Of a stretch of 64,000 bases of DNA, positions 1-64,000 are shown one piece after another. The stretch comes from Sagittula sp. P11 (GTDB taxonomy: Bacteria > Pseudomonadota > Alphaproteobacteria > Rhodobacterales > Rhodobacteraceae). The DNA lies in NCBI RefSeq assembly GCF_002814095.1, contig NZ_CP021913.1, forward strand, positions 1,488,001 through 1,552,000. The letters run 5' to 3'. The stretch's first letter is position 1, and every line of letters begins with the position of its first letter. Position numbers and translations under genes: made by a program. The notes under the pieces were generated by a model. It worked only from the letters and a program-made list of their open reading frames with translations. It was not told where the DNA came from and did no database searches.

Positions 1-1
1 C

Positions 2-583
2 CCGGAATGCGGGCTGGTGGCCATCCTCGACGCCGACAAGGAGGGCTTCCTGCGGTCCGAGACCTCGCTGATCCAGACCATCGGGCGGGCGGCGCGGAAC
101 GCCGATGGCCGGGTCATCATGTACGCCGACCGCATGACCGGATCCATGGAACGCGCTATCGGAGAGACCAACCGCCGCCGCGAGAAGCAGATGGCCTACA
201 ACGAGGAACACGGGATCACGCCGGAGACGGTGAAGAAAAACGTCGACGACATCCTCGCCGGACTCTACCAGGGCGACACCGACCAGTCCCGCGTCACCGC
301 GAAGATCGACCCGAAGCGTCAGGGCTCCAACATCGCCGCTGTGCTGGAAGGCTTGCGGACGGATATGCGCAAGGCGGCGGAGAACCTCGAGTTCGAGGAG
401 GCCGCACGTCTGCGCGACGAGGTCAAGCGGCTGGAGGCGGTAGAACTGGCGGTGACCGACGACCCGCTGGCCCGACAGCAGGCGGTCGAACGGGCCTCCG
501 AAGAGGCAACCAAGGCCAAGGGCCGCTCGACAGCAGGGCGTCCCGGCCAGCGCGGCGGGAACGTCAAGCGACGCAAGCGGTAG
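2..583 (+). CDS. uvrB: UvrABC system protein B, C-terminal part (5' end outside window)
   Basis: UvrB is the damage-verifying helicase-like subunit of nucleotide excision repair; it is loaded by UvrA and recruits UvrC. Only about the last 193 residues are present, and the frame is open to the window edge. Visible are the end of the helicase C domain with motif VI (QTIGRAARN) and, near the C terminus, the UVR motif ([18 protein letters not shown]) that contacts UvrC. The extreme C terminus is a basic, low-complexity tail ending KRRKR. No operon partner follows. The family assignment is secure; the start lies upstream of the window. Confidence 0.97.
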
Positions 584-867
584 GCCGAAGGGGGCTTCCG
601 GGCGGATTGAACCGTCGTTTTTCGCAGCCGTGCGGGAGCGGGAAGACACATTCGTCCAAAGGCCCGGGAACACTCAGGGGATGCAAGCGCTGCCGCATCC
701 CAAGCACCTATGGCAACAAGCCGCCAGCGGCAAAGAATCCCTTGCAAGACCACTTGAAAAGATGCGCCGCCATGTCATCTTCGTGTCATCCGGGCGCGAG
801 GCTCCGCCCGGCGGCTGCAAGCGCGGGGATCGCGCCTAGAGCGCCATCCTCCCTTCGGGCAAACCCC

Positions 868-1155
868 ATGCGTTTCACGCTTATCGCGGCTCTGGCCGCC
901 CTCGTCGCAGGTCCGGTCCTCGCCGATCAGACCATTGGCACCGTCCACAGCTGGACCCCGGCCACCCATACCCTCGTCCTGACCGACAAGACGGTCTGGA
1001 CCCTGCCGGCGGACCTGCTGGTTCCGGCCGACCTCGCCACCGGCGACCGCATCGACATTTCCTTCCAGTGGAAGGGTGACGACGGCCTTGGCGCGATCCA
1101 TTCCGTTGCCCGCGTGGCCCCGGCAGATGCGGCCGCCAAGCGCAGCGGTATCTGA
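868..1155 (+). CDS. small secreted protein, DUF1344-like
   Basis: A 95-residue protein with a clear signal peptide (MRFTLIAALAALVAGPVLA, cleavage near residue 19), followed by a compact beta-rich domain of about 70 residues. The pattern 'GTVHSW...HTLVLTD...W.LPADL' resembles DUF1344-type small periplasmic proteins, which are predicted to form a small barrel. The ATG is chosen because it begins the signal peptide; the frame is open far upstream, but that part has no signal character and overlaps uvrB in another frame. It stands alone between uvrB and a small membrane protein. The function is unknown, and the DUF assignment is from memory of the family pattern. Confidence 0.72.
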   Translation: MRFTLIAALAALVAGPVLADQTIGTVHSWTPATHTLVLTDKTVWTLPADLLVPADLATGDRIDISFQWKGDDGLGAIHSVARVAPADAAAKRSGI

Positions 1156-1169
1156 CATCAGACCCGAGA

Positions 1170-1190
1170 GGGGCCCCGACCGGGGCCCCG
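1170..1190 (+). terminator. possible hairpin after the DUF1344-like gene
   Basis: Two copies of the self-complementary octamer GGGGCCCC are separated by four bases, giving a strong GC hairpin 15 bases after the stop codon. There is no T-tract, so it may act as a Rho-dependent or processing structure rather than a classical intrinsic terminator. Confidence 0.35.
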
Positions 1191-1446
1191 CGACGGCGGC
1201 CGACCAGCGCCGCACCCGCCGGGCCCTTAGGCGGCAAACAGGGCGGCCCGTGCCAAGTCTGAGCCGCCTCCGCCCCCTTCCCCCGAACAACCACACGAGC
1301 GGCCCTTCGCGCCCGCCAAAAGCCGGTCTGAGCGGGCTTGACGCACGCCTGGCACGCACGGCCCCGCCTTACCAATTTTGACGTCGAGGGAACCCGATGG
1401 GCGCGAGCACGTTGTCTCCCCAGATAGCTAAACGGGAGCTGAACCA

Positions 1447-1635
1447 ATGGAATATGGTCTTCTGGGTCTTCTGATCCTCATCGCCGACATCTACGCAATC
1501 TACCAGACTCTGACCTCTGGCGCGTCCACGCTCGCCAAGATCGTCTGGACCCTCGCCATTCTGATCCTGCCGGTTCTCGGCTTCATCGCATGGCTGGTGG
1601 CCGGTCCGCGTGGCGGCGCACACGCCCGCATCTGA
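1447..1635 (+). CDS. PLDc_N-type small membrane protein
   Basis: A 62-residue protein with two predicted transmembrane helices (about residues 3-20 and 30-52), joined by a short polar loop. The pattern 'W.LAILILPVLGFIAWLVAGP' is the one seen in phospholipase D N-terminal (PLDc_N) small proteins, where the two helices occur alone without a catalytic domain. It is preceded by a GGGAGCTGAACC ribosome-binding region and followed by an intrinsic terminator at about 1655. It is probably an inner-membrane protein; its biochemical role is not known. Confidence 0.8.
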   Translation: MEYGLLGLLILIADIYAIYQTLTSGASTLAKIVWTLAILILPVLGFIAWLVAGPRGGAHARI

Positions 1636-1654
1636 CCGCAGGTTCAACGGCACG

Positions 1655-1692
1655 AAAAAAGCGGGTCCCTTTCGGGGCCCGCTTTGCTTTTG
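1655..1692. terminator. bidirectional intrinsic terminator
   Basis: The stem GCGGGTCCC / GGGGCCCGC with loop TTTC is flanked by an A-run on the left and a TTTGCTTTT run on the right. It sits between the convergent ends of the PLDc_N gene and icd, so it can serve both strands. Confidence 0.85.
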
Positions 1693-1707
1693 TCCGGTAC
1701 GAACGTC

Positions 1708-3912
<2,205 letters not shown>

Positions 3913-4233
3913 GGGATCCCCCTTGTTAACCTTGCGCCCTCTCTAGGCCAAACGCGCAACGGCGTCTACAGTATGCAGCTGTATACAGTGAGCCATTTCG
4001 TCGCCCATGCGCTGAAAACGAATTGTTCACTTTCACCATGTGGAAGATTCTTGCCGATGTTGCAGATTTGCCCCGCTCGTCGGATTTGCTGCAGTGTAGC
4101 AGGAGCGTCATGTCGCCATGTGGCCGGAACGCATGTAATTCCGTCAGAGATTGACGGCCCTCGCGGTGCGGCTTGCAAGCCGCGTTGCGCAGGTCGAGAA
4201 TGAACAAAAGCAAGTTTTGGGACGGGGTAAGAT
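3913..4233. other. divergent intergenic region, icd / polysaccharide export gene
   Basis: This 321-bp stretch carries no credible gene. It must hold the promoters for icd (leftward) and the export lipoprotein (rightward). Apart from the near-palindrome at 3971-3986 no clear structure was seen; the middle is locally more AT-rich than the coding DNA on either side. Confidence 0.6.
3971..3986. promoter_or_regulatory. near-palindromic operator candidate upstream of icd
   Basis: GTATGCAGCTGTATAC is a 16-bp inverted repeat with a single mismatched pair. A TACAGT hexamer overlaps each end as a direct repeat. It lies about 60 bp upstream of the icd start. The cognate regulator cannot be named from the sequence. 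Confidence 0.35.
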
Positions 4234-5628
4234 ATGAGCGTGACCTCCAAGCGGGCGCAGGGTCGGAGACTTATGCCGAAGGCCGGACGCTGGATCGGTG
4301 TTGCGGCGCTGACCCTTGCTCTGACGTCCTGCGGGATCACCTACAACAGCCCCACGGTCAATTCGGCCGCCGACGGCTTCCAGGTGACCGTTCTGGAGAT
4401 GTCGCCGACCGTCGTGGCAAGCGCCAACCGTTCGGCCTATGCGCCGCAAAGCCTGCCCGCATCGTTCTTTGCCAACGCGGGCGGAGGCAGTGCGCGCGGT
4501 GTCGGTGCCATCCCGCCGACCCCCTACCTGCCCGACGAATCGCGTGAGACGCTCGAATTCCGGCCGCTGCCCGATGTCGCGCCGCAGCCCTACCGCATCG
4601 GTGTGGGTGACGAGCTTCTGCTCGCCACCAAGAGCCGCAACTCTGTCGAGGAACTGTCCGGTCTGCTCGCCGCGGCAAATCAGCGTCAGGGCTACACCGT
4701 CCGCGACGACGGCAACATCGCCATCCCCGACGTGGGCTCCATCCCGGTGGCTGGTCTGACCATCGAAGAGGCCGAGAACCGTCTGTTCCAGGTGCTCGTC
4801 GACAACCAGATCGACCCGACCTTCAGCCTCGAGGTGAGCCGCTTCAACTCGCAGCGCGTGGCCGTGGGCGGCGCCGTGCGCACCCCGACCATCGTGCCGA
4901 TCACCCCGAATGACCTGACCCTCGGCGAGGCGATCATCGCCGCCGGTGGCACGGACATCCGCGACCGCGAATTCGCCTCGATCCGCGTTTACCGCCAGGG
5001 CACGCTCTACCAGATCCCGCTGGAAACCTACCTCCAGAACCCGGGCATGCAGGACAAGCTCATGCAGGCGGGCGACGCGGTGTTCGTCGATACCTCCTAT
5101 GACCTCGACCGCGCGCTTGAGTTCTACCGGGCAAAGATCGACGTGATCTCGCTGCGCCAGAGCGCCCGCAACAGCGCCCTGGCCAACCTGCAGTCGGAAA
5201 TCAACATCCGCCGCGGCGCGCTGGAAGAGGACCGCAGCAACTTCGACCGCCGCGAGAAATACGGCGCAAACGGACGCCAGTACGTTTATCTCGCCGGTGA
5301 AGTGCGCGGCCAGAACCGCTTTGCCCTGCCGTTCAACGACCGGGCGACGTTGGCAGACGTGCTTTACAACGAGGGCGGCTTCGACACCACGACCGGCGAC
5401 CCGTCGGAAATCTACGTGCTGCGCGGCGACCCGCAGGCCGGCTATGGCGACATCGTCATCGCCTACCACCTGAATGCGCGCAACGCGGCAAAGCTGATCC
5501 TCGCGACGAAGTTCGAGATGCGCCCCGACGACATCATCTTCATCGAGGAACAGCCGATCACCAAGTGGAACCGCGCCCTGCAGCAGCTGTTCCCGGTCCT
5601 GCTCCGCAGCGCACAGAACGCTCTTTGA
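4234..5628 (+). CDS. polysaccharide biosynthesis/export outer-membrane lipoprotein (Wza/KpsD-like)
   Basis: A 464-residue exported lipoprotein. The N-terminal hydrophobic stretch ends in the lipobox LTSC, with the lipidated Cys at residue 33; an alternative ATG at 4273 would give a shorter signal peptide. A Poly_export domain starts near residue 117 (YRIGVGDELLL) and is followed by an SLBB-type segment (RVAVGGAVRTP). A second SLBB segment lies at about 350-395 (YVYLAGEVRG). These features match outer-membrane channels for capsule or exopolysaccharide. No Wzc-like kinase or glycosyltransferase lies beside it, so it is an isolated member of an export pathway. Confidence 0.88.
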   Translation: MSVTSKRAQGRRLMPKAGRWIGVAALTLALTSCGITYNSPTVNSAADGFQVTVLEMSPTVVASANRSAYAPQSLPASFFANAGGGSARGVGAIPPTPYLPDESRETLEFRPLPDVAPQPYRIGVGDELLLATKSRNSVEELSGLLAAANQRQGYTVRDDGNIAIPDVGSIPVAGLTIEEAENRLFQVLVDNQIDPTFSLEVSRFNSQRVAVGGAVRTPTIVPITPNDLTLGEAIIAAGGTDIRDREFASIRVYRQGTLYQIPLETYLQNPGMQDKLMQAGDAVFVDTSYDLDRALEFYRAKIDVISLRQSARNSALANLQSEINIRRGALEEDRSNFDRREKYGANGRQYVYLAGEVRGQNRFALPFNDRATLADVLYNEGGFDTTTGDPSEIYVLRGDPQAGYGDIVIAYHLNARNAAKLILATKFEMRPDDIIFIEEQPITKWNRALQQLFPVLLRSAQNAL

Positions 5629-5651
5629 GCATCTGATCGAAAATTCGGCAG

Positions 5652-5679
5652 GTGCGACCGTTTTCAAGCACGGTCGCAC
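5652..5679 (+). terminator. hairpin after the export lipoprotein gene
   Basis: A perfect 9-bp inverted repeat, GTGCGACCG / CGGTCGCAC, with a 10-base loop lies 24 bases after the stop. The T-tract is weak (TTGCT), so termination is plausible but not certain. Confidence 0.5.
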
Positions 5680-5716
5680 TTGCTGGGCTGCGAAAACGCC
5701 TCATATACAATCCGGT

Positions 5717-6481
5717 ATGAGACTTTTCGGCAAGCCACGCGGGCGTGACCGCGATCAGCAAGCAGTGCGTGCAAACGTCCCCTTCGAAGCGCCCTTGGCG
5801 CCCGAGGAGGCATTCTTCGCCATCGGTGACGTGCACGGCTGCCTCCGGCCGCTCGGCAACCTGCTGCTGGAGATCGACAAGCGCGACAGCGCTCCAAAGA
5901 TCGTGTGCCTCGGCGACATGATCGACCGCGGCGAACATTCCGCCGGTGTCCTGCAACTGCTGTTCGCCATGAGCCGCGAGATGGGCGACCGTTTTGTCTG
6001 CCTGCGCGGTAACCACGAAGAGATGATGCTGCGCTACCTTGAAGATCCGGAGCGGCAGGAGTCCCGATGGCTCGGGCATGGCGGGCTGCAGACACTCGCC
6101 AGTTTCGGCGTCTCCCGCAGTGGCAAGCGCGATCCGGAAGGGCTGCGCGACCGTCTTCTTTATGCGATGGGGGACGACATGCTGGAGTGGCTGCAGGGCC
6201 TGCCCTCACGCTGGCAGACCGGCAACGTGACGACGGTGCATGCCGCCGCTGACCCTGCACTGCCGATGGATTTCCAGTCGACGCAGGTGCTGACCTGGGG
6301 CCACCCCGATTTCTTCCGGGTCAACCGCGACGATGGCATCTGGGTGGTGCACGGCCACACCATCACCGAGGACGCGAAGGCGGAAGACGGGCGCATATCC
6401 GTGGACACAGGCGCCTACCTCTCGGGCCGCCTGACGGCCGCGCATGTCTACCCCGGCGGTGTCGACTTCATCCAGACCTGA
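5717..6481 (+). CDS. PPP-family metallophosphoesterase (serine/threonine phosphatase-like)
   Basis: A 254-residue cytoplasmic protein with the three signature motifs of PPP-family phosphatases in order: GDVHG at residues 37-41, GDMIDRG at 66-72 and GNHE at 98-101. A histidine-containing VVHGHT motif follows near residue 210. These supply the two-metal active site that hydrolyses phosphomonoesters such as phospho-Ser/Thr; bacterial relatives also act on small molecules. It follows the polysaccharide export gene in the same direction, but a hairpin lies between, so co-regulation is uncertain. The substrate is not known. Confidence 0.88.
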   Translation: MRLFGKPRGRDRDQQAVRANVPFEAPLAPEEAFFAIGDVHGCLRPLGNLLLEIDKRDSAPKIVCLGDMIDRGEHSAGVLQLLFAMSREMGDRFVCLRGNHEEMMLRYLEDPERQESRWLGHGGLQTLASFGVSRSGKRDPEGLRDRLLYAMGDDMLEWLQGLPSRWQTGNVTTVHAAADPALPMDFQSTQVLTWGHPDFFRVNRDDGIWVVHGHTITEDAKAEDGRISVDTGAYLSGRLTAAHVYPGGVDFIQT

Positions 6482-6507
6482 GCCGGAGTCGGACGGCGCG
6501 GTTGCGC

Positions 6508-7158
6508 TCAGTTCCCGGATTCGGAGAAGTGCTGGTAGTCCTTCGCGGACGACCATGTGCCGCCCCACCCCCAGCCCCGTTTCGTGAAGGCGGTGACGAC
6601 CGCATCGTCCGGCAGGATCACCCCCGGAACGTCTGGTCGGCGCTCTGACGGCTCGTCGTAGTCCACGCCAGCGTCCGGCGACGTGTGCCGCCCCTGCACA
6701 TAGGGGTTGTGAACCGGGTTGATGTCGATGGCCTTCCCGAGCGCGTGCTGCGACAGCCGCGACGTCCCGGCGACAAGACGGCAGTTGAACGCCGAGGTAT
6801 TGTTGGCCGCCATCGAAAACCCGTCGTCCCCGGCGAACTCGTGCACCGGGCGCATGCTCTGGATCGGGTAACGAGCGGCATGGATGTCGGCGAAAATGTC
6901 CAGCATGGTATCGGCCACCTCTGTCGCTACAACCAGCTGGCCGGTCTGTTCCGCGCCCGCGAAGTCCACGTAGGGCACGCTCAGCAGGCGCAGACCGTCG
7001 CGGTTGGGGCACGGCAGGTCGGCGTGCCAGCTCACGCCCTGCATCTTCTGCCAGATGTCATCGGGGATGGGCGACTGGCTCCCGCGTTCGGCCAGTGCGG
7101 TTGATGCGAAAGCCGTCAGAGCCGCGACGCCCAGAACCGCTGCGATGTGTCGTGTCAT
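6508..7158 (-). CDS. M15-type peptidase / extensin-like exported protein
   Basis: A 216-residue exported protein with a signal peptide (MTRHIAAVLGVAALTAFASTALA). The motif SQHALGKAIDIN supplies the first His and Asp zinc ligands of M15 D-Ala-D-Ala carboxypeptidase-like enzymes, and YQHF near the C terminus supplies the third. This suggests a peptidoglycan-peptide hydrolase in the periplasm. The ATG at 7158 is preferred over the one 12 codons upstream because it directly begins the signal peptide and has GGGAG about 8 bases before it. A related name for such proteins is extensin-like C-terminal family. Confidence 0.8.
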   Translation of the reverse strand: MTRHIAAVLGVAALTAFASTALAERGSQSPIPDDIWQKMQGVSWHADLPCPNRDGLRLLSVPYVDFAGAEQTGQLVVATEVADTMLDIFADIHAARYPIQSMRPVHEFAGDDGFSMAANNTSAFNCRLVAGTSRLSQHALGKAIDINPVHNPYVQGRHTSPDAGVDYDEPSERRPDVPGVILPDDAVVTAFTKRGWGWGGTWSSAKDYQHFSESGN

Positions 7159-7248
7159 CCGCCCGTCTCCCTTTTTCTCGCACGTTCGCGGCATTGGCCC
7201 GATGCGGCAAGTGCGGATTTCCCGCCTTTCTCCGGCATGTTCCGACGC

Positions 7249-8610
7249 TCAGTCCGACAGGTACTTGCGGCTGATGTAGCCGAGCCGACCCTGCGCATCG
7301 CTGACCTCGTACCAGAAGACATTGCGCGAAATGCAATCCAGCGCCTGTTCCTTCTGCTCCGTATCGGCCGGGTCCAGCGCGAAGGCGTTGCAGGCCTCGC
7401 GGCAGGTGCGTGCACGGTCCTGGTCTCCCGGCGCCTCCAGCGACTGGCTGCCGACGATGGTCAGCGGTTCACCCAAAGGCACCTCGCGCAGGACGGTCGC
7501 GCCAAAGCCCGCCTCTGCCCGAAGGTTCACGAAGTCGGAGACGTTCACCACCTTCACCTGCGGGGAGGCGACCCAGCAGGACGGGAAGGTGACAGCGGTC
7601 AGGGCCTCGCGCGCCTTGGCGGCAAGCTCCGCGCGGAAATCGGTCTGGGCGGTGGCGTCATCTGCTGGCGCATCGGGTCCAGGCAGGTCGGAGAGCGGCG
7701 TGGCGGGGTCATGGAAGGCGAAGGGCGCAAGGGCCCGGAAAGTCGTGTCTCCGACTGTCCCGTTTCCGAACCGGAGTGTGCCCAAAGCCTCCCCCGGCCC
7801 CGCATCGAGCGAGAGGTCGACTTGGCACCGCGTCGTCTGCGCCGCACCAAACGCGGCTTCGGAGCTTATGCGCACCGCACCCGTGCCGAAGCTGTCCACC
7901 GTGAAGCCGACCTCCCGGTCGTGGGACGGCAGGTCTGCGGGCGACAGGTCGAGCCGCGCGCCGTCCGCATTGGAACAGGCGTTCTGCAGCGCCGTATCGG
8001 CCCCGGAGGCAGGCAGCGTGACCGGTGCCACGGCAATCCCCCATCGCGCGGCATCGCCCACGGTGGAGACCCGGAACACGCCGTTCCCCTCCAGAAGCGC
8101 CAGCAACAGCGAATCCGGCAGATCCAGATCCCGGCGCGTCCGCAGCCGGATGACCTCTGCCACGGCGGAGAGGCCCGCGCCAAACGCGGCTTCGGCCTCT
8201 GCCCGCGGGATCATGTCCTTGTCTGGCAGTACCTGCGGAGCAGAAAACCCGAGCACCGCCGTCGGGTGCATCACCCGCGCCCCACGCGCACCGGCGATGA
8301 AGATCAGCGCACAAGGCCCTTCGCAGGTCGCACCCTCGGTCACCAAGGTCGCCATCGGCACCTGCGCCACGAGGTCCGCCACCTCCAGCGCGGCAGGCAT
8401 CGATCCTCCGCTGCCATCGAGACAGAGCCGCAGGGGCCCCTCCCCCAAGTCCCGGATTGCCGACCGCAGCGCGCGGGCGTCGCCCTCGTCGGGCGGGCCG
8501 GTGAGTGTCAGGCTGCACGCGGCATCCGCACCGCCTTCGACGATCTCCGCAGCCCGGGCTTCGGGCGCGATCAGGGCGAAGGCGGCGAGGACAGGGATGA
8601 CACGCAACAT
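7249..8610 (-). CDS. periplasmic ClpP-fold (COG3904-like) protein with C-terminal SH3-like domain
   Basis: A 453-residue exported protein with signal peptide MLRVIPVLAAFALIAPEARA. The N-terminal half has the shape of ClpP/crotonase-fold periplasmic proteins: LCLDGSGGSMPAALEVADLV, then TCEGPCALIFIAGARGARV, where the Gly/Ser-rich turns would form the oxyanion region. The C-terminal part, from about residue 365, reads as a bacterial SH3 domain (VNLRAEAGFGATVLREVPLGEPL). A Cys-rich segment (CREACNAFALD) follows. The arrangement suggests a cell-wall-associated protease-like protein, but catalytic residues are not assured. GGAG lies 5 bases before the ATG. No partner gene is evident. Confidence 0.68.
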   Translation of the reverse strand: MLRVIPVLAAFALIAPEARAAEIVEGGADAACSLTLTGPPDEGDARALRSAIRDLGEGPLRLCLDGSGGSMPAALEVADLVAQVPMATLVTEGATCEGPCALIFIAGARGARVMHPTAVLGFSAPQVLPDKDMIPRAEAEAAFGAGLSAVAEVIRLRTRRDLDLPDSLLLALLEGNGVFRVSTVGDAARWGIAVAPVTLPASGADTALQNACSNADGARLDLSPADLPSHDREVGFTVDSFGTGAVRISSEAAFGAAQTTRCQVDLSLDAGPGEALGTLRFGNGTVGDTTFRALAPFAFHDPATPLSDLPGPDAPADDATAQTDFRAELAAKAREALTAVTFPSCWVASPQVKVVNVSDFVNLRAEAGFGATVLREVPLGEPLTIVGSQSLEAPGDQDRARTCREACNAFALDPADTEQKEQALDCISRNVFWYEVSDAQGRLGYISRKYLSD

Positions 8611-8777
8611 GGAGGCTCCGAACCAGTCGATTTCGGCGCGACCCTAGCACAGCCGCAAGTCGAAGCGACCCCGCGGATGGGCCACCGGACGATCGTTGCC
8701 GATGCCAGCCGCAGGGGGTGCGTTTGCCGCGCGATCCGCTAGACTCGACCGCCAAGACCCGAGCAGGAGCCCACACC

Positions 8778-10016
8778 GTGATCCGATCCGTTTTCCGCGT
8801 CCTCTGCCTGTTGACGGTGCTCGCAGCGCCCGCCCACGCGCAGGACCGCGCCGCCGTTCAGACGCAGTTCGAAGGCTGGCTGAAGCAGCAGGTCTGGCCG
8901 CGCGCGGAGGCGAAGGGCGTCTCGCGCGACACCTTCGACGCGGCGTTCAAGGGCGTCACGCTGGACTGGGACCTGCCCGACCTCGTGCCGCCGGGCAGCA
9001 AGCCGAAGACGCCCAAACAGCAAAGGCAGGCAGAGTTCGGGCAGCCCGCCAAGTACTTCTCTCGCGGGTCGCTCGACTACGCCACGCGCGAGGGCCGCAA
9101 GATGGCAAACGTCTACGCCCGCCCGCTTGCCGCGGCAGAGGCGCGGACCGGCGTTCCCGGGCGCATCGTGCTGGGCATCTGGGGCCGCGAAAGCAACTAC
9201 GGCAGCGCCGCGATCCCGCACGACGTGTTCCGTGTGCTGGGCACCAAGGGCTTCATGAGCACCCGCGCCGCCTATTTCACCGATGAACTCGTCGCCGCGC
9301 TGCAGATCGCCGAGGCCGGACACGCGCCGTCCTCAGCGATGAAGAGCAGCTGGGCCGGGGCGCTCGGGCAGCCGCAGTTCATGCCGACCAACTTCCTGTC
9401 CTACGCCACCGATGGCGACGGCGACGGGCACGCCGACATCTGGCGGTCGGAGGCGGACACCATCGCCTCCATCGCGCGCTACCTGCAAAGCCACGGCTGG
9501 GTGAAGGGACGCGACTGGGGGTTCGAGGTGACGGTGCCTGCCTCCGTCTCCTGCACGCTGGAAGGACCGGACCAGGGCAAGCGAATCTCCGACTGGGCGG
9601 CGATGGGGATCACGCGGGTCAGCGGCCGCCCCTTCCCCGATCACGAGGCGCAGGGCGAGGGGTTCCTGCTGATGCCCGCCGGGCGCAGCGGTCCCGCGTT
9701 CCTCGTCACGCCGAACTTCTACGTGCTCAAGGATTACAACATGAGTGATCTCTACGCTTTGTTCGTGGGGCATGTGGGCGACCGCATCCAGTACAATTCC
9801 GGCGATTTCTCTGCCGCCTGGGGGAATGTCGGCGGGCTCTACCGGTCCGACGTGGCCGTGATGCAGAGGGCGCTGGAAAAGATGGGCCACGATGTCGGCG
9901 GCGCGGACGGGTTGCCGGGGTTCAAGACCCGCCGCTCCATCGGGCGCTGGCAGGACAGCCGCGGGGAGCCAGCCACCTGTTTCCCCGAGGCATCGATGAA
10001 ATCCGCCTTGCGCTGA
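8778..10016 (+). CDS. lytic murein transglycosylase, MltB/SLT_2 family
   Basis: This enzyme cleaves peptidoglycan glycan strands to 1,6-anhydro-muropeptides. The product is 412 residues with a signal peptide (VIRSVFRVLCLLTVLAAPAHA). It carries the SLT_2 catalytic block with GIWGRESNYG (catalytic Glu) and the later GALGQPQFMPTNFLSYA and DGDGHADIW motifs. A short peptidoglycan-binding-like tail (MGHDVGGADGLPGFKT) follows. GTG at 8778 is chosen as start because AGGAG lies 8 bases upstream and it begins the signal peptide; the frame extends 20 codons further up without signal character. A second family member lies at 14366. Confidence 0.9.
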   Translation: MIRSVFRVLCLLTVLAAPAHAQDRAAVQTQFEGWLKQQVWPRAEAKGVSRDTFDAAFKGVTLDWDLPDLVPPGSKPKTPKQQRQAEFGQPAKYFSRGSLDYATREGRKMANVYARPLAAAEARTGVPGRIVLGIWGRESNYGSAAIPHDVFRVLGTKGFMSTRAAYFTDELVAALQIAEAGHAPSSAMKSSWAGALGQPQFMPTNFLSYATDGDGDGHADIWRSEADTIASIARYLQSHGWVKGRDWGFEVTVPASVSCTLEGPDQGKRISDWAAMGITRVSGRPFPDHEAQGEGFLLMPAGRSGPAFLVTPNFYVLKDYNMSDLYALFVGHVGDRIQYNSGDFSAAWGNVGGLYRSDVAVMQRALEKMGHDVGGADGLPGFKTRRSIGRWQDSRGEPATCFPEASMKSALR

Positions 10017-10074
10017 CTTGCATCCCGCCCGGCCTTACGCCTTTCTGCGCAGGACACGCAGGGAGGAGACAACG

Positions 10075-10857
10075 ATGACCGACACGGTGTTGAAGGCCGA
10101 GCGCAGGGGCGCCGTCCTCGTGCTGACGCTCGACGGGGCCAAGAGCCGCAACTCCATCGGGCCGGAGCTCTATACCGCGCTGCGTGAGGCCGTGATCGAT
10201 GGCAGCGACGATCCGGGGGTGCGCGCCATCGTCCTGACCGGGTCAAACGGCTATTTCTGTTCCGGCGGTAACATCGCCATGCTGAAGGACTCTGCCAGCC
10301 GCCCGCGCGGACAGGTTTCCTCCAACACCGACCTGCTGAACGCGCTGATTCGTGCGGTGCACGACGCGCCGGTGCCGGTGGTTTGCGCGCTCGAAGGCGG
10401 GGCGGCGGGGGCCGGTGCGTCCTTGGCGATGGCCTGTGACATGATCGTCGCCGCCGAGGGCGCCAGCCTCGTGATCGCTTACGTCAAGGTCGGGCTGACA
10501 CCGGATGGCGGCGCCACGCACTTCCTGCGCGGTGCCCTGCCGCGTCAGCTGGTAATGGAAATGTGCATGACCGGACGTCCCATGCCGGTCGAGCGGCTTG
10601 CGGACTTCGGCCTCGTGAATGAAATCGCGGCACCGGGCAGCGCCCTGGACCGCGCGCTGGAGATCGCCGAGCGGTTGGCCGATGGACCGGCGGGCGCGCT
10701 GGCGTCGATCAAGCACACCGTCAACATGGCGGAGGTCAACGGCCTGACGGCGCAGATGGCGCTGGAGGCAGACGGCATCAACCGGGCACGCTACACGGAG
10801 GAGGCGGCGGAAGGTCTGGCCGCCTTCCTCGAAAAGCGCCGCCCGGTCTATCGCTAA
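10075..10857 (+). CDS. enoyl-CoA hydratase/isomerase family (crotonase) protein
   Basis: A 260-residue soluble protein of the crotonase fold, which hydrates, isomerises or hydrolyses acyl-CoA thioesters. The oxyanion-hole segments are visible: SGGNIAML near residue 62 and EGGAAGAGASLAMACD near residue 105. These are followed by KVGLTPDGGATHFL, where the catalytic acid of true hydratases usually sits. The start is fixed by GGGAGGAG 6 bases before the ATG. The next gene encodes a DUF2478 protein 64 bp downstream. The exact substrate cannot be read from sequence. Confidence 0.88.
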   Translation: MTDTVLKAERRGAVLVLTLDGAKSRNSIGPELYTALREAVIDGSDDPGVRAIVLTGSNGYFCSGGNIAMLKDSASRPRGQVSSNTDLLNALIRAVHDAPVPVVCALEGGAAGAGASLAMACDMIVAAEGASLVIAYVKVGLTPDGGATHFLRGALPRQLVMEMCMTGRPMPVERLADFGLVNEIAAPGSALDRALEIAERLADGPAGALASIKHTVNMAEVNGLTAQMALEADGINRARYTEEAAEGLAAFLEKRRPVYR

Positions 10858-10921
10858 AGGCGGGCTTCCCCGGCGGCAGTTGACGGGCTATGTCTGGCAG
10901 ACCGGGGCCGTGGGAGGAACC

Positions 10922-11428
10922 ATGCTGGGATATGTGAGCGTCGAGGCGCGCGGCGAAAGCGACCTCCTGATCCGCGATGCGACGATGGCGCTGCATGCGC
11001 GCGGCGTGCCGCTGGCGGGCGCGGTTCAGGTGAACTCCGAACGCGACGCGACGCACAAGTGCGACATGGACCTGCACATCCTGTCGGGCTCTGACGTGGT
11101 GCGCATCAGCCAGAACCTCGGCGCGCTGTCGCGCGGCTGCCGACTGGACCCCGCGGGCCTCGAACACGCGGTCGGCATGGTCGCCGCGGCGCTGGAGACC
11201 GGCCCGGCGCTTCTGGTGGTCAACAAGTTCGGCAAGCAGGAGCTGGACGGGCGCGGCTTCCGCCCCCTGATCGGGGAGGCGCTGTCGCGCGGGATCGCAG
11301 TCCTGACCGCCGTGAACCCCGGCAACCTGCCAGGGTTCCTCCAGTTCGCCGGGGACTATGCCGAGGCGCTGCCTCCGGATGTCGATGCGATCGTCGACTG
11401 GTGCAACGCCCAGCGTCTGGCCGCCTGA
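10922..11428 (+). CDS. DUF2478-like protein
   Basis: A 168-residue soluble protein. The pattern 'GYVSVEARGESDLLIRDATMALHARGVPLAGAVQVN' near the N terminus, the middle 'CDMDLHILSGSDVVRISQNLG', and 'LLVVNKFGKQELDGRGFRPLI' resemble DUF2478 proteins, a group with nucleotide-binding-like features sometimes linked to molybdate uptake. No molybdenum gene is nearby. The start at 10922 is preferred over an ATG 14 codons upstream because GGGAGGAACC precedes it. The function is unknown. Confidence 0.65.
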   Translation: MLGYVSVEARGESDLLIRDATMALHARGVPLAGAVQVNSERDATHKCDMDLHILSGSDVVRISQNLGALSRGCRLDPAGLEHAVGMVAAALETGPALLVVNKFGKQELDGRGFRPLIGEALSRGIAVLTAVNPGNLPGFLQFAGDYAEALPPDVDAIVDWCNAQRLAA

Positions 11429-11441
11429 CCCGCGCGCTCCC

Positions 11442-11867
11442 TTACCCCCTGAACCACGTCACGATCTGCGCGGCAGAGGCCGCGCCGGACTGGCGCTTTG
11501 TTTCGCGCCCCGCGGTGTAGGCGATCATCGTGGGAATGCCGCGGATGCCGAGCCGCGCGCTGGGTTCGGGATGGGCCTCCGTGTTCAGCTTGACCAGCCG
11601 GGCCTCGGACCTGAGCTGCCCCGCCGCCTTCGAGAACTCCGGCCCCATCATCCGGCACGGGCCGCACCACGGCGCCCAGAAATCCACCACCAGCGGCACC
11701 TCGTCCACGCGCGACGCCTTGGCCAGGGTGGCCGCGTCGACCTCTATGGCCTTGCCGGGCATGAGCGGCGCGCCACAGGTGCCGCATTTCGGACCCGCGC
11801 CCAGCTTTTCCTCGGGCACCCGGTTCACCTGACCGCAATCGAAACAGGACAGCTTCTTGCCAGCCAT
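11442..11867 (-). CDS. trxC: thioredoxin 2 (TrxC)
   Basis: A 141-residue cytoplasmic disulfide reductase. The N-terminal zinc finger is complete (CFDCG...CGTCG, four Cys in two pairs) and is followed by the thioredoxin domain with the redox motif WCGPC. The conserved cis-Pro motif is seen as GIPTMI. This combination of zinc finger and thioredoxin domain identifies TrxC, which is linked to oxidative stress response. The start ATG is preceded by AGGAGTGATCAG; an upstream in-frame extension lacks conserved sequence. It is convergent with the DUF2478 gene. The reductase trxB lies 39 kb away at 51096. Confidence 0.95.
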   Translation of the reverse strand: MAGKKLSCFDCGQVNRVPEEKLGAGPKCGTCGAPLMPGKAIEVDAATLAKASRVDEVPLVVDFWAPWCGPCRMMGPEFSKAAGQLRSEARLVKLNTEAHPEPSARLGIRGIPTMIAYTAGRETKRQSGAASAAQIVTWFRG

Positions 11868-12004
11868 CTGATCACTCCTATTCGTTTTTCCGAATATAAT
11901 AACGCACGATCCTGTCACAAGTCCCGAAAACGCGCGACTTGCCCGATTCTGGCGTTATAGTCGCGGCGACGAACAGGATACCGATACAGGACAGGAGGCT
12001 TCGC

Positions 12005-13204
12005 ATGACCCTGATTGCCCGGAGAATGTGCCAGACGCTCGCGGTGGGGACCGCGCTTTTGACCGGCGCGGCCGCCACTGCGCAGACCGCGCAGGAATGG
12101 CCGGTCGAGGTGGTCCGGCTGGACCCGGTCAGCGCGCCGCAGGAAAGCTATGTCGGGACCGTGCGGGCGCGGGACATGTACGGCCTCTCCTACGGCACGA
12201 CCGGCTGCATCGTCGCGATCTCCGAAGAGGCGAAGCGCATGCAGGTGGCCAAGGCCGGGCAGGTACTGGTGGAGCTGGACGACAAGCATTCCCAGCTTGC
12301 ACTGAAGACTGCGGAGGCCCGCCTTGCCGAACTGCGCGCCGCCGTGGAGGAACGGCAACTGGCCGTGACCGCCGCCGAGAACGACGACCGTCGCCGGGCC
12401 GAAGACAGGGCGTTTGTCGCCAAGGAATTCGAACGGAACCAGACGATGTTCCGCCGCGGCCTGATCAACGAGACCACGATGGAAGCCGTGGAGAGCCGGA
12501 TGATGGACGCGACCTTCGCCGCCGAGCAGGCGAAAGAGGCGATGGCCAGCGCGCGGTCCGCCAAGGCACGGGCCGAAATCTCGGTGGGGATCGGAGAACT
12601 CGAACTCCAGACCGCCGAAATTGACCACGAGGACCTGCAGCTCGTCGCGCCGTTTGACGGTGTCATGATCGGGTTCGAACCCAGCGTCGGCGCCTGTGTC
12701 TCGGACGGGGCGTTGGCGGGTCAGATCTATGACCCCAGCCAGAAGTCCGTCGATGTCTACGTCCTGATCTCCCGCCTTTCGGCCCAGGATGCGACGGGCG
12801 TGTCCCGCGGCGCCGAAGTCACCGTTCGGCGCGGCAACGGCCAGACCTGCGGCGGCGCGATCACCCGCATCGACACGGAAGCCGACCTCGAAAGCCAGTA
12901 TGTGCAGACGACCATCGACGTGGACGAAGCCTGCGCCCCCGAACTGTTCCTGAACGAGGCTGTCGCGGTGGAGATGAACAGCGGTCCGGACGCCTTCCGC
13001 CTGCCGGAGACGGCGCTGCTGGAAGGCTCCGTCTACATCGTCAACGAAGAGCGTGAGACGCTGGAAAGCATCACGGCGGATGTGGTGTCGCGGGAAGACG
13101 GCGCTGTTGTCGTGCGCCTGCCCGGCATGGCAGGCCGCCTTGCCGTCGTGGACGCCATGTCGGAAGGCGTCGACGCGATGCTGGAAACGTCAGAGCCGTC
13201 CTGA
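12005..13204 (+). CDS. HlyD/RND-type periplasmic adaptor protein
   Basis: A 399-residue exported protein with signal peptide (MTLIARRMCQTLAVGTALLTGAAATAQ). It has the membrane-fusion-protein layout: a lipoyl-like half (YVGTVRARDMYGLSYGTTGCIV), a long charged coiled coil at about residues 85-200, the second lipoyl half (DLQLVAPFDGVMIGF), and a beta-barrel domain. Such adaptors link an inner-membrane transporter to an outer-membrane channel. No transporter or TolC gene is adjacent, so the partner is elsewhere or this is an orphan. AGGAGG lies 6 bases before the ATG. Confidence 0.83.
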   Translation: MTLIARRMCQTLAVGTALLTGAAATAQTAQEWPVEVVRLDPVSAPQESYVGTVRARDMYGLSYGTTGCIVAISEEAKRMQVAKAGQVLVELDDKHSQLALKTAEARLAELRAAVEERQLAVTAAENDDRRRAEDRAFVAKEFERNQTMFRRGLINETTMEAVESRMMDATFAAEQAKEAMASARSAKARAEISVGIGELELQTAEIDHEDLQLVAPFDGVMIGFEPSVGACVSDGALAGQIYDPSQKSVDVYVLISRLSAQDATGVSRGAEVTVRRGNGQTCGGAITRIDTEADLESQYVQTTIDVDEACAPELFLNEAVAVEMNSGPDAFRLPETALLEGSVYIVNEERETLESITADVVSREDGAVVVRLPGMAGRLAVVDAMSEGVDAMLETSEPS

Positions 13205-13374
13205 TCCGTAGATCATCGGCCATCCGATATGCCCTGGCGTGTCTCAGGTTAATTGAATTCAACCGAGGGCACTTAACGCACTCCGGATTGACGTAAGAAA
13301 AAGTCGCGTAATGCGAAACTATTCCGGCGGCGCGTTTCGCCTGCCGCCGGCCCCCTGCACCGGCGCCTGCGACG

Positions 13375-13787
13375 TCACGTCTCCCCAGCCAAACCGCCAC
13401 CGCGCGACAGCATCCGGGAGACGTGTCGCTCGGGCCGAAGTAGCTCAGCAGGACATCCAGGCTCTTCTCCGGCTCTGCAGAGCCACACATGAAGATGTCG
13501 ACCGTGGCGATGCCGAACTCCGGCCATGTGTGCACGGAGATGTGCGATTCAGCCAGCAGTGCAAAGCCCGTAAACCCCGCCCTTGCACCGAAATCATGCG
13601 CCGCCACCTGTAGTACGGTTGCCCCTGCGGCCAGCCCGGCCCGGCGCAGCACGTCTTTGGCCGGGCCCACGTCCACCAGTGCGCTGGCGCCATACATGTC
13701 GCAGATCAGGTGCTTCCCCAAGGCCACGGGTACGGTTCCATTCGGGTACCGTGAAACCGTTTCCGTTGGAACATTTCTTCGCGTCAC
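13375..13787 (-). pseudogene. speD: S-adenosylmethionine decarboxylase proenzyme, frameshifted near its C terminus
   Basis: SpeD makes decarboxylated AdoMet for spermidine synthesis after self-cleavage to a pyruvoyl enzyme. The N-terminal part is intact: LGKHLICDMYG and the processing/active-site block LAESHISVHTWPE with the cleavage Ser. After LLSYFGP the open frame runs on into about 120 residues of non-family sequence antisense to the HlyD gene. The frame one base over instead reads ERHVSRMLSRGGG and stops 18 codons later at 13375, matching a normal SpeD tail. A single missing base near 13434-13436 (in a GGG/CCC run) explains this: a true frameshift or a sequencing error. GTG at 13787 is the likely start, preceded by GGGAGCAAG. 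Confidence 0.8.
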
Positions 13788-14104
13788 CCTTGCTCCCTCT
13801 CTGCCCACCGTATCAGAATGACAAAAATACTAGGCGGGAATCCGCTATTTTTGCCAAACTCGGGTGGACCAATGCGATAAAGAAGATATGTGCGCATCGC
13901 TGCCTGACGAACAATGCCGAATCATGAGGCCATGTCGCCCGGGTAACAAGATAGTGATGCGCAAAAGTTCGTCTGCCTGAACGCAACCAGCAGTCGAGCG
14001 CGTGTGTGTAGGTTCCGTCGCCATTTGGGGAGGTGGCGGTGTCGGGTTCCTGAACGGCACCGACAACCGGCAATAAAAAGGGGCGAAGTTTGAAACTACC
14101 ACGC

Positions 14105-14320
14105 ATGTCTAAATGTCCGCACTGCAACTATGACCTACGCTTTGGCGCATCCACATGCCCCTATTGCTTCCGTCCGACCCGGATCCGCAACCGCGCCTGG
14201 TTCTGGCTGATCATCGTGGCGGTTGTCGCGTTCTTCGGATACGAGGTCTTCGGCGCCGAGGCCGGCACCGAACCGCTAATGGAAGCGGAAGAAAAGACTG
14301 TCCCATTGTCGGACAGTTGA
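14105..14320 (+). CDS. small zinc-ribbon membrane protein
   Basis: A 71-residue protein with a zinc ribbon at the N terminus (CPHC...CPYC, two Cys pairs 15 residues apart) followed by one transmembrane helix (WFWLIIVAVVAFFGYEVF) and an acidic tail. The ribbon probably faces the cytoplasm. A TTG at 14090 with AAGGGG six bases upstream would add five residues and may be the true start; the ATG is given because the Cys motif begins directly after it. It lies just upstream of the second lytic transglycosylase gene. Function unknown. Confidence 0.65.
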   Translation: MSKCPHCNYDLRFGASTCPYCFRPTRIRNRAWFWLIIVAVVAFFGYEVFGAEAGTEPLMEAEEKTVPLSDS

Positions 14321-14365
14321 TACCCGCGATAGGGTCGTCCGGAGCATGAAAGAAGGATCCGGAGA

Positions 14366-15607
14366 ATGACCCTCACGCGGCGAAAGCTGCTTATGTACGG
14401 CGCGGCCCTCGGTCTGGCAGGCTGCAGCACGTCGGCACCGATACGCGCCCCGCAAGGCACAACGCGCGATCCCTCCCTGCAACCGCAGCCGAATGCCGCC
14501 TACGATCAGTGGGTTGCGGCCTTCAGAGGCCGTGCCCAATCCCGCGGGATTTCCGCCTCGACGCTGGACGCCGCCTTTCGCGGGCAGGGATTCCTGCCCG
14601 GCGTGGTGGAGCGGGACCGCAACCAGACGGAATTCAAGCGCAGCCTCGAGGACTACCTCGCCATCGTCGCGCCCGAGGAAAAGGTCACCTTCGGGCGGCG
14701 CGCCGTGTCGGCGCATTCCGGACGGCTGGCACAGGTGGAGGCGCGCTACGGAGTGGACGCCGACGTGCTGGGCGGTGTCTGGGGGCTTGAGAGCTACTTC
14801 GGCACCCGCCGTGGCGACATCCCGGTGATCTCGTCGACCTCGACCCTTGCATGGGAAGGACGGCGGGGGGCGTTCTTCGAATCCAACCTGATGGACGCGC
14901 TGCGCATCCTGCAGGCGGGCGACGCCACACCGCAGCAACTCGTAGGAAGCTGGGCGGGGGCGTCGGGCCACACCCAGCTGATGCCCAACGCCTTCCAGCG
15001 CTACGCCGTCGACTTCGACGGCAACGGCCGGCGCGACGTCTGGTCCGACGATCCGATCGACGCCTTCGCGACCACGGCCCGGTATCTGAGCGAGAACGGC
15101 TGGCGCAAGGGGCAGCTCTGGGGGCTGGAAGTGCTCCTGCCCGAGGGTTTCTCGGCGCAGATCGGGCGCGGCACACGGCGCAGCGTCTCGGAATGGCAGA
15201 ACCTTGGCGTCCGGCCCGCGCGCGGCGGCAGCCTGCCCGACTACGGCGCGGCAGCGGTCGTGGCACCGATGGGCGTGGACGCGCCTGCCTTCCTCGTGTT
15301 CCGCAACTTCGACGTGATCCTGCGCTACAACCCGTCCGAGAATTACGGGTTGGGCGTCGGCTACATGGCCTCGCGTCTTGCGGGCGGCGGACCGCTGGTG
15401 GGCCGCTTCGGGCGCGACCGCTACGGGCTCGACCTCGACGACCGGAAAGCGCTGCAGAGCGGACTGACGCGCGCGGGCTTCGATGCCGGGACGCCTGACG
15501 GCGTACTGGGCAAGAAGACCGAGGCGGCAATCCGCGCCTTCCAGCAGTCGCGTGGCATGACAGTCACCGGCACACCATCGCGCGAACTGCTGAACGCCGT
15601 GTCGTGA
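14366..15607 (+). CDS. lytic murein transglycosylase lipoprotein with peptidoglycan-binding domain
   Basis: A 413-residue outer-membrane lipoprotein predicted to cleave glycan strands. The signal peptide ends in lipobox LAGC (Cys at residue 19). The SLT_2 catalytic block runs about residues 45-330 and includes GGVWGLESYFG (catalytic Glu) and GASGHTQLMPNAFQRYAVD. A PG_binding_1 domain of about 60 residues closes the protein (GLTRAGFDAGTPDGVLGKKT). It is longer at the C terminus than the paralogue at 8778, and only this one is a lipoprotein. GGAG lies directly before the ATG. It runs convergent with the RTX-Hint gene, three bases apart. Confidence 0.92.
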   Translation: MTLTRRKLLMYGAALGLAGCSTSAPIRAPQGTTRDPSLQPQPNAAYDQWVAAFRGRAQSRGISASTLDAAFRGQGFLPGVVERDRNQTEFKRSLEDYLAIVAPEEKVTFGRRAVSAHSGRLAQVEARYGVDADVLGGVWGLESYFGTRRGDIPVISSTSTLAWEGRRGAFFESNLMDALRILQAGDATPQQLVGSWAGASGHTQLMPNAFQRYAVDFDGNGRRDVWSDDPIDAFATTARYLSENGWRKGQLWGLEVLLPEGFSAQIGRGTRRSVSEWQNLGVRPARGGSLPDYGAAAVVAPMGVDAPAFLVFRNFDVILRYNPSENYGLGVGYMASRLAGGGPLVGRFGRDRYGLDLDDRKALQSGLTRAGFDAGTPDGVLGKKTEAAIRAFQQSRGMTVTGTPSRELLNAVS

Positions 15608-15610
15608 CGC

Positions 15611-18241
15611 TCAGGCGCTGATCAGCAGACGGGTCTGGTAGGCCTTCAGCATCGGGCGGGCGGCCATGTAGGCTTTCCGCCCGACATCGACCTTCAGTTC
15701 CGGGAACAGGGCGAACAACTCGTCCCGCTGCGGCGCGTCGAGCCCGGCAAGGGACAGATCGCCCGGCTGGAAACTCTCGGTCCACAGCCCTTCGGACATG
15801 ACCAGTTCGTGCCGGTCGAACATGAAGTGGATGTAGCTGGTCCCCTGCCCCGGCAGGAGCTGCTCGATCCCCGGCAGCCCTACGAGGTGCAGCGCCGCGG
15901 CAAGGACCTCTTCCTCGCCGAAGAGCAACTCCACCGGCGCCCCGGTCATCACCACGCGATGCTGCGGCGACACCATCATGTCACGCTCCGGATGGCCGGG
16001 GCCAAGCGCGCCCTTGCGGATGAGGATCGGGCAGAACGCCTGTTCGGCCGCCAGTTGCCGGGACGACAGGGACTTGGCGCCGCACCAGCGCACCGCCTGA
16101 TAGCCGTTATCACGGGTCAAAAGCCGGTCGCCCACCCGGATCTCCTCGGCCGCGACGTCCCCGCGCAGGGTCTTCAGCCGCGTGCCGGGTGTGAAACAGG
16201 GCACGTAGTTGATGTTCTCGATCTCCGAGAACGTCAGAACCGATCCGTCCTTCCAGGTGACCGTCCCGGCCTCTGCCCCCGTCATGTTGATCGCGGCAGA
16301 CCCCGAGATGTTCAGCGTATCGCCTGCCTTCTCGCCCGCTTCGCCGCCGATGATCGTCAGGGCTCCGCCGTTCAGGTCCGCCGGGCCGACAAAGAAGGTG
16401 TCGTCGCCGTCGCCGCCCTTGGCCACGTCGCCCGACCCGGCGTGGAGCGTGTCATTGCCCGCCCCGCCGTCGAGGCTGTCCGATCCCTCCAGACCGTAGA
16501 GGTCGTCGTTGCCTTCACCGCCCAGTACGGTGTCGTCGCCCTCGCCCGCGTTCACCGTGTCGTTGCCAGCGCCAGCCACGATGCTGTCGTTGCCGGCCCC
16601 CGCTTCGATGCTGTCATCGTCGGAGAAGTCCGCCGCGTCGCCGTCATCGATGTGATCGCCATCCGGGTCGCCGGTGTAGCCCGCGTCGATGATGTCGTCG
16701 CCAGACGTGCCTTCGACCACGTAGTCGCCCGCGAAGGCCGGAATACCCATGGCCACCAGTGCCTCCGGCGCCGAGATCTGCGCCGCCGTCAGCCCGGTCA
16801 GCACAAGTATATCGCCCGAGGGGAAGGTCAGGGTCGCGTCACCCGTGCCGTCGCCATTGGTGTCACCGACCACCACGTCCTCGACCGAGACCGGCAGGCC
16901 CCAGAAATCCGTCAGGTCGGAGACGTCCAGCAGGTCCCTCCCGGTGTAGGTGCCGTCGCCGTTGTCGATGGGGCCGTCGAACCCGGCAATCACATCGGTG
17001 CCGGATCCGTCCGCCAGCTTCAGCGTGTTCACGCCGGAACCCAGCACGATGGTCTCCACCTCGTCGAAGACCAGCGTGGAGGTGCCGTCAGTGACTGTGC
17101 CGACCTCCGGGTTGAGGTTCGACAGGTCGATGGTCAGGTCATCCGTGACGGCAGAGAGGTCGAGCACGTCGCCGGTGGTTTCGGCCACGCCCTCCGCGTC
17201 GACGGTGTCATTGCCAAAGCCGTTCTCGATGATGAAGGTGTCGTCGCCCCAGCCGCCCCACAGGTAGTCGTCGCCCGCGCCGCCATAGAGGATGTCGTTG
17301 TCGTAGGACCCCCGCAACCAGTCGTTGCCCGCACCGCCATAGAGGGTATCGTCGCCCTCGTTGCCCTCGACAGTATCGTCCCCATCGCCGCCACTGACAA
17401 AATCGTTGCCCTGCTCGCCGTAAAGCGAATCCGAGCCGTCTCCGCCGAACAGGCTGTCGTCGCCCTCGTTGCCCGCGACCAGGTCATCTCCCAGACCGCC
17501 CTCGATGGTGTCGTTGCCTGCGGCGCCGCGCAGCGTGTCGTTGCCGGTCCCACCGGTCAGGCTGTCGTCACCGGTGCCAGCGATGACACTGTCGTTGCCG
17601 TCCAGCGCGTCGAAGGTCAGGTCGACGGAGGACACGGAAGCATCGACCGTATCGTCCTGGTTGGTCAGGACGAAGTGCTCGATACCTGAGAACGTGCCAT
17701 TGTTCGTGCCGTCGCCGAGAAACCCGCCTTCGTCGGCGTTGAAGGTGAACTCGATCCCTGTTGCGGTGAACCGGGACGCATCCAGCGTGTCGTCGTCGCT
17801 GCCGGTGGTGACGGTCTCTCCGCCGTGCAGTTGCTCTCCGGTCGCGATGTCGGAGATCATGAGCAGGTCGGCATCGGCGCCGCCGTCCAGCGTGTCGGCA
17901 CCGCCCCCGGCAAATATCGTGTCGTTGCCGTCTCCGCCGGACACGTTCTGGCTTTCGTCTCCAAGGTCGAAACTGTCGTCCCCGGCCGTGCCGATCTGCG
18001 CGTCGAAATCGCCTACGACGCCACTGCCCAGCTGTGCGTCGGTTCCGGCCGACCCGGCGTTGCCGATGGTAAAGCTGGTGACGCCGTCGGAAATCGTCAT
18101 GACGCTGGTGGCGCCGTCGAAGTCGAACGAATACGCCGCGCCAAGCGCCGACAGGTCGAGGGTGTCGCCGTTCGAGGCATCGATCGCAGACCAGAAACCC
18201 GGCTGGTTCCAGTTCGATGTTGTTACAACGTACGTGGCCAT
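15611..18241 (-). CDS. RTX calcium-binding repeat protein with C-terminal Hint domain
   Basis: An 876-residue protein, acidic and without a cleavable signal peptide, as expected of type I secretion substrates. The N terminus (MATYVVTTSNWNQPGFWSAI) starts a family-typical cap. Clusters of GGxGxDxUx nonapeptide repeats follow, which bind Ca2+ in parallel beta-rolls. The Hint (hedgehog/intein) domain begins at Cys682 (PCFTPGTRLKTLRGDV) and runs to the C terminus, with VSPQHRVVM as the conserved His block. Hint domains of this kind may self-process. ATG at 18241 is chosen because GGAG lies about 10 bases upstream; the frame opens 11 codons earlier without family sequence. No type I transporter is nearby. 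Confidence 0.88.
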   Translation of the reverse strand: MATYVVTTSNWNQPGFWSAIDASNGDTLDLSALGAAYSFDFDGATSVMTISDGVTSFTIGNAGSAGTDAQLGSGVVGDFDAQIGTAGDDSFDLGDESQNVSGGDGNDTIFAGGGADTLDGGADADLLMISDIATGEQLHGGETVTTGSDDDTLDASRFTATGIEFTFNADEGGFLGDGTNNGTFSGIEHFVLTNQDDTVDASVSSVDLTFDALDGNDSVIAGTGDDSLTGGTGNDTLRGAAGNDTIEGGLGDDLVAGNEGDDSLFGGDGSDSLYGEQGNDFVSGGDGDDTVEGNEGDDTLYGGAGNDWLRGSYDNDILYGGAGDDYLWGGWGDDTFIIENGFGNDTVDAEGVAETTGDVLDLSAVTDDLTIDLSNLNPEVGTVTDGTSTLVFDEVETIVLGSGVNTLKLADGSGTDVIAGFDGPIDNGDGTYTGRDLLDVSDLTDFWGLPVSVEDVVVGDTNGDGTGDATLTFPSGDILVLTGLTAAQISAPEALVAMGIPAFAGDYVVEGTSGDDIIDAGYTGDPDGDHIDDGDAADFSDDDSIEAGAGNDSIVAGAGNDTVNAGEGDDTVLGGEGNDDLYGLEGSDSLDGGAGNDTLHAGSGDVAKGGDGDDTFFVGPADLNGGALTIIGGEAGEKAGDTLNISGSAAINMTGAEAGTVTWKDGSVLTFSEIENINYVPCFTPGTRLKTLRGDVAAEEIRVGDRLLTRDNGYQAVRWCGAKSLSSRQLAAEQAFCPILIRKGALGPGHPERDMMVSPQHRVVMTGAPVELLFGEEEVLAAALHLVGLPGIEQLLPGQGTSYIHFMFDRHELVMSEGLWTESFQPGDLSLAGLDAPQRDELFALFPELKVDVGRKAYMAARPMLKAYQTRLLISA

Positions 18242-18496
18242 TTCAGCGGTTCTCCAGCCCGCGCAACGCGACATGTCCGGCCACAGGCCGGTTCGGATCG
18301 GCGGGATCCCCCGGACCGTTCAACATGTGCGGCAGCTGCGCGATTCAATTATGACTTCAGGGCGTCTGCTCGTTGTCCAGAAACGCGAAGAATGTGACGC
18401 AAATAGGCAGATTTGGCGGTATCTTGACGAAATCGGAAACCAACGGCCAGCCGCCGCGCACATTGTTTCAGCCTCTCCAAAGGCTGTCTGGCGGGT

Positions 18497-20104
18497 TCAG
18501 AGAAGGGCGCGGATCGGGTCCAGCAGACCCTTGTTGCGCAGCGTCCGCACCGGGTAGGTGTCGTCGTTGATGAGCTTGTCGAGACTGAAGCCCGGCTCGA
18601 TCTTGGCCATCTTCCTGGCCACAGCCTGCGCCTTTTCCAGATCGCCCTGCATGGCGTAGAGCGCGAGCAGGTGGCGGTGCGCCGGGCGCGACAGGGGCGC
18701 GGCGCGGGCGGCGGCCTCCCCGGCTTCGATTGCGTCCTGTGGCCGGTTGCAGGCGATGGCGATCACGCAGTGCCCGGTGTCCCAGTAGTGGCGGAACGGC
18801 GAGGTCCGCGCGATGGCGCAGGCGCGGGCCGAGGTCTTGTAGGCGCGGTCTAGGTCACCCGCCAGCATGTAGCCTTCGGACAGCGACTTCAGCGCATAGG
18901 CAGAGGCCGGGTTGCGCTCCACCGCGTTGCGCGCCATGTCGATCACCCCCGCGGTGTCCCCCACGGTCGTGGCCCGGACCTTGGCGACGATGGACTGCAC
19001 CAGCGCATTGTCGGAATCCAGTTCGATGGCGCGGTAGTACAGCTCCATCGTCTCGTCCATGAGGTCGCTCTGGTCCGCCTCCGACAGCTCCATCATCTGG
19101 GTCATGCGGATCAGGCTGCACCACGCGAGGTAGATACCCGACGGGTCGTTGCGGAAGGCCTGATCCATCAAGCCGTAGGCTTCGCGCAGGGCATCCTGGT
19201 CGAAGCTGAACATGCGGTAGAGCCCCAGCCGCGACAACGCGGTCGAACGCGACTCGGGCCGGTCCTTCTGCAGCACGTGCGGCAGCTTGCCGAGGATCTG
19301 GTCCGCCGCCTCGAAAACGGTGCGGGCGACCGCCTCCTCGCTGTTCATCACGTCCTCCAGCCGATCGATGCGCTGGAGCTTGGAATAGAGGATCCGCGCA
19401 CTGGGCTGGTGCACGGCCTTCAGGAACAGCGTGTGGCCCTCGTTGTCCTGCACGATCTGGCTGTGGATCACCACGTCGCTGTCCGGCGCCTCGATAGCGC
19501 CCGAAAGCTCCGGGTCGGCCTGACGCCAGGCGCGCACCTGCTCGCCGATGTTCTCGCCGATCTGGTTGGACAGGACCTCGCTCATGATCTGGCTGTGCAG
19601 GCCACCCGACACGTCGCTGCGGCAACTGATGAGAACGCCCTTGCTGTCCGACGGCGTCGCGCGGGAGATCATCGTCTGAAGCTGCGCGCGCTCCTGCCTG
19701 AGCCAGTCCTCGAACTCCGGATCGCGGACGTCCATGCCTTCCAGCAGCTCGGTGCGCTCGTCGCCGGGGACGACCTCTTCCAGCAGGTCGACACGAACAC
19801 CGGCCTGCTCCAGCCAGACGGCGCTGCGGTCCGACCCGAGGCGCACCGCCTCATCGCCGAGCGCGCTGCGCAGCTTGGACAGGGCCTGTCTGAGGTTGGC
19901 GCTGGCCTGCTCGGGACCGAAGGTCGACCAGAGCTTGTCCTCGAGCCAGCGGCGGGTGCGGTTCATGCCGGGGCTCAGCGCCAGCATCGCGATCAGGGCC
20001 TGATTCTTGGCGCCTTTCGGGGTCAGGTCCATGCCGTTCGGACCGACCACCCTGAAGGGGCCGAGCACCTCGATCCTCAGAATATTGTCCTGCGGTCCGG
20101 ACAT
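18497..20104 (-). CDS. SARP-like transcriptional regulator with TPR domain
   Basis: A 535-residue cytoplasmic protein. Residues 8-105 form an OmpR/SARP-type winged helix with LTPKGAKNQALIAMLALSPG and the recognition segment SANLRQALSKLRSALG. A transcriptional-activator (BTAD-like) region and a long TPR array to the C terminus follow (for example AYALKSLSEGYMLAGDLDRAYK). SARP-like proteins activate secondary-metabolite or accessory genes in actinobacteria; relatives with TPR tails occur in Rhodobacterales. AAGGGG lies six bases before the ATG. It is transcribed divergently from the PAP2/haloperoxidase gene, so it is a candidate regulator of that cluster. Confidence 0.75.
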   Translation of the reverse strand: MSGPQDNILRIEVLGPFRVVGPNGMDLTPKGAKNQALIAMLALSPGMNRTRRWLEDKLWSTFGPEQASANLRQALSKLRSALGDEAVRLGSDRSAVWLEQAGVRVDLLEEVVPGDERTELLEGMDVRDPEFEDWLRQERAQLQTMISRATPSDSKGVLISCRSDVSGGLHSQIMSEVLSNQIGENIGEQVRAWRQADPELSGAIEAPDSDVVIHSQIVQDNEGHTLFLKAVHQPSARILYSKLQRIDRLEDVMNSEEAVARTVFEAADQILGKLPHVLQKDRPESRSTALSRLGLYRMFSFDQDALREAYGLMDQAFRNDPSGIYLAWCSLIRMTQMMELSEADQSDLMDETMELYYRAIELDSDNALVQSIVAKVRATTVGDTAGVIDMARNAVERNPASAYALKSLSEGYMLAGDLDRAYKTSARACAIARTSPFRHYWDTGHCVIAIACNRPQDAIEAGEAAARAAPLSRPAHRHLLALYAMQGDLEKAQAVARKMAKIEPGFSLDKLINDDTYPVRTLRNKGLLDPIRALL

Positions 20105-20266
20105 GGATTACCCCTTAGGTCACGCGACGTTAACACCGGCTCACGAGACCGGCAACACTCGTGAAATTTCCGTAAATCAATTACTACAATTCGTTAAGCA
20201 ATTTGACGCAACGGCAGGCATCGGGTCTGAATTGGTCGAAATGCGGGGTTGGGGAGAAAAGACGGC

Positions 20267-21370
20267 ATGCCTGTATTCGGGATCGATAATCACCAGAACC
20301 ATCAGAACCACCAAAATCATCAGAATCACCAAAACCATCAAAACCACCAGAATCACCAAAACCACCAGGCGACGGAAAACCACCAGTCGGGCCCTGACAG
20401 CGGGTTCACCGGGGCGGCCCTCGGCATGGCGCGCGATGGCACGGTGGGGTTCTGGGACGGTTCGCCCGACCGCGAACCGCACCCCAACGGCCGCGACAGC
20501 TGGGCCGCGCTGAAGGCCATGGAGACCGGGCCGCGCCGGGCGGTCCTCGACCAGGCGCTGACGGGCATGTTCGGCGTCTCCCTCGACACCTCCACCGACA
20601 CCAACGACGAGGGGCGCGTGACCCTGGGCGGCGAAACCATCGTCACGCTGAAGAAACCCACCAACGCCTTCCTCGCCGAGCACCAGCTTGGCTTCCTGCG
20701 CACCTACGCCGACCTGCGCGGCGACCGGCTGTCGGAAATCGTCATGCAGACCGGCGACATCCAGAGCTTCTTTGCCCTCGTCGGCTACATGGCGCCGGAC
20801 GCCACAAAGTGGACGCTGGCCCTGAACCAGGCGATCTACCGTCTGTGCACGATGATCGAGCAGCCGCTGAAGCATGCCTTCGACGTGGCCCGCCCGATCG
20901 CCATGACCGCCAAGGTACAGCCGATCATCCAGACGCCGGGTCACGGGTCGTGGCCCTCGGGCCATGCCACCGAAAGCTTCGCCTCGGCAACGCTGCTGAC
21001 GCGGCTGTTCTACAACAGGGCCTTCGATCCGGTGCAGCAGATCGCGGACGGCAACGAACTTTACCGCCATGCCGAACGCATCGCGATGAACCGCACCGTG
21101 GCGGGTGTGCACTTCCCCACCGACAGCATGGCCGGCGCCGTCCTTGGCGTGACCCTGGCCGAAGCGCTGGTCCGGCTTCTCGACGGCGAGACCGAGGTCA
21201 AGGCGCGCACCTTCCACGGCGATGCCTATGCCGGCGACTTCACCCTGAAGGCGCTGACCGACGCGCTGGCCGGCAACACGATCATCGAGACGACATCCGT
21301 CACCTTGACCGCGGACATCATCCCGGCGTGGCTGCGCCGCATGTGGGCCGACGCCAAAGAGGAATGGTAA
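20267..21370 (+). CDS. PAP2/vanadium haloperoxidase-family protein with Asn-His-Gln repeats
   Basis: A 367-residue protein with no signal peptide. All ligand motifs of vanadium haloperoxidases and class A acid phosphatases are present: K202-x6-R209-P210, P230-S-G-H233, and R276-x5-H282-x3-D286. It could be a haloperoxidase binding vanadate or a phosphatase binding phosphate. Residues 8-34 are nine uninterrupted NHQ tripeptides, a histidine-rich tail with possible metal affinity. ATG 20267 is chosen for its GGGGAG 10 bases upstream over a TTG at 20249. It is divergent from the SARP-like regulator and upstream of the convergent subtilase. Substrate unknown. Confidence 0.85.
   Translation: MPVFGIDNHQNHQNHQNHQNHQNHQNHQNHQNHQATENHQSGPDSGFTGAALGMARDGTVGFWDGSPDREPHPNGRDSWAALKAMETGPRRAVLDQALTGMFGVSLDTSTDTNDEGRVTLGGETIVTLKKPTNAFLAEHQLGFLRTYADLRGDRLSEIVMQTGDIQSFFALVGYMAPDATKWTLALNQAIYRLCTMIEQPLKHAFDVARPIAMTAKVQPIIQTPGHGSWPSGHATESFASATLLTRLFYNRAFDPVQQIADGNELYRHAERIAMNRTVAGVHFPTDSMAGAVLGVTLAEALVRLLDGETEVKARTFHGDAYAGDFTLKALTDALAGNTIIETTSVTLTADIIPAWLRRMWADAKEEW
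20288..20368 (+). repeat. nine 9-bp tandem repeats encoding Asn-His-Gln
   Basis: Nine in-frame units of consensus AAYCAYCAR encode (NHQ)9. The units vary at synonymous third positions (AAT/AAC, CAT/CAC, CAG/CAA), so the protein sequence is uniform while the DNA is not. That suggests maintenance at protein level rather than recent slippage. Confidence 0.95.
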
Positions 21371-21466
21371 GGGTTTAACCAGTACCCGGCGCACGCCGGA
21401 CGTTGTCGGTGGGCCGGGGTGCTGCAAGGCGCCCCGGTGTTTCTTTGTGCGCCAGTCCGCTTTTCG

Positions 21467-23542
21467 TCAGACCGGCAGATCGGCGCCAGGCCCGCTGCCC
21501 TGCGCCACGACGATATAGGCCCCGAGCCGCGACCTGCGGCCCTCATCGACCTCGAACAGATCGAGGGCCGCCGGGTCCAGGTCGTCGGTCTGGGTGGTTG
21601 CCGGGTTCTGCGCGTTGGCCGCAATCAGCCCGGCCGAAAGCCCCAGCGCCCGCGTCAGGCGACCGGCAGCGGCGCTTGTGCCCCCCAGCCGCCGGGCGGA
21701 GCCGGACAACGTGCCGCACCCCCGTGTGCCGCCGGAGAAGGCGCCATGATCCACGAGCGTTGAAACCGTTGGGGTCGCCACCGTCCACTCCGACCCTTGA
21801 GCACTGTAGAACGCCGGGGCGAAGTTCGCATGGGTCGGCACCGGGTGACGCGGTGTCCAGACCGCCGCACCGCAGGAGAACACCTGACGCGCCGCGGTGG
21901 TGACCAGCGCATTGTGACAGCCGGACGGCGTCACCGGGCAGTCGTCCTGCGGCTGGGTGTAGGAGGCCGCCGTTTTGCTCCATCCGTAAGCGCCGGTGTG
22001 ATCGAAATAGGCCTGCCGCCCGCGCATGAGGCTGCCGCCAAGGGCGTCGTCGCGCTGGATCTGGCAGAGCACGCAGACCTCCGCGTCGCCATCCTGGCGC
22101 ACGTCGATGGTCCATGCGCCGGGCTGGGCCACCTCCTCGCGGGGTTTGCGCCGCTTGGTGGGGGCAAGGGCCAGCGTGTAATGCGCCGCCTCCACCCCGT
22201 CCGCTCCGGCGGGGCGCTCCGGCACGTGATACAGCCGCGCGACGGACGTGCCCTTGTCCTCCAGCGACACGATCTCTCCGGGCTGCAGCTTGAGGTAACC
22301 GGTGGTGGTCCCGTCCGGCGCGGTCACCGACAAGGCGAGATCGCCGGTCACTCCGCCGCGCGGATGGAATTCAACGAAGCTCGCGGTCATGTCGTCGGGC
22401 TGGACGCGGACCACGGCCTGCGCCTCCGCGCCCTGCTGAAGGTCGAAGGCGCACAGCAGGCCGTCTCGATAGCTGTTGCCGAAGGACCAGACGATGCGCA
22501 CGGGCTGGCCTGTCACCTCTTCCCAGACGCGCGCTTCACGCGCCAGTTGCCGTTCGACGAAGCGGGTGCCGTTCTTCGGCCCCGCGGTGATGCCCAAGGA
22601 CAGGTTGACGATGACCGGCGCTGCGGCGTCGATCTCTGCCGCGCGGCGCAGGATCCACCGCAGCCCCTGCACCATGTAGCTTTCGAACCACATGCCAGAG
22701 GTGTCGTCGATGGTCTCGGACGGCAGTTGCACCGCGATCAGCGGCCAGTCCCGGACGGGATCGTGCTCATCCAGCGGATCGGCCCCGGCGGCGAGGTCCA
22801 GCACATGCGTCCCGTGACTGGTCTGCGCCCCGAGCGCCGGACGCGTCCGCACCCCACCCAGCGCCCTGTTGAGCCGGGCATAGGTCGCGTCCTCCGGCAA
22901 GGGCAGCAGGGCGTCGATGTCCGCCGCGTTCAGCACCTGTCCCGACAGGACCCCACCCTCCGTGCTGCGGCTTTCCAGCGCCTGCAGCCAGACCGCGTGA
23001 AAGCGGGTGCGGGCGGTGCCGTCCGGCACGAACTTGCGGAACCGGGCGTTCAGGAACCCGACGCCGTCGTCGATGATCGCCACGATCGGGGTGCCCGGGG
23101 GGATGGCCTCTGCAGCTGGCGCGGGCCCGGGCGCGGACGCCACCGCTGCGGGCGCCTCCTCCAGCCGTACCGGGACGCCGGTGTCCAGCACATCGAACAA
23201 TGAAGCGTGTTCGCTGTCGGGCGTGCCGACCTTGCGGTACAGCGCGTATTCGTCCGGCAGGGCCGCGTGAGTCGCGGGGTCGTCGATGCGGGTCTGCAGG
23301 GCCTGCGTCTCGTGCGGGTCCATCAGCAGGACCGTGCTGGCCGCCAGAGCGTCGACCAGCGCCTGGCGCACGGCCAGCGCATCGGTCCCGGTTTTCAGCG
23401 CGACGAAGATCGGTTCGTACTCCGCTCCGCTGTCCGGACGCTCCGGCGGCAGGGCGTCCAGACGCTTGCCCAGCAGGCGCGACCAGTCGAGATAAGCGTC
23501 GCGAAAGGTGTGCGGCCGCGGTGCGCTCCAGGTAAAACCCAT
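21467..23542 (-). CDS. subtilisin-like serine protease (S8 family)
   Basis: A 691-residue protein with the S8 catalytic triad in order: Asp in IIDDGVGFLN, His in SHGTHVLDLAAG, Ser in LGGTSAAAG near the C terminus. Between His and Ser is a long insertion with the oxyanion Asn region (SFGNSYRDG). There is no signal peptide, and the first 140 residues are not a recognisable I9 propeptide. It is therefore probably cytoplasmic or exported by a non-classical route. ATG 23542 is chosen because a GGGGGGA block lies just upstream; the frame opens 21 codons earlier. It lies between two haloperoxidase-fold genes and diverges from the bromoperoxidase-like one. Target unknown. Confidence 0.88.
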   Translation of the reverse strand: MGFTWSAPRPHTFRDAYLDWSRLLGKRLDALPPERPDSGAEYEPIFVALKTGTDALAVRQALVDALAASTVLLMDPHETQALQTRIDDPATHAALPDEYALYRKVGTPDSEHASLFDVLDTGVPVRLEEAPAAVASAPGPAPAAEAIPPGTPIVAIIDDGVGFLNARFRKFVPDGTARTRFHAVWLQALESRSTEGGVLSGQVLNAADIDALLPLPEDATYARLNRALGGVRTRPALGAQTSHGTHVLDLAAGADPLDEHDPVRDWPLIAVQLPSETIDDTSGMWFESYMVQGLRWILRRAAEIDAAAPVIVNLSLGITAGPKNGTRFVERQLAREARVWEEVTGQPVRIVWSFGNSYRDGLLCAFDLQQGAEAQAVVRVQPDDMTASFVEFHPRGGVTGDLALSVTAPDGTTTGYLKLQPGEIVSLEDKGTSVARLYHVPERPAGADGVEAAHYTLALAPTKRRKPREEVAQPGAWTIDVRQDGDAEVCVLCQIQRDDALGGSLMRGRQAYFDHTGAYGWSKTAASYTQPQDDCPVTPSGCHNALVTTAARQVFSCGAAVWTPRHPVPTHANFAPAFYSAQGSEWTVATPTVSTLVDHGAFSGGTRGCGTLSGSARRLGGTSAAAGRLTRALGLSAGLIAANAQNPATTQTDDLDPAALDLFEVDEGRRSRLGAYIVVAQGSGPGADLPV

Positions 23543-23802
23543 CGAAATCCCCCCCTGTGTGCCTTTGCGTAAATCAAAGGCGGTTTCCATGGGCCGGTCA
23601 AGCAAGCCGCTGGAATGCCAAGGTGAATTGCGCAGAATTCACGCCCTCCGATGCGTGAATTACCGCCCCCTGAACCGCAATTAATCACGCATTCACGCGC
23701 AAATTGCGGAGCACTCACGGTACGATCACGCACGCTGCGCATGCTTGGGTCAACGCATCGTCAACAGCGCCTTCAGAGCGCCGGGACCATCCGGGGGAAG
23801 AC

Positions 23803-25308
23803 ATGACACGTACCCAGACGCCAGACCAGACAAGGGCCCGAAAGCGCGCCTCGACGCTGGCCACCACGACACTGAAGGTGATCGACGGCGGAGGTGCCCG
23901 GATCGGCCCCCGCCACCAGGCCATCGTGCCGGAGGCGCCGCGCCTCTGCGTCTCGGAACTGGCCGCCGACATGGCCGAGATCTTTGCCCTCTCGCTCTTG
24001 CGCAAGCGCGGTCTGGCCGACCTGGACGATCCGCACTGCGCGGTCTGGATCGACGGCGCCACGCATTTCACGCTGCACGAACTGCTCTGCGATCTGCGCA
24101 GCCTCGCATGGTTCGACCAGACCCGCAGTCTGCCGGAAATCGCAGGCGACGCCGAGGCCGAGCAGCGGCGCGCCCTGCGCTGGAACGCCGACGGGCAGCT
24201 TACCCTCAGGACGCTGTTCAACTGCGGTGTCGCGCTGCGCGGCACACAGACCCGCGTGTCGCGCTTCTGGAGCGGGGACCACGCCGGGACCGTAACCGAC
24301 CCGGTGCGCCGCCCGCCTGCACCCGATGCGCCGATGTCGGTGTGGCTCGACTGGTGCGGACGGCACAGCGGCGCAACGCTTCAAACGCCGCCTGAACGCG
24401 AAGGCGCCATTGATCCCGGCACGCTCGAGGACATGTCCGGCGGCCTGCACGAGACCCCGGCGGGCCGCCCCTTCTACAACGCCGCGCTCAAGGCGCTGGC
24501 CCATCGCGCCGCGCTCGACGGCGGGCTGGCGCTGTCGGAACCGATGTGGCGCGGCCCCCGCCTGCTGGCGCTCATGGCGGAGGCCGAGACCCGCGCCCGC
24601 CGTGCCGCGCTGGACCTCCTGATGTCCCGCAGCCGCCTGGCCCGGCCTGCCGTGACTGCCGCACGAATGACCGTCTGGCTGGCGCGCGAGGAGCGCGGGA
24701 ATGAACCGACGAACGCGCTCTACCGTGCCGCCGCCGACGAGCTGGCGGAATACGCACCGAACCTGCTGTACTGGGTCAGCCGCGACAATGGCACGCTGCG
24801 CGGCTGCCAGAGGTTCGACACCTCGCTTTTCCTGCCGCTGGCCGAACCGGAGCGGCAGGCGGTGCCACCCTCCGACTGCGCCAGCCATGTCGTCGTGGCC
24901 GGTGCCATGGCGACCCTGTTGAAGGCGGTGTTCGACACGTCGCGGCGCGCGCAGATCCAGATGGTCGGCACCACGGGACCGGCGCAGGCGCTGGGGGAAG
25001 AGGCGGACCGCATGGCCTCCAACATCGCGCTGGCCCGCATCGTGTCAGGCGGCTGGCATCCTGCCGAGAACATCCAGCAACTGCGGCTCGGTCAGGCCAT
25101 CGCGCTGCAGGTGCTGCGCGAGACGCTGGAGACCGACAACCGCAGCGCCACGCTCGACCTTACCGATTTCGACGACCGCCCGCTGCGGATCGAGGCGCAC
25201 CCCCGGCACTTCGGGCGGGGCTTTGCGCAGTTGCGGGCCAATGGCGCAGCGGTGCCCTGGCCACAGGAGGCCGCGCCGCCCGCCGCGCACCTGACCGCCG
25301 TCGTCTAG
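23803..25308 (+). CDS. vanadium bromoperoxidase-like protein with altered active site
   Basis: A 501-residue protein with no signal peptide. From memory of red-algal vanadium bromoperoxidases, several blocks correspond in order: SELAADMAEIFALSLLRKRG, LRSLAWFD, LTLRTLF, then SHVVVAGAMATLLKA (algal SGHAVVAGA...ILKA), and RMASNIALARI before the last ligand block. Catalytic positions differ. PSxxSGH is changed to PSDCASH with His362 kept. The final R-x5-H vanadate ligand reads R412-IVSGG-W418-H419, so Trp sits in the His column or His is shifted by one. RLRP has become RLARP (R281) and the preceding Lys is lost. It may be non-catalytic or use another substrate. GGGGGA precedes the ATG. Confidence 0.62.
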   Translation: MTRTQTPDQTRARKRASTLATTTLKVIDGGGARIGPRHQAIVPEAPRLCVSELAADMAEIFALSLLRKRGLADLDDPHCAVWIDGATHFTLHELLCDLRSLAWFDQTRSLPEIAGDAEAEQRRALRWNADGQLTLRTLFNCGVALRGTQTRVSRFWSGDHAGTVTDPVRRPPAPDAPMSVWLDWCGRHSGATLQTPPEREGAIDPGTLEDMSGGLHETPAGRPFYNAALKALAHRAALDGGLALSEPMWRGPRLLALMAEAETRARRAALDLLMSRSRLARPAVTAARMTVWLAREERGNEPTNALYRAAADELAEYAPNLLYWVSRDNGTLRGCQRFDTSLFLPLAEPERQAVPPSDCASHVVVAGAMATLLKAVFDTSRRAQIQMVGTTGPAQALGEEADRMASNIALARIVSGGWHPAENIQQLRLGQAIALQVLRETLETDNRSATLDLTDFDDRPLRIEAHPRHFGRGFAQLRANGAAVPWPQEAAPPAAHLTAVV

Positions 25309-26006
25309 CGCGCCGCCAGGTCGCGTTGCGCGGGCACGGTGCCCGAGATCTCGAGGATCAGCTTGCGCTTCACGGCCTCGGCAAAGCTGTCGCGGCTCTC
25401 TGCGGTCACCACGAAGGCACCCGGACCGCCGATGATCCGCTCTTCATAAAGCGCCTCAAGCCCGCCCTGTGCGCGCCCGGGATCGTCCGGCCGCAGGATC
25501 GGCAGGGCGTTGATCGTCACGCCCGCCGCCAGCACGGTATCGCGGGCCTCCTCGATGGAGGGCCCCGACCAGTTGTTCGCGCTGTCGCCCGAGAAATCGA
25601 TCACCCGGCGCCAGCCTTCATGCGCGTTGGTGTCCATCAGACGCAGCGCATCCAGCAGCGCAGCCCCGATGGCGTTGCGGCCGTAAGCCTGGCGCGGCTT
25701 GCCGGTCAGCTCGTCCGCAAAGGCCTGCGCCGTCTCCGGCCCGTCGATCAGCATCCAGTCGGCCACGACGGCGGTATTCGCCGCCCATTCGACATAGGTG
25801 ACCGCGATGCTGCCGTAGGCGGTGCCGCCGATGGCCGCCAGGACTTCCGGGTCGGTGATGGCCTGCGCGTAGCCCTGCCGCTGAAAGGCGATCTCGCGGG
25901 AATCGATGCTGCCGGAGGCATCCGCCAGCAACACCAGTTCGAGGTCGGTATCCTGCGCCTGCGCCACGCTGGCGCTGAGCAGAAAGGCCAAAACACGTGC
26001 CAGCAT
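25305..26006 (-). CDS. DUF1194 von Willebrand factor A-like exported protein
   Basis: A 233-residue exported protein with signal peptide MLARVLAFLLSASVAQAQ. The rest is a vWA-like fold of the DUF1194 family. The MIDAS-type metal-binding motif reads LADASGSID, and a second conserved block is RRVIDFSGDSANN. Such proteins are presumed to bind other proteins through a divalent cation in the periplasm. ATG 26006 is chosen over an upstream frame opening because a GGGGGAC block precedes it and the signal peptide begins there. Its 3' end overlaps the bromoperoxidase-like gene by four bases, convergently. Confidence 0.88.
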   Translation of the reverse strand: MLARVLAFLLSASVAQAQDTDLELVLLADASGSIDSREIAFQRQGYAQAITDPEVLAAIGGTAYGSIAVTYVEWAANTAVVADWMLIDGPETAQAFADELTGKPRQAYGRNAIGAALLDALRLMDTNAHEGWRRVIDFSGDSANNWSGPSIEEARDTVLAAGVTINALPILRPDDPGRAQGGLEALYEERIIGGPGAFVVTAESRDSFAEAVKRKLILEISGTVPAQRDLAAR

Positions 26007-26134
26007 CCGAAGTCCCCCACTTGTGATCGGGAAAAGGCTAGCACGGCGGCCGCGCACCTCCAGCCTTGATGCGTGTCAAGGCACGCAGAGGTGATCCGCG
26101 CCATCGTAGCCAGAGGGAGACCAAGGAGACCGCC

Positions 26135-26533
26135 ATGACCCGCCTCGCCATTCTGCTCTGCAGCCTCGCGCTGCCCGCTTTCGCACAGGATGCGGAGGTC
26201 GGGCGCGACCTCTTCACCCGACACTGCGCCACTTGCCACGGCCTCGAAGGACGGGGCGACGGGCCGATGGCGGGCGTGATGATGATCAAGCCGGTCAACC
26301 TGACCGAACTCGCCGCGCAGAACGGCGGGACCTTTCCGATGGAGAGGGTGGTCAAGCGGATCGACGGGCGCGATCCGCTGGTCAGCCACGGCTCGCCCAT
26401 GCCGGTCTACGGCGACTTTTTCGAAGGGGTTTTCGACGTGCCGATCAAGACCCCGGCCGGACAGCCCGTTCTGACCTCGCGCCCGGTCGTGGACCTCGTG
26501 GCCTTCATCACGCAAATTCAGCGGCAGGAATGA
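26135..26533 (+). CDS. small periplasmic c-type cytochrome
   Basis: A 132-residue exported protein with signal peptide MTRLAILLCSLALPAFAQ. One haem c site, CATCH, lies near residue 31, and a probable axial Met lies in GSPMPVYG. This is a monohaem class I cytochrome c, so it would carry electrons in the periplasm. AAGGAG lies seven bases upstream of the ATG. It is divergent from the DUF1194 gene and convergent with the HExxH lipoprotein, with one base between the stop codons. The redox partner cannot be inferred from the neighbours. Confidence 0.92.
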   Translation: MTRLAILLCSLALPAFAQDAEVGRDLFTRHCATCHGLEGRGDGPMAGVMMIKPVNLTELAAQNGGTFPMERVVKRIDGRDPLVSHGSPMPVYGDFFEGVFDVPIKTPAGQPVLTSRPVVDLVAFITQIQRQE

Positions 26534-26534
26534 G

Positions 26535-27218
26535 TCAGCGGCAGATGCCCTCGGTCTCCACGTCCTTCCACGGCACCCGCACACGCGGTGTCGTGATGAC
26601 ATGGTCCAGCCGGTCGATGGGCATCTCGGCGGCGATCAGGCTGCGCAGGCGGGCGGTGCGCGGCGCCTCCGGGTCCAGGAGACGGCAGCAGACGTATTCC
26701 TCCACGATGCTGCCCTGCTGTTCAAAGCCGTAGTCGAGAAAGCGCGTCGTGTTGTCCGGATCGAAGAGATAGGGGTCCTTCGATGCGACGTGCTCGTTCA
26801 GGGCCTTGAGCGGCGTGTAGCCGGTGCGCTTCCGGTTCTGCCATTGCCAGACATGGGTCGCCTCGTGGGCGAACAGCATGGCGTCCAGCAGGTCGACCTC
26901 CTCCGGCCAGCCCTCCAGAAAATCGGGGCGGTAGATGTCGTCGCGGATCATCACCTTGTTGAAGAGCACCGTGGCCGCGGGCGCGACGGTGACCTCGGTG
27001 GTTTCCGACAGCGGCGGCCAGATGCGTTCCTGGCACGTCGTGCGCGGGCGGACCGGGATCCGGTAGGTCATCGCACCTGCGAAATGGCCATCGACCAGCC
27101 GGATCTTCGAGGTGTCGAGGTCCGGGCCGTGGATGGCAGCCAGGTACTCGGCCTCCGACGGGGTCAGGGGCCGGCCACAGGCCGCGAGGAGAAGAAGAAA
27201 CAGCAGGGCAAGGCGCAT
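26535..27218 (-). CDS. HExxH-containing lipoprotein
   Basis: A 227-residue lipoprotein with a short hydrophobic signal and lipobox LAAC (Cys at residue 14). The segment MLFAHEATHVWQWQ contains HEATH, a zinc-metallopeptidase signature, and EEYVCCRL downstream could supply a further Glu ligand. The pattern resembles DUF4157-like or putative peptidase lipoproteins, but no family can be named with confidence. There is no good Shine-Dalgarno sequence before the chosen ATG, which is selected for the signal peptide. An alternative start lies 12 codons upstream. Confidence 0.68.
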   Translation of the reverse strand: MRLALLFLLLLAACGRPLTPSEAEYLAAIHGPDLDTSKIRLVDGHFAGAMTYRIPVRPRTTCQERIWPPLSETTEVTVAPAATVLFNKVMIRDDIYRPDFLEGWPEEVDLLDAMLFAHEATHVWQWQNRKRTGYTPLKALNEHVASKDPYLFDPDNTTRFLDYGFEQQGSIVEEYVCCRLLDPEAPRTARLRSLIAAEMPIDRLDHVITTPRVRVPWKDVETEGICR

Positions 27219-27562
27219 GGCCGGAGGATGGCGCGACGACGGGCGGATTGGCAAGCGGTGTCGGAGCGGCCACGCAAAAAAGAGCCAACCGTCTGGCGCC
27301 CGCGAATCCCATTCGATCCATCGACCCTTTCCAATTGGCCGCGCACTGGAAAACAGGGCAATTCACACGGTCCCGGTGTGGGGACGAATTGCCCGCAATC
27401 TGTGATTGTCAATCCGTGACGCAATCATCGCATAAGGCCCAATTACCGCATTCATAGACAAGTTCAAAACTTGCGCGAATTGACCGAAATCGGGCAGAAC
27501 TTTGTGCAATTTATGTCTCAGTGCCCCGTTTTTCCGTGGGCCGTTTTGAGGAAATTTTTCTC
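27219..27562. other. AT-richer intergenic region upstream of the giant RTX gene
   Basis: This 344-bp stretch has no credible gene. It is notably more AT-rich than its surroundings and carries many AATTG/CAATT words (for example near 27359, 27385, 27441 and 27479). Similar words occur in the divergent region between the subtilase and the bromoperoxidase-like gene. It presumably holds the promoter of the RTX gene. Confidence 0.55.
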
Positions 27563-30500
27563 TTGCCCACGATTTCCCAGTCGCAGATCGACGAGCTTCG
27601 CACCAGCGCGTCGACCGCCCTCTCCGCCCTGAACACAGCCTATGCCACGCAGGCCCTGGCCGAAACGCTCCCGCTGATCGGGACCAGCCTCGGCGGGTCC
27701 GTGAACGACGCGACGCAGGTGGTCGGCGACGTGCGCACCGCCCTTCTGAACGCCCTGTCGGCGCTGTCGGGGGCGGCCTCTTACACCGCCGCGGAACTGG
27801 AAATCGAGGTCGCCAACGCCCTGTCTTCGCTCGGCCTGTCCGGCGTCGTGGTCAGCGCCAGCGTCGGCACCGACAGCGTCACGCTGACACTGGGCGCCAG
27901 CGGCGAGGAAACCGCTCACCTCGGCCTTGCGGGCGACCTCGCCCTGCCCGGCCTGGGCCTGTCGCTTTCGGGCACCGCAGAGGTCGCCGCAGCCGCCGCG
28001 CTGAACCTGACGCTCGGGGTGGATGCTGCGGGCTTCTTCATCGAAACCGCCGGCTCGGGAGTGGACCTGTCGCTGGGGACGACCTCGGTCGATTTCGCGG
28101 CGACCGCCAATATCGGCGTCCTGAATTACATCGTCGCCGATGCCGGGTCCGATCTCGACCTCGACTTTGCCGTCGACCTGATCGACCCGAATGGCGACGG
28201 CATGCTGCGCCTGTCGGAGCTGTCGCAGGATTTCCTGAACGTCCTGCTGACCGGCGACGCCGATATCTCCCTTTCGCTCGCCGCAGATTTCGGCACCGGC
28301 GCCCTGCCCTCCGTCTCTACCGTGCTGGACGTGGACTGGCAGTTCGTCAACGCCACCGTGACGCCGGGCGATCAGAACATCAGCTTCGGCAACCTGCCGA
28401 CCGTCGTCCTGAGGGACGTGACGCTGGACCTTGGGACCTTCCTCGAAAACGTCATGCTGCCGATCTTCGACGCGATCGAGCCGCTGATCGAACCCGTGGG
28501 CAAGGCGCTTGAGGTCATCACCGCCGACATCCCCTTCCTGAAGTACTTTCCCGACTGGCAAGAGACGCTGGACCTGACCGGCGACGGCACGGTCAACCTC
28601 CTGGATCTCGTCAGGCTGGCGGCGCCGAACTTCGACCTGCGCCCGCTCGAGGACTTCATCGAGCTGGCCGAAGACGTGGTCAAATGGGCGGAATACCTGT
28701 CCTCCGTCAACCTCGGCGAGGCGGGTCTCAACTTCGGCGATTACGCGCTGGAGACCGGGCAGGACGTGCGGGCGCTTGCGTTCAAGCTGGCGGATTCGGA
28801 CCTCGACCTGCAGGGGCTGGCGGACAACCTGTCGGACGTGGTCGCCAACGTGTCCGGCAGCGACTGGGGCGCCGCCGGGGCGGATGGCACGACGCCGAAG
28901 GACATGCTGCAGGAGATGATCGAGGGCACCAGCTTTGCCCTGCCGATCCTACAGGATCCGGGCCAGGCGCTATCCCTGCTGCTGGGCGGCGACGCCGACC
29001 TCGTGGAGATCTACTTCCCCACGGTCGACTTCGAGGTGGGCGGCGACAGCCTGATCAACCTGCCGATCTTCCCGGGCATAACGGTCAACATCGGCGGATC
29101 CATCGGCGCCGCGTTCGATCTCGCCTTCGGCTACAGCACACGCGGACTGGCCGCCCCGGGCGCATCCGTTCTGGATGCACTCAACGGGCTCTACATCATC
29201 GACGGCGCCGGGCCGGAGGCCTCCGTCTCTGCCACCATCGACCTCGGCGCCTCGCTCGACGCCTATATCGCCAGCATCTACGGCGGCGGCAACATCACCG
29301 GGACGATCAACCTCGACATCGCGGATGGCATCCAGAGCGAACCGGGAAGGCTGTACTACGACGAGTTCCTGACGGCGATCACATCCAACCCGTTCAGCGC
29401 CTTCGACGCCTCCGGGTCGATCACCGCCGGGCTGTCGCTGGCCGCGAAAGTGCTGGGCGGCGACCTTTTCCGGCTGGAGACACCGCAGTTCACCCTGGCG
29501 GACTTCAACTTTTCCGGGCGCGCGGCGCTGGCGACCTCCACCTCCACGCTGGGGCTGGGCGCACTGTCGGGTGGCACGCTGACCCTGAACACCGGCGCGC
29601 TCGCGGGCAACCGGCTGGTCGGCGACGCCGCGGATGGCGCAGAGGTGGTCTATGTCAGCTCTGCCGGCGGCAGCGACGTCACCGTCTCGATCAATGGCTA
29701 TGCCGAGACCTACGGCGGCGTCGCGCTGCTGCTTGCGGCCGGAGGGGCGGAGAGCGACCAGCTTGTTCTGGCCGAGACGCTGTCCATCGCCGCGCAGCTT
29801 TCGGGCGATGCCGGCCACGACATGCTCGCGGGTGGCGCCGGTGACGACACGCTGGAAGGCGGCGACGGCAACGACACGCTCTTCGGGCGCGACGGCGACG
29901 ACAACCTCTCCGGCGGGATCGGCGACGACCTGTTCTATGGCGGCAACGGTGCCGACACCATCGTCGGCGGCGACGGGGAGGACATGGTGACCTATGTCCT
30001 GTCCTCCGCCGGGGTGAACGTGAACCTCGGGACCGGGAACGGCACGGGCGGCAGCGCCGAGGGCGACAGCCTGTCCCAGATCGAGGTGCTTCAGGGCTCC
30101 AACCACCGCGACACGCTGACCGGCAGCGCCGGGAACGAAATGCTGATCGGCCTGCTGGGCGACGATTCCGTCGCGGGCGCCGGGGGCGACGACGTGCTTC
30201 TGGGATCGGAGGGTGCCGACACGCTGGACGGCGGCACCGGCGCAGACACCATGGTCGGCGCGATGGGCGATGACGTGTACTTCGTCGACGATACCGGCGA
30301 CGTGGTGGACGAGAACCGCTACGGCGAGATCGGCAACGGGACGGTCAGTGCCGCGGCGGGCGGTGTGGACGAGGTGCGCGCGGCGATCAGCTGGTCCATC
30401 GCCACCGGCAGCCAGTACCAGATCGAGAACCTGACCCTGATCGGCAGCGCCATCTCCGGCACGGGCAACGATAACGCCAACGTGCTGACCGCGAACCAGT

Positions 30501-33500
30501 CGGCATTGCCCGGCGGATCGCTCTACGGCGGGGCAGGCGACGACACGCTGAACGGCTCGGCCGCGGGCGAGTGGCTGGACGGCCAGTCCGGTGCCGACAG
30601 CATGATCGGTCTCGGCGGCGACGATACCTACGTGGTCGACAATCTGGTCGACGAGATCGTCGAGACCGCCGGGAACGGCGCCGATGCTGTGATCTCCAAG
30701 CTCTCGACCTTCGCGCTCGACGCCTGGCACGACATCGAGACGCTCTATGTCGACGACTCGGTGACCGACGGCGACCTGACCGGCAACGCGCTAGACCAGA
30801 CGCTGGTTGGCGCTGACGGCGACGACACGCTCGAAGGCAAGGGCGGGGCGGATGCCTACTTCGGCGGCGCCGGACGCGACCGGGCCAGCTATCGCAGCGC
30901 GGCCTCGGCGGTGCTGATCGACCTGACAGAGGCCACCCAGTCCGGCGGCGATGCCGAGGGCGACACCTACGTCAGCATCGAAGAGATCGAAGGCTCCGCC
31001 CACGGCGACACGCTGATCGGCGACGACACCGACAACGAACTCTACGGGCTTGGCGGCGGTGACACGCTGCTGGGCGCGGCGGGCAGCGACACCCTCTGGG
31101 GCGGCACCGGCAACGACAGCCTCGACGGCGGGGCGGGCGCGGACACGCTGGTCGGCGGCGATGGCGACGACACCTACGTGGTGGACCACGCCGCAGAGCA
31201 GGTGACCGAGATCGGCACCGGCACCGACCTTGTCGAGGCCTGGGTGGACTGGTCGCTCGACACCTCGAGCCAGCAGAACATCGAGGACCTGACCCTCTTC
31301 GGCACAGCCCGCACCGCGACCGGCAACGCGCTCGACAACACCCTTACCGGCACGGCGGGCAACGACCGGCTGAACGGCCTCGCCGGAGAGGACACGATGA
31401 TCGGCGGCGGCGGAGACGACACCTACGTCGTCGACAACGCACTGGATTCGATCGCGGACAGCGACGGCCACGACCTGATCGAACTGCTCTCTGCCGGGAC
31501 GGGAAGCTTCGACATGTCGGTGCAGGCCGTGGCCGTCGAGGACCTGACCGTCACAGACAACGCCCGCGCCATGGCGATCACCGGCAACGCGCTGGACAAC
31601 CGGATCACCGGCAACGCCTACGGCGACACCATCAGCGGCGGAGACGGCAACGACACGATCATCGCGGGTGCGGGCGGACGTGCCGTGATGAACGGCGACG
31701 ACGGCGACGACGACCTGCGGCTGTCGCTTGCCTCGCTGGGGTCAAACTACATCCACGGCGACCTCGGCACCGCCGACATCATGCGGATGGACTGGTCCGA
31801 CGCGACCGGAACCATCAACTACACGAGCAACTCCGGCGGCACCTATTATCGCACGCACGTCGACAACTTCGGTTACACCTATGTCTACTTCGACGGCATC
31901 GAGGCCTTCGACCTGCAGGGCGGCGCCGGATCGGACACCTTGGTCGGCGGCGACCTCGACGACACGCTGCACGGCAACGGCGGCAGCGACCGGCTGTACG
32001 GCTATCGCGGCGCGCTGGACGTGTCCGGCGGGGCGGGGCATGACCTCGTCTACGCGACCGTGCGCACGGCAGACGACGTGGACCTCGGGCTCGACTTCAC
32101 GCTGCGGCTTGCCGATACGCAAGACGGGACGGTCACGGTCAATGCCGGCACCGCGGTCGAAACCCGCTGGGAGGGGATCGAGCAGATCCGCCTGACCACC
32201 GGGTCGGGCAACGACCTCTTGGACACGCGCGGCGTCGCCTCCAGCAGCAACCACTTCAACACCTCGAACGCCTTCGATTCCGGCGATGGCGACGACACCT
32301 TCGCCACCGACCTGCTGGCGCTCGGGGCCACCGTGTTCACCGCGGGCGCGGGCTATGACAGGTTGATCCTCGACTGGAGCACGGCGAAATACCTAGTGAA
32401 CCTGACGTCGAACTCGGGCGGCACCTTCTACCGGACCTACGCCGACAACTTCGGCTACGTCTACCAGCACTACTCCGACATCGAAGAGATCCACATCGAG
32501 ACCGGCGCAGGCAGCGATGAACTCTATGCCGTGGGCGGCCGCGACCGCTTCATCACGCAGGGCGGCAACGACCGCATCCACGGCGCGGACAAGGGCGACA
32601 CAATCGTTGCGGGCGAAGGTCACGACTGGGCCCACCTCGACCTGCGTTTCGACCCGACGACAGAGACCGACCCGGCGGAGGACATCTCTCTTGTCCTGGC
32701 GGACATCGCCTCCGCAGAAGCTGTTTTCTTTGCCGGCACCGGCGACGAAACGCACGTCCAGGGCATTGAGCAGTTCACGCTCTACACCGGCGCGGGCAAC
32801 GATACCGTCGACACGCGCGGCGTGGGATCGAACTACAACGTATTCAACAAGAGCAACTACTTCGACGCAGCCGATGGGGACGACCTGTTCGCCACCGACC
32901 TCAGCGCGCTCGGTTTCTCGCGGTTCGTGGCCGGTGAGGGCTACGACAAGCTGATCCTCGACTGGAGCGCGACGCTCCACGCCACCACGCTGTTGTCCAA
33001 TTCGACCGACACCTTTTACCGGACCTACGTCGACAACTACGGGTACACCTACCTCTACTATTCGGACATCGAAGAGATCGACATCAAGACCGGCGCAGGC
33101 AGCGACATTCTCTATGCCATCGGCGGCCGGGATCGCTTCATCACGCAGGGCGGCAACGACCGCATCCACGGCACCGACAAGGGCGACACCATCATCGCGG
33201 GCGAAGGCCACGACTGGGTATCGCTCGACCTGCGCTTCGATCCCGCGACCGAGACCGATCCGGCAGAGGATATCACCGTCAACCTGCTCGACCTGCAGTC
33301 GAACACCGCGACCTATTACGCGGGCACCGCCGACGAGACGCAATTGCAGGGGATCGAGCAGATCCACCTCTACACCGGCGCGGGCAACGACACCTTCGAC
33401 GCGCGGGGCGTGGCGTCCTCCAGCGATTACTTCACCTACAGCAATCACTTCGATGCGGGCGAAGGAGACGACGCCTACCTGACCGATCACCTGTCGCGCG

Positions 33501-36500
33501 GCACAGGGAACTTCGTGGCCGGGGCGGGTTATGACAAGCTGACCATCGACTGGTCGGCCACCGGCAATGCCGTCGAGTACCAAAGCAACTCCAGCAGCAC
33601 GTGGTATCGCGGCTACGTGAACGGCTGGGGTTACATCTACCAGTATTTCTCGGACATCGAAGAGATCGACATCACCTCCGGGTCTGGCAACGACAGCCTG
33701 CGCGCCATCGGTGGGCGGGACCGTTTCGTCACCAACGGCGGCAACGACCGCATCCACAGCGCGGACAAAGGCGACACGATCATCGCGGGTGAGGGCCACG
33801 ACTGGGTGTCGCTCGACCTGCGCTTCGATCCCGCGACGGAGACCGACCCGGCAGACGACATCACCGTCAACCTGCTCGACCTGCAGTCGAACACCGCGAC
33901 CTATTACGCGGGCACCGCCGACGAGACGCAATTGCAGGGGATCGAGCAGATCCACCTCTACACCGGCGCGGGCAACGACACCTTCGACGCGCGCGGAGTG
34001 GCGTCCTCCAGCGATTACTTCACCTACAGCAATCACTTCGATGCGGGCGAAGGCGACGACGCCTACCTGACCGATCACCTGTCGCGCGGCACTGGAAACT
34101 TCGTGGCCGGGGCGGGCTACGACAAGCTGACCATCGACTGGTCGGCCACCGCCAACGCCGTCGAATTCCAGAGCAACTCCAGCAGCACGTGGTATCGCGG
34201 CTACGTGAACGGCTGGGGTTACATCTACCAGTACTTCTCGGACATCGAAGAAATCGATATCACCTCCGGTTCGGGTGGCGACAATCTGCGCGCCATCGGC
34301 GGGCGGGACCGTTTCGTCACCAACGGCGGCAACGACCGTATCCACAGCGCGGACAAAGGCGACACGATCATCGCGGGCGAGGGTCACGACTGGGTGTCGC
34401 TCGACCTGCGCTTCGATCCCGCGAGCGAGATCGACCCGGCAGAGGATATCACCGTCAACCTGCTCGACCTGCAGTCGGACACGGCGACCTACTACGCGGG
34501 CACCGAGGACGAGACGCAACTACAGGGTATCGAGCAGATCCACCTCTACACCGGCGCGGGCAACGACACCTTCGACGCGCGCGGCGTCTTTTCGACCTAC
34601 GACCTGTTCGGCTACAACAACCACTTCGACGCAGGCGCGGGTGACGACGCCTATCTGACCGATCACCTGTCGCGCGGCACGGCGAACTTCGTGGCCGGGG
34701 CGGGATACGACAGGCTGACCATCGACTGGTCGGCCACCGCCAACGCCGTCGAGTACCAGAGCAATTCCAGCAGCACATGGTATCGCGGCTACCTGAACGG
34801 CTGGGGTTACATCTACCAGTACTTCTCGGACCTCGAGGAACTGGACATCACCTCCGGCTCCGGCAACGACAGCCTGCGCGCCATTGGCGGGCGGGATCGC
34901 TTCGTCTCCAACGGCGGCAACGACCGGATCTACGGCGCGGACAAGGGCGACACGATCATCGCGGGCGAAGGCCATGACTGGCTGCAGCTCGACATGCGGT
35001 TCGCCCCCGGGACCGAGATCGACCCGGCAGAGGACATTTCCCTGATCCTGGCCGACGCGCAGACCGCCGAAGCGGTGTTCCACGCCGGAACGGAGAACGA
35101 GACGCGCGTCTCCGGCATCGAACAGATCCACCTCGCGACCGGGGCGGGCAACGACACGCTCGACACGCGGGGCGTTGCCTCGCACGTCAACTGGTTCAAC
35201 CTGTCGAACTGGTTCAGCAGCGGCGCGGGCGACGACCATTTCGCCACCGACCTGCTCGCCATCGGATCGGGCTACTTCGATGGCGGCACGGGCACCGACC
35301 TGTTGACCCTGGACTGGAGGACGGCCACCAACGGCATCACCTACCATCCGCAGTCCGACGGGTCGGTCTACTACCGGGTTTACGTCGACGCATACGGCTA
35401 CGTCTACCAGACCTTCGCCAAAGTGGAGCAGTTCGACCTCGAAGGCGGATCGGGCCACGACAACCTGCGTGGCGGCGCGCTGGACGACACGCTCACCGGC
35501 AATGGCGGGCGCGACACGATCGGCGCCGGGGCCGGAAACGACAACGTGTCCGGCGGGGCCGGCAACGACCACATCACCCTTGGCGCAGGCAACGACACGG
35601 CCGAGGGCGGCGCGGGCGACGACACCATCCTCGGGTCGACCGGACCAGACGACAACGTGGCCGTGTACCGGACCCCGCTGTCCGGCCTTTTCGTCACCGA
35701 CCTGGGCGGCGGCGTGTACCAGGTCAGCTCGGCCGGCGAGGGCACGGACCGGCTGGAGAACATCCAGACGCTGCGCCTGACGGACGGGGTGACGACTTCG
35801 GATCATGCCATTGCGGACCTCGTGAACACCGCCCCCGCCCTGCCCGCCGACACGGCGGTGACCCTGACACAGGGACAGGCCGGGCCGGTCTACACCGCCA
35901 GCGCCACCGACGCGCAGGGCCACGCGGTCACCTTCTCGCTTTCGGGTGCGGATGCGGGGCTCTTCACCATCGACCCGGCGACGGGCGAGATCGCCTATGC
36001 CGGCAACGTGGCCGAGCTCCTGCCCAATAGCGCGGCGGGAACCTCCGACTACGCGCTGATCGTGACGGCCTCGGACGGCGTGGCAAGTTCGGCGCAGACC
36101 CTGACGGTCACGGCGGTGAACACCTACCTGCCCACCGCGCAGGACGACAGCGTGACCACCGCGCAGGACAGCGCCGTCACCATCGACGTGCTGGACAACG
36201 ACGCGGACGGCAACGGCGGCGTGCCGACCATCGCCTCCGTCGCGCAGGGCAGCCACGGCACCGTCACCGCGCAGGACGGCCGGATCGTCTACACGCCCAC
36301 CGCGGGCTACCATGGAGCGGACAGCTTCACCTACGAGATCGCCAACGCGCTTGGCCACCGCACCTCGGCCAGCGTCGATGTCTACGTGAACCGGGTGACG
36401 ACGCTTGTGGATGGCGAGGCAGAGGACAACCTCCGCCCGTGGACAAGCAAGGCCACGACCTTCAACGCGCAGGGGCGGAAATCCCAGGTCCAGGTGACCT

Positions 36501-37714
36501 TCGACAACGGCCGCGTCGCCGAGACCACCTACGAGGGCGGGCGCCGGGCCGCCTATTCCGTTGTGGACAGCGACGATGTCTTTGCCTGGGCGCGGCAGGA
36601 CCGCACCTACGACGCAAACGGTGCGCCACTGGAATACGCGATAACCTACGACGACGGGCGCATCCGCACCGGCACCCTGATCGAGCCGGGCCGCTGGGAA
36701 ACCGTCATGCGCGGTCCCGACGACAGCATCCGCTGGAGCAATGAGACCACCACCACCTTCGACGGCGAAGGCCAGCCCGCCACGCGGCAGACGGTCTTCG
36801 ACGATGGCCGCACCGCCACCACCACCTACGTCGACGGCACGCGCGCCACCTACACGATCAGCGACGGAGGCGACAGTTTCGACTGGGCGCAGAAGACCCG
36901 CAGCTTCGACGCGGACGGCACCCCGGTCGGCTTCTCGACCACCTACGACGACGGCAGCGTCCGGACCCGCACCTACCTTGGCGACGGACAGTGGGAAACC
37001 GTGCTGCGCGGCCCCGACGACGCGATCCTGAAAGGCAACGTGACCACCACGACCTTCGACGACGACGGCGCACGGACAGAGCGCGAGACCGTCTTCGATG
37101 ACGGCCGCATCGCCACGACCACCTTCACCGGCGGCAAGCGCGCGAGCCATTCCATCGTCGACCACGACGACGCCTTCGGCTGGGCCCGCAAGGACCAAGT
37201 CTTCGACGCCAGCGGCGCCCCGGCGGAATACGTGACGACCTACGACAATGGCCGCGTGCGGACCGCGACCTTCCTCGATGATGGCAGCTGGGAAACGGTC
37301 CTGACCCGGGCCGACGGCAAGGTCCTGTCCAGCAGCGCGACCACGGACACCTTCGACGCGAACGGCGTGCGTCTGTCCCGGGAAACCGTGTTCGACGATG
37401 GCCGCATCGCGACGACCACCTACACCGATGGCATCCGCACCGCCCACAGCGTGATCGACGCCGAGGACGCCTTCGTCTGGACCCGTCAGGACCGCACCTT
37501 CGACACCAGCGGCAACCCGGACGAGTTCGTGACAACCTACGACGACGGGCGCATCTACACGGAGACCTTCGTCGACGGCCTCCGGACCGAGGGCACGACG
37601 GTCGACTCCGACGACGTCTACGACTGGATGCAGCGGGTCTTCGAGTACGATGCGAACGGCCAATTGGCGACCACCACGACAACCTTCGACGACGGGCTCA
37701 TATCCGTGACATGA
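27563..37714 (+). CDS. giant RTX repeat protein with cadherin-like and 99-residue C-terminal repeats
   Basis: About 3,383 residues, acidic and without a signal peptide: a likely type I secretion substrate or surface adhesin. Residues 1-740 are non-repetitive, with EF-hand/dockerin-like loops (DPNGDGMLRL near 210 and LTGDGTVNLL near 338). From about 745, RTX nonapeptides (GGxGxDxUx) alternate with other beta segments. About 1,400-2,630 is a tandem array of units of 196 residues (588 bp). Then come a cadherin-like domain (about 2,760-2,850), an Ig-like Big_9-type domain (about 2,854-2,940) and four exact 99-residue repeats plus a half unit at the end. TTG 27563 is preferred because GAGGAA lies 9 bases upstream; GTG 27521 is an alternative. 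Confidence 0.85.
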   Translation: MPTISQSQIDELRTSASTALSALNTAYATQALAETLPLIGTSLGGSVNDATQVVGDVRTALLNALSALSGAASYTAAELEIEVANALSSLGLSGVVVSASVGTDSVTLTLGASGEETAHLGLAGDLALPGLGLSLSGTAEVAAAAALNLTLGVDAAGFFIETAGSGVDLSLGTTSVDFAATANIGVLNYIVADAGSDLDLDFAVDLIDPNGDGMLRLSELSQDFLNVLLTGDADISLSLAADFGTGALPSVSTVLDVDWQFVNATVTPGDQNISFGNLPTVVLRDVTLDLGTFLENVMLPIFDAIEPLIEPVGKALEVITADIPFLKYFPDWQETLDLTGDGTVNLLDLVRLAAPNFDLRPLEDFIELAEDVVKWAEYLSSVNLGEAGLNFGDYALETGQDVRALAFKLADSDLDLQGLADNLSDVVANVSGSDWGAAGADGTTPKDMLQEMIEGTSFALPILQDPGQALSLLLGGDADLVEIYFPTVDFEVGGDSLINLPIFPGITVNIGGSIGAAFDLAFGYSTRGLAAPGASVLDALNGLYIIDGAGPEASVSATIDLGASLDAYIASIYGGGNITGTINLDIADGIQSEPGRLYYDEFLTAITSNPFSAFDASGSITAGLSLAAKVLGGDLFRLETPQFTLADFNFSGRAALATSTSTLGLGALSGGTLTLNTGALAGNRLVGDAADGAEVVYVSSAGGSDVTVSINGYAETYGGVALLLAAGGAESDQLVLAETLSIAAQLSGDAGHDMLAGGAGDDTLEGGDGNDTLFGRDGDDNLSGGIGDDLFYGGNGADTIVGGDGEDMVTYVLSSAGVNVNLGTGNGTGGSAEGDSLSQIEVLQGSNHRDTLTGSAGNEMLIGLLGDDSVAGAGGDDVLLGSEGADTLDGGTGADTMVGAMGDDVYFVDDTGDVVDENRYGEIGNGTVSAAAGGVDEVRAAISWSIATGSQYQIENLTLIGSAISGTGNDNANVLTANQSALPGGSLYGGAGDDTLNGSAAGEWLDGQSGADSMIGLGGDDTYVVDNLVDEIVETAGNGADAVISKLSTFALDAWHDIETLYVDDSVTDGDLTGNALDQTLVGADGDDTLEGKGGADAYFGGAGRDRASYRSAASAVLIDLTEATQSGGDAEGDTYVSIEEIEGSAHGDTLIGDDTDNELYGLGGGDTLLGAAGSDTLWGGTGNDSLDGGAGADTLVGGDGDDTYVVDHAAEQVTEIGTGTDLVEAWVDWSLDTSSQQNIEDLTLFGTARTATGNALDNTLTGTAGNDRLNGLAGEDTMIGGGGDDTYVVDNALDSIADSDGHDLIELLSAGTGSFDMSVQAVAVEDLTVTDNARAMAITGNALDNRITGNAYGDTISGGDGNDTIIAGAGGRAVMNGDDGDDDLRLSLASLGSNYIHGDLGTADIMRMDWSDATGTINYTSNSGGTYYRTHVDNFGYTYVYFDGIEAFDLQGGAGSDTLVGGDLDDTLHGNGGSDRLYGYRGALDVSGGAGHDLVYATVRTADDVDLGLDFTLRLADTQDGTVTVNAGTAVETRWEGIEQIRLTTGSGNDLLDTRGVASSSNHFNTSNAFDSGDGDDTFATDLLALGATVFTAGAGYDRLILDWSTAKYLVNLTSNSGGTFYRTYADNFGYVYQHYSDIEEIHIETGAGSDELYAVGGRDRFITQGGNDRIHGADKGDTIVAGEGHDWAHLDLRFDPTTETDPAEDISLVLADIASAEAVFFAGTGDETHVQGIEQFTLYTGAGNDTVDTRGVGSNYNVFNKSNYFDAADGDDLFATDLSALGFSRFVAGEGYDKLILDWSATLHATTLLSNSTDTFYRTYVDNYGYTYLYYSDIEEIDIKTGAGSDILYAIGGRDRFITQGGNDRIHGTDKGDTIIAGEGHDWVSLDLRFDPATETDPAEDITVNLLDLQSNTATYYAGTADETQLQGIEQIHLYTGAGNDTFDARGVASSSDYFTYSNHFDAGEGDDAYLTDHLSRGTGNFVAGAGYDKLTIDWSATGNAVEYQSNSSSTWYRGYVNGWGYIYQYFSDIEEIDITSGSGNDSLRAIGGRDRFVTNGGNDRIHSADKGDTIIAGEGHDWVSLDLRFDPATETDPADDITVNLLDLQSNTATYYAGTADETQLQGIEQIHLYTGAGNDTFDARGVASSSDYFTYSNHFDAGEGDDAYLTDHLSRGTGNFVAGAGYDKLTIDWSATANAVEFQSNSSSTWYRGYVNGWGYIYQYFSDIEEIDITSGSGGDNLRAIGGRDRFVTNGGNDRIHSADKGDTIIAGEGHDWVSLDLRFDPASEIDPAEDITVNLLDLQSDTATYYAGTEDETQLQGIEQIHLYTGAGNDTFDARGVFSTYDLFGYNNHFDAGAGDDAYLTDHLSRGTANFVAGAGYDRLTIDWSATANAVEYQSNSSSTWYRGYLNGWGYIYQYFSDLEELDITSGSGNDSLRAIGGRDRFVSNGGNDRIYGADKGDTIIAGEGHDWLQLDMRFAPGTEIDPAEDISLILADAQTAEAVFHAGTENETRVSGIEQIHLATGAGNDTLDTRGVASHVNWFNLSNWFSSGAGDDHFATDLLAIGSGYFDGGTGTDLLTLDWRTATNGITYHPQSDGSVYYRVYVDAYGYVYQTFAKVEQFDLEGGSGHDNLRGGALDDTLTGNGGRDTIGAGAGNDNVSGGAGNDHITLGAGNDTAEGGAGDDTILGSTGPDDNVAVYRTPLSGLFVTDLGGGVYQVSSAGEGTDRLENIQTLRLTDGVTTSDHAIADLVNTAPALPADTAVTLTQGQAGPVYTASATDAQGHAVTFSLSGADAGLFTIDPATGEIAYAGNVAELLPNSAAGTSDYALIVTASDGVASSAQTLTVTAVNTYLPTAQDDSVTTAQDSAVTIDVLDNDADGNGGVPTIASVAQGSHGTVTAQDGRIVYTPTAGYHGADSFTYEIANALGHRTSASVDVYVNRVTTLVDGEAEDNLRPWTSKATTFNAQGRKSQVQVTFDNGRVAETTYEGGRRAAYSVVDSDDVFAWARQDRTYDANGAPLEYAITYDDGRIRTGTLIEPGRWETVMRGPDDSIRWSNETTTTFDGEGQPATRQTVFDDGRTATTTYVDGTRATYTISDGGDSFDWAQKTRSFDADGTPVGFSTTYDDGSVRTRTYLGDGQWETVLRGPDDAILKGNVTTTTFDDDGARTERETVFDDGRIATTTFTGGKRASHSIVDHDDAFGWARKDQVFDASGAPAEYVTTYDNGRVRTATFLDDGSWETVLTRADGKVLSSSATTDTFDANGVRLSRETVFDDGRIATTTYTDGIRTAHSVIDAEDAFVWTRQDRTFDTSGNPDEFVTTYDDGRIYTETFVDGLRTEGTTVDSDDVYDWMQRVFEYDANGQLATTTTTFDDGLISVT
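31760..35450 (+). repeat. 588-bp tandem repeats inside the giant RTX gene
   Basis: A shared anchor (codons for GGNDRI) recurs at 32561, 33149, 33737, 34325 and 34913, exactly 588 bp apart each time. A more divergent unit precedes them (582 bp to the next) and a partial one follows. Units two to five are close in sequence; the outer ones have drifted. Each encodes an RTX segment with a GxGNDTxDxRGV motif and a tyrosine-rich YRxYVxxxGYxY strand. Confidence 0.95.
36560..37714 (+). repeat. 297-bp tandem repeats at the 3' end of the giant RTX gene
   Basis: The anchor codon before (A/D/G/V)W(A/T) recurs at 36581, 36878, 37175 and 37472, exactly 297 bp (99 residues) apart, and once more 147 bp on at 37619 as a half unit. 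Each unit contains two TTFDDGR-type strands, recalling YD/RHS-like beta repeats. Confidence 0.93.
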
Positions 37715-37720
37715 GGGGGG

Positions 37721-37750
37721 GACGCCGCTTTGCGCGGCGTCTGCCTTTCC
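37721..37750 (+). terminator. intrinsic terminator after the giant RTX gene
   Basis: The stem GACGCCGC / GCGGCGTC with loop TTTGC lies six bases after the stop and is followed by TGCCTTTCCT. The T-tract is imperfect but the stem is perfect. Confidence 0.7.
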
Positions 37751-38066
37751 TGCCCCGGTCCCACAAACTGCTGTCGCAGCTTTCTAAGGTTGCGCAGGAT
37801 GCGGCACGTCCCGATCTTTCACTGGCCGGGAGGCGACCCAGACGAAAACTCCCCTTATGCAATCGGCACCAAAAGTACACGATTCGCATACGTTGGCGCT
37901 CAACGCACCGCCGCCCCGCAAGATCCGTCTGCTCCGAAGCCCGCCGGACGCCACACGGCACTCCTTGCCGCAGCCCTAAAGGCACCAGAACCACGGTCGG
38001 TCATGTAAGGAAGGTAACTGAACCCGTTCGCATCGACGATCATGTGCCGTCATTCCGGGAAGTCAG
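37751..38066. other. gene-less stretch between the RTX terminator and tRNA-Lys
   Basis: Short frames here lack ribosome-binding sites and family-like sequence. Nothing recognisable was seen apart from the region probably serving as the downstream spacer of the RTX gene. Confidence 0.5.
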
Positions 38067-38142
38067 TGGTGAGCCGTGCAGGATTCGAACCTGCGACCCA
38101 CTGATTAAAAGTCAGTTGCTCTACCAACTGAGCTAACGGCCC
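38067..38142 (-). tRNA. tRNA-Lys (anticodon TTT)
   Basis: The 76-base cloverleaf on the minus strand starts GGGCCGT and ends ACGGCTC-A-CCA, with the CCA encoded. The D arm contains GCTCAGTTGGTAGAGC, the anticodon stem-loop is ACTGA-CTTTTAA-TCAGT with anticodon TTT, and the T arm contains GGTTCGAATCC. All stems pair, with one G-U in the acceptor stem. Confidence 0.97.
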
Positions 38143-38617
38143 ACTGTGTGGAGCGCTGTCTAGTCACAACTGCGAATCCCGTCAACCCCGATATCCGGCT
38201 TTTTCTCTGACTATGGGCAGTATCGTCGAATGGCTTGTGTATAAACGAAAAAGCACATGTCGGGAACGTCTATGGCGCCGCTGTCACAGGGAATCAGCCG
38301 CTGGCGACATGACCGTCCGGTCGTGCTGCCGCTCGTCTTCGTCGGAGTGCTCCACCGGCCGCTCTCTCCCGCGTCGACCAGACCGATGAATAGCGGACAC
38401 AGACCCAGCCACAATCGCCAAAGGCACCCGGGCCTCGCAGGCCTACCCAACCCGCTGGCCACCCGCCTCTGCCCGACCGCGGCCCGGCCCACCAACGGCC
38501 AGGAACCACCAAGCTTCCGCCGATACCACCGAACGGCGTTTCCTCGTCGCGACGGAGTGACCGCCGGCCTTGCCACCCCCTCTGGCGCGCGTCGGTCTTC
38601 GGGCGTATATGCGCGCC
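38143..38617. other. gene-less stretch between tRNA-Lys and dapF
   Basis: About 475 bp with open frames on both strands, as expected at this GC content, but none has a good ribosome-binding site, signal peptide or recognisable family sequence. It should contain the promoter of tRNA-Lys (leftward) and that of dapF-mtaB (rightward). Confidence 0.5.
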
Positions 38618-39448
38618 ATGGACAACGCGCGCGACACAGGCTTGCCCTTCATGAAGATGCACGGGCTCGGCAACGATTTCGTTGTCATCGACGCCCGTGC
38701 GCGCGCCGTTCAGGTGACACCCGAACTGGCCATGCGGCTGGCGGACCGGCACATGGGCGTGGGTTTCGACCAGCTCGCCCTGATCGAGCCGGGCCGCAAC
38801 GCGGACGCGCACCTCGTTTTCCTGAACTCGGACGGCTCGACCTCGGCGGCCTGCGGCAACGCAACCCGCTGCATCGCCCGGCACCTGATGACCGAGACCG
38901 GCAAGGACCGCCTTGTCCTGACCACCGACCACGGCGCGCTGCATGCGGTGGATGCCGGAAACGGGCTGACCTCCGTGAACATGGGCGCGCCGGTCCTCGA
39001 CTGGCAGCGCATTCCGCTGGCGGAGGAGGTGGACACCCTGCACCTGCCCATCGACGGCGATCCGGTGGCGACCTCCATGGGCAACCCGCACTGCACCTTC
39101 TTCGTGGCGGATGCAGAAGCCGTGGACCTCACGACCTTCGGCCCGGCCATCGAGCATCACCCCCTTTTTCCGCAACGCACCAACGTGCAGGTGGCGAGCC
39201 TTGTCGGCCCCGACCACCTGCGGATGCGGGTCTGGGAGCGCGGCGCGGGGCTGACGCTGGCCTCCGGTTCCTCGTCCTGCGCCACCGCCGTCGCTGCCGC
39301 CCGTCGGGGGCTGACCGGGTGCGCCGTGCGCATCGACCTCGACGGCGGCACGCTGCAGGTCGACTGGCGCGAGGACGGCGTCTGGATGACCGGCCCCACC
39401 TCGCATGTCTTCACCGGCACGCTGACCGCCGAATGGCTGGGCCAATGA
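38618..39448 (+). CDS. dapF: diaminopimelate epimerase
   Basis: DapF interconverts LL- and meso-diaminopimelate in lysine and peptidoglycan synthesis. The 276-residue product begins with the family hallmark [13 protein letters not shown] and has the two catalytic Cys: Cys79 in ACGNATRC and Cys221 in SGSSSCATA. The second block differs from the usual GTGACA by Ser for Gly and Ala, which is within the natural range. ATG 38618 is chosen; ATG 38609 is also possible. The stop overlaps the mtaB start (ATGA), so the two form an operon. Confidence 0.96.
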
Positions 39449-40710
39449 CCGACGCGCCCCGATTCACCACGCTGGGCTGCCGCCTCAACGCCTACGAGAC
39501 GGAAGCGATGAAGCGCCTCGCCGCCGACGCCGGGCTGACCGACGCGGTGATCGTCAACACCTGCGCCGTCACCTCCGAGGCCGTGGCCAAGGCCCGCAAG
39601 GAGATCCGCCGCCTGCGCCGCGACAACCCCGACGCGCCGCTGATCGTCACCGGCTGCGCCGCGCAGATCGACCCCGACAGCTTTGCCGCGATGGACGAGG
39701 TCACCCACGTCATCGGCAACACCGAGAAGATGGCGCCCGAGACGTGGCGCCGCCTGACCCCCGATTTCATCGGCGACACGCCCCGCGTGCTGGTCAACGA
39801 CATCATGTCGGTCGAGGAAACCGCCGGCCACCTGATCGACGGCTTCGGCACCCGCTCGCGCGCCTACGTGCAGGTGCAGAACGGCTGCGACCACCGCTGC
39901 ACCTTCTGCATCATCCCCTACGGCCGCGGCAACTCGCGCTCCGTTCCGGCAGGGGTGGTGGTCGACCAGGTGAAGCGGCTGCGCGACGAGGGCTACAACG
40001 AGGTCGTGCTGACCGGCGTCGACCTGACGTCCTGGGGCGCGGACCTGCCCGGGCAGCCACGGCTCGGCGACCTTGTGCTGCGGCTGATGAAGCTGACCGA
40101 CATTCCGCGCCTGCGGATCTCCTCCATCGACTCGATCGAGGCGGACGACGCGCTGATGCAGGCCATCGCGACCGAGCCGCGCCTGATGCCACACCTGCAT
40201 CTGTCCCTGCAGCACGGCCACGACCTGATCCTGAAGCGGATGAAGCGGCGCCACCTGCGCGACGACGCCATCCGCTTCTGCGAGGAGGCGCGCGCCCTGC
40301 GCCCCGACATGACCTTCGGGGCCGACATCATCGCGGGCTTCCCGACCGAGACGGACGAACACTTCGACGCCTCGCTGCGGCTGGTGGAGGACTGCGGCCT
40401 GACGTGGCTGCACGTCTTCCCCTACTCGGCACGGCCCGGCACACCGGCCGCCAAGATCCCCAACCGGGTGGACGGCACCACGATCAAGGACCGCGCCGCC
40501 CGCCTGCGCGCCGCTGGCGACGCCGCCGTGATCCGCCATCTCGCAGCGCAGGAGGGGCGCACGGCGCAGGTGTTGATGGAAGCGCCCGACATGGGCCGCA
40601 CGGAACAATTCACCGAGGTCACCTTCGCCACGCCGCAACCCACCGGCCAGATTGTCGCCGCGCGCATCACCGGCAGCGAAGGCACCCGGCTGACCGCCAC
40701 GCCGCTCTGA
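39445..40710 (+). CDS. mtaB: tRNA t6A37 methylthiotransferase MtaB
   Basis: MtaB adds a methylthio group to t6A37 of ANN-reading tRNAs, making ms2t6A. It is a radical-SAM enzyme with two Fe-S clusters. The 421-residue product has the N-terminal MTTase half with conserved Cys in TLGCRLN, NTCAVT and TGCAAQ, the radical-SAM motif CDHRCTFC, and a C-terminal TRAM-like end. Its start codon overlaps the dapF stop, so the two are translationally coupled. The pair is a common arrangement in Rhodobacterales. Confidence 0.96.
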
Positions 40711-40822
40711 GCCCTCGGCACCACGCCGCGCCTCTGGCCCGACGCCCGGCACGATCCACGCTTTACCCGGCGCAAGCCACATGCGACGAACGCCGCGGCC
40801 CCAGACCGGATCCCAAGACCCC

Positions 40823-41446
40823 ATGCACACCAATCCCGCCTTCCGTCAGACCGAAGAGACCGTCGCCCTCGACTTCGCGCGCAGCCGGGCCTTCGGCACG
40901 CTCTGCCTCTCGACCAGCGCGGCGCCGCACCTCGCGCATGTGCCCTTCCTGCTGGCCGGGGACGGCCGGACGGTCGACCTGCACCTGACGCGCTCAAACC
41001 CCATCGCCCGCGCCTGCCGCGAACCGCGCGAAGTGACCCTGGCCGTCACCGGGCCGGATGGTTACGTCTCGCCGGACTGGTACGGCCTCGACGACCAGGT
41101 GCCGACCTGGAACTACGTAGCCGTGCACCTTTCAGGCACCTTGCAGCCGCTGCCGCCCGAGGACCTGCCCGACATGCTTGCCCGCCAGACCGCCGCCTTC
41201 GAGGAGTTCATCCCCGGCAAGACACCCTGGACCATGGACAAGATGTCGGAGGAAACGACCGCCCGCTTCCTGCGCATGATCCTGCCTTTCCGGCTGCAGG
41301 TCGCGCAGGTCGACAGCACGTTCAAGCTGAACCAGAACAAGCCCGAAGACGCCCGCCGCAGCGCCGCCCACCACGTGGAAGAAGGCTTCGGCTCCGATCT
41401 GGCGCATCTTGCCAACCTCATGCGCACCCCGCCGTCCGGCACCTGA
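40823..41446 (+). CDS. FMN-binding negative transcriptional regulator family (PaiB-like)
   Basis: A 207-residue protein matching the PaiB family: HLAHVPFLL near residue 35, GYVSPDWYG, then VPTWNYVAVHL and, toward the C terminus, KLNQNKPEDARRS. The fold is a split barrel that binds FMN. Bacillus PaiB represses sporulation and degradative enzyme genes; in proteobacteria the role is unclear. ATG 40823 is chosen because the conserved MHTNPAF-type start begins here. It is followed by a complex repeat element and then pcs. Confidence 0.9.
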   Translation: MHTNPAFRQTEETVALDFARSRAFGTLCLSTSAAPHLAHVPFLLAGDGRTVDLHLTRSNPIARACREPREVTLAVTGPDGYVSPDWYGLDDQVPTWNYVAVHLSGTLQPLPPEDLPDMLARQTAAFEEFIPGKTPWTMDKMSEETTARFLRMILPFRLQVAQVDSTFKLNQNKPEDARRSAAHHVEEGFGSDLAHLANLMRTPPSGT

Positions 41447-41612
41447 GCCGGGTTTCGCCTCGCGTTCCGCGAGACGACCCGCGCGCCTTCGGCGCGAAGT
41501 CAGGTATTTTTGCCAAGATGAAGGCAGAAGCGCCGCCCTGCCCTTCATCTTGGTCCAAATACCTCGGGGGAGCGGCCTCTTCGGAGGCCGCGGGGGCGGA
41601 GCCCCCATCCAA
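41447..41612. repeat. dispersed intergenic repeat element, paired inverted copies
   Basis: It begins GCCGGGTTTCGC, runs through a CTCGCG/CGCGAG hairpin and a GCGCCTTCGGCGC hairpin, then the conserved box AGGTATTTTTGCCAAGATGA (about 41502-41521). An inverted copy of the box follows at about 41541-41564, and a GGGGGCGGAGCCCCC hairpin. Related elements lie at 45501, 60643 and 61835. Confidence 0.7.
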
Positions 41613-41677
41613 CAGTCGGCTGCGGCACGTCCTTCTGATCGTTTGCTTTCCCACCCGATTTCCTTCATGACGGGTCG

Positions 41678-42400
41678 ATGACCCCGAGCCTGAAGTCCAC
41701 CGTGACCGTCGAAGCCCGCGCCCTCTGTGTCCACCTGCTGACCGCCACCGGCGCCGTCTTCGCCATGCTCGCCCTGCTGGCGGCCGTGCAGGAGAACTGG
41801 CCGGTGATGTTCCTCTGGCTGGTGATCGCCTTCGCGGTCGACGGCGTGGACGGACCTCTGGCCCGGAAATACGACGTCAAGACCAACGCGCCGCGCTTCG
41901 ACGGGGTGCTCCTGGACCTGATCATCGACTACCTGACCTACGTGTTCATCCCGGCCTTCGCGCTTTTCCAGAGCGGGCTGCTGCCCGGCTGGACCGGCTG
42001 GTTCGCGATCATCGTCATCACCTTCGCCAGCGCGATGTATTTTGCCGACAGCCGGATGAAGACGACCGACAATTCATTCCATGGTTTCCCGGGCTGCTGG
42101 AACATGCTGATCCTCGTGCTCTTCGCGATCAAGCCGGGGTTCTGGGTGATCCTCATGCTGATCACCGTTCTGGCGGTCGCGATGTTCCTGCCGCTGAAGT
42201 TCATCCACCCCGTCCGGACCGAGCGCTGGCGCGCACTGTCCCTGCCGGTGGCGCTGGCCTGGACGTTCTTCGCGGGCTGGGCCGCCTGGGTCGAGTTCCA
42301 CCCGGAAAGCTGGGCCCACTGGGGTCTGGTCGTGACCTCGGTCTACCTGATCGCCGTGGGCATCGTTCAGCAGATCGTGCCGGCGCGGAACAAATCGTAG
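41678..42400 (+). CDS. pcs: phosphatidylcholine synthase
   Basis: Pcs condenses CDP-diacylglycerol with choline to make phosphatidylcholine in the inner membrane, a reaction specific to certain bacteria. The 240-residue protein has about eight hydrophobic segments and the CDP-alcohol phosphotransferase signature DGx2ARx8Gx3Dx3D, read as DGVDGPLARKYD then FDGVLLDLIIDY. The blocks around SRMKTTDNSFHGFPGCWN are typical of the Pcs subfamily. A hairpin-rich repeat (GGGCGGGGCTTCGCGCC) begins at the stop codon. Confidence 0.93.
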   Translation: MTPSLKSTVTVEARALCVHLLTATGAVFAMLALLAAVQENWPVMFLWLVIAFAVDGVDGPLARKYDVKTNAPRFDGVLLDLIIDYLTYVFIPAFALFQSGLLPGWTGWFAIIVITFASAMYFADSRMKTTDNSFHGFPGCWNMLILVLFAIKPGFWVILMLITVLAVAMFLPLKFIHPVRTERWRALSLPVALAWTFFAGWAAWVEFHPESWAHWGLVVTSVYLIAVGIVQQIVPARNKS

Positions 42401-42421
42401 GGCGGGGCTTCGCGCCGCCTT
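42399..42421 (+). repeat. short GTAGGGYGGGGCTTCGCGCC repeat
   Basis: GTAGGGCGGGGCTTCGCGCC lies just at the pcs stop, forming a GC hairpin with a TTCG-type loop. Nearly the same unit recurs at about 50387, with an inverted partial copy at about 50353. Confidence 0.6.
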
Positions 42422-42627
42422 TCCCGGTGCGGCTCAGTGCAGCGACAGGCGCCAGATCTCCCGCAGCAACCTGGGCCATCGACATTTTCCTCCCGCATGA
42501 AAGAGCCCGTTCAAACATCGGGTCCGCAGTGAGGCGCCATGCCCGTTCCGGCAAGGACCTGCAAAGGCGCCCGCCTGACCGACGCGCGCCTCCGCGACCT
42601 GGCCACTAGCCCCGCCAGCCGCAGCCG

Positions 42628-43935
42628 TCAGACGAAGCGGTTCACGTAGTTCTCCAGCCGCTCCTGCCGGCCGGAGCGCGGTTCCGGCTCGATCCGCTCG
42701 TCCAGCACCCGCTTCTGGATGCTCGCCAGGTCGGAGCCCAGCATCGCCCGCGCCCCCTCGCTCTGCCAGCCGGCGTACCGCTCGTCCAGCGCCTGCTCCA
42801 GCCCGCCGTCCTCGATCATCGCCGCGGCCGCCTTCAGCCCCCGCGCGCAGACGTCCATGCCGCCCGCGTGGCCCGCGATCAGGTCGATCGGGTCGATGCT
42901 CTGCCGCCGCAGCTTCGCGTCGAAGTTCGTGCCCCCGGTGGTGAAGCCGCCGCCCTTCAGAACGTGGTAGTAGGCCAGCGCCACCTCCGGCACGTTGTTC
43001 GGGAACTGGTCGGTGTCCCAACCGGACTGGTAGTCGTTGCGGTTCATGTCGATGGACCCCAGCATCCCCTCCGCCGCGGCAAGCGCCAGCTCATGTTCGA
43101 AGGAATGCCCGGCCAGGATCGCGTGGCCCTGCTCGATGTTCAGCTTCACCTCGTTTTCCAGCCCGTACTTGCGCAGGAACCCGATGCAGGTGGCCACGTC
43201 GAAGTCGTACTGGTGCTTCGACGGCTCCTGCGGCTTCGGCTCCACGAGGATCGTGCCTTCGAACCCGATCTTGTGCTTGTAGTCGACCACCATCGACAGG
43301 AAACGGCCCATGTGGTCCAGCTCCTGCTTCAGGTCGGTGTTCAGCAGCGTCTCGTAGCCCTCGCGCCCGCCCCACAGCACGTAGTTCTGGCCGCCCAGCT
43401 TGTGGGTCGCGTCCATGCAGCCCTTCACCGTGGCGGCGGCATAGGCGAACACGTCCGGATCGGGGTTGGTGGAGGCCCCGCCCATCCAGCGCCGGTGCGA
43501 GAACATGTTCGCCGTGCCCCACAGGAGCTTCGCCTTCGAGGCCGCCTGCTTCTCGCCGATGTAATCGGTGATCTCTTCCAGCGTGCTCAGGTTCTTCGCG
43601 TAGTCGCCCTGTTCGGGGCGGAGGTCCGCGTCATGCCAGCAGTAGAACGGCACGCCCAGCAGGTCGAACATCTCGAAGGCAACATCGGCCTTCATCTTCG
43701 CCCGGCCCATGTCGTCCTGCGGATGCCAGGGACGCACGAAGGTCTGCCCGCCGAAGGGATCGCCCCCCTCCCAGGCAAAGGAATGCCACCACGCCACGGC
43801 AAAGCGCAGGTGTTCCTCCAGCCGCTTGCCCAGCACCACCTCGTCCGGGTCGTAATGCCGGAAGCAGAGCTCCGACGCACTGTCGGCCCCCTCGTACCGA
43901 AGCGGCGCAATCCCCTCGAAAAATCCGGTCGTCAT
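42628..43935 (-). CDS. xylA: xylose isomerase
   Basis: XylA converts D-xylose to D-xylulose. The 435-residue length is that of the class II enzyme. Family blocks are visible: [33 protein letters not shown] with the catalytic His/Asp, [16 protein letters not shown], and the metal-binding [13 protein letters not shown]. The start is preceded by a GGGAGGGGATTTGAC Shine-Dalgarno region. It lies 26 bp after xylB in the same direction, so xylBA is an operon, probably controlled by the operator candidate upstream of xylB. Confidence 0.97.
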
Positions 43936-43961
43936 GTCAAATCCCCTCCCAAGGATACGTG

Positions 43962-45413
43962 TTACGGCAGGTCCTTCACCGCCGGATAGGTCGCGCGGTA
44001 GGCCGCGAAGGCCTCGGCATAGGCGTCCGCGAGGGCTGCCTCCGGTGCGACGGTCTCGCGCACGGCGGGGGCCACCATGACCTCCTCGACCGTGCCCGCA
44101 CCGCAGCCCACCATGGCCAGCCGCGCCGCCCCCAGCGCCGCGCCGAAATCCCCGGCCTCCGGCAGGTCAAGCGGCACGCCCAGCACCGTGGCGATGGTCT
44201 TCACCCAGAAGCGCGAGGCCGCGCCGCCGCCGATCGCCAGAAGGCTCTGCAGCCGGACCCCGGTCTGGCCGAGGGCCAGCGCACAGTCGCCAAGCGCAAA
44301 GGCCACGCCCTCCATCACCGCTTGCGTGATGGCGCGGCGGTCCGTCGCCTGCTCGATGTTCAGGAAACCGCCCCGGATGCGCGCGTCGTTGTGCGGCGTC
44401 CGCTCGCCCGAGAGATACGGCAGGAAGCGCAGCCGCCCCGGCCCCGCGATCTCGTCGCCCAGCTCGCGCGCCAGGTCGGCGGGCGACGTCCCCGTGACCC
44501 GCGACAGCCAGTTCAGCGAATCCGTCGCGGCGAGGATCACCCCCATCTGGTACCACTGCCCCGGCACCGCGTGGCAGAAAGTGTGGACCGCGCTCTCCGG
44601 CAGCGGCGCATAGCCGTCGCGCCCGGTCAGCAGCACGCCCGAGGTGCCAAGCGACACGAAGCCCTGCCCCTCGCGCATCGCGCCGACCCCGCAGGCCGAG
44701 GCCGCATTGTCACCCGCGCCGCCCACGACGGCCACGGTGCCGGTCATGCCCCAGCGCTCGGCCAGATCGCGGCGCAACTGCCCGCCCACCTCGGAGCCTT
44801 CGACCAGCCGCGGCATCTGCGCCCGCGTCATGCCGCCCGCCTCCAGCAGCCGCCCGGACCAGTCGCGCGCGCCCACGTCCAGCCAGGACGTGCCGGCGCT
44901 GTCGGACATGTCGGCGAACAGCTCTCCGGTCAGGTGGAAGTTCATGTAGCCCGCGGGCAACACCACATGCGCGACGCGCGCGAAGGCCTCGGGCTCATGC
45001 GCGGCCATCCACGCCAGTTTCGGCGCGGTGAAGCCGGGGAAGACGATGTTGCCGGACAAGGACCGCACACCGTCGGTCGCGTCCAGCGCCGCCGCCTCGG
45101 CAAAGCTGCGGGTGTCGTTCCAAAGGATGCAGGGCCGCACCACCACACCTCCGGCATCGAGGCACACCGCCCCGTGCATGTGCCCCGATACGCCTATGCC
45201 CCGCACCGCCGCCATGTCCGCCGGACGCTCCGCCGCCATCCGCGTCAGCACGGCATCGACCGCCGCCACCCAGACCGCCGGGTCCTGCTCCGACCAGCCG
45301 GGATTGGGATGCGCGGTCTGATAGCTTTCCGACACGCTCGCGACCGGCGCGCCGTCCTCGCCCACCAGAAGCGCCCGCAGGCCCGATGTCCCGAGATCCA
45401 GACCGAGATACAT
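43962..45413 (-). CDS. xylB: xylulokinase
   Basis: XylB phosphorylates D-xylulose to xylulose 5-phosphate, feeding the pentose phosphate pathway. The 483-residue FGGY-kinase has the N-terminal phosphate motif [15 protein letters not shown], the internal [10 protein letters not shown], and the C-terminal [26 protein letters not shown] ribosome-binding site precedes the ATG. It is the first gene of the xylBA operon, and a LacI-type operator candidate overlaps the Shine-Dalgarno edge at 45426. Confidence 0.97.
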
Positions 45414-45425
45414 GGCTCACCTCCC

Positions 45426-45445
45426 TGTTTGCGCTGACACAAACA
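45426..45445. promoter_or_regulatory. LacI-type operator candidate upstream of xylBA
   Basis: TGTTTGCGCTGACACAAACA is an inverted repeat (TGTTTG / CAAACA) with a central GCGC core resembling the TGTTAGCGCTAACA type of XylR/LacI-family sites in alphaproteobacteria. It lies 13-32 bp upstream of the xylB start, abutting the ribosome-binding site, a position suited to repression. No regulator gene is present in the window. Confidence 0.5.
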
Positions 45446-45500
45446 CCGAAGCGGCCCGCCAAGTCAAACGGTATACCAGAAACCGGGCGCCCGCCCCGTT

Positions 45501-45590
45501 TCACCTTGTCCAAATACCTCGGGGAGCGCGAGGGGCAGGCCCCTCGCAGCACGGCGCCCCAGAAGGCGCCCCCGCACATCATGCGCCGGA
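45501..45590. repeat. dispersed intergenic repeat element (inverse orientation)
   Basis: It contains the box CACCTTGTCCAAATACCTCG followed by a CGAGGGGCAGGCCCCTCG hairpin and a GGCGCC...GGCGCC hairpin. The box is a diverged reverse-orientation copy of the one at 41541, 60643 and 61891. Confidence 0.6.
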
Positions 45591-45670
45591 CAGCCCAGAA
45601 AACGCAGCGGGCGCGGGGCGTCAGCCCCGCGCCCGCCCCGTGGCGACCTGCGGCAGCAGGGCGCAATCCC

Positions 45671-45916
45671 TTACTTCGAGGACGACTCCAGCTTGTCCAG
45701 CCGCGCCTTCAGCGCCTCGTTCTCCTCGCGCGCCTTCTGCGCCATGGCGCGGACGGCGTCGAATTCCTCGCGGGTCACGAAGTCGCGGTCCGCCAGCCAG
45801 CGGTCCACCATTCCCTTGAAGGCGGTCTCCGCCTCTTCCCTCGCCCCCTGCGCCACGCCCATGGCGTTGGTCATCAGCTGGCTCAGATCGTCGAAAACCT
45901 TGTTGCGGGTTTGCAT
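45671..45916 (-). CDS. UbiK-family accessory protein (BMFP domain)
   Basis: An 81-residue, highly charged, helical protein. The segment [20 protein letters not shown] and the C-terminal coiled coil ([21 protein letters not shown]) match the YqiC/UbiK family, which forms trimeric coiled coils and in E. coli helps ubiquinone synthesis. ATG 45916 is chosen because it begins the conserved block and has GGAG eight bases upstream; the frame stays open upstream. It is divergent from lgt. Confidence 0.88.
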
Positions 45917-46013
45917 GAAAGTCACTCCGGCTTTGCGTTTCATACCTATATGGACACCAAAGGCCCGACGCTCAAGGTTGACGGCATCCCCGGAGCACAG
46001 GCAAGAGGCATCC

Positions 46014-46922
46014 ATGATCGCAGCCATCCCCTTCCCGAACCTCTCGTCCGAGGTCTTCTCCGTCTCCGCCTTCGGCATGGAATTCGCGCTGCGCTGGTAC
46101 GCGCTGGCCTATATCGCGGGCATCCTGATCGGCTGGCGGCTGGCCGTCAGTGCGCTCAAACGCGCCCCGCTCTGGCCCGCCGACACGCCGCCGATGACGC
46201 CACGCCAGGTCGAGGACCTGCTGACCTGGATCATCCTCGGGGTCATCATCGGCGGACGGCTGGGCTTCGTGCTGTTCTACATGCCGGGCTACTACCTGAG
46301 CCACCCGCTCGAGATCCCGATGATCTGGCAGGGCGGCATGGCATTCCATGGCGGCCTCCTCGGGGTCATCGTCGCGACGCTGATCTTCTGCGCCCGCAAC
46401 CGCATCCCCATGCTGCCCACCGCCGACCTGCTCGCGCTGGCCACGCCGCCGGGGCTACTGCTCGGGCGGCTCGCCAACTTCGTCAACGCCGAGCTCTGGG
46501 GCCGCCCCTCCGACGCGCCCTGGGCGGTGATCTTTCCCGGCGACATGGCCCAGTCCTGCGGCCAGCCCATCGGAGAGCTCTGCGCCCGCCACCCCTCGCA
46601 GATCTACGAGGCAATGCTCGAAGGGCTGCTCCTCGGCCTCGTCCTGCTCATGCTGGTGCGGCGCGGTGCGCTGAAGACCCCGGGCGTCGTCGCCGGGACG
46701 TTCTTCGCGGGCTACGGCCTCGCCCGTTTCGTGGTGGAGTTCTTCCGCCAGCCCGACGCGCAGTTCGTCAGCCCCGGCAACCCCACCGGCCTTGCGCTGC
46801 ACATCGACGGCTTCGGCCTGACCATGGGCCAGCTCCTGACCCTGCCGATGATCCTCGGCGGTCTCGCCCTGATCCTCTGGGCGCGGCGGCGCAGGTCCGG
46901 GGCCGGTGCGCGCACCGCATGA
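46014..46922 (+). CDS. lgt: prolipoprotein diacylglyceryl transferase
   Basis: Lgt attaches diacylglycerol to the lipobox Cys of prolipoproteins, the first step of lipoprotein maturation. The 302-residue, seven-helix inner-membrane protein has the key blocks: [19 protein letters not shown] (catalytic His), and the Lgt signature [14 protein letters not shown]. The [13 protein letters not shown] block follows. The gene ends in an ATGA overlap with midA, so lgt-midA are translationally coupled. Confidence 0.97.
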
Positions 46923-47989
46923 CCGCGCTCAAGGATATCGTCACCCGCCAGATCTCGCGCACCGGGCCGCTCACGCTGGCCGATTACATGGCGCTGTGCC
47001 TCTCGCACCCGGAGCATGGCTATTACGCCACCCGCGATCCGCTGGGGGCTGGGGGCGACTTCACCACCGCGCCGGAGATCTCCCAGATGTTCGGCGAGCT
47101 GATCGGCCTCGCGCTGGCGCAAAGCTGGCTGGACCAGGGCGCGCCCGACCCCTTCGTGCTGTGCGAGCTCGGCCCCGGACGCGGCACGCTCATGGCCGAC
47201 GCCCTGCGCGCCACCGCCCGCGTGCCCGGCTTCCACGATGCGCTGACCCTGCACCTGGTGGAAACCTCGCCCGCCCTGCGTGCCGAACAGGCCAGCCGCC
47301 TGCCCGGCGCGACATGGCACGATTCGGTCGTCTCCCTCCCCGAGGCGCCGCTGTTCATGATCGCCAACGAGTTCTTCGACGCCCTGCCGATCCGCCAGTT
47401 CCAGCGCCACGCGAAAGGCTGGCAGGAACGGGTCGTCGGCCTGAAGGACGGCGCGCCCGTGCTCGGCCTCACCGATCCCGCCCCGCACGAGGCGCTCGAC
47501 CACCGGCTGGCCGATACCGAGCCCGGCCAGATCGTCGAAACCTGCGCCCCGGCACAGGCCATCGCGCAGGAGATCGGCCGCCGCATCGCGGCCCACGGCG
47601 GCGCGGCGCTGATCGTCGACTACGGCGACTGGCGCTCTCGCGGCGACACCTTCCAGGCGATGTACCGGCACAAACCCGCCGAACCTTTCGACAGCCCCGG
47701 GGAGGCCGACCTGACCGCGCATGTCGACTTCGAGGCGCTGGCAGGGGCCGCGCACCCCGCCGCCCACAGTGCCCTGACCCCGCAGGGCGTGTTCCTCGAA
47801 CATCTCGGGATCACGGCGCGTGCGCAGGCCCTGGCGCGCGGGCTGGGCGGGGCCGCGCTGGAAAGCCATGTTGCCGCACATCGGCGGTTGACGCACCCCG
47901 CGGAAATGGGGTCACTGTTCAAGGTGCTGGCGCTCTTCCCGCAGGATGCGCCGCCGCCCCCCGGAACCGGTTTGCCCGATCCGTCCTGA
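46919..47989 (+). CDS. MidA/NDUFAF7-family SAM-dependent methyltransferase
   Basis: A 356-residue protein of the family whose mitochondrial member (NDUFAF7/MidA) methylates an arginine of a complex I subunit. Family marks are [37 protein letters not shown], the SAM-binding [11 protein letters not shown] and [14 protein letters not shown]. It overlaps lgt by four bases and is followed 82 bp later by pgeF, a gene order common in Rhodobacterales. The substrate here is inferred only from the family. Confidence 0.92.
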
Positions 47990-48071
47990 TGTCCGCCGCG
48001 CCGAAAGCCATGTATCCCGCCCCCGCCGCCCCTCTGCCCGCACGCACGACGACCCCGGATTGACGCCAGCA

Positions 48072-48827
48072 ATGACGCTCGAGATCATCACCGCCGACAA
48101 CCTTTCACCCTTCCGCCACGGCTTCTTCACCCGAAGGGGCGGGGCGTCCTCGGGCATCTTCTCGGGGCTGAACTGCGGCCCCGGCTCCTCCGACCAGTCG
48201 GAGATGGTGTCGATCAACCGCGCCCGCGTCGCCGACGCCCTGGGCGTGGAGCCCGGCGCGCTTGTGACCGTGCACCAGGTGCATTCCGCCGATGCGGTGA
48301 CCGTCGACGGACCGCTGGACGAGCCGCGCCCCAAGGCCGACGCGCTGGTCACCGCGACCGAGGGGATCGCCCTCGCCGTGCTGACCGCCGACTGCCAGCC
48401 GGTGCTCTTCGCCGATGCCGACAACGGCGTGATCGCCGCCGCCCACGCGGGCTGGCGCGGGGCGCTGGGGGGCGTGCTGGAAGCGACGATCGAGGCGATG
48501 GAGGCACTGGGCGCCGAGCGTGACAGCATCCAGGCCGTCATCGGGCCTTCGATAAGCCAGGGCGCCTACGAGGTCGGGCCGGAATTCCTCGACGACTTCA
48601 TGGCCGAGGACCCGGCCAACACCCGCTTCTTCGCCAGCGGCACCGGCGACCGGATGCTGTTCGACCTGCCCGCCTACGGGCTGCACCGCCTGCGCAGTGC
48701 AGGGGTAGAGGCAGAATGGACCCGCCACTGCACCTACGCCGACCCGGACCGGTTCTATTCCTACCGCCGCGCGACCCACGCGGGTGAGGCGGACTACGGC
48801 CGGTTGATCTCGGCCATCCGGCTCTGA
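48072..48827 (+). CDS. pgeF: purine-nucleoside phosphorylase / peptidoglycan editing factor (PgeF, YfiH family)
   Basis: A 251-residue protein of the YfiH/LACC1 (DUF152, 'multicopper polyphenol oxidase') family. In E. coli PgeF prevents incorporation of L-Ser into peptidoglycan; other members are purine nucleoside phosphorylases. The metal site is visible in VHQVHSADAV, VLTADCQPVLFAD and AAHAGWRG. It follows midA closely. A 24-codon frame (47989-48063) overlaps the midA stop, but nothing supports it as a gene. Confidence 0.93.
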   Translation: MTLEIITADNLSPFRHGFFTRRGGASSGIFSGLNCGPGSSDQSEMVSINRARVADALGVEPGALVTVHQVHSADAVTVDGPLDEPRPKADALVTATEGIALAVLTADCQPVLFADADNGVIAAAHAGWRGALGGVLEATIEAMEALGAERDSIQAVIGPSISQGAYEVGPEFLDDFMAEDPANTRFFASGTGDRMLFDLPAYGLHRLRSAGVEAEWTRHCTYADPDRFYSYRRATHAGEADYGRLISAIRL

Positions 48828-48990
48828 TCGCGGCCAACCGTCGGCGGCACCGTTCGGAAACAATGCCGCCCGGGTTCGCGATATTATCCCAACTCGGTCA
48901 CAAGTCCGCCCCATTTGACCGCGACATTCGGGGGCAGAGAACAGGCGGACAAGCCGCCCGACAGAGCAGTCAGAGAGAAGAGCCGGGATC

Positions 48991-49134
48991 ATGAAACAGC
49001 GTCGCTTCATCAAGTCGATCATCGAAACCGCCAGGGCGAACGAAAGCACCCGTATGCCCTGGGAGCGTGGCGCGCCCCGCGCCGCGATGATCGCGAACCG
49101 CAAACCGGCGGCGCAGGTCCTGAAGCGCGCCTGA
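48991..49134 (+). CDS. 47-residue basic conserved small protein
   Basis: A short frame, MKQRRFIKSIIETARANEST onward, ending LKRA. It has a AGAGAAGAG ribosome-binding region and is followed by a strong intrinsic terminator, giving a neat monocistronic unit. The sequence is basic and rich in Arg and Ala (APRAAMIANRKPAAQV). Proteins of this pattern occur in Rhodobacteraceae as far as recalled. No domain or function can be named. It could bind nucleic acid. Confidence 0.7.
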   Translation: MKQRRFIKSIIETARANESTRMPWERGAPRAAMIANRKPAAQVLKRA

Positions 49135-49523
49135 GCGCATCTGACCGACACGGGCCCTTCCGGCCCGGACCGAAGACCGGATGACAGGCCGGAACAGGGC
49201 GGGGATTTCCCCGCCTTTTCCGTTTCCCCCCCCGGGGCACCGTCGCGCGGCACGCTCCACACCCAAGGAACTGCAGCGGCGAAACCGAGGACGATTCGGG
49301 GCCGCGCGGGGCGAACTGTGGCAAAACCGTTCACCCCCCACCGACAATCCCCGCCTCGCCCCGAGGATTGAAGACGCAACACCCGGGTGCGCCTCTCCAA
49401 TTTTGACCTCCGGGAAGAATTGGGGCTAATTCATCATCAGCGAAGACGCGAAATCATACGTCCTTCTGTCGTTGTTGGTGGGGGCCAGCACGGTTGTGAC
49501 CGACCTTTTTAAGGGGTGCTCAC
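49135..49523. other. intergenic stretch upstream of the Hint protein
   Basis: This 389-bp stretch has no credible gene. It includes the terminator at 49198 and presumably the promoter of the Hint gene. The last 100 bp is less GC-rich than the rest. Confidence 0.5.
49198..49222 (+). terminator. intrinsic terminator after the 47-residue gene
   Basis: The stem GGCGGGGA / TCCCCGCC with a two-base loop is followed by TTTTCCGTTT. The stem is perfect. Confidence 0.85.
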
Positions 49524-50315
49524 ATGTCCAGTCTCCACCGCGGGTTTTCTCCCGCAGCCTACGCAGGCACTGCTTCCATTTCTCCGGCCCGTGACGCTCA
49601 CACGGACGGGCGGCCTCGGCGTGCAAGTTCTCTCATGCGCAAGTTCGAGGTCGCCACCCTGCGGCCGGACCTGACCGTCGATTTCACCCAGCACGTCGCC
49701 CCGGCGACGCCCTTCTTCGAGGAATGCGCCTCGGCCTTCGCGCGCGGCACGCTGATCGACACCGTGCGCGGCCCGGTCGCGATCGAGGACCTGGTGCCCG
49801 GCGACTACATCCAGACCGCGCTCGGCTCCGAACCCGTCACCTGGATCGGCTCCACGACCTACGTGCCCGGACGCGCGACAGAGGACACATCGCTCACCCA
49901 CCTGACCCGCGTGACCGCGGATGCCATGGGTCTCGGCAGCCCGCCGATGGACCTGCTCTTCGGGCCGGCGGCCCGCATGGTCGTGCGCCACGCGCGGCTG
50001 AAGGCGCTGCTGGGACAGGCCGCCGTGCTCGCCCGGGTGGAGGAATACACCGACGGCGACCGCTTCCTGCAGATCAGCCCCGCCGGCACGGTGCAGCTGT
50101 ATCACCTGATGGTGCGGCGCCACACGACGCTCAAGGTCGGCGGCGTGGAGGTGGAGACGTTCCACCCCGGCAATTCCGCCAGCCAGCAGCTCGGCGCAAA
50201 GACGCGCGAGCTGTTCATGTCGATGTTCCCGAACTTCGAAACGCTGGGCGACTTCGGCGAGACCTGCGCCACGCGCACCTCCCGCGAGGTCATCGAGGGC
50301 CTGATCGACGCCTGA
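49524..50315 (+). CDS. Hint (hedgehog/intein-like) domain protein lacking the catalytic Cys
   Basis: A 263-residue protein. From about residue 65 it has the Hint pattern: SAFARGTLIDTVRGPVAIED, LVPGDYIQTALG, WIGSTTYV, and the later HLMVRRHTTLKVGGVEVETF. In active members the Hint block opens with Cys just before F-ARGT; here Ala71 occupies that place and the nearest Cys (Cys68) is three residues early. It may therefore not self-cleave. The first 60 residues have no signal peptide. AAGGGG precedes the ATG. The window's other Hint domain, at 15611, keeps its Cys. Confidence 0.8.
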   Translation: MSSLHRGFSPAAYAGTASISPARDAHTDGRPRRASSLMRKFEVATLRPDLTVDFTQHVAPATPFFEECASAFARGTLIDTVRGPVAIEDLVPGDYIQTALGSEPVTWIGSTTYVPGRATEDTSLTHLTRVTADAMGLGSPPMDLLFGPAARMVVRHARLKALLGQAAVLARVEEYTDGDRFLQISPAGTVQLYHLMVRRHTTLKVGGVEVETFHPGNSASQQLGAKTRELFMSMFPNFETLGDFGETCATRTSREVIEGLIDA

Positions 50316-50348
50316 CGACCGCACCCGGCCCGACCGGGGGAGGCAGGC

Positions 50349-50410
50349 GGCGCATAGCCCCGCCCTACGACCCGTCGCGACAGATTGTAGGGTGGGGCTT
50401 CGCGCCACCC
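50349..50410. repeat. GTAGGGTGGGGCTTCGCGCC repeat with inverted partner
   Basis: TAGCCCCGCCCTAC (about 50353) and GTAGGGTGGGGCTTCGCGCC (about 50387) face each other across about 20 bases, and the second matches the copy at 42399 with one C/T change. It sits between the Hint gene and the convergent Lrp-type gene. Confidence 0.55.
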
Positions 50411-50423
50411 TGCGCAGCATGTG

Positions 50424-50924
50424 TCAGGCGGTGCGGCTCAGCCGCTCTTCCAGCACGTCGAACGGCACGCCGGGCTCGTCCTTTGCGCCGCGGATCACCA
50501 GCGAGGTCTTCACGCTGGCCACGTTCGGCGCCGTCAGCAGGTCGCCGGTCAGGAAACTCTGGAAGGTCGACAGGTCGGGCGCCACGCACTTCAGGATGAA
50601 GTCCACCTCGCCGTTCAGCATGTGGCACTCCCGCACCAGCGGCCAGCCGCGGCACCGCGCCTCGAAGGCCGACAGGTCGGACTCCGCCTGGCTCTGCAGC
50701 CCGACCATGACGAACACCTGCACCTCGAACCCGAGCGCCCGGGCGTCCACGTCCGCGTGGTAGCCCTGGATATAGCCCTGCTCTTCCAGAACCCGCACCC
50801 TGCGCAGGCAGGGCGGCGCGGAAATGCCCACCCGCCGCGCGAGTTCCACGTTCGTCATGCGCCCATCCGTTTGCAGTTCGGACAGAATCTTGCGATCAAT
50901 AGGATCTAGCCGATGCGTCGGCAT
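50424..50924 (-). CDS. Lrp/AsnC-family transcriptional regulator
   Basis: A 166-residue DNA-binding protein: winged helix-turn-helix at residues 1-60 (LDPIDRKILSELQTDGRMTN then LARRVGISAPPCLRRVRVLE) and a C-terminal RAM/ligand-binding domain (FVMVGLQSQAESDLSAFEA). Such proteins respond to amino acids and form octamers. ATG 50924 is chosen because GGGGGAGAGGC precedes it and the family pattern starts there. It is divergent from trxB, with a 22-bp dyad in between at 50983, so it may regulate itself and trxB. Confidence 0.93.
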   Translation of the reverse strand: MPTHRLDPIDRKILSELQTDGRMTNVELARRVGISAPPCLRRVRVLEEQGYIQGYHADVDARALGFEVQVFVMVGLQSQAESDLSAFEARCRGWPLVRECHMLNGEVDFILKCVAPDLSTFQSFLTGDLLTAPNVASVKTSLVIRGAKDEPGVPFDVLEERLSRTA

Positions 50925-50982
50925 GCCTCTCCCCCTGCCAATTTTCGCGTTTGTTATACCAGCCCCCGGACTGCGCGCAATA

Positions 50983-51004
50983 ATATTTCGCAAAAGCGCA
51001 ATAT
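50983..51004. promoter_or_regulatory. dyad between the Lrp-type gene and trxB
   Basis: ATATTTCGC-AAAA-GCGCAATAT is an inverted repeat of 9-bp arms with one mismatch, overlapping two AATATT hexamers 18 bp apart. The position between divergent genes and the AT-rich, loosely symmetric nature fit an Lrp-type site, but this is inference. Confidence 0.4.
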
Positions 51005-51095
51005 TCTTATCCCATGTTCGCTCAATCCTGACGCATTGCACCTGTGGTCCCGGTGACTATATGCAAGGCCCATCCCGAACGTATGGAGCGGCCCC

Positions 51096-52109
51096 ATGGC
51101 AGAGACGTCCCAAACCCGCCACACCAAGGTCCTGATCATCGGTTCCGGCCCGGCCGGATACACCGCAGGTGTCTATGCCTCCCGCGCCATGCTGGAGCCG
51201 ATCCTCGTGCAGGGGCTGGAACCCGGCGGCCAGCTGACCACCACCACCGAGGTGGAGAACTGGCCCGGCAACACCGAGATCCAGGGCCCCGATCTGATGG
51301 TCAACATGGAAGCGCATGCGCGCGCCATGGGCACCGAGATCATCGGCGACATCATCACGAAGATCGACTTCGACGTCCGCCCCTTCGTGGCGCATGGCGA
51401 CAGCGGCACGACCTACACCGCCGACAGCATCATCCTCGCCACCGGCGCCCGCGCCAAGTGGCTGGGCATGCCCTCCGAGGAGGCCTTCAAGGGCTTCGGC
51501 GTCTCGGCCTGCGCGACCTGTGACGGCTTCTTCTACCGCGGGCAGGAAATCGTGGTGATCGGCGGCGGCAACACCGCGGTCGAAGAGGCGCTGTTCCTGA
51601 CCAACTTCGCCTCCAAGGTCACGCTGATCCACCGCCGCGACGAGCTGCGTGCCGAGAAGATCCTGCAGGACCGCCTGCTGAAGAACCCGAAGATCCACCC
51701 GCTCTGGTTCCACCAGCTCGAGGAAGTCATGGGCACCGACATGCCCAAGGGCGTCACCGGCGTGAAGGTGAAGAACGTCAAGACCGGCGAGATTTCCGAG
51801 ATCCCCTGCGCCGGCGTCTTCGTCGCCATCGGCCACGCGCCCGCCTCCGAACTGGTGAAGGACGTGCTGGAAACCCACATGGGCGGCTACGTGAAGACGA
51901 AGCCCGACAGCACCGAGACCTCGATCCCTGGCGTCTTCGCCGCGGGCGACCTGACCGACCACAAGTACCGGCAGGCAGTGACCTCGGCCGGGATGGGCTG
52001 CATGGCCGCGCTCGAGGCCGAGCGCTGGCTGTCCGAACAGGACCTCGACGACGGCAAGGACACGGTCGAGCCGCTGGGCTACGGCGTGCCCGTCGAAGCG
52101 GGACACTGA
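51096..52109 (+). CDS. trxB: thioredoxin-disulfide reductase
   Basis: TrxB passes electrons from NADPH via FAD to thioredoxin. The 337-residue product has the FAD-binding [15 protein letters not shown], the redox-active C139-A-T-C142 in [13 protein letters not shown], the NADPH-binding [13 protein letters not shown], and the C-terminal [24 protein letters not shown] lies seven bases before the ATG. The stop codon overlaps the next start (TGATG), coupling it to the RraB-family gene. Substrates in this window include the TrxC at 11442. Confidence 0.97.
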
Positions 52110-52447
52110 TGGACCACGACTTCGCCGCCCAGCGGGCCGAGACCCGGGCCACCTATGCCGAACTGCGCGACGGCCCGGGCCTGCCCGAATTCGCCGACGT
52201 GGACTATTTCCTCGTCCCCGAGGGCGAGGCCGACTGGCGCCCGCTGGCCGATGCCCTCTCGAAGGAAGGCTTCGACTGCGACTGGGTGGAGGACGACGAG
52301 GAAGGCCGCTACCTCGTGGCCACCCTGCCCGACCAGATCATCTCGGCCGACGGCATCTGGCTGGGCGAGGAAGTGGCCACCCGCCTCGCGCTGGACCACG
52401 GCTTTGCCCCCGATGGCTGGGGCCTCATGGGCGACGGCGAAGACTGA
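52109..52447 (+). CDS. RraB-family ribonuclease E inhibitor-like protein
   Basis: A 112-residue acidic protein that fits the RraB family (PF06877 pattern): DVDYFLVPEGEADWRPLADA, then LSKEGFDCDWVEDDEEGRY. In E. coli RraB inhibits RNase E. The ATG overlaps the trxB stop, so it is in the trxB operon. Family membership is judged from pattern and length; regulation of RNA decay here is inference. Confidence 0.78.
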   Translation: MDHDFAAQRAETRATYAELRDGPGLPEFADVDYFLVPEGEADWRPLADALSKEGFDCDWVEDDEEGRYLVATLPDQIISADGIWLGEEVATRLALDHGFAPDGWGLMGDGED

Positions 52448-52536
52448 CGGCGCGCGCGTGCCGCGCTGTCGCATGAACGTCATCCGCCCCGGTTAATCAC
52501 GCCCCGCAAGGCGGGACCGGAAAACGGAGACAGCAC

Positions 52537-53088
52537 ATGCGCTGGCGCGGCATCAATCACATCGAACTTTCCGTCCTCGACTACGACACCTCCGTGGCCT
52601 TCTACGACCGGCTGTTCGGCTGGCTCGGCTACAAGAGCTTCTGGACGATGGATGTGGGCTACCGCTCCACCTATTACATGGCGCGGTTCCCCGCCCCGCA
52701 TTCCTACATCGGCATCCAGCCCGCGCGATCGGGCGGCAAGCTGGATCACGCCGCCCGCGCCACGGGCCTGCACCACATCGCGCTCTGGGCCCGCAACCGG
52801 CGCGAGGTCGACGCCTTTCACCGCGATTTCCTTTTGGCGAACGACATCCCCGTGACGGAGGCGCCCGCCGAATATGCGATCTACGCGCCCGGCTACTACG
52901 GTGTCTTCTTCGACGATCCGATCAACGGCTTTCACTGGGAACTGGCCCACATCCCGATGATGCCGGGCCTTGGCATGGTCCGCCGGTTCCGCGCCGCATG
53001 GAAGGACGCCGCCCGAGAACACCCGGACTGGCCGGGCGACGGGATGCAGCAGGCGATGAGAAAACTGCCGGGTCGCGACAAAAAGTGA
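52537..53088 (+). CDS. VOC-superfamily (glyoxalase/bleomycin-resistance) protein
   Basis: A 183-residue protein with paired VOC beta-alpha-beta-beta-beta modules: IELSVLDYDTSVAFYDRLFG at the N terminus and HHIALWARNRREVDAF in the second half. His and Glu positions (HIELS, HHIALWA, FHWELA) can form the metal site. Members include glyoxalases, dioxygenases and resistance proteins. The C-terminal extension after the fold is basic (MRKLPGRDKK). GGAGA precedes the ATG. The specific reaction cannot be stated. Confidence 0.87.
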   Translation: MRWRGINHIELSVLDYDTSVAFYDRLFGWLGYKSFWTMDVGYRSTYYMARFPAPHSYIGIQPARSGGKLDHAARATGLHHIALWARNRREVDAFHRDFLLANDIPVTEAPAEYAIYAPGYYGVFFDDPINGFHWELAHIPMMPGLGMVRRFRAAWKDAAREHPDWPGDGMQQAMRKLPGRDKK

Positions 53089-53233
53089 CGCCGCGGCAGC
53101 GGATCGTGACCTATCGGCCACGGCGATCCGCGCGGATGGGCGAAATTTCTCCTAACCCGGATTTTGGGGTTTGCTGCAGGTGCGAAATGATGCGATGCGT
53201 TCAGCACTGAACACACTTTGAGTCGCCGGTTTC

Positions 53234-55312
53234 ATGACTTCGCTTTCTGCCTCTTCGACGCTTCGGGAAGACGATCAGCTCTTCCGCCTGCTGCGTCAGC
53301 TTGAAAAGGCACCCGAGGCCTCGCAGCGGGCCACGGCGGAAGCGCTGGGAATATCTCTCGGCACGCTCAACACGCAGCTCAGGGCGGCGCAGAACGCGGG
53401 CCTGATCGTGGTCAGCAACCGGCCCGGGCCGGATCGGCGCCAGCGCTTCGCCTATGCGCTGACACCCGAAGGAACGGCAGTCAAGAACCGGCTGATCGAC
53501 GCCTTCCTTGCACGGAAATTCACCGAATACGCGGCGCTCCATGCCGAGCTCACGGGCTCTGCCAGCGACCTCGTCCCCCTCAAATACAGGAGCAAACTGA
53601 TGCAATCCAATCTTGCGCCCATCCCGGAGCTGTACGTCTCCTACGACAGCGCCCAGAAGCTGAAGATCGAAGCCGGCGAGCTGACCTCGCACGATCTGAC
53701 CCCCCGCCAGATCTGCGACCTCGAGCTGCTGATGAACGGCGGCTTCTACCCGCTTAAGGGCTTCCTGGGCGAAGACGACTACAACGGCGTCGTCGAGAAC
53801 ATGCGCCTGGCCGACGGCCAGCTCTGGCCGATGCCGATCACGCTGGACGTGTCCGAGGACTTCGCCGCCAAGATCGAGGAAGGCCAGGACATCGCGCTGC
53901 GTGACCAGGAAGGCGTGATCCTCGCCACCATGACGGTCACCGACAAGTACATCCCGAACAAGTCGAAAGAGGCCGAGAAGGTCTTTGGCGCCGACGACCT
54001 CGCCCACCCGGCGGTGAACTACCTGCACAACTCCGCAGGCAAGGTCTACCTCGGCGGCCCCGTCACCGGCATCCAGCAGCCGGTGCACTACGACTTCCGC
54101 GCCCGCCGCGACACCCCGAACGAGCTGCGCGCCTACTTCCGCAAGCTCGGCTGGCGCAAGATCGTCGCGTTCCAGACCCGCAACCCGCTGCACCGCGCGC
54201 ACCAGGAACTGACCTTCCGCGCCGCGAAGGAAGCGCAGGCCAACCTGCTGATCCACCCGGTCGTCGGCCTGACGAAGCCGGGCGACGTGGACCACTTCAC
54301 CCGCGTGCGCTGCTACGAGGCGGTGCTGGACAAGTACCCAGCCTCCACCACCACCATGTCGCTTCTGAACCTCGCCATGCGCATGGCCGGTCCGCGCGAA
54401 GCCGTCTGGCACGGCCTGATCCGCAAGAACCACGGCTGCACGCACATGATCGTCGGCCGCGACCACGCGGGCCCGGGCAAGAACTCTGCCGGCGACGATT
54501 TCTACGGTCCCTACGACGCGCAGGAACTCTTCCGCGAGCATCAGGCGGAAATCGGCTGTGAAATGGTCGACTTCAAGCACATGGTCTACGTGCAGGAACG
54601 CGCCCAGTACGAACCCGCGGACGAGATCGAGGACAAGGACAACGTCACCATCCTCAACATCTCCGGCACCGAACTGCGCCGCCGTCTGGCCGAGGGCCTC
54701 GAGATCCCGGAATGGTTCTCCTTCCCCGAGGTCGTGAAGGAACTGCGCCGCACCAAGCCGCCGCGCTCCAAGCAGGGCTTCACCGTGTTCTTCACCGGCT
54801 TCTCCGGCTCCGGCAAGTCGACCATCGCCAACGCGCTCATGGTCAAGCTGATGGAAATGGGCGGCCGCCCTGTGACGCTGCTCGACGGCGACGTCGTCCG
54901 CAAGCACCTGTCGTCCGAGCTGGGCTTCTCGAAAGAGCACCGCGACATCAACATCAAGCGGATCGGCTACGTCGCGTCCGAGATCACCAAGAACGGCGGC
55001 ATCGCGATCTGCGCGCCCATCGCGCCCTACACCGCGACCCGCCGCGCCGTGCGCGAGATGATCGAGGAATACGGCGCCTTCTGCGAAGTGCACGTCGCGA
55101 CCACGATCGAGGAATGCGAAAAGCGTGACCGCAAGGGCCTCTACAAGCTGGCACGCGAAGGCAAGATCAAGGAGTTCACCGGCATCTCCGACCCGTACGA
55201 AGAGCCGCAGAACCCCGAACTGCGCGTCGAGACCGAGAATGTCGAAGTCGACAACTGCGCGCATCAGGTCATCCTGAAGCTGGAATCGATGGGCCTGATC
55301 GCGGGTTCCTGA
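53234..55312 (+). CDS. sat: MarR-like winged helix fused in frame to bifunctional sulfate adenylyltransferase/APS kinase
   Basis: One uninterrupted 692-residue frame. Residues 1-122 read as a MarR/EPS-associated winged-helix regulator (SQRATAEALGISLGTLNTQL; YALTPEGTAVKNRLIDAFLA). Met123 (base 53600) is the usual start of roseobacter ATP sulfurylase (NLAPIPELYVSYDSAQKL) and has its own AGGAG seven bases upstream, so the 570-residue enzyme may be made separately. The sulfurylase has QTRNPLHRAHQ near 314-324; the C-terminal APS kinase has P-loop GFSGSGKST at 522-530. The enzyme makes APS then PAPS from sulfate. A strong terminator follows. Confidence 0.88.
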   Translation: MTSLSASSTLREDDQLFRLLRQLEKAPEASQRATAEALGISLGTLNTQLRAAQNAGLIVVSNRPGPDRRQRFAYALTPEGTAVKNRLIDAFLARKFTEYAALHAELTGSASDLVPLKYRSKLMQSNLAPIPELYVSYDSAQKLKIEAGELTSHDLTPRQICDLELLMNGGFYPLKGFLGEDDYNGVVENMRLADGQLWPMPITLDVSEDFAAKIEEGQDIALRDQEGVILATMTVTDKYIPNKSKEAEKVFGADDLAHPAVNYLHNSAGKVYLGGPVTGIQQPVHYDFRARRDTPNELRAYFRKLGWRKIVAFQTRNPLHRAHQELTFRAAKEAQANLLIHPVVGLTKPGDVDHFTRVRCYEAVLDKYPASTTTMSLLNLAMRMAGPREAVWHGLIRKNHGCTHMIVGRDHAGPGKNSAGDDFYGPYDAQELFREHQAEIGCEMVDFKHMVYVQERAQYEPADEIEDKDNVTILNISGTELRRRLAEGLEIPEWFSFPEVVKELRRTKPPRSKQGFTVFFTGFSGSGKSTIANALMVKLMEMGGRPVTLLDGDVVRKHLSSELGFSKEHRDINIKRIGYVASEITKNGGIAICAPIAPYTATRRAVREMIEEYGAFCEVHVATTIEECEKRDRKGLYKLAREGKIKEFTGISDPYEEPQNPELRVETENVEVDNCAHQVILKLESMGLIAGS
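53588..53592 (+). promoter_or_regulatory. internal ribosome-binding site for the sulfurylase part
   Basis: AGGAG is followed seven bases later by ATG 53600, inside the MarR-SAT frame. It supports an independent start of the sulfurylase/APS kinase, in addition to or instead of the fusion. Confidence 0.7.
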
Positions 55313-55336
55313 TCCGCCCCATCCAGACCGAACGCG

Positions 55337-55365
55337 AAAGGCCGGGGCATGTCCCCGGCCTTTTT
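55337..55365 (+). terminator. intrinsic terminator after the sulfate activation gene
   Basis: The stem AAAGGCCGGGG / CCCCGGCCTTT with a short loop is followed by TTTTT. It is the strongest terminator in the window. Confidence 0.92.
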
Positions 55366-55548
55366 CATGTCCGCCTTGGCCCGACGGGGCAGAACACCCC
55401 GCGCCCCAGCATCACAAATCGCGGAGAACCATGCACAGGGCGCAAACCGGATATGCGTTTACGTTGCATTTACCGCCCGGAGGGATATTCTTTCTCAAGC
55501 CTTGCCGCTCACCGGCAGCGCCGGTTCGCACGTGTTCCGGGGATCAGC

Positions 55549-56814
55549 ATGAGACTTCTGCGTCGAACATCCGCCTGTGCTGCCGCCTTCCTCTCCATCG
55601 GTGCCATGAACGCGGGGGCGGCCCTTGCCGGCTGCAACAACGAATTCTTCTCCGTCGACTACAATTACGGCGGCTCGCAATCCTACGGGTTCCCCGGCGA
55701 CCTGCAAAGCGGCGAGGACGCGACCTTCGCCGCCGCGGGCGACTTCCAGTTCTTCAAGATCGAGGTGAACGGAAAGGTGCTGTGCAACTCCGTCGCCTCC
55801 TGCAACGGCTACACCTACACCGCCCCCGCGACCGACAGCTACTACTTCCTCGCCACCGGACAGAGCGGGCCGGGCACCGGCAAGTCCGGCACCGCCACCT
55901 ATTCCTGCACCGCCGCGACCACCGGGGCGGGCACCGGAACCGGGACCACGGCGAACAGCGGCGCCGCCACCGGGGGCGGACTTCCCGCGGCGGCGCAGGG
56001 CGCGGGCGCCACCGTCGCGGCGGCCGGATCGACCGCCGCCGTGGGCAACGCGATCAACAACGCCATCACCGGCACCGGGCCGAACCTCTCGACCCAAGGG
56101 CTGTTCCTGTCCGGCGGCGGCCCGTCCTCCCCGCTGCAGGCCTGGGCCTCGCTCCAGGGCCGCAACTACAGCGGCGACATCGACGGGCGGTCCTTCGAAT
56201 TCACCCTCGGCGCGGATATGGAGGTGGCCGCAGGCACCCGGCTCGGCCTGTTCCTGTCCTCCGGCCGCGCCGACCTGGACGTTGCGGGCATCGACGTGGA
56301 AACGGACGCGCTGTCCTTCGGCCCCTACTTCAAGACCCGCCTCTCCGACACCTACGAGGTCACCGGCTACGCGCTTTTCGCGAGGCCCGATTACGAGGTC
56401 GGCGGCACCTCCTACGAGGCCGAGCGCCGCGCCGCGGGCCTGACCGCCAACGCAAACTACATGTGGGGCAACACGGAGATCGAGAGCTTCCTCGGCGTCT
56501 CCGGCTTCTCGGAGGATCATCCCTCTGCCGGCGCCCTGTCGTCGCGCACCGTCAGCGCGCTCACCGGCTCCATCGGGACAAAGGCGATCTTCGGCCAGGG
56601 CGCCCCGCTCCGGCCCTACGTCAGCATCGGCGCCGACTTCAACCGCTACGACGACGGGGTGAACCGGCGGACGACGCACAACACGCCGCGGCTCGGCACC
56701 GGGTTTACCTACCACACCGGCAGCGGATCGCTGTCGATGGACCTGAACGGCGGCCAGATCTTCGAGGACACCCGCGATGTCGAATTGCGGATGAACTACA
56801 ACTTCAACTTCTGA
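55549..56814 (+). CDS. autotransporter-like outer-membrane beta-barrel protein
   Basis: A 421-residue exported protein with signal peptide MRLLRRTSACAAAFLSIGAM and on to about residue 28. A short Cys-containing beta domain (about 30-125) is followed by a Gly/Ala/Thr-rich linker. A predicted barrel of about 230 residues runs from about 190 to the C terminus, with alternating aromatic strands, ending YNFNF with terminal Phe as in outer-membrane proteins. The layout is that of a small autotransporter or barrel adhesin. A glycosyltransferase-like gene follows directly. Confidence 0.78.
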   Translation: MRLLRRTSACAAAFLSIGAMNAGAALAGCNNEFFSVDYNYGGSQSYGFPGDLQSGEDATFAAAGDFQFFKIEVNGKVLCNSVASCNGYTYTAPATDSYYFLATGQSGPGTGKSGTATYSCTAATTGAGTGTGTTANSGAATGGGLPAAAQGAGATVAAAGSTAAVGNAINNAITGTGPNLSTQGLFLSGGGPSSPLQAWASLQGRNYSGDIDGRSFEFTLGADMEVAAGTRLGLFLSSGRADLDVAGIDVETDALSFGPYFKTRLSDTYEVTGYALFARPDYEVGGTSYEAERRAAGLTANANYMWGNTEIESFLGVSGFSEDHPSAGALSSRTVSALTGSIGTKAIFGQGAPLRPYVSIGADFNRYDDGVNRRTTHNTPRLGTGFTYHTGSGSLSMDLNGGQIFEDTRDVELRMNYNFNF

Positions 56815-56821
56815 GGCCCCC

Positions 56822-57571
56822 TTGCCGACATTCAGCGGGGCGGGGGCCACGTCCCTCGCCCTTTCCTTTCCCGAAGACCTGAAGGCGGCGCGCAGCGTCA
56901 TCTCCCTCACGTCGATCCCGCCGCGCTTCGCAACGCTCGGCCCGGTGCTTGAGACGCTGACAGCACAAGGCGCCGATGCCGTGGTGCTCGCCCTGCCCCG
57001 CACCTTCCGCCGCTTCCCCGGCCCGACAGAGGCGCCGCCGCTGCCCGGGGGCGTGACCCTCCTGTGGTCCGAAACCGACCCCGGCCCGGCGCTGAAACTG
57101 CTGGGTGCGCTGGCCGCCTGCCCCCACGCGCGCATCACCGCCTGCGACGACGACACGCTCTACGGCGACGGCTGGCTAAGCGCGCTCCAAGAGGCGGGCA
57201 CCGGCCGCATCGCCACCACCGGCGCGGGCTGGTCCGTCACCCGGCTGAAACGCCGGGGCTGCGCCCCGCCCGCCACCGACATCGCGCAGGGGTTCTCCGG
57301 CCTCAGCATCACCCCCGGCATGTTCGGGCCCGAGGTTTTCGATATCCCGGAGGTGGCGTGGCCGGTGGACGACATCTGGTTTTCGGGTCACCTCGCGCAG
57401 CGCGGTATCCCGTTCCACGCCGTCCCCGCCGCCCGCACGCTCTGCACGCCGCTCGACCGGCCCGCCGCGCTGCAATCCGCGCAGGACCTGCCCGACCGCG
57501 CCACCGCCAACGCGGCCACGGCCTTGTGGCTCAACGACCGCTACGGCATCTGGCCGTCTCAGTTGCTCTGA
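56822..57571 (+). CDS. glycosyltransferase-like protein
   Basis: A 249-residue protein. The N terminus SVISLTSIPPRFATLGPVLE and the acidic motif ACDDDTLYG near residue 107 (a DxD-type nucleotide-sugar site) suggest a family-2-like or related glycosyltransferase fold. A later WPVDDIWFSGHLA could hold the catalytic acid. The only good start is TTG 56822, with GAGG seven bases before it, overlapping the end of the barrel gene's region; the two probably form an operon. It could decorate the barrel protein, but this is inference. Confidence 0.55.
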   Translation: MPTFSGAGATSLALSFPEDLKAARSVISLTSIPPRFATLGPVLETLTAQGADAVVLALPRTFRRFPGPTEAPPLPGGVTLLWSETDPGPALKLLGALAACPHARITACDDDTLYGDGWLSALQEAGTGRIATTGAGWSVTRLKRRGCAPPATDIAQGFSGLSITPGMFGPEVFDIPEVAWPVDDIWFSGHLAQRGIPFHAVPAARTLCTPLDRPAALQSAQDLPDRATANAATALWLNDRYGIWPSQLL

Positions 57572-58773
57572 ACCTGCGCTGTCTCCGCGGCCGGCGGCAG
57601 CGTCTCCTGCCCCGCGATCAGCCCGTCGCCGTCGATGTCGATGTCCTGCACGAACTCCAGCCCGTATGCCCGGCTCTCCAGCATCCCTGCATAGAGCGCC
57701 TCGAACTCCTCCACGCTCATGCCATAGACCTGCGCAAAGGCCTCGTACCAGTTGTCGGTCTCGCCCACGGCGCGCCAGAAGCCGATCAGGCTCTGGTCGC
57801 CGAAACGCCCGGCCAGAAGGGCAGCGGCATAGTGCGACACCGCGTAGGCCCCGGCGGTCCGCACCTCGTCATCGGTGCGCACGCTGGCCAGCGACTTCTG
57901 CGCCGCGACGGCCCGCGCCCTCAGCAGGAACAGCGCATCCCCCGCCACATGCGCGTCCCGGGTCCAGTAGCGCGACTCCAGCACCTCCGCCGTGCCCTCC
58001 ACCATCCAGGCAGGCCCAAGGCGGCGGCGCACCGTCTCGCCCTTGCGCACCCAGCGCTCCACCTTGTCGTAGGCCATCTCGCGCTGCATGTGGTGGACGT
58101 ACTCATGCACCATGACCGAGGTCAGCGTGTCCCGCGCCAGCCGGAGCTGCGCGGCATCCTCCACCCCCATCGCCAGCCCGCAGAAGGTCATCACGTCGCG
58201 GTACATGCTGCCGCCCAGCCCCCGCGTGCCAAGGCAGTTCCGCTCGGCGGAGGCGCGCAAGGTGGTGCCGGGGATCTGCTGCCCCTCCTCCGTCGTGCGC
58301 ACCAGCTCGCGGAAGGCCTCCGGGGTGACGGCGGCGGCGATCTGCACCCGGCTGGCCAGCCGCACGCCGTACTGCTCCGCCATGTAGGTGCGCGCCTGCG
58401 CATGCGCCGCCAGCAGGGCGCGGCGCATCTGCGGGCTGACCTCGTCGGAGACATGCACCTCGGGCATCCTGTAGGACGGCATGAACGGCAGGGCATCGAG
58501 GTGAAAGCGACCGATCTCGCGGCACCAGCCGACGGCCGCCCGGCGCGAGAACTCCGGCAGCCGCCCGTAGGCCTCCCGCGCCTCGGGCGCGCTCTCCGAC
58601 ACCAGCGCCGCCACGGCGGCCCTTGTGCGCGGGCCCGACTGGCCGTCCACCGGCCCCGGATCCTGCCCCAGCGCGGAAAGCTGGTTCTGCACGCAGGCGA
58701 CATGCGCGTCGCCCGCAAGGACCGGGCCGGACAGGCCGCACAACAGGAAAAGGATCGCTGCGACGAAGCGCAT
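57559..58773 (-). CDS. exported HExxH metallopeptidase-like protein
   Basis: A 404-residue exported protein with signal peptide MRFVAAILFLLCGLSGPVLA. A peptidoglycan-binding-like repeat follows at about residues 25-55 (LSALGQDPGPVDGQSGPRTR). The zinc motif HEYVHH lies in TSVMVHEYVHHMQREMAYDK, and WMVEGTAEVLE supplies a further Glu, the pattern of gluzincin-type peptidases. The C terminus has an EF-hand-like loop DIDGDGLIAGQE. AGAGGTGCC lies directly before the ATG. Its 3' end overlaps the glycosyltransferase-like gene by 13 bases on the other strand. The substrate is unknown. Confidence 0.75.
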   Translation of the reverse strand: MRFVAAILFLLCGLSGPVLAGDAHVACVQNQLSALGQDPGPVDGQSGPRTRAAVAALVSESAPEAREAYGRLPEFSRRAAVGWCREIGRFHLDALPFMPSYRMPEVHVSDEVSPQMRRALLAAHAQARTYMAEQYGVRLASRVQIAAAVTPEAFRELVRTTEEGQQIPGTTLRASAERNCLGTRGLGGSMYRDVMTFCGLAMGVEDAAQLRLARDTLTSVMVHEYVHHMQREMAYDKVERWVRKGETVRRRLGPAWMVEGTAEVLESRYWTRDAHVAGDALFLLRARAVAAQKSLASVRTDDEVRTAGAYAVSHYAAALLAGRFGDQSLIGFWRAVGETDNWYEAFAQVYGMSVEEFEALYAGMLESRAYGLEFVQDIDIDGDGLIAGQETLPPAAETAQVQSN

Positions 58774-59013
58774 GGCACCTCTCTGAACAGAACGCACCCG
58801 CGGGCACGCCGGACGAGCCAAGCGCATGTGCCCCGACCTGTCAAATCAAAGCGGGGTTAGCCACCGGGGTCATCCGGCAGGGCAAGCGGTTCTCGGCTGT
58901 GGGAAGGAAAGCGCCCGGGACATCGGGCCATCGCCCGCTTCGGGCGCACCGGACAACGGCGCGCCGCGCGGGGACACCGGGCCGGGCGCCACAGGGGCGC
59001 CCGCCGGCAGGTC

Positions 59014-59244
59014 TCAGTGGACCGTCACCGGTGCCAGGTCGTTCTGACGGGCCAGCGCGAAGGCCAGGCTCCGGTTCTTCACAAGCGCCAGACGCTCGCC
59101 ATCGGCACGGTGCACGGCATAGATCGTGTCGCGGCCGTCCATCTGGTCCTGCATCTCTTCCGGCAGCTCGTCGCGCTGCACGGGACGCACGTAGACCGTC
59201 CGGCCTTCGTCCATCAGCTTGGAAATGTCGTACTTGGTATGCAT
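59014..59244 (-). CDS. DUF1150 family protein
   Basis: A 76-residue protein typical of DUF1150: GRTVYVRPVQRDELPEEMQD then IYAVHRADGERLALVKNRSLAF. The gene lies immediately after the hsp20 gene in most alphaproteobacteria that have it, as here (four bases between them). Function unknown; the linkage suggests a role with the small heat-shock protein. Confidence 0.92.
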   Translation of the reverse strand: MHTKYDISKLMDEGRTVYVRPVQRDELPEEMQDQMDGRDTIYAVHRADGERLALVKNRSLAFALARQNDLAPVTVH

Positions 59245-59248
59245 CCAG

Positions 59249-59659
59249 TTACCCCTTCCTGATCTTGATCGTCTGAACCACGGTCTCCGGCTGGTTCTGC
59301 GTCAGGTCGACGTGCAACAGCCCGTTTTCCATCACCGCTTCACCCACCTCGACGCCGTCCGCCAATACGAAACTGCGCTGAAACTGCCGCGCGGCAATGC
59401 CGCGGTGCAGGAAAATGCGCTCGGCCGAGTCGTCGCGCGACCGTCCGCGGATCACCAGTTGCCGGTCCTCGACCGTGATCGAGAGGTCCTCCTCGCGGAA
59501 ACCCGCGACAGCCAGCGTGATACGGAAAGAGTGTTCGGACGTCTGTTCTATGTTGAACGGCGGATAGCCTTCCGACGTCTTCGCGGTCCTCTCCAGCAGC
59601 CGTTCCAGCTGCTCGAACCCCAGCATGTGCGGGTAGGACCCCAGTGTGAGTTTGCTCAT
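59249..59659 (-). CDS. small heat-shock protein, Hsp20 family
   Basis: A 136-residue chaperone that holds unfolding proteins in ATP-independent oligomers. The alpha-crystallin domain spans about residues 35-130, with FRITLAVAGFREEDLSITVE, the RQLVIRGR strand and AVMENGLLHVDL. ATG 59659 is chosen because AAGGAA lies seven bases upstream and the family start follows; the frame extends 34 codons further without family sequence. It is in an operon with DUF1150. A heat-shock promoter is expected upstream but was not clearly identified. Confidence 0.95.
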   Translation of the reverse strand: MSKLTLGSYPHMLGFEQLERLLERTAKTSEGYPPFNIEQTSEHSFRITLAVAGFREEDLSITVEDRQLVIRGRSRDDSAERIFLHRGIAARQFQRSFVLADGVEVGEAVMENGLLHVDLTQNQPETVVQTIKIRKG

Positions 59660-59826
59660 GGACGCATTCCTTTCAGTCCTTGATACAAGCGACCGTTTCG
59701 CGCGTGTCCCTGTCGGCAACCCGCACACCCGGAATATGGGAACAGCCGATGGACCGCGCAAGGGTCTTTGCGCAGAGCCTTCTCTTCGCTATGTTGATGT
59801 TTCACGGAGCTTTCAGGAGTCGGCAG

Positions 59827-60051
59827 ATGAACGCCCCAACGGACATCTCCATGAAGAACGACGAGGTCCTGCGCGTCGAACTCGAGGTCTTTCGCAGGGA
59901 ACACCGCGACCTGGACGAATCCATCCGTGCGCTGCAGACCACCGGCACCGCCGACCAGATCACGCTGCAGCGCCTGAAGAAGAAGAAGCTTCTTCTCAAG
60001 GACCGTATCGCGCTGATCGAGGACCGGCTGACCCCCGACATCATCGCCTGA
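59827..60051 (+). CDS. YdcH/DUF465-like small coiled-coil protein
   Basis: A 74-residue, highly charged, all-helical protein with a [20 protein letters not shown] motif that is characteristic of DUF465 (YdcH). A short Ala-Pro N terminus precedes it. AGGAG lies upstream of the ATG. It is upstream of purE and in the same direction, 79 bp away. Role unknown. Confidence 0.88.
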
Positions 60052-60130
60052 GGAAGGCCGCGGCGCCCGTTGCACCCGGCGCCCGGCCCCCTATAAAGAG
60101 GCTTTCCCGCACAGGATCAGGGGCAGCGGC

Positions 60131-60616
60131 ATGACAATCGAGATCGGCATCATCATGGGCAGCCAATCGGACTGGCCCACCATGAAGGAGGCCGCCGAGG
60201 TGCTCGACGAACTCGGCGTCCCGCACGAGATCAGGATCGTCTCCGCGCACCGCACCCCGGACCGGCTGTGGGAGTACGGCAAGACCGCGGCCGAGCGCGG
60301 GCTGAAGGTCATCATCGCGGGCGCCGGCGGCGCGGCCCACCTGCCCGGCATGATGGCGTCGAAGACCCGCGTGCCGGTGATCGGCGTCCCGGTCGAGACC
60401 AAGGCGCTCTCAGGCGTCGATTCGCTCTATTCCATCCTGCAGATGCCGCGCGGCTTCCCCGTCGCCACCATGGCGATCGGCGGCGCGGGCGCGAAGAACG
60501 CGGGCCTGATGGCCGCGGCCATCCTCGCCAACACCGACCCCCACCTCGCCCGCCGCCTCGACGACTGGCGCACGGCCCTCGCCGCCTCCATCCCCGAGGA
60601 ACCCGTCCGCGACTGA
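60131..60616 (+). CDS. purE: 5-(carboxyamino)imidazole ribonucleotide mutase
   Basis: PurE converts N5-CAIR to CAIR in purine synthesis. The 161-residue class I enzyme has the signature [34 protein letters not shown], and [28 protein letters not shown] precedes the ATG. It is followed by purK 140 bp on, with a dispersed repeat element between, so the operon carries a hairpin-rich spacer. Confidence 0.97.
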
Positions 60617-60642
60617 CCCGGTCCGCGAAGGTCCCGCGCCCG

Positions 60643-60705
60643 CCCTTCATCTTGGCAAAAATACCGCGGGGGAGTCACCGCAGGTGACGGGGGCAGAGCC
60701 CCCGC
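60643..60705. repeat. dispersed intergenic repeat element inside purE-purK
   Basis: CCCTTCATCTTGGCAAAAAT and the following ACCGCGGGGGAG are the reverse-orientation conserved box. They are followed by a GTCACC/GGTGAC hairpin and a GGGGGCAGAGCCCCC hairpin. It splits the purE-purK intergenic region. Confidence 0.7.
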
Positions 60706-60756
60706 TTGCAACGCCGGCCATCCCGCGCCAGACAGCCGAAAACACGGAGATCAGCC

Positions 60757-61824
60757 ATGTCCCCTCTCCCCACCGGCGCCACCATCGGCATTCTCGGCGG
60801 CGGCCAGCTTGGCCGCATGCTCTCGGTCGCGGCCTCGCGCCTCGGCTTCAAGACGGTGATCTTCGAACCCGGCGGCGACTGCCCGGCCTCGCACGTGGCA
60901 AACTACCACCTGCAGGCCTCCTACGGGGATGAGGACGCCCTGCGCCGTTTCGCCGAAAGCGTCGACGTCATCACCTACGAGTTCGAGAACATCCCGACCT
61001 CGGCGCTCGACCTGCTGGAAAGCCTGAAGCCCATCCACCCCAACCGCGAGGCGCTCCGCGTCAGCCAGGACCGGCTGACCGAAAAGACCTTCCTCACCGG
61101 CCTGGGCCTCGCCACCGCCCCCTTTGCCGACGTGCCCGATGCGGCGGCGCTCGACGCGGCGCTGGAAACCATCGGCGCTCCCGCGATCCTCAAGACCCGG
61201 CGCTTCGGCTACGACGGCAAGGGGCAGGCCCGGCTGAAGAGCGCGGACGACGCCGCAGAGGCGCTGGCCGACATGAACGGCGCCCCGGCGATCCTCGAGG
61301 GCTTCGTGGACTTCTCGAAGGAGATCTCGGTGATCGCCGCCCGCAGCCAGGACGGCCAGGTCTCGGCCTTCGATCCGGGCGAGAACGTGCACGAGGGCGG
61401 CATCCTGCGCACCACAACCGTCCCCGCCGAGGTCCCCTCGCGCCTCATGACCGATGCCGTGCTGCTGGCCGGCCGCATCCTCAACGCGCTCGATTACGTC
61501 GGCGTGATGGGGGTCGAGCTGTTCGTGACGCCCAAGGGCCTGATCGTGAACGAGATCGCACCGCGGGTGCACAACTCCGGCCACTGGACGCAGAACGGCT
61601 GCCTCGTCGACCAGTTCGAACAGCACATGCGCGCCGTGGCGGGCTGGCCGCTGGCCAACGGCGAGCGTCACTCCGACATCGTGATGGAGAACCTGATCGG
61701 CGACGACATGGACCGCCTGCCCGGGCTGATGGCCGACCCGGCGGTGGCGCTGCACCTCTACGGCAAGGCGGAGGTGAAGCCGGGCCGCAAGATGGGTCAC
61801 GTCAACCGGTTGGTGAAGGGCTGA
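60757..61824 (+). CDS. purK: N5-carboxyaminoimidazole ribonucleotide synthase
   Basis: PurK makes N5-CAIR from AIR, bicarbonate and ATP, the step before PurE. The 355-residue ATP-grasp enzyme has GATIGILGGGQLGRMLSVAA, the central KTRRFGYDGKGQARL, and the late NEIAPRVHNSGHWTQNGCL. ATG 60757 is chosen for the GGAGATCAGCC before it and the direct start of the family sequence. The gene is followed by a further dispersed repeat element at 61835. Confidence 0.97.
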   Translation: MSPLPTGATIGILGGGQLGRMLSVAASRLGFKTVIFEPGGDCPASHVANYHLQASYGDEDALRRFAESVDVITYEFENIPTSALDLLESLKPIHPNREALRVSQDRLTEKTFLTGLGLATAPFADVPDAAALDAALETIGAPAILKTRRFGYDGKGQARLKSADDAAEALADMNGAPAILEGFVDFSKEISVIAARSQDGQVSAFDPGENVHEGGILRTTTVPAEVPSRLMTDAVLLAGRILNALDYVGVMGVELFVTPKGLIVNEIAPRVHNSGHWTQNGCLVDQFEQHMRAVAGWPLANGERHSDIVMENLIGDDMDRLPGLMADPAVALHLYGKAEVKPGRKMGHVNRLVKG

Positions 61825-61834
61825 GCCTCCGGTA

Positions 61835-61917
61835 GCCGGGTTTCGCTGCCTCCGGCAGCGACCCGCCGGGGGTTTCACCCCCGGACCCCCAAGGTATTTC
61901 GGCCAAGATGAAGGGGG
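61835..61917. repeat. dispersed intergenic repeat element after purK
   Basis: It has the same architecture as at 41447: GCCGGGTTTCGC, a GCTGCC/GGCAGC hairpin, GACCCG, a CCGGGGG/CCCCCGG hairpin, then the box AAGGTATTTCGGCCAAGATG and AAGGGGG. Confidence 0.7.
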
Positions 61918-61977
61918 CCCGAACCTTTCCGGAGCGGCCGGGCGTTTCTTTGGACGGGCGGTTCCCGGACCGGTGTT

Positions 61978-62676
61978 TCAGCCGATCTCCCTCACCAGTT
62001 CCGGCAGGCCCGACAGATCCGCGATCTCGCGGAAGCGCGCAGCGTCGGGTGCTTCGGCGTGTTCCAGCGCCCAGGCGAGGTCATGCGGCACATGGACGCC
62101 CCAGGCCCCGGCTGCGATGGCGGGCACCACGTCGGACTTCATCGAGTTGCCGACCATCATCGCCGCCTCCGCCCCACCCGGCATCGCCCCGAAGATCCGC
62201 GCGTAGGTGGCAGGCCGCTTGTCCGACACGATCTCCACCGCGTCGAACAGATCGCCGAGGCCCGAGGCCGCCAGCTTGCGCTCCTGGTGCAGGAGGTCGC
62301 CCTTGGTGATCAGCACCAGCCGGTGGCCCGGCGCCAGGGCGTGCACCGCCTCCTCGGCATGGGGCAGAAGTTCGACGGGATGGGCCAGCATCTCGCGCCC
62401 GGCCTCCAGCAGTTCGCCGATGACGGAGGCGGGCACGCGGCCGTCGGTGACCTCGATCGCGGTCTCGATCATCGACAGGGTGAACCCCTTCACGCCGAAT
62501 CCGTAATGGCCGATGTTGCGCCGCTCCGCCGCGACCAGCCGCTCCTCGAGGTGCGCGCGCTCTGCATGATCCTTGAGCAGGTCGGCGAATTTCTCCTGCG
62601 TGCCCACGAAGAACCGCTCGTTGTGCCACAGCGTGTCGTCCGCGTCGAAACCGATTGTTAGCAGATTTTGCGCCAT
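61978..62676 (-). CDS. HAD-superfamily hydrolase
   Basis: A 232-residue phosphatase-type protein. HAD motif I is DADDTLW with the nucleophile Asp (TIGFDADDTLWHN), motif II is LVLITKGD, and motif IV is MVGNSMKSDV. The cap segment follows motif I (C1-type). The substrate is unknown. The ATG is placed at 62676; GGAGG lies 11 bases upstream. It is divergent from clpS. Confidence 0.88.
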   Translation of the reverse strand: MAQNLLTIGFDADDTLWHNERFFVGTQEKFADLLKDHAERAHLEERLVAAERRNIGHYGFGVKGFTLSMIETAIEVTDGRVPASVIGELLEAGREMLAHPVELLPHAEEAVHALAPGHRLVLITKGDLLHQERKLAASGLGDLFDAVEIVSDKRPATYARIFGAMPGGAEAAMMVGNSMKSDVVPAIAAGAWGVHVPHDLAWALEHAEAPDAARFREIADLSGLPELVREIG

Positions 62677-62769
62677 TTTGTATTCATCCTCCGTGCCCCC
62701 CTTTTCGCCGGGGGCCTCGCGGCTATATAAAGTGGCCGTATACCGGAACGCAAAGCGCGACAGGCACAT

Positions 62770-63120
62770 ATGACAGACGCCCCGCAGAAGTGGACGATGG
62801 CCGCAGACGAGCCGGATGATGGTCAGGGTGAAACCGGCGTCGTCACCAAGACGAAGCCGAAGACCAAGCGCCCTCCGCTCTACAAGGTCCTGCTGCTGAA
62901 CGACGACTATACGCCGATGGAATTCGTCGTGCACGTTCTCGAACGGTTCTTCGGCATGACCCACGCGCAGGCGTTCGAGGTCATGCTGACCGTGCACAAG
63001 AAGGGGGTCGCCGTGGTCGGCGTCTTCAGTCACGAGATCGCGGAAACCAAGGTCGGGCAGGTCATGGATTTCGCCCGCCGCCACCAGCACCCCTTGCAGT
63101 GCACCATGGAAAAGGAATAG
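62770..63120 (+). CDS. clpS: ATP-dependent Clp protease adaptor ClpS
   Basis: ClpS delivers N-degron substrates to ClpAP. The 116-residue protein has a flexible N terminus of about 35 residues and a core with [20 protein letters not shown] (substrate-binding Asn-Asp-Asp) and [19 protein letters not shown]. No clpA follows; downstream lies an rsmC-like gene. The ATG is preceded by only weak Shine-Dalgarno sequence. Confidence 0.96.
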
Positions 63121-63190
63121 GCCCCCGGTTTCACGGGACGGGGCCGCACACGCCTTGTCCGCCAGAGACAAGGGAACGGTCTTTCCGCTC

Positions 63191-64000
63191 ATGACATCCG
63201 AACGCCTCCGCTTCGCCATCGAGACCGGCGGCCTCGTCCTTCCGGACGACGGGCCCTTGGCCCTGATCGGTGCGCCCGCCAATGCCCCCGTCGACATGCT
63301 GGACACGACCCGCGTGACGGTGATCCAGACCGATGCCGCCGCGCATGACGGCTGGGCCGCGCGCGGCCTGCCGACCGCCACCGCGCCCGAGGGCCGCTAT
63401 GCCGCCGCCATCGTCTCCCTCCCCCGCGCCCGCGACGCCGCCGAGGCGCGGCTTGCCCTCGCTGCGCAGCACGCCGAGATGGTGGTGGTCGACGGCGCCA
63501 AGACCGACGGGGTGGAGGCGATCCTGAAGGCGCTGAAGCAGCGCGTGACGCTCGACGGACAGGTGTCCAAGGCGCACGGGCGCTGCGCATGGTTTCATCC
63601 GGGCGAGGCGCTGGCGGACTGGGTTCGCCCCGCGCAGGCGCAGAACGCCCATGGCGACTGGGTTGCGCCGGGCGTCTTTTCCGCCGATGCGCCGGACGAG
63701 GCCTCCGTCGCGCTCGCCGGGGCGCTGCCGCAGCTCAAGGGCGACGTGGCAGACCTCGGCGCCGGCTGGGGCTGGCTCTCGCGCGAGATCCTGCGCCACC
63801 CGGGCGTGAAGACCCTGCACCTCGTCGAGACGGAGAAGACCGCCCTCGACTGCGCCCGCCTGAACGTCACCGACCCGCGCGCCGTCTTCCACTGGGCCGA
63901 CGCGACCACATGGACCCCGCCGCAGCCGCCGGGCACACACGCGCCCCGCAGGCTCGACGCGGTGGTCATGAACCCGCCGTTCCACGCCGGCCGCCGCGCC
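63191..64000 (+). CDS. rsmC: RsmC-like 16S rRNA methyltransferase, 5' part (3' end outside window)
   Basis: The family methylates G1207 of 16S rRNA. The first 270 residues are present, open at the window edge. The non-catalytic N-terminal half ends with QVSKAHGRCAWF, a family mark; the catalytic domain then has the SAM motif DLGAGWGWLS at about 188-197 and motif IV NPPFH at 261-265. The start ATG follows clpS by 70 bp. The gene symbol is given by analogy; subfamily assignment (RsmC rather than RlmG) is not fully certain. Confidence 0.85.
   Translation, partial: MTSERLRFAIETGGLVLPDDGPLALIGAPANAPVDMLDTTRVTVIQTDAAAHDGWAARGLPTATAPEGRYAAAIVSLPRARDAAEARLALAAQHAEMVVVDGAKTDGVEAILKALKQRVTLDGQVSKAHGRCAWFHPGEALADWVRPAQAQNAHGDWVAPGVFSADAPDEASVALAGALPQLKGDVADLGAGWGWLSREILRHPGVKTLHLVETEKTALDCARLNVTDPRAVFHWADATTWTPPQPPGTHAPRRLDAVVMNPPFHAGRRA

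Follow-up and report, generated by a model that had tools for sequence, protein, structure and literature searches.

The window analysed here, a stretch of 64,000 nucleotides from Sagittula sp. P11, contains genes for a PAP2 protein, an S8 protease (subtilase) and a bromoperoxidase-like protein side by side, as recorded in a preliminary description of this DNA (Table 1). The coordinates agree with the divergent orientation reported there for a SARP-like regulator gene and the PAP2 gene. Because S8 is encoded on the other strand from its two neighbours, the three genes do not form one operon. No signal peptides were recognised by eye in the PAP2, S8 and bromoperoxidase-like proteins. The most informative feature of the locus, a repeat leader on the PAP2 protein, was absent from the preliminary description.

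Table 1. Genes and sequence features of the locus, with positions in the window.
Feature	Position	Strand	Remarks
SARP-like regulator gene	18497-20104	-	535 aa
Regulator residues 301-435 (TPR), part co-varying with the unit	18800-19204	-	
Regulator residue 382	18959-18961	-	
Direct repeat CGTGAA-N5-CGTAAA, 11-bp period, candidate regulator operator	20160-20176	+	Sequence pattern in relatives
PAP2 gene	20267-21370	+	367 aa; ORF used for residue numbering opens at 20249
Repeat leader (Asn-His-Gln) x9, near N-terminus of PAP2 protein	20288-20368	+	Sequence; family pattern
S8 (subtilase) gene	21467-23605 as ORF; 21467-23542 from likely ATG at 23542	-	
Bromoperoxidase-like gene	23704-25308 as ORF; 23803-25308 from likely ATG at 23803	+	

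The PAP2 enzyme and its neighbours

The PAP2 protein matches Pfam PF01569 (6.8e-14) and contains the K-x6-RP, PSGH and R-x5-H-x3-D motifs of the superfamily. Its ligand motifs had been described as intact, and the six active-site residues K208, R215, S237, H239, R282 and H288 do not vary among the 13 proteins aligned. In a larger alignment of 71 rows the K, S, H, R and H are invariant and the first Arg is conserved in at least 90%. The designation of this protein as an active haloperoxidase is not supported by these comparisons: both its fold and its profile place it nearer to the class A acid phosphatases than to the vanadium haloperoxidases, with a TM by target for the predicted fold of 0.66 to acid phosphatase 7f17 versus 0.24 to iodoperoxidase 4usz. 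The Asp/His/Ser triad of the S8 protein is intact, as previously stated: all 13 aligned proteins share D179, H264, S644 and the oxyanion Asn of the subtilases, N377. The S8 protein alone has no Pfam match up to 0.1; the best match of its family profile is to the Csp germination subtilases (9sj6, 1e-20). It carries an N-terminal DAYLDW-type motif.

The grouping had been suggested to be a module, and it is a conserved one; the families are not found scattered in related genomes without co-occurrence. An adjacency search placed an S8 gene within 600 bp, measured between stop-to-stop frames, of 174 of the 179 full-length PAP2 genes (214 regions, 189 non-redundant PAP2 genes, the Sagittula window itself excluded). 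Beside 5 of the 10 shorter PAP2 genes a G1/A4 peptidase replaces S8, and 177 of the 189 PAP2 genes have a regulator with TPRs no more than 700 bp away. Two loci have no S8 up to the contig end, 3.1 kb (L263) and 2.4 kb (L288) downstream, no protease adjoins PAP2 in L158, and the regulator gene of G005 sits between PAP2 and S8. Of 61 genomes, 11 contain an S8 relative, and in all 11 a PAP2 gene is no more than about 2 kb away. One search gave at least 579 relatives, of which 80 were kept. In a sample of 394 Rhodobacteraceae genomes, 109 have the PAP2-protease pair (PAP2 search, E ≤1e-25), and repeat-tagged PAP2 next to a protease and regulator occurs in many Rhodobacteraceae and some other bacteria. 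Text searches of the literature brought up no description of the pair.

The third protein matches the algal vanadium bromoperoxidases (1.4e-14) and has an altered active site, as had been proposed. Lys is absent from the aligned Lys site in all 23 rows; 4 rows (L047 among them) retain the vanadate-ligand His and 10 the acid/base His, neither of which is present in the window, and both Arg are kept in all 23. A full vanadate site is not present in this protein. The 23 alignment rows, which include the window, compare with 87 for PAP2, where five loci from genomes already represented by earlier loci (L056, L057, L064, L085 and L116) and one cut at the contig end (L088) were left out. In another genome of the same genus (L048), PAP2 and S8 are both missing with no remnant, and the regulator and bromoperoxidase-like protein remain. 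Because of these row numbers and this persistence without PAP2 and S8, the bromoperoxidase-like protein was rejected as a core or general member. The proposed three-member module therefore stands for PAP2 and S8 and not for the third protein, which is an accessory of a Sagittula-related clade and whose active site is degraded. Regulator, PAP2 and protease make up the core. A role in defence, also put forward earlier, is unsupported, since a PADLOC scan of 8 proteins gave no convincing defence-system match and a single weak one (0.0045).

The repeat leader

A perfect tandem repeat with a unit of 2-6 residues opens 182 of the 189 PAP2 genes, versus 2 of 1123 control genes. Seven PAP2 genes were scored as having no 12-residue repeat in the segment (L088, L159, L167, L168, L220, L227 and L286). 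Of these, L088 is truncated, L167 carries an SR repeat further in, L220 has AAF in short blocks, L227 has no repeat in its frame, and L286 has an imperfect six-residue repeat. There are 108 different units among the 189 genes, some of them very plain, such as GGA or GQ. At least one of G, A, S, N and T occurs in each of the 108, and Cys in none.

Short tandem repeats are known to arise by slippage, and the genes could be ordinary neighbours in a conserved cluster, with a leader that is prone to slippage and has no function. Adjacent units in 86 arrays differ by 1679 synonymous and 26 non-synonymous codon changes, against a baseline of 5888 synonymous and 17259 non-synonymous for all possible single changes. 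The non-synonymous count is lowered at the array edges, because arrays were extended solely across units with at most one mismatch. The arrays are perfect in protein in 71 of 86 cases and perfect in DNA in none. These figures contradict recent DNA slippage as the origin of the repeats and, with the presence of a repeat in 182 of 189 PAP2 genes, make a functionless leader very improbable. They show protein-level selection on the repeat, plus turnover of the unit between lineages.

The composition of the units would also suit a self-associating low-complexity tail, in which identical units favour homotypic packing or condensates and any co-variation of the TPR domain is indirect. The low pLDDT of the modelled NHQ x9 leader, about 39, is in keeping with this. 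The charge complementarity with one TPR residue described below, for which 7 of 8 held-out predictions agreed, and the domain-level signal in TPR 301-435 argue against it, and we consider this reading improbable.

Co-variation of the regulator with the repeat unit

By homology and an AlphaFold model (mean pLDDT 93.2), the regulator is predicted to consist of a winged helix, a middle domain that we take to be TolB-like, and a TPR superhelix. The model agrees with a winged helix plus TPR. The nearest folds are the CadC periplasmic domain, which is the top match, and superhelical TPRs. Sequence matches are to AfsR (4.3e-10, far below the model cutoff), HilA/EilA (weak, 3.2e-4) and Trans_reg_C (0.035). 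No membrane segment was recognised by eye. Like RRNPP receptors, the regulator has a TPR domain.

Direct repeats of some 11 bp close to the -35 box are typical targets of SARP regulators, and such a sequence pattern is present in relatives. In 32 related loci there are 63 matches to the direct repeat, 29 upstream of PAP2 and 34 upstream of S8, compared with 1.2 in shuffles; these occur upstream of PAP2 in 29 of the 32 loci and of S8 in 22. Upstream here means the 520 nt that precede the PAP2 core or the 420 nt that precede the S8 match, and there is no match elsewhere in the 427,518 bases of those loci. The 32 loci are a close clade picked since the motif was first noticed there, and the motif was defined by the PAP2-side matches, the S8-side matches being the independent part. 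These counts show operator-like sites at the presumptive PAP2 and S8 promoters in relatives. The Sagittula window has no match upstream of S8, and the 5 matches in the whole of it do not exceed chance (8.05 expected).

Co-variation was tested for the SARP-type regulators. Pairs of loci sharing a unit have an excess identity in TPR 301-435 of 0.071, 0.055 and 0.055 at three cluster thresholds, reached by 0 of 1000 within-cluster permutations at each. The excess is 0.012-0.015 in the TolB-like domain (1-5 of 1000 permutations), 0.013-0.021 in the PAP2 core (3-31 of 1000) and negative in the winged helix. S8 has an excess of 0.001-0.004 (415-635 of 1000), which is no co-variation, and it was therefore rejected as a reader of the unit. 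Among 1513 columns scored, the 40 most tied to the unit comprise 21 in the TPR, 11 in S8 and 8 in PAP2, with none in regulator residues 1-300. Linkage alone is insufficient to explain this, because the divergent arrangement puts the winged-helix end of the regulator gene, not the TPR end, beside the leader.

Residue 382, in a TPR helix A/B turn of the AlphaFold model, had the strongest correlation with unit charge in the discovery set (r -0.71, 601 columns). K or R is found there with 14 of 15 acidic units versus 8 of 52 neutral, and D or E with 7 of 12 basic units versus 4 of 52 neutral. The held-out test drew on 105 regions, 96 of them new and nine (L160-L168) fetched before the prediction and outside the discovery set. 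Exclusions were L167, L168, L227 and L286 (no usable repeat), L223 (two PAP2 genes), 19 duplicates (≥97%) and 17 loci without a SARP-type regulator scored ≥200. Seven of eight charge predictions agreed, or 6 of 7 without L162 (NAD), one of the nine earlier regions. The nearest discovery PAP2 cores to these eight loci are 33-77% identical. D or E accompanies 3 of 3 basic units versus 2 of 60 others (p 2.5e-4), and K or R 4 of 5 acidic units, which by themselves give p 0.076 (Fisher); neutral units frequently have K or R too (20 of 54 held out). By negative correlation the column ranks second of 609 held out and first of 701 in all data. A weaker prediction, column 345, was dropped, since it ranks fourth in all data (-0.42) but is missing from the top ten columns of the held-out set. 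Pairs independent of the tree are too scarce to be decisive, one set of 3 pairs having a mean of 2.4 agreeing and 0.0 opposed, and another of 5 pairs having 1.7 agreeing, 0.0 opposed and 3.3 without difference. These patterns show TPR 301-435 to have evolved in step with the unit, residue 382 being complementary to it in charge.

The PAP2 core, too, changes with the unit. Its net charge correlates with unit charge at r -0.47, nine PAP2 columns fall below -0.35 in discovery, and PAP2 column 104 ranks first in the held-out data, ahead of regulator residue 382 (-0.47 versus -0.46). The leader may therefore contact its own enzyme. This would fit a zymogen or effector, in which the leader, in contact with its own enzyme, serves as a tail for inhibition or localisation and is clipped by S8 or G1 to unleash PAP2, much as in bacterial conflict systems that a protease activates. 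The protease class varies (S8, G1/A4) and the enzyme is kept, the catalytic residues of PAP2 and S8 are conserved, and the nearest relatives of S8, the Csp proteases, activate a zymogen. Such a reading leaves unexplained why TPR 301-435 tracks the unit most strongly and S8 not at all, and the PADLOC result does not favour it; we regard it as unlikely, if the most credible of the rival explanations.

The TPR co-variation would also be expected if the protease chops the leader into identical peptides that are read by an RRNPP-like TPR regulator as a multi-copy signal, for which tandem pheromone precursors are an analogue. Identical units with synonymous drift, lineage-specific units and an adjoining protease all agree with this. 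A protease cutting every unit should, however, show some co-variation, and S8 has none; plain units such as GGA and GQ would be poor specific signals, and the leader forms one chain with a conserved enzyme. A signal of this kind is thus rather unlikely.

A possible control circuit and its relation to known systems

These sequence patterns suggest an undescribed lock-and-key control circuit. We favour, with a probability of about 0.5, a three-part circuit, probably cytoplasmic, in which the repeat on PAP2 is a handle read by the regulator and the protease resets the switch. The regulator, with a winged-helix or cyclase output and a TPR reader, would control the PAP2 and protease genes via common direct-repeat operators. 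The handle, many identical copies of a short peptide at the PAP2 N-terminus, would be bound by the first half of the TPR superhelix, and the regulator would therefore sense the amount of tagged (uncut) enzyme. The same contact may hold the enzyme in check. The protease would probably cleave off the handle or cut through the complex, thereby resetting the switch. Physical binding, the sign of regulation, the protease target, the enzyme substrate and the cell location are parts of this circuit that we infer. More tentatively, the locus may embody a recognition code of a new kind, with a homogeneous tag that switches between lineages, successive TPR modules reading one unit each, private enzyme-reader pairs and a tag perhaps freed by the protease as a multi-copy messenger.

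The circuit gives a testable role to the PAP2-protease pair of the sampled Rhodobacteraceae. If the TPR reads the repeat, evolution has in effect tried out the modular recognition of peptides on 108 different ligands in the sampled set alone, and designers of repeat proteins would gain a natural specificity table. The enzyme would then report its own amount or integrity by a periodic tag, which the protease may erase.

Parts of the locus resemble several known systems. The PAP2 enzyme shares its fold and all six active-site residues with the class A acid phosphatases and vanadium haloperoxidases, but differs in its repeat leader, linked protease and linked regulator. Likewise S8 is closest by profile to the Csp-type subtilases of spore germination, yet its partner is a PAP2 enzyme and its setting the Alphaproteobacteria. 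Bacterial gasdermins are protease-activated effectors, and a protease of changeable class beside a conserved partner is common to both; in the present system that partner is an enzyme bearing a repeat handle, and the PADLOC scan gave no defence support. The regulator resembles the CadC/HilA/SARP types through its CadC periplasmic fold and weak HilA/EilA match, but is paired with PAP2 and a protease, has no membrane segment by eye, and has a TPR that follows the leader of an enzyme. RRNPP quorum-sensing regulators are TPR receptors of short peptides, and the likeness lies in a TPR regulator that would read a short linear peptide from a neighbouring gene. Here the peptide is repeated in tandem and joined to an enzyme; among frames of at least 60 aa, the array forms the N-terminus of a 367-aa protein. 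A winged helix or a cyclase provides the output, together with a TolB-like domain.

The module and its neighbourhood

The preliminary description had placed a PAP2/haloperoxidase protein, a subtilase (S8) and an altered bromoperoxidase-like protein side by side as a candidate undescribed module, and the three proteins are as it described them. S8 is encoded on the strand opposite to that of the PAP2 and bromoperoxidase-like genes. Among the named matches to the window PAP2 protein in the genome scan, from which records very near the window were possibly excluded, that of Sagittula marina is the best (74%).

Features of the module and its surroundings in the window
Feature	Position	Strand
Lytic transglycosylase	14366-15607	+
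RTX/Hint protein (RTX calcium-binding repeats, Hint_2 domain), adjoining the regulator	15611-18274	-
SARP-like regulator	18497-20104	-
PAP2	20267-21370	+
S8 protein	21467-23542	-
Bromoperoxidase-like protein	23803-25308	+
DUF1194 protein	25305-26057	-
Cytochrome c	26066-26533	+
DUF1194, cytochrome c and unknown gene	25305-27254	
Very long open frame (3397 aa), downstream of module	27521-37714	+

Relatives of the RTX/Hint protein are also found near the regulator in four other fetched loci (L043, L044, L048 and L050). The DUF1194, cytochrome c and unknown genes accompany the module in several genomes; the start of the last is lipoprotein-like, as judged by eye.

This grouping is conserved. Among 61 genomes (the window's own and 60 relatives) there are PAP2 relatives in 17, S8 relatives in 11 and the bromoperoxidase-like gene in 7, and all 11 S8-bearing genomes have PAP2 within about 2 kb, with the regulator gene between the two in G005. 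PAP2 is present in 92 of 93 regions (80 named loci of the genome scan and 13 more) and S8 in 91 of these 92, the sequence of L079 stopping before any S8 could show. The remaining region, L048 from a genome of the same genus, retains only the regulator and the bromoperoxidase-like gene. BLAST found no PAP2 or S8 remnant between these two genes, therefore PAP2 and S8 were probably lost jointly. With the window's genome counted in each, positives were 109 of 394 genomes in the family sample (1e-25), 13 of 385 in the class sample (1e-15) and 19 of 398 in the phylum sample (1e-20), two of the last being outside the class.

The aligned vanadate-ligand His is retained in L047 and three other rows of the bromoperoxidase-like alignment. 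Since a few of the proteins keep this residue, decay of the active site has been uneven.

Of 189 non-redundant PAP2 genes, 179 are full-length and 174 of these have S8 within 600 bp. The exceptions are L057 (regulator intervening), L071 (1.0 kb), L207 (contig end), and L263 and L288, which have no S8 up to the contig end. Beside five of the ten shorter genes (L152, L153, L154, L155 and L157) there is instead a Peptidase_A4 (G1, eqolisin) gene, with Pfam matches of 1.5e-28 to 2.3e-18. The others have S8 on the far side of the regulator (L156, 1.6e-10), an S8 match (L167, 9.7e-18), a marginal papain-like match (L159, 0.0048), an S8-like frame judged by eye only (L168), or no protease adjoining PAP2 (L158). 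The protease of the module is thus exchangeable between classes. Regulator output varies as well, as class III cyclase with TPR (L152) or Trans_reg_C with TPR (L160). S8 partners, including that of the window, share a short N-terminal DAYLDW-type motif preceding the protease domain, perhaps for docking. By profile, S8 is nearest to the Csp germination proteases.

A direct repeat, CGTKAA-N5-CGTKAA, is conserved between the regulator and PAP2, upstream of a TTTGAC-like box (by eye, 17 sequences). In 427,518 bases from 32 close-clade loci the relaxed pattern, defined without the S8-side sites, has 63 matches: 29 upstream of PAP2 (29 loci), 34 upstream of S8 (22 loci) and none elsewhere, against 1.2 in total in shuffled sequence. 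Its presence upstream of both suggests that in relatives the oppositely oriented PAP2 and S8 genes are one predicted regulon. Where a bromoperoxidase-like gene exists, the S8-side sites are in the gap separating it from S8 and may serve both genes. In the window there is only the PAP2-side repeat, which alone is not distinguishable from chance. L048 has kept the repeat (7787-7803) along with its regulator, whose role may by now be confined to itself or to the bromoperoxidase-like gene.

The repeat leader of PAP2

PAP2 proteins start with a short peptide in many copies: NHQ in Sagittula, NSQ in Mameliella and relatives, and elsewhere GHE, GYD, GWD, GGK, AGR, SGD, GGGA and GQ, among others. Perfect repeats of at least 12 residues occur in 182 of the 189 genes and of at least 18 in 167, compared with 2 and 1 of 1123 other predicted genes of the same regions, scored over their first 90 residues. 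The main genome searches were independent of this leader, which had been removed from the A4 query, the peptide patterns of the genome scan being located in the core; the whole window protein was the query only in the 61-genome comparison. Two genes lack a clean leader, L227 (repeat absent from the frame) and L286 (imperfect six-residue repeat).

There are 108 distinct units, with a period of 3 (146 genes), 4 (25), 5 (5), 2 (4) or 6 (2). All contain G, A, S, N or T, and none contains Cys. Among 86 distinct arrays (L043-L135), the protein repeat is perfect in 71 and the DNA repeat in none. Codon differences between adjacent units are 1679 synonymous and 26 non-synonymous, where all possible single changes give 5888 and 17259. 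The exact protein repeat is therefore maintained by selection. The unit itself turns over across lineages: a tree of 142 regulators implies no fewer than 93 changes among 86 units.

Several genomes have two or three modules, and in seven cases the co-resident modules bear differing units (L223, G004, G007, G288, G634, G662 and G727). Private pairs would show this pattern, but given the number of units so would chance by itself.

Co-variation of the unit with the regulator

Pairs of loci with a common unit have TPR domains more alike than their other domains predict. With units shuffled only inside clusters of related loci, at three cluster thresholds, excess identity of TPR 301-435 is 0.071, 0.055 and 0.055 (0/1000 permutations each). 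It is 0.013–0.021 for the PAP2 core (3–31/1000) and 0.012–0.015 for the TolB-like domain (1–5/1000); in the same test it is negative for the winged helix and TPR 436-535, and S8 shows no tie to the unit (0.001–0.004, 415–635/1000). Earlier versions of the test agree in direction.

Regulator residue 382 came first when 601 charged columns of the discovery data were scanned (r -0.71 with unit charge), being K/R with 14 of 15 acidic units versus 8 of 52 neutral, and D/E with 7 of 12 basic units versus 4 of 52 neutral. This prediction was recorded before 96 new regions were fetched, and 64 held-out regulators were scored. K/R was found with 4 of 5 acidic units versus 21 of 58 others (p 0.076), and D/E with 3 of 3 basic units versus 2 of 60 others (p 2.5e-4). 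The residue comes second among 609 columns in the held-out set and first among 701 in the full data. Only 3 and 5 pairs are independent on the tree, too few to reach significance; on average 2.4 of the former and 1.7 of the latter are in agreement, and 0.0 are opposed.

The regulator model (mean pLDDT 93.2) places residue 382 in a turn between helices 367-380 and 384-397, and among solved folds it comes closest to the periplasmic domain of CadC and to superhelical TPR proteins. In the PAP2 model (mean 89.5) residues 1-41 are below 50; in fold it most resembles class A acid phosphatases and, after these, a bacterial vanadium iodoperoxidase, and the profile search concurs.

PAP2 core column 104 outranks residue 382 in the held-out set (-0.47), and in the discovery set PAP2 core net charge opposes unit charge (r -0.47; TPR -0.29). 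It is therefore possible that the leader contacts its own enzyme as well. The evidence favours the leader of the enzyme and the TPR of the regulator as a putative ligand-reader pair.

Proposed circuit and known systems

The most economical circuit would be a feedback switch, with the regulator sensing the tagged enzyme and the protease removing its tag. Leader-TPR binding, the sign of regulation and the protease target are inferred. Rival accounts are a multi-copy peptide signal, zymogen activation involving contact between leader and core, and self-association.

All parts of the module are members of known families. Text searches of one open-access library, judged from their listings, yielded no description of the module or its repeat. 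No described system is known to us in which an enzyme bears a homogeneous tandem tag that switches between lineages and co-varies with a TPR reader paired to it. The module would therefore be new, provided that the co-variation reflects real recognition. The closest functional analogue is the RRNPP systems, of which a small exported precursor is the defining feature; the repeat here is part of an enzyme.
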